DNA of 21,309 nucleotides from Bacteroidales bacterium. Lineage in GTDB: Bacteria > Bacteroidota > Bacteroidia > Bacteroidales > Bacteroidaceae. The position numbers and the translations under genes were made by a program. This document shows, piece after piece, positions 1 through 21,309 of the stretch (within the stretch, counting starts at the first letter, position 1; each line of letters opens with the position of its first letter). The notes under the pieces are model-generated. The model did no database searches. It was not told the DNA's origin and worked only from the letters and a program-made list of their open reading frames with translations. Location of the stretch: positions 1 to 21,309 of the forward strand of contig SFPC01000032.1 in NCBI GenBank assembly GCA_004552195.1, written 5' to 3'.

Positions 1-1
1 A

Positions 2-652
2 CAGGAATGGCACGTGAACGAGGTAGAACTGGATTACACTTTTCTTATTTTCCGCGAAGACTTTATGCGCACATTCATTGCTGACAAGTTCTTCGTATAT
101 CGGCTGTTGTATTATTATCAGACTGATACACCGCCCTACTTGTTTGCCGAGCCGGAGGAGCTGACGGAATATATGCGCCTCTTAAAAAAGATAAAACAAG
201 AACTACAACATCCTGTGGTAGACACTTACAACCTCATTGTGTCAGTGCTTTATTATCTACTGGTAATTATCAACCGGGCATACGCTCAAACTTATCGTCT
301 ACCTGTCGCAGTGCCAAAAAACAATTACGCATTCAAATTCAAGGACTTACTCGAAAAACATATCCGAACGACACAGCGCGTTCAAGAATATGCTGATATG
401 CTTCGGGTAAGTCGTATCACCTTGAATAATTCTGTCATGGCGCAATTTGGTGTATCAGCCATTCACTTACTCAAGCAACGTCTTTTGGAAGAGCTGAAAA
501 ATGAGCTACTGTTCTCCAATCTGAATGTGAGCCAACTGGCAGACGAGTTCCACTTTTCTGACCCCAGTCACCTCATGCGTTTTTTCAAAAAAGAAACAGG
601 CAAGACTTTTACCCAATATCTAATGAATTACAAAAGAGGAATATATGAATAG
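2..652 (+). CDS. AraC-family transcriptional regulator, C-terminal part (5' end outside window)
   Basis: The frame is open from the left edge (the codons before the GTG at 14 are sense codons), so the gene very probably begins upstream and only its C-terminal ~216 residues are seen. The last ~100 residues form an AraC/XylS-type double helix-turn-helix. A first helix pair lies around VQEYADMLRVSRITLN, and a second around NVSQLADEFHFSDPSHLMRFFKKETG, followed by the usual TFTQYLMNYKRG end. The preceding residues would be the C-terminal part of a sensory or dimerisation domain, which I cannot assign. Such proteins bind promoter DNA in the cytoplasm, often in response to a small ligand. The target is unknown. 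The gene is visibly AT-richer than the capsule genes to the right. It ends just before a decayed gene remnant. The family call is firm; the ligand and regulon are not. Confidence 0.88.
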   Translation, partial: QEWHVNEVELDYTFLIFREDFMRTFIADKFFVYRLLYYYQTDTPPYLFAEPEELTEYMRLLKKIKQELQHPVVDTYNLIVSVLYYLLVIINRAYAQTYRLPVAVPKNNYAFKFKDLLEKHIRTTQRVQEYADMLRVSRITLNNSVMAQFGVSAIHLLKQRLLEELKNELLFSNLNVSQLADEFHFSDPSHLMRFFKKETGKTFTQYLMNYKRGIYE

Positions 653-828
653 AAATTTCATATTTGGCAAATTTCCACAGGCGACATTCTCCACTACAAG
701 GGTGCGGTCTGCTGCGGAGCGCACCAGCGCGGCGGCACGCATCGCATCCGCATCCCGCTCTCGGGGGGATCCGCGAGTTCCGGGACATCACGCTCTTTGA
801 GATTGATGGGCTGAAAGTCTATTTATAG
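653..828 (+). pseudogene. Frameshifted 3' remnant of an unidentified gene
   Basis: Directly after the AraC stop codon, in the same frame and with no start codon, the DNA reads a protein-like stretch (GDILHYKGAVCCGAHQRGG, then THRIRIPLSGG). At a run of six G (763-768) the sense passes to another frame, which continues GIREFRDITLFEIDGLKVYL and stops at TAG 826-828. The two halves join naturally if one base has been lost at the G run. The remnant therefore lacks its 5' end and carries a -1 frameshift. I do not recognise the family. The higher GC content than the AraC gene suggests a different origin. A sequencing error in the G run could explain the shift but not the missing start. Confidence 0.5.
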
Positions 829-848
829 CGGAAAACTTAACTTATAAG

Positions 849-878
849 TTGTATGATACAAAAGAATCCCTACCTTTG
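849..878 (+). promoter_or_regulatory. Bacteroidetes-type promoter of toxin-antitoxin module 1
   Basis: TACCTTTG at 871-878 matches the Bacteroidetes -7 box TAnnTTTG, and a TTG at 849-851 lies 19 bases upstream where the -33 element is expected. Transcription would begin near 884-888, shortly before the ATG at 897. This rules out the earlier in-frame ATG at 849 as the toxin start, because that codon lies inside the promoter. Confidence 0.6.
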
Positions 879-896
879 CATCAAATAAGACCGACA

Positions 897-1444
897 ATGA
901 CTTTCGATTGCATCACACAAGACAAAAATCTATGGGCTGTCAGGTACGATGGCGATTCAGACAATATACTCTATCGTCTGTTTGACCAGTGGGATGACGC
1001 TGAATGGCTGCGCACATTCTTCAAGGAACATTTCAATGACCTTGTCGGCTATTTTAAGGTGACAAGCATCAACCAAGCGGTTCTTGACACCATGGAAGAC
1101 CGTGATACGTTGGAATGCCTCCTGCTGGACCTCAGCCCGGACGACAACTTGGATGCACTCTTCAAGCCGCTTGAAAATTTCCGCACATCTGAAATGTTGC
1201 TTGGCAAGGAGAAAGCCCGTCCCGGGCGCAAGGAGCGGCATCCGTCCTGGCTTCGCCTTTATGCCATCAAACTGGATAAGGGTATGTATATCTCATCACG
1301 GGAGGTGCTATCAAACTCACCTTCCATATGGACGAAAGGGAACATACACGCCGTGAACTGCAAAATTTGGAAAAAATGAGAGCCTTCTTGATGGAGCAGC
1401 AAGTTTTCGATGCAGACTCCTTCCTTGAAGACCGGCAAGTATAA
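897..1444 (+). pseudogene. Putative type II toxin gene, inactivated by a 2-base insertion
   Basis: From ATG 897 the frame encodes MTFDCITQDKNLWAVRYDG and continues in a pattern I recall from Bacteroidetes toxin-like proteins encoded just before an XRE antitoxin (HigB/RelE-like arrangement; the toxin role rests mainly on this gene order). At 1291-1294 the bases TCTC appear to be a duplicated TC. Before it the frame reads GMYI. After it a different frame reads ITGGAIKLTF, HMDEREHTRRELQNLEK and MRAFLMEQQVFDADSFLED, ending at TAA 1442-1444. Removing two bases gives one continuous protein of about 181 residues. As the DNA stands, translation leaves the frame after about 132 residues and stops at 1377-1379, losing the C-terminal ~50. 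The intact antitoxin starts 17 bases downstream. Confidence 0.72.
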
Positions 1445-1460
1445 CATAAAACCATCCGCT

Positions 1461-1781
1461 ATGAACGAGAAAATTGTAAAGAAACTGGAGCAATTCCCGT
1501 CCGCCACACCCAGTCGCTGGCGCGAAAAGGCGGAAGAAAGAAGGGAAAATGAAGCGTGGCGGCGAGAGTCGCGGCGCATAGCCCTTATGATGCTTGACAG
1601 ACTTGAAGCACTCGGCATGTCGCAAGCCGACCTTGCCGCACGTTTGGGCTGTACACAGCAATATGTATCGCGTATTCTCAAAGGACACGAAAACCTCAGT
1701 CTGAAAACCATCTGCAAAATTGACGATGTGCTCAGATTAGGCATTTGGTCTCCTGCTGAACATGAAGTGTGCCTGGTATAG
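1461..1781 (+). CDS. XRE-family helix-turn-helix antitoxin
   Basis: A 106-residue protein. Residues ~41-93 form a Cro/C1-type helix-turn-helix, with DRLEALGMSQADLAARLGC as helices 1-2 and QQYVSRILKGHENLSLKTI as the recognition helix and following turn. The N-terminal ~40 residues are highly charged and helical (WREKAEERRENEAWRRESRR). I chose ATG 1461 because the earlier in-frame ATG at 1410 lies inside the reconstructed toxin reading frame and adds residues unlike the family. In intact modules such a protein binds and neutralises the toxin encoded just upstream and represses the shared promoter. Here the toxin is frameshifted, so the antitoxin is an orphan that could still repress its own promoter or neutralise related toxins elsewhere. 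A strong terminator follows at 1803-1840. Confidence 0.85.
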   Translation: MNEKIVKKLEQFPSATPSRWREKAEERRENEAWRRESRRIALMMLDRLEALGMSQADLAARLGCTQQYVSRILKGHENLSLKTICKIDDVLRLGIWSPAEHEVCLV

Positions 1782-1802
1782 ATTTCAATCTAACAGACAA
1801 TT

Positions 1803-1840
1803 AAAATCCCGTCCTCCAACTTAGGAAGGCGGGATTTTTT
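1803..1840 (+). terminator. Rho-independent terminator after toxin-antitoxin module 1
   Basis: A 15-bp stem (1803-1817 with 1824-1838) with a single C/A mismatch and one G-T wobble, a 6-base loop and a run of six T at 1835-1840. It ends the antitoxin transcript. A group IIC intron begins only four bases after the T run, which is the known target preference of that intron class. Confidence 0.85.
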
Positions 1841-1948
1841 GTCTGTTCGCCCGACATGGGCATAATCTAATGGGTGAAAGTCCCGAGCGCGCCCCGATAG
1901 CGGGAAGCGCATAGTCCGAGGCAACGGTGTCCACCGCGAGGAGAATCC

Positions 1949-2230
1949 TACTTTCGGCTTGCCGAGATGCGCAACTTTCTAAGGGAAACTGATGAATGGT
2001 TGCGTAGTCGCATACGCATGTGTATATGGAAATGTTGGAAACGAGTGCGGACACGCTTCAAGAACCTACAAAGATGTGGCATCGCCAAATGGCAGGCATG
2101 GCAGTGGGCTAATACCCGAAAAGGCTATTGGCGCACTATCCCACGCTTACGGAATATTACGAGAAAATGCACCCGCGTTAAGAACCGCCGTATGCCGAAC
2201 GGCACGTACGGTGGTGTGAGAGGTCTGTAA
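1949..2230 (+). pseudogene. C-terminal fragment of the group II intron reverse transcriptase/maturase
   Basis: From TAC 1949 the frame reads YFRLAEMRNFLRETDEWL, RSRIRMCIWKCWKRVRTRFK and GIAKWQAWQWANTRKGYWR, which is the maturase-specific/thumb region (GIIM domain) of group II intron proteins. The reverse transcriptase domain is absent: the upstream sequence changes directly into intron domain I. After KGYWR the family pattern is lost in this frame. A shifted frame reads LTEYYEKMHPR and then a stop at TAA 2178-2180, which resembles a normal C-terminus and suggests a further small indel. No functional protein is expected. Confidence 0.78.
2184..2215 (+). other. Group II intron domain V hairpin
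   Basis: A 9-bp lower stem pairs 2184-2192 with 2207-2215. A two-base CG bulge lies at 2205-2206, and the upper stem is TGCC/GGCA with loop GAAC. The catalytic triad position is CGC (2186-2188), with its G paired to T as a wobble. The triad is CGC in class IIC introns and AGC in most others. The loop deviates from the usual GNRA. Confidence 0.72.
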
Positions 2231-2306
2231 ACACGAAAATAGGAGATAAACACCCTATGATTAGTGTTTACCTCCTACTCGATAATAATCCTCAGCTATC
2301 TTTTTC

Positions 2307-3332
2307 TTACAGACGACTTATCAGCAAGTTGTTCGCCTCGTCAATCTGTCGCGTTTGGATGGAGGCGAGGTAGATTTGTGTGGTCGTTTCCGAGTCGTGC
2401 CCCATTGCCCCGCAGATTACGCCGATGGGGATGTGTTCGCTTTGTGCGATGCTGGCCCAGCTGTGTCGGGCCACGTAGAGCGTCAGCGGTGCGGAGAGGT
2501 GGAGCCGGGCCGAGAGGCGTTTGAGGTGGCGGTTGATGTTGCGCGTGCTGTTGCGGTACTGGTTCCGTTCCGTGCCGTCCTCCTTGGTGATCAGGGGCAA
2601 TAGGAATTTCGTCCCCGGCGCGGCATATTTGTCGAAGAGCCGTTGAATTTCCGGTTCCACGAGCACGCGCATCCGCTGGCCCGTCTTGTGCCGCGCGTAG
2701 GCGAGGTAGCCCTGGCTGATGTCTGTCTTGCGCAGAAAGGCCAGGTCGACGGGAGCGATGCCGCGCAGGTAGAATGAGAGAAGGAACATGTCGCGCGCGA
2801 ACTCCATTCGCGGCGCCGCGCGCAGGTCCGCTTCCTTGATGCGCCGGATGTCTGCCATCCCGACGGCACGCTTCGTGGTCTTGTCGATGCCCGTGTACAC
2901 CGCGCGGAAGGGCTGGCGGTCCGGCGTCAGTCCGGCGGCCACCGCCTTGTTGTATAGCGTGCGCACGACGCGCAGGTAGAACGACGAGGAGTTGCGGCAC
3001 AGGCGCTGTTCGCGCAGCCACGTTTCATAGGCCAGTGCGAACTGCAGCGTGATGTCGTCGAAATGCAGGTCGCAGTTCTCGCGGAAGCGCATGAGGCTGC
3101 GCAGGGTCTGGGCATAGTGGGCAGCGGTGGAGAGCCGCCCAGCCTCGCGGAGAAGCGAGATTTGGGCTTGAAAGAAGCGGAAGCAACCGTCCTTCTTGCG
3201 GCGGTACGGTTTGCGGGCCGCGGCGCAGGCGGGGACCGTATGTTTCGCGTTAGCTGTTTGGGAAAGGTCGGCATCTGCGCCCGTTGCGCCTTCGGGCACG
3301 GAAGCGTTGGGGAGGGGGTGGAGGTTTGTCAT
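2307..3332 (-). CDS. Tyrosine recombinase (site-specific integrase/invertase)
   Basis: A 341-residue protein. After a low-complexity N-terminus (~1-45), residues ~46-150 form a SAM-like core-binding domain (FRFFQAQISLLREAGRLSTA). Residues ~155-330 are the catalytic domain, with Arg190 in FYLRGI, Lys216 in HKTGQR, Arg289 in LYVARHSWAS, His312 in MGHDSETTT and the nucleophile Tyr321 in TQIYL. This layout is typical of Bacteroidetes recombinases that either integrate mobile elements or invert promoters and genes; the His of the HxxR box is replaced by Tyr, as I recall is common in that group. It breaks and rejoins DNA through a covalent 3'-phosphotyrosine. It points away from the capsule operon, with inverted-repeat DNA in between, so a role in phase variation is possible but not shown. 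No tRNA or attachment site is visible next to it. Confidence 0.9.
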   Translation of the reverse strand: MTNLHPLPNASVPEGATGADADLSQTANAKHTVPACAAARKPYRRKKDGCFRFFQAQISLLREAGRLSTAAHYAQTLRSLMRFRENCDLHFDDITLQFALAYETWLREQRLCRNSSSFYLRVVRTLYNKAVAAGLTPDRQPFRAVYTGIDKTTKRAVGMADIRRIKEADLRAAPRMEFARDMFLLSFYLRGIAPVDLAFLRKTDISQGYLAYARHKTGQRMRVLVEPEIQRLFDKYAAPGTKFLLPLITKEDGTERNQYRNSTRNINRHLKRLSARLHLSAPLTLYVARHSWASIAQSEHIPIGVICGAMGHDSETTTQIYLASIQTRQIDEANNLLISRL

Positions 3333-3359
3333 CGTTTTGTGCTTGGGTTAGGGAATGCG

Positions 3360-3379
3360 GGACACGCAATGGCGTGTCC
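3360..3379. repeat. Perfect 8-bp inverted repeat upstream of the recombinase
   Basis: GGACACGC (3360-3367) and GCGTGTCC (3372-3379) pair perfectly around a 4-base loop, 28 bases upstream of the recombinase start codon. It could be an operator, a leader hairpin or a recombinase core site. There is no T run, so a terminator is unlikely. Confidence 0.5.
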
Positions 3380-3520
3380 GGAGTAGGCCATAATAGTAAG
3401 GCAAAAATTGTCGCGGTGGAAAGTTTCAGAAAAAATGACTTGGGGGAGGGTAGAGGGGCGTGTGTCAGTCGGGGAAGGAAAATTATTGTGACCTTTTTTA
3501 CTGTATTGTTGGGTTTGCTC

Positions 3521-3528
3521 TATTTTTG
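3521..3528 (+). promoter_or_regulatory. Putative -7 box of toxin-antitoxin module 2
   Basis: TATTTTTG matches the Bacteroidetes -7 consensus TAnnTTTG, 34 bases before the antitoxin ATG. TTG triplets are present upstream (3506-3511), but not at the ideal ~20-base spacing, so only the -7 box is well supported. Confidence 0.45.
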
Positions 3529-3562
3529 CAAGCATAAAACAATCCTTGAATACATTACAGTT

Positions 3563-3739
3563 ATGAGTACAAAAGAAAAAGCATTGGCACTTGGGCAAGA
3601 TCCCGAAGTGATTAAAGACGCAGAAAGAAGAATTGCTGCGTATGAGAAAGAGCATGGCAAACCTATGAGCAAAACTATGCAAGGAGCACTTATGTTAAGA
3701 GGCCTTTTGGAGGTTTACGATAAAACACTCTTGTTATGA
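3563..3739 (+). CDS. Small antitoxin of a VapBC-like (PIN) module
   Basis: A 58-residue charged protein (MSTKEKALALGQDPEVIKDA ... LLEVYDKTLLL). The start ATG 3563 follows a -7 box at 3521-3528. An earlier in-frame extension would run through the promoter and is rejected. The stop TGA overlaps the toxin start as ATGA (3736-3739), the usual coupling of an antitoxin with its PIN toxin. The context, more than any motif, gives the role: it would bind and block the PIN ribonuclease encoded next. No DNA-binding fold is obvious from the sequence. The partner toxin gene is broken, so this gene is probably an orphan. Confidence 0.7.
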   Translation: MSTKEKALALGQDPEVIKDAERRIAAYEKEHGKPMSKTMQGALMLRGLLEVYDKTLLL

Positions 3740-4157
3740 GAATATTGTTGGATACCTGTATTGTTATCTATTCTTATTTTAGATAGGGAGTAATTGAGTC
3801 GTGACGTGGCTGCCATTCTCTCTGACTACGATAACCAGCTCTATGTAAACACAGAAACAGTCAAGGAGTTGATTGTTGCATATAGAAGAAAAGGCGTAGG
3901 GAGAAAATTGTGGAAGAGAGAAGAAGACATCATTGATACGATAAAGAATGATCTGAACATACAAATCCTACCCCATTAAGGAGGAGCATATCCGTACGTA
4001 TTCCAGACTGCAAATCAATGAAGCGCAAGGGCATTATGACCCGAGCGACCACTTGATTATAGCCCATGCCATAACGGAAAGAATGCCACTGGTGTCGAGC
4101 GACCATAAGTTTGATTTTTATATTCGTCAAGGTCTCTCCTATATCAGCAATTTTTGA
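3736..4157 (+). pseudogene. PIN-domain (VapC-like) toxin gene with three lesions
   Basis: Read across frames, the DNA gives a complete PIN-domain protein. It starts MRILLDTCIVIYSYF (first acidic residue, Asp6). After a missing base in the T run near 3775-3780 it continues LDRE, then a stop codon TAA (3790-3792) where the family has an acidic residue, then LSRDVAAILSDYDNQLYVN and VKELIVAYRRKG. An extra C in the CCCC run at 3971-3974 shifts the frame again to KEEHIRTYSRLQINEAQG, YDPSDHLIIAHAITER and PLVSSDHKFDFYI, ending at TGA 4155-4157. The four acidic PIN positions (LLDT, VKEL, DPSDH, SSDH) can all be read, so the family call is good, but no intact product is possible. PIN toxins are Mg-dependent ribonucleases. 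The antitoxin overlapping its start is intact. Confidence 0.82.
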
Positions 4158-4192
4158 CGTTTCTGTTGCCCATCCCTACATGCTCTGTTGCT

Positions 4193-4222
4193 GTCCCGAA
4201 CTATCTCTCCATAGTCCGGGAC
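4193..4222 (+). terminator. Terminator-like hairpin after the PIN pseudogene
   Basis: GTCCCGAACTAT (4193-4204) and ATAGTCCGGGAC (4211-4222) pair at 11 of 12 positions around a 6-base loop. They are followed by TAATTGTTTT. It would end transcription from toxin-antitoxin module 2 and insulate the capsule leader. Confidence 0.65.
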
Positions 4223-4232
4223 TAATTGTTTT

Positions 4233-4347
4233 CTACTCCGCCACCAGTCCTCCCGCCCCCGCCTTTCGTCGCGCCAATCCCGCCGATTGAGATTGCAAAT
4301 CGGGGCTTCGGATTGGTGAAAGGCGGGAGTGAGAGGGGGTGGAGTAG
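4233..4347. repeat. Long nested imperfect inverted repeat
   Basis: Four arm pairs are nested in order: 4233-4239 with 4341-4347 (CTACTCC/GGAGTAG), 4258-4267 with 4318-4327 (CCCGCCTTTC/GAAAGGCGGG), 4274-4280 with 4310-4316 (CCAATCC/GGATTGG) and 4283-4288 with 4298-4303 (CCGATT/AATCGG). Together they would fold into one ~115-base hairpin. There is no convincing ORF and no obvious target duplication at its ends. It may be a miniature repeat element or a structured RNA; I cannot tell which. Confidence 0.65.
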
Positions 4348-4550
4348 GGCGGAAGGGGACTTGTGGGGAGATTATGGAAAATTAACGGAATTGGAAGAAA
4401 TAATATAAATCCGTATAAGCGAAATTGGAGCCGGAAAAGTCTGCTATACGCGATTGGGGGGCGTAAAAACTCTTCAACTCTTCAGCGGATTATCTAAAAC
4501 GGCTGAAAACCAACGGAAAAATGGCTGAATGGTTGGGTCTATTCACTTCT

Positions 4551-4762
4551 TTCAAACCCTTCAGGAGTGAATGGTTTGGGGTGGTTTAACACTTCTTCGC
4601 AGTCATTATAATATATGCAAACAAAAGAGAATATTAGGTAAATTGAAGGCATGGACTGAAGGGTTGAAAGGTCTTGAAGGGTTGAAAAATCAAACCCTTC
4701 AGCCGGAAAGTGCTGACAATCAGTAGGAAGCGCATGGTGCTGAAGGGTTTGAAGGGTTTTTG
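4551..4762. repeat. GAAGGGTT-type repeats in both orientations, flanked by 14-bp inverted arms
   Basis: The motif CTGAAGGGTTTGAA or close variants occurs forward at 4656-4668, 4673-4685 and 4740-4753, and reversed at 4551-4564 and 4690-4702. The copies at 4551-4564 and 4740-4753 are perfect 14-bp inverted repeats separated by 175 bases. The copy at 4690-4702 pairs perfectly over 13 bases with 4740-4752. No gene lies here. The DNA is AT-rich and includes ATTATAATATATG near 4606-4618. Confidence 0.6.
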
Positions 4763-4891
4763 CGGGGTTGAAATTGTGTATAATAAAGGTTTTTTGTTTG
4801 GTCAAATTGCCAATTTCCTGTCAATGCAAAAAATATTTTGTTTCAACCTGCGAAAATCTTCATGGGGGGAGTAAAAATAGAAACCTTATGC

Positions 4892-4899
4892 TAACTTTG
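4892..4899 (+). promoter_or_regulatory. Candidate capsule-operon promoter (-7 box)
   Basis: TAACTTTG fits the Bacteroidetes -7 consensus TAnnTTTG and is the only such match I found on the plus strand in the AT-rich DNA shortly upstream of upxY. No good -33 box is seen ~20 bases upstream. If used, it would give a leader of about 400 bases before the upxY ATG. Confidence 0.45.
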
Positions 4900-4904
4900 C
4901 ACTC

Positions 4905-5305
4905 TGTTTGGCGAAAACGTAAACTAGAAAGTACCGTCCTGTCGTTCCGGCACCTGTAGGGTGTCCGACGTCAGCAGATGGCGAGCTTATGGGAAGCATT
5001 TTGTAGTCCCCCTTCCGAGTCGGGAAGTTACATGCCATTCCAGCGCACCTTTTTCGCCCCATCCGCGCCGCCCTTTGGCGCGCTTCGAATTCAAGGCCCG
5101 GCACGCAGCCAGTGGCCTGCGCACGCTGCTTAGCGTGTCCGATTTCCCCAGTATCGTGGTTATGTTGTATCAGCAACCCATCCACGCATTCTTGTGCAAC
5201 CAACCTGTTGCGTGCGGCGGACTTGCCTCCGCTGCCCTCCCCGAAGAAACGGCGTGCCCCAGAGCGGCCACTGTCTGAAAAGGGGTGTCCACCCGCTTTG
5301 TACTT
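4905..5305 (+). promoter_or_regulatory. Long GC-rich leader of the capsule operon
   Basis: Between the candidate promoter and upxY lie ~400 bases without a convincing gene. Frames that stay open here have no recognisable product. The stretch holds small hairpins, such as CACGCT/AGCGTG at 5122-5137 and CTTCC/GGAAG near 5020-5035. In Bacteroides, UpxY proteins act on the untranslated leader upstream of their own gene to prevent premature termination. By analogy this stretch would be the site of action; that is inference from position. Confidence 0.4.
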
Positions 5306-5881
5306 ATGCACCAGCCCCAGGCAACATCCCCCGCCGACCATGAACGGTGCTGGCACGTGCTCCGGACCACCTATGGCAGGGAGCGCAAGGCCTACGACTT
5401 TATCGTTTCGCAGGGCGGCACGGCCTTCTGCCCCACCGAGCGTGTGGTGCGGCGCGTGCAGGGAAAAATCCACAAGCTCCGCAAGTCGCTCCTGCCCAAT
5501 CTCCTCTTCGTCTACGGCACGCTCTCCGAGGTCGAAACCTTCGTCTTCGACAACGTCAACCTCCCCTTCGTCCGCTTCTACTACCGCTACTTCAGGCAGG
5601 GCGGCGTGCTCTGCAAGGCCCCCGTCGTGGTGCCGCAAGACCAGATGGACAGTTTCCGCATCATCTGCCAGGCCGAAGGCCAGGACGTACGTTTCTCCTT
5701 CCACCAGATAAAGAAGTTCCGCGAAGGCCAGCGCGTCCGTGTCGTGCGCGGCCCCTTTGCCGGCGTGTGCGGCCGCGTGGCCCGCTACAAAGGCCAGCAG
5801 CGCGTGGCCGTGGAGGTCGAAAGCCTCTTCACCGCCATCAGCGCCTACATCCCTGCCCCCTATCTCGAAAGGCTTCCGTAG
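5306..5881 (+). CDS. upxY: UpxY-like NusG-family transcription antiterminator
   Basis: A 191-residue protein. Residues ~14-110 form a NusG N-terminal (NGN) domain (CWHVLRTTYGRERKAYDFI, then HKLRKSLLPNLLFVYGT). Residues ~138-190 form a KOW domain (FREGQRVRVVRGPFAGVCGRV). This is the layout of Bacteroides UpxY proteins, which open capsule loci and bind the elongating RNA polymerase so that it reads through the long operon. I chose ATG 5306; a GTG at 5285 would add seven residues. The gene is the first of the plus-strand capsule locus, after a long leader. A UpxZ gene, which follows upxY in B. fragilis and inhibits other UpxY proteins, is not present. Instead a 65-bp repeat array starts inside the last codons of upxY. 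The family call is strong, and its action on this operon is inferred from location. Confidence 0.9.
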   Translation: MHQPQATSPADHERCWHVLRTTYGRERKAYDFIVSQGGTAFCPTERVVRRVQGKIHKLRKSLLPNLLFVYGTLSEVETFVFDNVNLPFVRFYYRYFRQGGVLCKAPVVVPQDQMDSFRIICQAEGQDVRFSFHQIKKFREGQRVRVVRGPFAGVCGRVARYKGQQRVAVEVESLFTAISAYIPAPYLERLP

Positions 5882-6120
5882 GCGCGGGCCCAGAGGTATC
5901 CATCCGCGCGCACGCCCACGCCCTCAATCTCGAAAGGCTTCCGTAGGCGCGGGCCCAGAGGTATCCATCCGCGCGCACGCCCACGCCCCCTATCTCGAAA
6001 GGCTTCCGTAGGCGCGGGCCCAGAGGTATCCATCCGCGCGCACGCCCACGCCCCCTATCTCGAAAGGCTTCCGTAGGCGCGGGTCCAGAGGCATCCATCC
6101 GTGCGCACCCGCCCACGCTG
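5861..6120. repeat. 65-bp tandem repeat, four units, starting in the 3' end of upxY
   Basis: Units start at 5861, 5926, 5991 and 6056 and are nearly identical; the fourth differs at several bases and fades by ~6120. Each begins with the sequence of the last upxY codons (Leu-Glu-Arg-Leu-Pro-stop) and contains GCGCGG and CCGCGC arms separated by 16 bases, so each can form a hairpin. Because 65 is not a multiple of 3, successive units carry the same TAG in a different frame. The array fills most of the 322 bases between upxY and the Wza-like gene. The minus-strand open frames over it are by-products of the repeat. Confidence 0.95.
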
Positions 6121-6203
6121 CCCCACCATAACCCGAAGGCCGGATAGGCCACCTTGCCTGCCCCCGTGGGCCCCTTCCCCTTCTTGCATTACGCGTAATT
6201 CCC

Positions 6204-7016
6204 ATGAACATTCCCCATATTCTCCGCGCCACCCCAGTGCGCCACCTCCTTACCCTTGCCGCCGCCCTTGGCCTCCTGCTGGGCGTGGCCTCTTGTTCCG
6301 TGCCCCGCGATGTGGCCTATTTCCAGGACGCCGAAGCCCTCCACGGCATGGCCGTAGCCACCAGCGAGCAGTTCCGCCTGCGACCTGAAGACCGCGTGAA
6401 AATCAACGTGAACAGCAGCAACGCCATGCTCGAGGAGCAGTTCTCCCTCACCATGAGCGGCCAGCAGAGCACCTCCTCCCGGCAGCAGGTGGTCTACACC
6501 GTCGATGAGCAGGGCACCATCCAGTTTCCCGTACTCGGCAAAATCCGTGCTGAAGGCAAGACCCGCCAGGAGCTCGCCGCCTACATCCAGCAGCGCCTCC
6601 GCAGCCGCGAGCTCGTCGACGACGCCATCGTCACCGTGGAGTACGTCGACCTCTGCGTGAACGTGCTCGGCGAGGTGAACCACGCCGGCATCATTCCCGT
6701 CACGAAGGACCATTTCACCATTCTCGACGCCCTCAGCGGTGCCGGCGACCTCACCATCAACGGCGACCGCACCCGCGTCATGGTCACCCGTCAGGTCGAC
6801 GGCGTGAACCAGGTTTACTTCGTGGACCTCACGCAGATGCAGAGCCTGCTCCAGTCGCCCGCCTTCTACCTCCAGCAGAACGACCTCGTCTACGTCACCC
6901 CCAACGACAAGCGCAAGCGCGAGGCACAGTCTGTGGGCAACACCTTCAACACCCCCGCCGTCTGGATTTCCCTGGCCTCCCTGGCCACGACCATCGCCGC
7001 CCTCCTCATCCGCTAA
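6204..7016 (+). CDS. Wza-like polysaccharide export lipoprotein
   Basis: A 270-residue outer-membrane export protein. It has a lipoprotein signal (hydrophobic HLLTLAAALGLLLGVASC with the lipobox Cys at residue 31), then a polysaccharide export domain (FRLRPEDRVKINVNSS ... YTVDEQGTIQFPVLGKIRAEG, ~residues 56-145). A soluble-ligand-binding beta-grasp (SLBB) domain follows (VNVLGEVNHAGIIPV ... DALSGAGDLTINGDR, ~150-215). It ends in a hydrophobic segment (VWISLASLATTIAALLI). Shorter than E. coli Wza (379 aa), it has the size usual for Bacteroidetes homologues. It forms the outer-membrane channel that works with the Wzc-like kinase encoded 28 bases downstream. It follows the 65-bp array, so its expression should depend on read-through from upxY. 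Confidence 0.92.
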   Translation: MNIPHILRATPVRHLLTLAAALGLLLGVASCSVPRDVAYFQDAEALHGMAVATSEQFRLRPEDRVKINVNSSNAMLEEQFSLTMSGQQSTSSRQQVVYTVDEQGTIQFPVLGKIRAEGKTRQELAAYIQQRLRSRELVDDAIVTVEYVDLCVNVLGEVNHAGIIPVTKDHFTILDALSGAGDLTINGDRTRVMVTRQVDGVNQVYFVDLTQMQSLLQSPAFYLQQNDLVYVTPNDKRKREAQSVGNTFNTPAVWISLASLATTIAALLIR

Positions 7017-7044
7017 CCCCGCATTTCCCCTCCCATTCCCAGCC

Positions 7045-9153
7045 ATGTCTGAAAACGTACATACCAAGCGCAAGCCCGCCGAAGACTTCCTCAGCGTGAA
7101 GGACCTTTGGCACCTCTGCAAGCGCAATTGGAACTGGTTCGTCATCTCCCTCATCGTCTGCATAGCGGGCGCTGCCTTCTACCTCTACCGCACCCCCGAC
7201 CTCTTCACCCGCGAAGCCGCCATCCTCGTGAAGGAGGAAACGCTCGGCAAGACCAAGTCGCGAAACACCAGCGGCGAGGACTTCAGCGAAATGGCCCTCG
7301 TGCAGCAGCAGACCAACGTCTCCAACGTCGTGCGCCAGCTCTCCTCCCTCCGCGTCCTCTCCGAGGTGGCCCGCCGCATGAAGATGGGCCAGAACGAGCG
7401 CGACTTCCTCCATGCCGCCATGGGCCTGCAGCGCCGCTTCAAGGCATCCATCGACAACGAGAAGTCCACCGTCATCAACCTCCAGTTCGTCGACAATTCC
7501 CCCGAGCGTGCCGAAGAAGTGCTCGAGACCCTCATCCGCGTCTACAACGAGCAGTGGCTCGAAGAGCGCAACAAGGTGGCCGCCAGTACCTCGCGCTTCA
7601 TCGACGAGCGACTCGGCGTGATGGAAAAGGACCTCGGCGTGGTCGACGACAGCATCTCCTCCTTCAAGGCACGCCACCGCATCACCGACCTCGCCCACGT
7701 CAGCGATGTCTACCTCCAGCAGCAGAGCAGTTCCGAGGCCGAAATCCTCCGCCTCAACAACCAGAAAGGCATGGCCGAGTATGTGCTGCAAATCCTCCGG
7801 GACAAGTCGGCCCGCGACCAGCTCCTGCCGACCAATTCTGGGCTGAACAACATGCAGATCGAGCGCCAGATTGCCGACTACAACGACATGCTGCTCCAGC
7901 TCAAGAACAACCGCGTCGGTACCTCTACACAGAACCCCCGCATCCTGCGTCAGGAGCAGCAGCTCGAGGAAATGCGCCAGAACATCCTCACCTCCGTCAG
8001 CGGGCAAATCAAGACCATCGACATCCAGCTCCAGAAGTTCTACGACTTCAGCGGCGAGGCCAGCAGCAAAATTGCCTCCAACCCCGCACAGGCCAAGCAC
8101 CTCGTTTCCGTGGAGCGCGAACAGAAGGTGAAGGAGAGCCTCTACCTCTACCTCCTCCAGAAGAAGGAAGAGAACGAAATCAGCATGACCTACACCTCGT
8201 TCAACACCGAGGTGGTCGACATGCCCCACGGCAGCGACCTCCCCACCTCGCCCAACCGCATGGCCATCTGGGCCGCAGCCTGCCTGGCGGGCCTGTTCCT
8301 CCCCGCATTCGTCATCTTCGTGCGCGAGAACCTCAATACTACGGTGCGCTCGAAACAAGACATCACCCGTGTTTCCAACCTCTCCGTGGTGGGCGAAATT
8401 CCCTTCTTCGGCGAAAAGCGCAGCCGCATTCCCTTCTTCCGCAAGCGCACCAAGGGTGGCTCCCACCACACGCCCATCGTCATCGAGTTTGGCAAGCAAA
8501 ACTGGGTGAACGAGGCATTCCGCCTGCTCCGCACCAACCTCGAGTTCATGGCCAATGCCGAAAACTCGCACAACGTCTACATCGTCTCCTCCTTCTACGC
8601 CAGTTCGGGCAAGACCTTCGTGAGCATCAACCTGGCCGTGGTCATGGCCCTCAAGGGCTGGCGCGTGCTCCTCATCGACGGCGACTTCCGCCGCGCCTCT
8701 GCCTCGCGCAGCCTCCACTGTCCGCGTGTGGGCATTGCCGACTACCTGGGCGGAAAGGAAGTGGACCTCGAGTCGCTCAAGGTGGTGAAGAAAGCCTATC
8801 CCACGCTCCACATCCTGCCCGTGGGCACCATTCCGCCCAACCCCACCGAACTCCTCTCGTCCGACGGCATGAAGGACCTGATAGACCGGGCGCGGCAGGA
8901 ATACGACTACGTCATCGTTGACTGTCCGCCCTCCGACAACCTCGCCGACTCCAACCTCATGGAGCGCTATGCCGACCGTACGCTCTACATCGTCCGTGCC
9001 GGCGTGGCCGAGCGCAGCCGTATTCCCGAACTCGAGGCCGAAGTGGAGTCGGGCCGCTACAAGCACCTTTCCATTATCCTCAATGCCGTAGACCCGCGCC
9101 GCCTCCACGCCTACAAGGACTACTATTATTACTACTACGGCCGCCAGAACTAA
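7045..9153 (+). CDS. Wzc-like polysaccharide co-polymerase and tyrosine autokinase
   Basis: A 702-residue inner-membrane protein. Transmembrane segment 1 lies at ~30-50 (WFVISLIVCIAGAAFYLY), and a periplasmic Wzz/GNVR region with long coiled-coil helices follows. Transmembrane segment 2 is at ~405-428 (RMAIWAAACLAGLFLPAFVIF). The C-terminal cytoplasmic BY-kinase domain has Walker A YASSGKT (Lys523), Walker A' LLIDGDFRR (Asp545, Asp547) and Walker B YVIVDCPP (Asp626). The tail YKDYYYYYYGRQN carries seven tyrosines (690, 693-698), the autophosphorylation cluster of this family. It sets chain length and drives export together with the Wza-like protein. Kinase and membrane parts are fused in one chain, as in Proteobacteria and Bacteroidetes. 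Phosphorylation state is expected to control it. Confidence 0.95.
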   Translation: MSENVHTKRKPAEDFLSVKDLWHLCKRNWNWFVISLIVCIAGAAFYLYRTPDLFTREAAILVKEETLGKTKSRNTSGEDFSEMALVQQQTNVSNVVRQLSSLRVLSEVARRMKMGQNERDFLHAAMGLQRRFKASIDNEKSTVINLQFVDNSPERAEEVLETLIRVYNEQWLEERNKVAASTSRFIDERLGVMEKDLGVVDDSISSFKARHRITDLAHVSDVYLQQQSSSEAEILRLNNQKGMAEYVLQILRDKSARDQLLPTNSGLNNMQIERQIADYNDMLLQLKNNRVGTSTQNPRILRQEQQLEEMRQNILTSVSGQIKTIDIQLQKFYDFSGEASSKIASNPAQAKHLVSVEREQKVKESLYLYLLQKKEENEISMTYTSFNTEVVDMPHGSDLPTSPNRMAIWAAACLAGLFLPAFVIFVRENLNTTVRSKQDITRVSNLSVVGEIPFFGEKRSRIPFFRKRTKGGSHHTPIVIEFGKQNWVNEAFRLLRTNLEFMANAENSHNVYIVSSFYASSGKTFVSINLAVVMALKGWRVLLIDGDFRRASASRSLHCPRVGIADYLGGKEVDLESLKVVKKAYPTLHILPVGTIPPNPTELLSSDGMKDLIDRARQEYDYVIVDCPPSDNLADSNLMERYADRTLYIVRAGVAERSRIPELEAEVESGRYKHLSIILNAVDPRRLHAYKDYYYYYYGRQN

Positions 9154-9192
9154 CTCCTTCCGCAGGCTCACTCCCGCCCCTTCCTCCTGCCC

Positions 9193-10707
9193 ATGAACCC
9201 CGCCAACCGACGCATCGCCCTCAACACCGTCTACATGTACGTGCGTCTCGTCACGCTCATGGCGGTGGGCCTCTACACCTCGCGCCTCGTGCTTTCCGTG
9301 CTCGGCGTGAGCGACTACGGCATCTTTGCCGTGGTGGGCGGCGTGATGGCCCTCTTCACCTTCCTGAGCAATGCGCTGGCCAACGCCACCTCGCGTTTCC
9401 TCAACACCGAGATGGGGCGCGGCGGCGATGTCAATGCCACGTTCAACATCAACCTCCTGCTCCACGTGGCCCTGGCCCTGCTCATCTTCCTGCTGGCCGA
9501 AAGCGTGGGCCTCTGGTACATCCACTCCGGACTCAACGTGGCCCCGGGCCGTCTCGACGATGCCCTCTTCGTGTTCCAAGTTTCCATCTTCACCACCTGC
9601 CTCGGCATCGTGGCCAGCCCCTTCCAGAGCCTCTTCATCGCCCACGAGCAGTTCCGTTTCCAGATGGTGGTGGACATCGTGAACAGCCTTGTGCGCTTGG
9701 GGTGCATTCTCCTCCTGACCCTCTACGACGGTTCGGAAGCCCTGCGCCTCTACAGCCTCGTCTTCAGCCTCACTTCGCTCAATACCTTGGGCATCTACTA
9801 CTTTTTAGGACGCCGCCGCTGGCCCGAAATCATCCGCCTCCGCCTGGTGCGCGGCTGGGCCCGCTATCGCGAAGTGCTGGTGTTCAACAACTGGAACCTT
9901 CTGGCAACCCTCTCCTATATGGCCCGTTCCTCCGGAAGCGACATCATGCTCAACGCCTTCTTCGGCACTTCCGTCAATGGTGCCTTCGCCATCGCCAAGG
10001 CCGTGGGCGGCTACGTCAGCGAGTTTGCCGATAAGTTCGACAGTGCCTCTGCGCCCCAGATTGTGCAGGCTTACGCGGCCGGCGACCACGAGCGCGTCTC
10101 TTTCCTGGTCAACAAGATAGGCCGTGCCAATCTCCTGCTTTTTGAGCTGATGCTTTTCCCCCTGCTCATAGAGCTGGATTTCGTGCTTGGTCTTTGGCTG
10201 GGGGAAGTGCCTCCATTTGTGTTGGAATTGACGAGGATAAACCTTTGGTTGGGGCTGGTGGGAACGAGCTGTGGCGGCTTGGGCCCTCTCATCCGTGCCT
10301 ACGGACGCATCAAGTGGTTTCAGATAGAGCAGAGCACCTGCTTTCTTCTCTGTATTCCTTTAGGCATTGGCGTGCTTTCGCTGGGTTATTCCGCAAAGTC
10401 CCTGCTCTATCTCTTTCTGGTAGCCGACCTTGTCCACCGTTCCATACAGCTCTGCCTGCTTCGGCACCTGGTCGGTTTCGACTCCCTGCGTTACGTGCGT
10501 GAAGCTTACCTTCCTCCCTTTCTCATAGGTTGCATCATGTCTGTTCTGCTCCTTATATATAGTTATAATCCCTTCACTGCCGCTCCGCTCAAAATTATTG
10601 TCATAATTTCTACTTTCCTCCTGGCCGTCCTGCTTGTCTGGACGTTAGGAATGCAGAAGGAAGAAAGGTGTAGGTTTTGGGATGGAGGAGGTAAACAAAA
10701 ATCATGA
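9193..10707 (+). CDS. Wzx-like lipid-linked oligosaccharide flippase
   Basis: A 504-residue polytopic membrane protein with roughly 12-14 hydrophobic segments, of the MATE/MOP-type polysaccharide transporter superfamily. The N-terminus (RRIALNTVYMYVRLVTLMAVGLYTSR) and the following VLSVLGVSDYGIFAVVGGV are typical of the Wzx/RfbX-like group. It would flip undecaprenyl-diphosphate-linked repeat units from the cytoplasmic to the periplasmic face, ahead of polymerisation. It follows the Wzc-like gene by 39 bases on the same strand. Its 3' end (after ~10560) becomes clearly AT-richer, running into the low-GC gene downstream, which suggests a junction between differently sourced segments. Substrate specificity cannot be read from the sequence. 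Confidence 0.9.
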   Translation: MNPANRRIALNTVYMYVRLVTLMAVGLYTSRLVLSVLGVSDYGIFAVVGGVMALFTFLSNALANATSRFLNTEMGRGGDVNATFNINLLLHVALALLIFLLAESVGLWYIHSGLNVAPGRLDDALFVFQVSIFTTCLGIVASPFQSLFIAHEQFRFQMVVDIVNSLVRLGCILLLTLYDGSEALRLYSLVFSLTSLNTLGIYYFLGRRRWPEIIRLRLVRGWARYREVLVFNNWNLLATLSYMARSSGSDIMLNAFFGTSVNGAFAIAKAVGGYVSEFADKFDSASAPQIVQAYAAGDHERVSFLVNKIGRANLLLFELMLFPLLIELDFVLGLWLGEVPPFVLELTRINLWLGLVGTSCGGLGPLIRAYGRIKWFQIEQSTCFLLCIPLGIGVLSLGYSAKSLLYLFLVADLVHRSIQLCLLRHLVGFDSLRYVREAYLPPFLIGCIMSVLLLIYSYNPFTAAPLKIIVIISTFLLAVLLVWTLGMQKEERCRFWDGGGKQKS

Positions 10708-10730
10708 ACCCCAAAGATACGAATTGAAAG

Positions 10731-11648
10731 ATGAAAACATTTCTTAGAAGAACAAAGGCATTGATCGCTTGTCGCTTGTACAATCTATTTAAGAATGAAA
10801 GATTCTTTTGGTTGAAAACGACTGCACTTTATGAAATGAATTGCGGTTGTGCACTGAAGTACCCTCCGCGGTTGATTACGGAAAAGTTGATGTGGCTTAC
10901 GCGATATTGGCAACATCCGTTGAAAACCCAGTGTGCTGACAAGTATCTGGTAAGGGAGTATGTAGAGGAGAAGGGATTAAAGCATTTGTTGATACCTCTC
11001 ATTGCGGTTTTTGACTCTGCTGAAGAAATAGATTTCTCTGTTTTGCCGCAGCGCTTTGTGCTTAAGTGCAATCACGGGTCTGGGTATAATATTATTGTCA
11101 AAAATAAGGATGAAGAAGACGAGAGTGCAGTAAAGAATTCTTTTGCCGAATGGCTGAAGAGAGACTACTCAGAATTATTGGGAGAAGTTCAATATCATCT
11201 CATCCCACGAAAAATTGTGTGTGAAGAGCTCTTGTCAGCACAAGCGCCCATGGAGTACCAGTTCTGGTGTGTAAATGGTGAACCCGACTCCATGCTTGTT
11301 TGCCGGAAGAACCACGATGCCACTTACGAAGCCTATTCCTGCTCTTGTGCTTTTGAACAGCTCTTTGAACGTATCGGTGAGACGAAAATGCCGGATGACT
11401 TACAGAAACCAGCAAAGTTAAATGAAATGATTGAATATGCACGTATTTTGTCCAAAGACTTCCCCTTTGTGCGTGTTGATTTCTATTACGTGAATGACCG
11501 AGTGTATTTTGCCGAATTGACTTTTACGCCAGGTTGTAACTATTTCTTGAGCTATCCTGATAGTTTCAAAGTCCGTTTGGGCGACAAACTTGTTTTGCCT
11601 GAGGCAATAGATCCTCTTCCCTTTAAGCAAAAAGTTCAATCTAAATGA
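10731..11648 (+). CDS. TupA-like ATP-grasp protein
   Basis: A 305-residue protein resembling the TupA-like ATP-grasp family that is frequent in capsule and exopolysaccharide loci. Family landmarks are KLMWLTRYWQHPLKTQCADK followed by YLVREYVEEKG, the nucleotide-binding strand FVLKCNHGSGYNIIV, and the metal-binding end FPFVRVDFYYVNDRVYFAEL with TFTPG. ATP-grasp enzymes join a carboxylate to an amine or thiol with ATP. In polysaccharide loci they are suspected of adding amino acids or similar groups to sugars, but the exact reaction here is unknown. The gene is visibly AT-richer than its neighbours on the left, a sign of separate acquisition. It overlaps the next gene by four bases (ATGA), indicating translational coupling. 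Confidence 0.8.
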   Translation: MKTFLRRTKALIACRLYNLFKNERFFWLKTTALYEMNCGCALKYPPRLITEKLMWLTRYWQHPLKTQCADKYLVREYVEEKGLKHLLIPLIAVFDSAEEIDFSVLPQRFVLKCNHGSGYNIIVKNKDEEDESAVKNSFAEWLKRDYSELLGEVQYHLIPRKIVCEELLSAQAPMEYQFWCVNGEPDSMLVCRKNHDATYEAYSCSCAFEQLFERIGETKMPDDLQKPAKLNEMIEYARILSKDFPFVRVDFYYVNDRVYFAELTFTPGCNYFLSYPDSFKVRLGDKLVLPEAIDPLPFKQKVQSK

Positions 11649-12625
11649 GAACAAAAGCTGTATATGTCGTGGTGAGTGGCGAGACCGATGTCTATTTCGA
11701 GCAGGCATGGGTTTCGGCATGGTCGCTGAAGCATTACAATCCCGGGATGGAGGTGGAGTGCGTGGTAGACCCCGATACTTACGATCAGGTAATGGGTAGC
11801 TACCGCAGCCAGGCACTTTCTGTGATAGACCGCCTCGTGCGGGTCGAAGTGCCTGCGCAGTATGGCAAGAAGGAACGCTCGCGCTGGCTGAAGACCAGCG
11901 TGCGCCGGCACGTCGGGGGCGACTTCCTCTTTGTCGATACCGACACCATTGTCTGCGACAGCCTCCGGGACTTGGACAGCCTGGCGGGCGACGTGATGAT
12001 GGTGAGGGACCACCACTGCCCCTTCTCAGAGATGACAGACGCCAAGTATATCCTTCAAGGCATAGAGAATACGCTCGGTTCGCGCTTTACAGAGGATGAT
12101 TATTACAACAGTGGCGTAATCTATACGAAGGACACCCCCGCATCCCATGCCTTCTTTGAAGCCTGGCACGCGCAGTGGAAGGAGTTTCACAAGCAAGGCG
12201 TCCACACCGACCAGTGCTCTTTGGCTGTCCTGAACGCGAAGGTCCATGCCATCCAGGACTTGGACGACATCTACAACTGCCAGATACGCTTGTCGGTGCG
12301 TTTCCTTCACCGTGCCAAAATCGTCCATTTCTTCAATAACCAATGCCCTCAAAACAGCGTGCATCCGTTCGACTCCAGCGAGGTCTATAAGCAGGTGAAG
12401 AAAGAACGGACACTTAGCCCCGCATTCCAGCAGGCCGTGTTGGACTGCAAGTCGCTCTTCTACACCCAGACCTACATCCTCGGAGGGGAAGAGAGAGTGA
12501 TGTACGACGACTATGCGTGCCGGCTGTTGAGAGAAACGGTCGTAAAGAGCCCTTGGCTCTACTCGCTCATCAACAAGGTGTCGCGCGCCTTGCTGGTAGC
12601 CTATCTTGCACTCAAACATAAATAA
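11645..12625 (+). CDS. Glycosyltransferase, GT8-like (DxD)
   Basis: A 326-residue cytoplasmic glycosyltransferase with a GT-A fold. The N-terminal strand is AVYVVVSGETDVYFEQAWVS, with the metal- and nucleotide-sugar-binding DxD in GDFLFVDTDTIV (Asp98, Asp100). A later YYNSGVIYTKDTPASHAFF and HTDQCSLAVL match the NSG and acceptor-side regions of GT8-like enzymes. The C-terminus (SPWLYSLINKVSRALLVAYL) is hydrophobic and could sit at the membrane. It probably adds one sugar of the repeat unit to the lipid-linked acceptor. The start overlaps the stop of the ATP-grasp gene. GT8 and related GT32-like families are hard to separate by eye, and the sugar donor is unknown. Confidence 0.75.
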   Translation: MRTKAVYVVVSGETDVYFEQAWVSAWSLKHYNPGMEVECVVDPDTYDQVMGSYRSQALSVIDRLVRVEVPAQYGKKERSRWLKTSVRRHVGGDFLFVDTDTIVCDSLRDLDSLAGDVMMVRDHHCPFSEMTDAKYILQGIENTLGSRFTEDDYYNSGVIYTKDTPASHAFFEAWHAQWKEFHKQGVHTDQCSLAVLNAKVHAIQDLDDIYNCQIRLSVRFLHRAKIVHFFNNQCPQNSVHPFDSSEVYKQVKKERTLSPAFQQAVLDCKSLFYTQTYILGGEERVMYDDYACRLLRETVVKSPWLYSLINKVSRALLVAYLALKHK

Positions 12626-12632
12626 TGGCAGC

Positions 12633-13565
12633 ATGAATAGCTTGGTATCTGTGGTTGTCCCGGTGTACAACGCTGGGGAATATATCGGAAAGTGCCTGGA
12701 TTCTGTGCTGGCGCAGACCTATACCCAACTGGAGATTGTTGTTGTCAACGATTGTACGCCGGATCATTCCATGAAGGTCGTGGCCCATTATGCTGCGAAA
12801 GACGCCCGCATACGCGTGCTTGAGAACGGGCAGAACATGGGGACTATGAAGACGCGTGAACGAGGCTATCGCGAGGCACACGGACTCTTCGTTTTCTTTA
12901 TGGATGCTGACGATACGATTCGCCCGCATGCCATAGAACAACTGCTTCAAAAGCAAAAGGAAACAAATGCCGATATCGTTAGCGGCGCTTTCGTCTATCA
13001 CAAAAGAGGCGGTGGGAGGTTGTCCATTCCCGCAGCTTTACCTTTTGGAGACACCGCCGAAGCAACCCTTCGTGCCATGCTTCACGGCGATTTCCCGTTG
13101 AGCCTCTGCGCGAAACTCATTCGCCGCTCCTTGCTCACGGACCATGCCTATCAGGTTTTTCCGCATATGGTCGTCTCCGAGGATTGTTGCATGCTGTTTC
13201 AGTTGGTGGACCGGGCAGCGTGTGTAGCCTGCATAGACCGCCCCATTTATGACTGTACAGACAATGAGGCCTCTTCGACCCACCAGACCTTTACCCTGAC
13301 CCATATTGAAAATATCCTGACGACGCGCAAAATCATGTGCGAGACTTGTGCGCCCTATCCATCGTTGGCAGAAGACCTCGACCGCAATGTCACGTTTACC
13401 ATACTTCGTCTCTATTGCTATCCATTCCCTAAGGAAACGCTCCGGAAACTCTTCGAGAAGTATGGCCTGTCCCGTTATGGAACGTGGCGTCATGGCTGGA
13501 AGGTACTCAGCTTGCGCCAGTTCGTCGGCACATACATTTCGGCTCTAATTAAACGACAAGCATAA
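12633..13565 (+). CDS. Family 2 glycosyltransferase
   Basis: A 310-residue GT2 (GT-A fold) enzyme. It opens with LVSVVVPVYNAGEYIGKCLD, carries the nucleotide-binding Asp40 in IVVVNDCTPD and the DxD in FFMDADDTI (Asp91, Asp93). The acceptor-side acidic pair is in VSEDCCMLF. I chose ATG 12633 because a TTG extension to 12606 would overlap the preceding gene without adding family sequence. It transfers a sugar from a nucleotide donor to the growing lipid-linked repeat unit. Seven bases separate it from the previous gene, so it is in the same operon. Donor and linkage cannot be predicted. Confidence 0.88.
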   Translation: MNSLVSVVVPVYNAGEYIGKCLDSVLAQTYTQLEIVVVNDCTPDHSMKVVAHYAAKDARIRVLENGQNMGTMKTRERGYREAHGLFVFFMDADDTIRPHAIEQLLQKQKETNADIVSGAFVYHKRGGGRLSIPAALPFGDTAEATLRAMLHGDFPLSLCAKLIRRSLLTDHAYQVFPHMVVSEDCCMLFQLVDRAACVACIDRPIYDCTDNEASSTHQTFTLTHIENILTTRKIMCETCAPYPSLAEDLDRNVTFTILRLYCYPFPKETLRKLFEKYGLSRYGTWRHGWKVLSLRQFVGTYISALIKRQA

Positions 13566-13574
13566 ACGAAAACC

Positions 13575-14228
13575 ATGTACAAAAATTGCATAAAAAGACT
13601 GCTGGACATTCTCTTGTCCCTCTTCGCCCTGCTGGTGCTCGGCTTGCCGATGCTGGTGCTGGCCCTGATTATCCGCGTAACGATAGGTTCGCCCGTCCTG
13701 TTCCGCCAGCAGCGCGTGGGCAAAGGCGACAAGCCGTTTAGCCTCATGAAGTTCCGCTCCATGACCGATGCCCGCGACGCGAACGGTGTGTACCTGCCCG
13801 ACGAGGAGCGCATCACCAAGCTGGGCCATTTCCTGCGAACCACCTCGCTCGACGAACTGCCCGAACTCTTCAACATTCTCCGCGGCGACATGAGCATTAT
13901 CGGGCCGCGTCCGCTCCCCGTGCGCTATCTCGACCGCTACACGCCGCAGCAGCGCCGCCGCCACGAGGTGCGGCCGGGACTTTCCTGCCCCTCCATCATC
14001 GACGGACGCAACACCAACACCTGGGAACGGCAGTTCGAGGGCGATGTCTGGTACGTGGACCACCTGAGCTTCTGGACCGACCTCCACTGCGTGCTCCACA
14101 CCTTCCACATCGTGCTCACCCGCAAAGGGGCGACCGCCGAGGAAGGCATCAGCCGCGGCGAGTTTATCGGCACGGCCAATGTCGAGGACCTGAAGCACGA
14201 CCACGAGGGGAACTACATGAAGTTGTAA
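13575..14228 (+). CDS. Initiating phosphoglycosyl transferase, PglC/WcaJ-type
   Basis: A 217-residue member of the bacterial sugar transferase family (PF02397), in the short monotopic PglC form without the extra transmembrane helices of WcaJ or WbaP. The N-terminal re-entrant hydrophobic helix is ~10-33 (LDILLSLFALLVLGLPMLVLAL). It is followed by GSPVLFRQQRVGKGDKPF and LMKFRSMTDA, the catalytic Asp93-Glu94 dyad in TTSLDELPELFN, and DMSIIGPRPL. It transfers a sugar-1-phosphate from a UDP-sugar to undecaprenyl phosphate and so begins each repeat unit at the inner membrane. A variant RPGLSCPSIIDGRN replaces the more common RPG(I/L)TG(L/W)AQ stretch; that part may affect substrate choice. It lies directly before a GT4 (3-base gap) that may add the second sugar. 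Confidence 0.93.
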   Translation: MYKNCIKRLLDILLSLFALLVLGLPMLVLALIIRVTIGSPVLFRQQRVGKGDKPFSLMKFRSMTDARDANGVYLPDEERITKLGHFLRTTSLDELPELFNILRGDMSIIGPRPLPVRYLDRYTPQQRRRHEVRPGLSCPSIIDGRNTNTWERQFEGDVWYVDHLSFWTDLHCVLHTFHIVLTRKGATAEEGISRGEFIGTANVEDLKHDHEGNYMKL

Positions 14229-14231
14229 CGT

Positions 14232-15440
14232 ATGAAGATTGTATTCGTCGCAAATTTCCATGCACCGCTCGACGGACTCCTGACAGGACGGTTCGTCTTC
14301 CTGGGTGAAATGTTGTGCCGGCGGGGACACGATGTGGAACTCGTCGTTTCCGATTTCTATCACGACACCAAAAGTCCGCGTGTGGTAGAAAGTGACAAAT
14401 ATGCGACCAAGATAACTGTTCTGCACGAGCCGGCATACCACCGAAACGTGTCCTTGCGCAGGCTCCATAGCCATTGGTCATTCGGATGGCGCGCAGCCCG
14501 TTATGTACGCAGCCTGCAGGGCGTAGACTGCATCTATTGCGGTATGCCCGCCCTTTCTTCCACCTATTATATGGTACGCATTGCCGATGAACGGAACATC
14601 CCGCTTATCGTGGATGTACAGGACCTCTGGCCCGAAACGTTTGAGTTGGCGTTGCCCCATCCGGCATTGAAGTTCCTGCTCGCACCCATGAGGTATATGG
14701 CGCGTTATGCATACCGCCACGCAGATTGTGTGATGGGGGTTTCCCATACCTATGTGCGCCGGGCGTTGTCAGAGAACAGAAAGCATGCCGAGGGGGTGGC
14801 GGTCTATTTGGGCAACAATGGAAAAGCATTTGAAGAGGGTAGAAGGCTGTATCACCTGGAGCGAACGCCCCATGAAATCGTATTGGCCTATATTGGAAGC
14901 ATGGGATTCAGTTACGACATAGCCCATGTGCTGGAAGCGCTGCAAAGGGTAGCCCAAAGAGGACGGGTCGAAAAAAACATCCGGTTTGTGTTGATGGGGG
15001 GCGGAGAGAAGGAAGAGCAATTGCGCCAGTTGGCAGCTGAAATATATCCCAACACCTTATTTCTGGGGAGAAAACCGTACAGGGAAATGGCCGGTTTGCT
15101 CAGTGACTGCGATATGGCAATCAATCCCATCGTGAAAAACTCACAAGGCAGCATCATTAATAAAGTGGGGGATTATGCTTTGGCAGGCTTGCCGGTGATC
15201 AACTCCCAAGATTGCCCCGAATACCGTGACTTGCTCGACCGATATGCGTGTGGCATCAATTGCCGCTGCGAGAACGTGGATGACATGGCGGAGGCCATAG
15301 AGCGTTTGGCCATGGATGACAGTCTTAGAAAAGAAATGGCCGCAAATGCAGCGCGGTTGGGAAAGGAAAAATTTGACAGGAACGTAACTTATCAACCCAT
15401 CATTGATACAATTGAGCGTTTGGTGAAAACGCACAAGTGA
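14232..15440 (+). CDS. Family 4 glycosyltransferase (GT-B), WbuB-like
   Basis: A 402-residue retaining glycosyltransferase. The N-terminal Rossmann domain starts MKIVFVANFHAPLDG, and PLIVDVQDLWPETFELAL is typical of the WbuB-like group. The C-terminal GT1/GT4 domain holds IVLAYIGSMGFSYDIAHVLE and the donor-binding region NKVGDYALAGLPVINS, where the usual EX7E start is replaced by Asp. Such enzymes often act right after a PglC/WcaJ-type enzyme, adding the second sugar to the undecaprenyl-diphosphate-sugar. The gene follows the phosphoglycosyl transferase by three bases, which supports that pairing. Substrates cannot be read from the sequence. Confidence 0.88.
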   Translation: MKIVFVANFHAPLDGLLTGRFVFLGEMLCRRGHDVELVVSDFYHDTKSPRVVESDKYATKITVLHEPAYHRNVSLRRLHSHWSFGWRAARYVRSLQGVDCIYCGMPALSSTYYMVRIADERNIPLIVDVQDLWPETFELALPHPALKFLLAPMRYMARYAYRHADCVMGVSHTYVRRALSENRKHAEGVAVYLGNNGKAFEEGRRLYHLERTPHEIVLAYIGSMGFSYDIAHVLEALQRVAQRGRVEKNIRFVLMGGGEKEEQLRQLAAEIYPNTLFLGRKPYREMAGLLSDCDMAINPIVKNSQGSIINKVGDYALAGLPVINSQDCPEYRDLLDRYACGINCRCENVDDMAEAIERLAMDDSLRKEMAANAARLGKEKFDRNVTYQPIIDTIERLVKTHK

Positions 15441-15449
15441 TTATTTGTT

Positions 15450-16091
15450 ATGAAAAAGATTATCATCGTAGGTGCTGGCGGCTTTGGCCGCGAACTCCTC
15501 CAGTGGATCAAGGATATCAACGCCCAGTCAAAGGATGGGGGCGTGTGGGAGATTGTTGGCTTCATTGACGATGACCTCCATGCCTTGGACGGCGTGGAAG
15601 TAGACTATCCCATTGTGGGTAGCATCCGGGAGTGGCAACCCAAGGACGATGAGGTATTCGCCCTGGCCATGGGTTCGCCCGCTGTGAAGCGCAAGGTCGT
15701 GGATTTGCTGAAGGCGCGCGGTGCCCAGTTTGCCACCGTGGTCCATCCCACAGCCCTGCTCAGTCCCTTTGCCCACTACGGCGAAGGACTCGTGATGTTC
15801 CCTTATTCCAAACTCTCCTGCAACACGACGGTGGGCGACTTTGTCACCCTGCTCAGTTCGCCCATCGGTCACGACAACGTGATTGGCGACTTCACCGTCA
15901 TCAGCGGCGGGTGCAACGTGTTGCGCAATGTGAAGATCGGCAAGGACGTTTTCTTGGCAGCCGGTGTCTGTGTGGCGCAGGACGTAGTGGTGGGCGATGG
16001 TGCCTACTTGGGTTTGGGCAGTGTGGTCGTGCGCGACGTGGCTCCCCACACCAAGGTGTTCGGCAATCCTGCCCGTGTCGTTCCCATGTAA
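15450..16091 (+). CDS. NeuD/PglD-like sugar O/N-acyltransferase
   Basis: A 213-residue protein of the NeuD/PglD family. The N-terminal Rossmann-like subdomain is MKKIIIVGAGGFGRELLQWI with EIVGFIDDD. The C-terminal left-handed beta-helix is made of hexapeptide repeats, from VVHPTALLSPFA to VVVGDGAYLGLGSVVVRDVA and GNPARVV. The catalytic His is probably in IGHDNVIGDF. PglD acetylates the 4-amino group of a UDP-amino sugar and NeuD acetylates sialic acid, both from acetyl-CoA. No aminotransferase or sialic acid gene is in view, so the acceptor is open. It is the last gene before a 180-bp repeat-bearing gap, after which a ligase and an acyl carrier protein begin. It could take an acyl group other than acetyl, but this is only a possibility. 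Confidence 0.88.
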   Translation: MKKIIIVGAGGFGRELLQWIKDINAQSKDGGVWEIVGFIDDDLHALDGVEVDYPIVGSIREWQPKDDEVFALAMGSPAVKRKVVDLLKARGAQFATVVHPTALLSPFAHYGEGLVMFPYSKLSCNTTVGDFVTLLSSPIGHDNVIGDFTVISGGCNVLRNVKIGKDVFLAAGVCVAQDVVVGDGAYLGLGSVVVRDVAPHTKVFGNPARVVPM

Positions 16092-16250
16092 CTGATTACG
16101 GATAGCTTTGAATATTATTGATTACGGATTTATCTGAGTCTTCTGATTTTCTCTCAGTTAAATCAGTCAAATCCGTAATCCTTCCCTCCGATTGCAGATG
16201 ACCCTGGCTTGACAGCTGTTTTCAGTCAAATCAGAATAATCCGTAATCCA
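16092..16250. repeat. Intergenic repeats built on ATTACGGAT / ATCCGTAAT
   Basis: GATTACGGAT occurs at 16094-16103 and 16130-16139, and its reverse complement at 16171-16180 and 16239-16248. The segment 16130-16147 pairs with 16163-16180 over most of 18 bases. TCAGTCAAATC is repeated directly at 16163-16173 and 16222-16232. The whole makes a hairpin-rich gap in an otherwise tightly packed operon. A TAGCTTTG box (16103-16110) fits the Bacteroidetes -7 consensus but lacks a -33 partner, so an internal promoter for the downstream genes is only possible. Confidence 0.65.
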
Positions 16251-16270
16251 ACAAAAAGCGCAAACAGCTT

Positions 16271-17800
16271 ATGCGAAGTAAAATAGCTGATAGCTTCTAC
16301 GCCCATGCGGCGCGGCATCCCGAAAAATGTGCCATCTGGTGTGATGGCCAGACACGTACCTATGGAGAAATGGCCCGCTTGGTGAGCCAGTATTCCCATC
16401 TCTTGCAGGCCCACGGCGTAAAGTATGCCGACCACATCGCCATCCCGATGAACAACAGCATAGAGTCGGTGGCCCTCTTCTTCTCAGCTGCTGACCTGGG
16501 GCTCTGCTTGGTGCCGCTCAATCCCACCCTGCCTTTCGAGGCTATGGTCACGGCCATTGAGGCCAGCGACATCCGCCACCTCATTGCGCGCAAGTCCTTC
16601 CTGAAGGAGTGCCAAAAGCATGGAGGACTTCCCCTCAAGGGCATGACCCTCTGCCTCAATGCAGAGTTCGAAGTCGCTGTCCCCTTTGCAGAAATAGAAA
16701 AGATGCCGACGTATCGGCCCGAGTCGGCAGACCTCCGCGGCGACGAGTCCTTTATACTCACCATGACCTCCGGCTCTACGGGAGCACCCAAGCCCATCGA
16801 CATCAGTCAGCAGAACAAGGTAGACCGCGTGTACGCCCACGTGCGGGAGTACGGGATTACGGCCGATGACCGCGTGCTGGCCGCCACGCCCCTCTACCAT
16901 TCTTTGGCAGAGCGCCTCGTCATTCTCCCCCTGATGATTGGTGCCACGGCCATTCTTCTGCCCCGCTTCACCCCGCGCCTGTGGTTGGAGTGCGCCCGAC
17001 AGCAAGCCGCCACCTTCACCATTGCTGTTTCAGCCCAGCTTGCCCAGATACTTCCGTTGCTCGAAAGCGATGAGACTGCACCCATCGACAGTTTCCGCGC
17101 CATCGTTTCCTCTTCCGCCCTGCTCGAACCCGCAGTGAAACGCCGCCTCATAGAGAGATTGAAGTGCGAGTTTCACGAGATGTACGGCACCTCGGAAGTC
17201 TCCACGGCCACGACCATCTGTTTCCAGAAAGCCCGCCACAAGGAGCAGTCCGTGGGACGGCCCTTCGAAGGAGTGAGGCTGCGCATTCTGGACGACCAGG
17301 GCAAGGACTGCCCCGTGGGTGAAATGGGGGAAATTGCCGTGGCTTCGGCCCTTACTTGCAAGGGCTATTATAAGCAGACCTCCCAGGTGATGCTGGCCAC
17401 CCAAGGCGCTTTCTTCCTCACGGGCGACCTCGGTCGCTTGGACGAGGACGGTTACCTCTACTTCATGGGGAGAAAGAAGGAACTCATCATCACGGGTGCA
17501 GTCAATGTATCGCCCTCCGACGTGGATGCCGTGGTAGCCAAGCTGCCCGGCGTGGCCGAGTGTGCCGCCTTCAGCTATCCCGATGCCCGTCTGGGCGAAG
17601 TGGTGGCACTGGCAGTAGTGAAGGAGCCCGAGGCTGGACTGACTGCGCGCCAAATCCAGCGCCACTGCGCCCACCACCTTGCAGACTTTCAACAACCGCA
17701 CCATATCTTCTTTGTCGATGCCCTGCCCAAGAACGCCATGGGCAAGTTGCAGCGCATGAAGATTATTGACGTAATACCGCAACACCATGGAAGAAATTAA
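16271..17800 (+). CDS. AMP-forming acyl/aryl ligase (ANL superfamily)
   Basis: A 509-residue adenylate-forming enzyme. Core motifs in order are the phosphate loop TMTSGSTGAPKP (~164-175), MYGTSE (304-309), LTGDLGRLDEDGYLYF (383-398), the hinge GRKKELIITGAVNVSPSDVD (400-419) and the C-terminal catalytic lysine Lys492 in NAMGKLQR. These enzymes activate a carboxylic acid with ATP to an acyl-adenylate and pass it to a thiol, either CoA or a carrier protein. The acyl carrier protein gene begins inside the last 14 bases of this gene, so the natural acceptor is probably that protein's phosphopantetheine arm. The acid cannot be read from the sequence. In a capsule locus the cassette may supply an acyl or amino-acyl decoration of a sugar. 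It starts after a 180-bp repeat-bearing gap. Confidence 0.88.
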   Translation: MRSKIADSFYAHAARHPEKCAIWCDGQTRTYGEMARLVSQYSHLLQAHGVKYADHIAIPMNNSIESVALFFSAADLGLCLVPLNPTLPFEAMVTAIEASDIRHLIARKSFLKECQKHGGLPLKGMTLCLNAEFEVAVPFAEIEKMPTYRPESADLRGDESFILTMTSGSTGAPKPIDISQQNKVDRVYAHVREYGITADDRVLAATPLYHSLAERLVILPLMIGATAILLPRFTPRLWLECARQQAATFTIAVSAQLAQILPLLESDETAPIDSFRAIVSSSALLEPAVKRRLIERLKCEFHEMYGTSEVSTATTICFQKARHKEQSVGRPFEGVRLRILDDQGKDCPVGEMGEIAVASALTCKGYYKQTSQVMLATQGAFFLTGDLGRLDEDGYLYFMGRKKELIITGAVNVSPSDVDAVVAKLPGVAECAAFSYPDARLGEVVALAVVKEPEAGLTARQIQRHCAHHLADFQQPHHIFFVDALPKNAMGKLQRMKIIDVIPQHHGRN

Positions 17801-18032
17801 AGAATTCATTGTAGACTACATCCAGCGCGAGTACACCCTTCCCGCCGACATGGACGTGATGGAACTGAACTATATCGAGTCGGGCTACATCGACTCGCTG
17901 GGCTTCGTGCAGTTCGTGGCCCTGATTGAAGAAGAGTTCGACATCGTCTTCTCTGATGAAGAGCTCGACAGCCCCGACATGAAAGTGGTGGGCAAGTTGG
18001 TGGCACTCATTGACCGCAAACGTAACGCATAA
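17787..18032 (+). CDS. Acyl carrier protein
   Basis: An 81-residue acidic four-helix carrier protein. The phosphopantetheine attachment site is Ser37 in GYIDSLGFVQFVALIEEEF, the DSL motif at the start of helix 2. It overlaps the ligase gene by 14 bases, so the two are almost certainly translated together and act as partners. The protein would hold an acyl group as a thioester and offer it to an acyltransferase, or to the oxidoreductase encoded six bases downstream. Housekeeping AcpP sits among fatty acid synthesis genes and has the longer motif around DSLD; this one has DSLG and is a dedicated pathway carrier. A D-alanine-type carrier (as DltC) is another possibility. Confidence 0.9.
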   Translation: MEEIKEFIVDYIQREYTLPADMDVMELNYIESGYIDSLGFVQFVALIEEEFDIVFSDEELDSPDMKVVGKLVALIDRKRNA

Positions 18033-18038
18033 CCGGCT

Positions 18039-19217
18039 ATGGCAACCGACCACATCAGCATAGGCATGGTGGGCGCAGGCCGCGCTTCCGAACTCCACCT
18101 GAATGCCCTGAAGCGCTTCTCGGAGTTCCCCGTACACCTCCGCCACATTGTGGCCCCGCGCACCGGGCAGGTCAATGCCATGAAGGAGCGCTTCGGTTTC
18201 GAAAAGGCATCCTCGGACTTTCAGGACTTGCTGCGCGACCCCGAAATCGATGTGATTGACATCTGCACGCCGCCTTACGTCCACGAAGAGATGATTGAGG
18301 CCGCCCTGGCCGCGGGGAAGCACGTCGTCTGCGAGAAACCCCTCACGGGCTACTTCGGCTTGCCCGGCGATGCAGAGCCCATCGGGGAAAAGGTGTCGAA
18401 GGCCGTGATGTTCCGCCACGTGGTCGAACGCATGGAGCGCCTGCAGCGCATTGTGGAGCAGTCGGACCGGCAGTTCATGTATGCCGAGAACTTCATCTAT
18501 GCCCCCGCCATCCTCAAGGCGGCGGAAATCATCCGCGCCAAGAAGAGCCGCATCCTCTTTGCCAAGGGCGAGGAGAGCTTGAAAGGCTCCAGTTCGCCGG
18601 TGGCGGGAGAGTGGAACCGCACGGGCGGCGGCACGTTCATCCGCACGGGTTCCCATCCCCTCAGTGCCATCCTCTGGCTGAAGCAGCAGGAGGCCCAGAC
18701 GTTGGGCAAGAGCATCCGCGTGAAATCGGTGCTGGCCGACATGACCCGCCTCACGCCTTCCCTTTCGGAATATGAGCACCGCCACATTGCCGCCCGTCCC
18801 CACGACGTGGAGGACATCGGCACCGTGATACTCGCCTTCAGCGACGGTTCGCGGGCGGTGGTGATGGCCAACGATACGCTCTTGGGCGGCAGCAAGAACT
18901 ATGTGCAGCTTTACTGCAACGATACGGCCATCAACTGCCGCCTGACCATGGCCGACATGATGGAAACCTATTTCCTCGACGAAGAAGGGCTGGACGAGGT
19001 GGAAATCTCCGAAATGCTCCCGCAGAAGACGGGCTGGAACAAGCCCTTCCTGCTCGACGATGTCATGCGTGGCTATACCGACGAGATGAAGGACTTCATG
19101 GAGTGTGCGCGCTACAACCGTCACCCCAAGTCGGACTTTCAGGTGGCGGCCGAAACTGTACGCATCATTTATGCGGCCTACCAGTCGGCAGAACAGGGTA
19201 GGGTAGTGGAACTTTAA
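18039..19217 (+). CDS. Gfo/Idh/MocA-family oxidoreductase
   Basis: A 392-residue NAD(P)-dependent oxidoreductase. The N-terminal Rossmann fold starts ISIGMVGAGRASELHLNAL. CTPPYVHEEMIEAALAAGKH leads to the conserved VVCEKPL, with catalytic Lys100. The C-terminal alpha/beta domain carries GGGTFIRTGSHPLSAILWL, where the His is kept but the Asp usual before it in sugar dehydrogenases is replaced. An unusual stretch after EKPLT (YFGLPGDAEPIGEKVSKAVM) is longer than in typical members. Family members oxidise or reduce sugars, sugar nucleotides and other polyols. Here it may make a keto-sugar donor or act on the group supplied by the ligase/carrier pair directly upstream (6-base gap). The substrate is unknown. 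Confidence 0.88.
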   Translation: MATDHISIGMVGAGRASELHLNALKRFSEFPVHLRHIVAPRTGQVNAMKERFGFEKASSDFQDLLRDPEIDVIDICTPPYVHEEMIEAALAAGKHVVCEKPLTGYFGLPGDAEPIGEKVSKAVMFRHVVERMERLQRIVEQSDRQFMYAENFIYAPAILKAAEIIRAKKSRILFAKGEESLKGSSSPVAGEWNRTGGGTFIRTGSHPLSAILWLKQQEAQTLGKSIRVKSVLADMTRLTPSLSEYEHRHIAARPHDVEDIGTVILAFSDGSRAVVMANDTLLGGSKNYVQLYCNDTAINCRLTMADMMETYFLDEEGLDEVEISEMLPQKTGWNKPFLLDDVMRGYTDEMKDFMECARYNRHPKSDFQVAAETVRIIYAAYQSAEQGRVVEL

Positions 19218-19230
19218 TCCATAGCAAATC

Positions 19231-20109
19231 ATGGAAAAACCCTTATTCTCTGTTGTAGTACCCTTATACAACAAGGAGCAGAGTGTGCGGAAAACCTTAG
19301 AGGGTATTCTGGCACAGCGCTATTGCCATTTTGAGATTGTGGTGGTAGACGATGGAAGCACAGACAACAGTGTGGAGGTGGTGCAGTCGTTGCATTCCAA
19401 TCAAATACGCATCGTCCGCAAGGAGAATGGCGGAGTTGCCTCAGCACGAAACCGTGGCATAGAGGAGGCAAAAGGAGATTGGATTGTATTCTTTGATGCT
19501 GACGATACCATGTATCCGAACGCGTTGGAGGAGTATGCGAAGATGATTGCAGACTATGCCGATGCGGAGGTGTTGGTTTCTTCTTATGATGTTTCGGTGA
19601 AACGGAATGTCTCGTCGCCGCAATACCATTACTGTGCGAGCTACTTTCGCGAAACCGTCAAGTATTATGCCCGCGGGAGTTTCTATTTTGCGTGTACGGG
19701 GGTTGTCTGTGCGAAAAAATCGTGCTTGCGCAGTTTGGGGGGCTTTAATGAAGTTTATACCCACGGTGAGGATATAGACATGTGGTACAGGCTGGTGTCT
19801 CGCTTCGTGACGGTAAAGAGCGATGTGGTCACAGCCATGTATCAGTTAAGTGCCCCAAACAGAGTGAGCCATCGGAAAGATAGATCAGAATCGAAACACT
19901 CCCCCCTTGCCGTCATCAGACCCAGAAACACCTATTATGACTTCTACGAGAAGATTTGGGTGGGACTGAATGTCGTGCACGCAGCCTTCCCGAAAGGATG
20001 GAAAAGCAATCCTGGAATGCATGCCAAAAGGTTGCTGAAGTACGCTGATTGGGCCTTCATCTACGGGCTCTATTTGGTGAAGTACCGCCTATTGAAAAGT
20101 AAATTCTAA
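19231..20109 (+). CDS. Family 2 glycosyltransferase
   Basis: A 292-residue GT2 enzyme: LFSVVVPLYNKEQSVRKTLE at the N-terminus, nucleotide-binding Asp40-Asp41 in IVVVDDGSTDNS, the acceptor-proximal NGGVASARNRGIEEAKGDW, DxD in VFFDADDTMYP (Asp89, Asp91) and an acidic pair in YTHGEDIDMWYRL that positions the catalytic base. It would add a sugar to the lipid-linked repeat unit in the cytoplasm. It follows the oxidoreductase by 13 bases and precedes a GT4 by three. This gene keeps the full catalytic set and closely fits the family. Sugar donor and acceptor are not predictable. Confidence 0.9.
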   Translation: MEKPLFSVVVPLYNKEQSVRKTLEGILAQRYCHFEIVVVDDGSTDNSVEVVQSLHSNQIRIVRKENGGVASARNRGIEEAKGDWIVFFDADDTMYPNALEEYAKMIADYADAEVLVSSYDVSVKRNVSSPQYHYCASYFRETVKYYARGSFYFACTGVVCAKKSCLRSLGGFNEVYTHGEDIDMWYRLVSRFVTVKSDVVTAMYQLSAPNRVSHRKDRSESKHSPLAVIRPRNTYYDFYEKIWVGLNVVHAAFPKGWKSNPGMHAKRLLKYADWAFIYGLYLVKYRLLKSKF

Positions 20110-20112
20110 GCT

Positions 20113-21240
20113 GTGGCAGTCAGGCTATTGACGTTCGGGTTGAGTGGCGTCACCTTCGGTGGCATAGAGGCATTTGTGGTGTCGTTCCGTAGGCATCTGC
20201 AAGAAGCCTGTGTGTTTGATTTCGTTCTCTTGGAAAACAATACCATCCAAGCTTATACGGAAGATGACGCCCGTGGCCGCGTGTTTCAGATTGCGCCGTA
20301 CTGGAGCCATCCGTTCTCCTATATAAGGGACATCGTACGCTTGTTCAAAGCGCAACGCGATGCCGCCGATGCGGTCTATTGCAATGTGTTCAACACCCTC
20401 CACATCTGGCCAGTGCTGATTGCCCGCTTGATGGGATTGAAGGTGATTGTGCATGCGCACAACAACCGGATCCCCTCCCGGAATGTGCTGTACAGGATGG
20501 GATGCCTTATCGGAAAGCAACTGCTTCGCCGGTGCGAGTGCCTCAGACTGTCCAATTCAGACGACTCGACTGCGTTTATCTTCGGTAGGGACCGGATAGG
20601 GAAGACGCATGTCATTTATAACGCGATTGACATCGAGCAGTTCCGGTACAACGCTCCGGTGCGCGAGCAAATCCGAAAAGAATGGGGCGTAGGGGACAAA
20701 GTCGTGGTAGGTTTTTCCGGCAGACTTCTGGAACAGAAGAATCCCCTCTTTGCCGTGCGGGTGTTTGAGCAGTTCCACAGAATGCACCCCGAGAGTGTCC
20801 TGGTGATGGCGGGCGAAGGAACGATGAGAACCGAGGTGGAAGCATGGATAGAAAAGAACGGTTTGAAGACCTGCGTCCTGCTCACCGGGAAAAGTGGACA
20901 AATGGGCCGGCTCTATCAAGGCATGGACTTGTTCTTGTTGCCTTCCCTCTTCGAAGGGTTGGGCATCGTGCTCATCGAAGCACAGTGTGCCGGCCTTCCC
21001 TGCCTGACGACAGCCGATACCATACCGGACCTGGTGGATGCGACGGAACTTATTGAAAGGGAACCGCTTTCCTCTACTCCCCGGCAGTGGGCAAAGCACT
21101 TAGAAAAGTTGTTACAGAAACGATATAAAGGGCGCGCGGCTTACAGCAACGAAATTGCAGCTTCACGCTTCAATGTGCGGACAGAAGCGCACCGCTTTGC
21201 CCGGCTTGTAGAGCAATATATCCATGAACCTGCTGACTGA
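20113..21240 (+). CDS. Family 4 glycosyltransferase (GT-B)
   Basis: A 375-residue retaining glycosyltransferase. The N-terminal acceptor domain begins RLLTFGLSGVTFGGIEAFV, with the glycine-rich turn common in GT4 capsule enzymes. The C-terminal domain has VVVGFSGRLLEQKNPLFAVR and the donor-binding EX7E motif in LPSLFEGLGIVLIEAQCAG. The start is GTG 20113, three bases after the previous stop; no in-frame ATG lies near enough to be a better start. It overlaps the next gene by 17 bases. It would transfer a nucleotide-activated sugar to the growing repeat unit. It is a complete enzyme, and the donor cannot be read. Confidence 0.9.
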   Translation: MAVRLLTFGLSGVTFGGIEAFVVSFRRHLQEACVFDFVLLENNTIQAYTEDDARGRVFQIAPYWSHPFSYIRDIVRLFKAQRDAADAVYCNVFNTLHIWPVLIARLMGLKVIVHAHNNRIPSRNVLYRMGCLIGKQLLRRCECLRLSNSDDSTAFIFGRDRIGKTHVIYNAIDIEQFRYNAPVREQIRKEWGVGDKVVVGFSGRLLEQKNPLFAVRVFEQFHRMHPESVLVMAGEGTMRTEVEAWIEKNGLKTCVLLTGKSGQMGRLYQGMDLFLLPSLFEGLGIVLIEAQCAGLPCLTTADTIPDLVDATELIEREPLSSTPRQWAKHLEKLLQKRYKGRAAYSNEIAASRFNVRTEAHRFARLVEQYIHEPAD

Positions 21241-21309
21241 CGTCAATCTGAAAGTGTCGCTTCATGAGAGCAAGGGTTACGCCATTTTCCTTTCCCTGCT
21301 CCCCGTGCT
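21224..21309 (+). CDS. 5' end of a further capsule gene (runs off the window)
   Basis: From ATG 21224, inside the end of the GT4 gene, a frame stays open to the right edge: MNLLTDVNLKVSLHES, then KGYAIFLSLLPVL. The last residues are hydrophobic, as expected for a membrane protein. In this position a Wzy-type polymerase would be a natural guess, since none is seen elsewhere in the window, but 28 residues are too few to assign a family. Confidence 0.45.
   Translation, partial: MNLLTDVNLKVSLHESKGYAIFLSLLPV

Follow-up and report, generated by a model that had tools for sequence, protein, structure and literature searches.

In Vibrio cholerae O1, according to passages of PMC3441752, an acid ligase and a carrier protein (RfbK/RfbL, with WbeL; VC0248–VC0252) provide an acyl group that is placed on a 4-amino sugar of the surface polysaccharide. 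In role, this ligase and carrier correspond to those proposed for the gene trio described here. The V. cholerae acid is tetronate, whereas the acid proposed below is cyclic. Presumably a hexapeptide transferase is also part of the tetronate system; to our knowledge the tetronate genes include oxidoreductases of other families and neither a DAHP synthase nor a dehydroquinate synthase. What differs from V. cholerae O1 is the proposed acid and the genes that would feed it. Hexapeptide enzymes of the NeuD/PglD type are sugar N-acetyltransferases that usually take acetyl-CoA as donor, while the donor proposed here is an acyl-carrier. The solved Gfo/Idh/MocA enzymes (inositol dehydrogenases, KanD2, GenD2, glucose-fructose oxidoreductase) have the fold and the EKP motif in common with the enzyme of this locus. 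Searching the open-licence literature, we found neither a decoration of the proposed kind nor a function for the trio in the passages retrieved (PMC3441752, PMC12208996, PMC9481697).

The window, meaning the whole stretch of 21,309 nucleotides analysed here (a Bacteroidales bacterium, contig SFPC01000032.1), holds the trio within the following features.

6204..15440, + strand: operon context, with an export protein (at 6204), a GNVR/AAA chain-length-type protein (7045), a flippase-like protein (9193), a TupA-type ATP-grasp protein (10731) and glycosyltransferases
13575..14228, + strand: PglC-type phosphoglycosyl transferase, the proposed first-sugar transferase (PF02397, 196 bits)
15450..16091, + strand: NeuD/PglD-like hexapeptide acyltransferase, the proposed N-acyltransferase of the module (TIGR03570, 165.4 bits, cut-off 160.8)
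16092..16270, no strand: AT-rich gap with direct and inverted GATTACGGAT copies, from a repeat count
16271..17800, + strand: class I adenylate-forming ligase, acid activation and transfer to the carrier (PF00501, 225 bits; PF13193, 54 bits; Lys492; conserved family A1)
17787..18032, + strand: acyl carrier protein with attachment site Ser37 in a DSL motif (PF00550, 25.3 bits, cut-off 20.8)
18039..19217, + strand: Gfo/Idh/MocA oxidoreductase, the proposed acid reductase (PF01408, 84 bits; model near several Gfo/Idh structures)
19231..21240, + strand: two downstream glycosyltransferases without a DNA match in the nearest relative, locus L021

An earlier note on this DNA had read three genes in 16271–19217, packed with a 14-base overlap and a 6-base gap, and this layout is correct, the genes lying at 16271–17800, 17787–18032 and 18039–19217; its catalytic landmarks were likewise all found, as Lys492 (in PKNAMGKLQ), Ser37 (in YIDSLG) and EKP (from Glu99). 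The Pfam domains of the trio are AMP-binding and AMP-binding_C, PP-binding, and GFO_IDH_MocA. With both of its domains and the catalytic Lys the first protein is a class I adenylate-forming enzyme; among the 25 NCBIfam models listed of 106 matching, none reached its cut-off. The second is an acyl carrier, with a PP-binding domain and a DSx serine, for which no NCBIfam subtype cut-off was passed. The capsule-operon setting that had been described also stands, since polysaccharide export, chain-length-type, sugar-transferase and glycosyltransferase genes surround the trio. Above the Pfam cut-offs the surroundings gave Poly_export/SLBB, GNVR and AAA, NusG-like, PglC-type sugar transferase and glycosyltransferase domains, and judged by these families the operon is of the surface-polysaccharide type. 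The open reading frame at 9193 is flippase-like by eye, and a family-model search gave no match for it. A tyrosine recombinase gene (Phage_int_SAM_5 and Phage_integrase; window 2307–3332, − strand) lies upstream of the operon; recombinase control is frequent at capsule-type loci.

The nearest relative, L021, helps to delimit the unit. At the DNA level the window and L021 are 97.7% identical in the sugar transferase gene, 95.3% in NeuD and 95.5% over the trio block (16222–19219), and they also have 6030–10561 (94.6%) and, less closely, 11645–12856 (88.7%) in common. No match in L021 was found for the TupA-type gene, the GT4 gene at 14232–15440 or the downstream glycosyltransferases, and in L021 the sugar transferase stands directly before NeuD. 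Given this high identity amid unmatched glycosyltransferases, the sugar transferase, NeuD and the trio look like a unit inside a partly changing glycosyltransferase set. The TupA-type ATP-grasp gene (10731–11648) is likely a recent import, because its GC content is low (41%, GC3 44%, with GC-richer neighbours) and it lacks a DNA match in L021. The trio itself bears no such mark of foreign DNA in its GC content. Downstream of the NusG-like gene (window 5900–6115) there are short repeats: two stretches of the window align with a single 88-base segment of L021 (1278–1365), and that segment is also the start of the long block common to the window and L021.

To see how widely the trio occurs, genome contigs were scanned with the ligase alignment A1. 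This gave 39 loci, from which 36 close relatives, a set that rests on two peptide patterns, were retained; L057–L059 (21–26% identity) do not enter the counts. The span in which neighbours were counted reached 7 kb upstream and 8 kb downstream of the first base of the ligase gene. In an initial relative search (L001–L020), only L001 had the same ligase. The carrier is present in 35 of the 36 loci, the exception being L043, where the contig ends at the ligase. The oxidoreductase lies no more than 4 kb from where the ligase begins in 31/36 (the L035 copy is cut by the contig end), and it is missing from L043, L053 and L055, whose contigs end at the ligase, and from L039 and L040, which lack it within about 10 kb. 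The claim that the trio is conserved is thus borne out. The earlier note had also named a finding that would speak against it, namely ligase and carrier without the oxidoreductase in most genomes; the evidence mostly goes the other way, as only L039 and L040 are without it where some 10 kb of sequence is available to either side. The best 120 ligase and best 120 oxidoreductase proteins have 17 contig sizes in common, against a null mean of 0.4 and maximum of 2. A DegT aminotransferase occurs in 11/36 loci and a sugar transferase in 16/36. The Fisher values of the neighbour counts (3e-5, 0.003) are inflated, because L044–L048, L050 and L056 are closely related. In L056 (Lacrimispora xylanisolvens ASCUSBR21, 9929–11522) the ligase frame is split into three ORFs where its close relative L046 has one.

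By their records, 32 of the close loci come from Bacillota in the broad sense, two from Bacteroidales and one from Fibrobacter, and several are of ruminant origin by title. Near the window's own lineage the trio is rare. The ligase is 96% identical in the nearest genome (G001, which carries L021), and the next of 61 relatives reaches only 29%. With the oxidoreductase profile at E 1e-80, one of 393 sampled genomes of the order and one of 399 of the family matched, in both cases G001. The ligase profile at E 1e-120 matched one of 395 genomes in the class of the genome behind locus L026 (G804), namely G804 itself. Bacteroides relatives of the oxidoreductase (P0233) were sought in genus g26, where 0/158 genomes matched, a blank answer that carries no weight as absence. 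Among plasmids the oxidoreductase had one match, in Microvirga (36%), and the ligase none; among phages the oxidoreductase had none.

Taken together, the trio is a recurring module whose probable task is to load an organic acid on a carrier for attachment to a surface sugar. Genes next to its relatives suggest that this acid derives from the opening reactions of aromatic amino acid synthesis, perhaps as a ring acid of the quinic type. The sequence establishes which parts there are, how far they are conserved and which partners recur with them, and every chemical step is one that we infer from this. Together with the preceding NeuD-like gene, the trio would form an acyl-ACP N-acylation module for an amino sugar of a surface glycan. 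The ligase would adenylate the acid and load it on the carrier, and NeuD would pass the acyl group on to a 4-amino sugar, itself the product of a DegT aminotransferase. That the ligase and carrier yield a protein-bound thioester, as had been claimed, is very likely, here for glycan decoration, with the chemistry predicted throughout. The nature of the acid is less certain: erythrose 4-phosphate with PEP (DAHP synthase) or with pyruvate (aldolase) would give DAHP, dehydroquinate synthase would close the ring, and the Gfo/Idh enzyme would reduce the ketone of dehydroquinate to a quinate-type cyclohexane carboxylic acid. Where only the trio is present, as in the window, the housekeeping shikimate pathway would provide the dehydroquinate, and elsewhere the DAHP synthase, aldolase and dehydroquinate synthase would boost or replace its supply. 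We give even chances to this full route, in which a carrier-loaded quinate-type acid made from dehydroquinate would be amide-linked to an amino sugar by analogy with the tetronate acylation of V. cholerae O1. It would offer a testable substrate class for a trio that recurs in Bacteroidota and Bacillota, it would link glycan decoration with the shikimate pathway, and it would account for additional DAHP and dehydroquinate synthases whose genes might wrongly be assigned to amino acid biosynthesis.

The acyl transfer step has two candidate enzymes. NeuD lies upstream of the ligase in 20/36 loci (within 1 kb in 17), and the window copy passes the NeuD/PglD model TIGR03570. A GNAT-like protein, c9, is found in 10/36; the two never occur together, which suggests that they perform the same step, N-acyl transfer, and six loci have neither. 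No Pfam match was found for c9, and its low-confidence model (mean pLDDT 65) matches Eis2 and N-myristoyltransferases with TM 0.40–0.48. The window's NeuD is likely the acyltransferase of the module. The statement that the cassette has no dedicated acyltransferase other than the NeuD-like protein upstream is incomplete, as NeuD is not incidental there. The pattern of V. cholerae acylation is seen in the window as ligase, carrier and hexapeptide transferase, while the amino-sugar DegT gene is in the L021 operon and not in the window. This DegT, apparently the last gene of that operon, is nearest to LegC, below cut-off (353 vs 420), and could supply the amino sugar. The tie to polysaccharide loci holds for the window's own operon; a restriction to capsules does not follow, as five loci have NeuB/NeuC-type nonulosonate genes (taken from protein clusters, those of L038 also scored; the flanks of the Lacrimispora-like L044–L048, L050 and L056 lie outside the annotation).

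A central question is whether the oxidoreductase acts on the acid or on a sugar. The window enzyme has the N- and C-terminal domains and the EKP of the Gfo/Idh/MocA family, and passes none of the cut-offs of nine NCBIfam families; most of its PDB sequence matches are limited to the N-terminal domain. Its model (pLDDT 76.8) lies at TM about 0.6–0.7 from an uncharacterised oxidoreductase, KanD2, GenD2 and inositol dehydrogenases, and resembles sugar enzymes, glucose-fructose oxidoreductase among them, just as closely. As both ring-hydroxyl and sugar enzymes are near, the fold leaves the substrate unsettled. These models, and the general knowledge that many Gfo/Idh enzymes act on sugars, would fit two separate jobs, with ligase and carrier acylating with some acid and the oxidoreductase oxidising a nucleotide sugar into a building block. 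Gene order argues otherwise: the oxidoreductase is kept with ligase and carrier even where sugar genes of the NeuB/NeuC type take the place of DegT/PglC, and in L023, L024 and L027 it sits between the carrier and an aldolase. Because it is constant beside the acid-activating genes and the sugar genes vary, the acid is the more likely substrate, and the sugar oxidoreductase of the earlier note loses ground; two separate jobs appear improbable.

A hint to the acid comes from the feeder genes, which are present in 24/36 loci in several gene orders. A DAHP synthase is found in 13 loci and an HMGL-type (pyruvate-type) aldolase in 11, never together, and 12 loci, several on short contigs, have neither. 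All 13 DAHP synthases contain the KPRTS motif; an ad hoc third pattern is present in 8/13, and the two that were scored, from L047 and L042, pass TIGR01361 (384 and 386 vs 268). The genomes of four such loci have two or three family members each. The aldolases contain RDGG and HxHNN in 11/11, and the two scored are nearest to 4-hydroxy-2-oxovalerate aldolase, whose cut-off they do not pass. Only two of the 36 loci, with differently ordered cassettes, have a 3-dehydroquinate synthase, after the aldolase in L026 and after the oxidoreductase in L031, and both pass aroB. Five further dehydroquinate synthases, which also pass aroB, are on contigs equal in size (at least 3.5 kb) to trio-ligase contigs (null mean 0.27, max 3). 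Such agreement in contig size is indirect evidence. Pointing the other way, a sixth such contig (1937 bases) is too short for both genes, as are two (1427 and 1572 bases) of three contig sizes common to dehydroquinate synthase and oxidoreductase, and among contigs above 5 kb no dehydroquinate synthase contig equals an oxidoreductase contig in size. The scored DAHP and dehydroquinate synthases of the relatives' cassettes pass curated models for the entry to the shikimate pathway, but they sit in glycan cassettes, and none is in the window. Of the module genes the window has only the trio and NeuD, and neither the window nor 40 kb of the G001 contig contains a DAHP synthase, aldolase or dehydroquinate synthase; the one dehydroquinate synthase of G001 lies outside the module. 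The unusual decoration that the earlier note suggested stands as a proposal, and the building block it could not name now has a candidate from the relatives' neighbours.

Some of these genes would also serve an open-chain 3-deoxy aldonic acid, for which the aldolase or DAHP synthase would make a 3-deoxy-2-ulosonic acid, the Gfo/Idh enzyme would reduce its 2-ketone and the ligase would load the product, comparable to 3-deoxytetronate in V. cholerae O1. There tetronate acylates perosamine, according to the passages of PMC3441752. The nearest model of the aldolases fits this route, and so do FkbM methyltransferases in 10/36 loci if the acid is O-methylated. It leaves the dehydroquinate synthases of L026, L031 and the same-size contigs unexplained, and a 7-phosphate product would need a phosphatase; we regard this route as rather unlikely. 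A version modelled on the flagellin glycan of T. denticola, which reportedly carries an O-methylated acid, is attractive because the DAHP synthase loci hold FkbM methyltransferases; it was set aside, the loci analysed including none from Treponema. Finally, in L022, L028, L030, L032, L035 and L053 the ligase has a KAS III, an SDR and a further carrier as neighbours, as if it fed a small polyketide-like or other acid and the shikimate-type genes were coincidental neighbours. Against the frequency and varied order of the feeder genes, and with no KAS or SDR cluster member in the window, this is very improbable; those cassettes possibly extend the loaded acid. L039 and L040, which have a DAHP synthase and no oxidoreductase, speak against the quinate-type route.

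The quinate-type reading can be taken further with the genome of L026 (G804; 1,503,442 bases). Its sole dehydroquinate synthase is that of the cassette, and no other member of the shikimate pathway turned up among the enzymes looked for, a set without shikimate kinase and type II DAHP synthase. Chorismate synthase was not found in G804 (the only miss among 17 genomes), nor an EPSP-synthase-family protein (the only miss among seven), a type I DAHP synthase (absent, with G806 and G813, from 3/17) or a shikimate dehydrogenase (absent from 3/6). When six shikimate-pathway housekeeping proteins taken from the L031 genome were compared with all of its bases, only dehydroquinate synthase matched, at the cassette. 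G804 is either an incomplete MAG or a wall-less lineage, because MurA was not found and 17/20 tRNA types were. Against this reading, the L024 and L054 genomes, which may be incomplete, have the module and no dehydroquinate synthase was found in them; in L024's neither a type I DAHP synthase nor a shikimate dehydrogenase was found either. We tentatively suggest, as a possibility short of even chances, that bacterial surface glycans are decorated with a carbocyclic acid of the quinate type, bound as an amide and drawn from early shikimate steps, and that some lineages that make no chorismate keep an aldolase and a dehydroquinate synthase only for this, the pyruvate aldolase replacing DAHP synthase.

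It is worth adding that the gap before the ligase is repeat-bearing, as had been noted. GATTACGGAT occurs four times in the window, two copies on each strand, where 0.02 are expected, and all four are within the 179 bases of 16092–16270. In this mid-operon position the repeats may serve recombination or regulation, and at the same gap L021 carries a more extended series of similar units.
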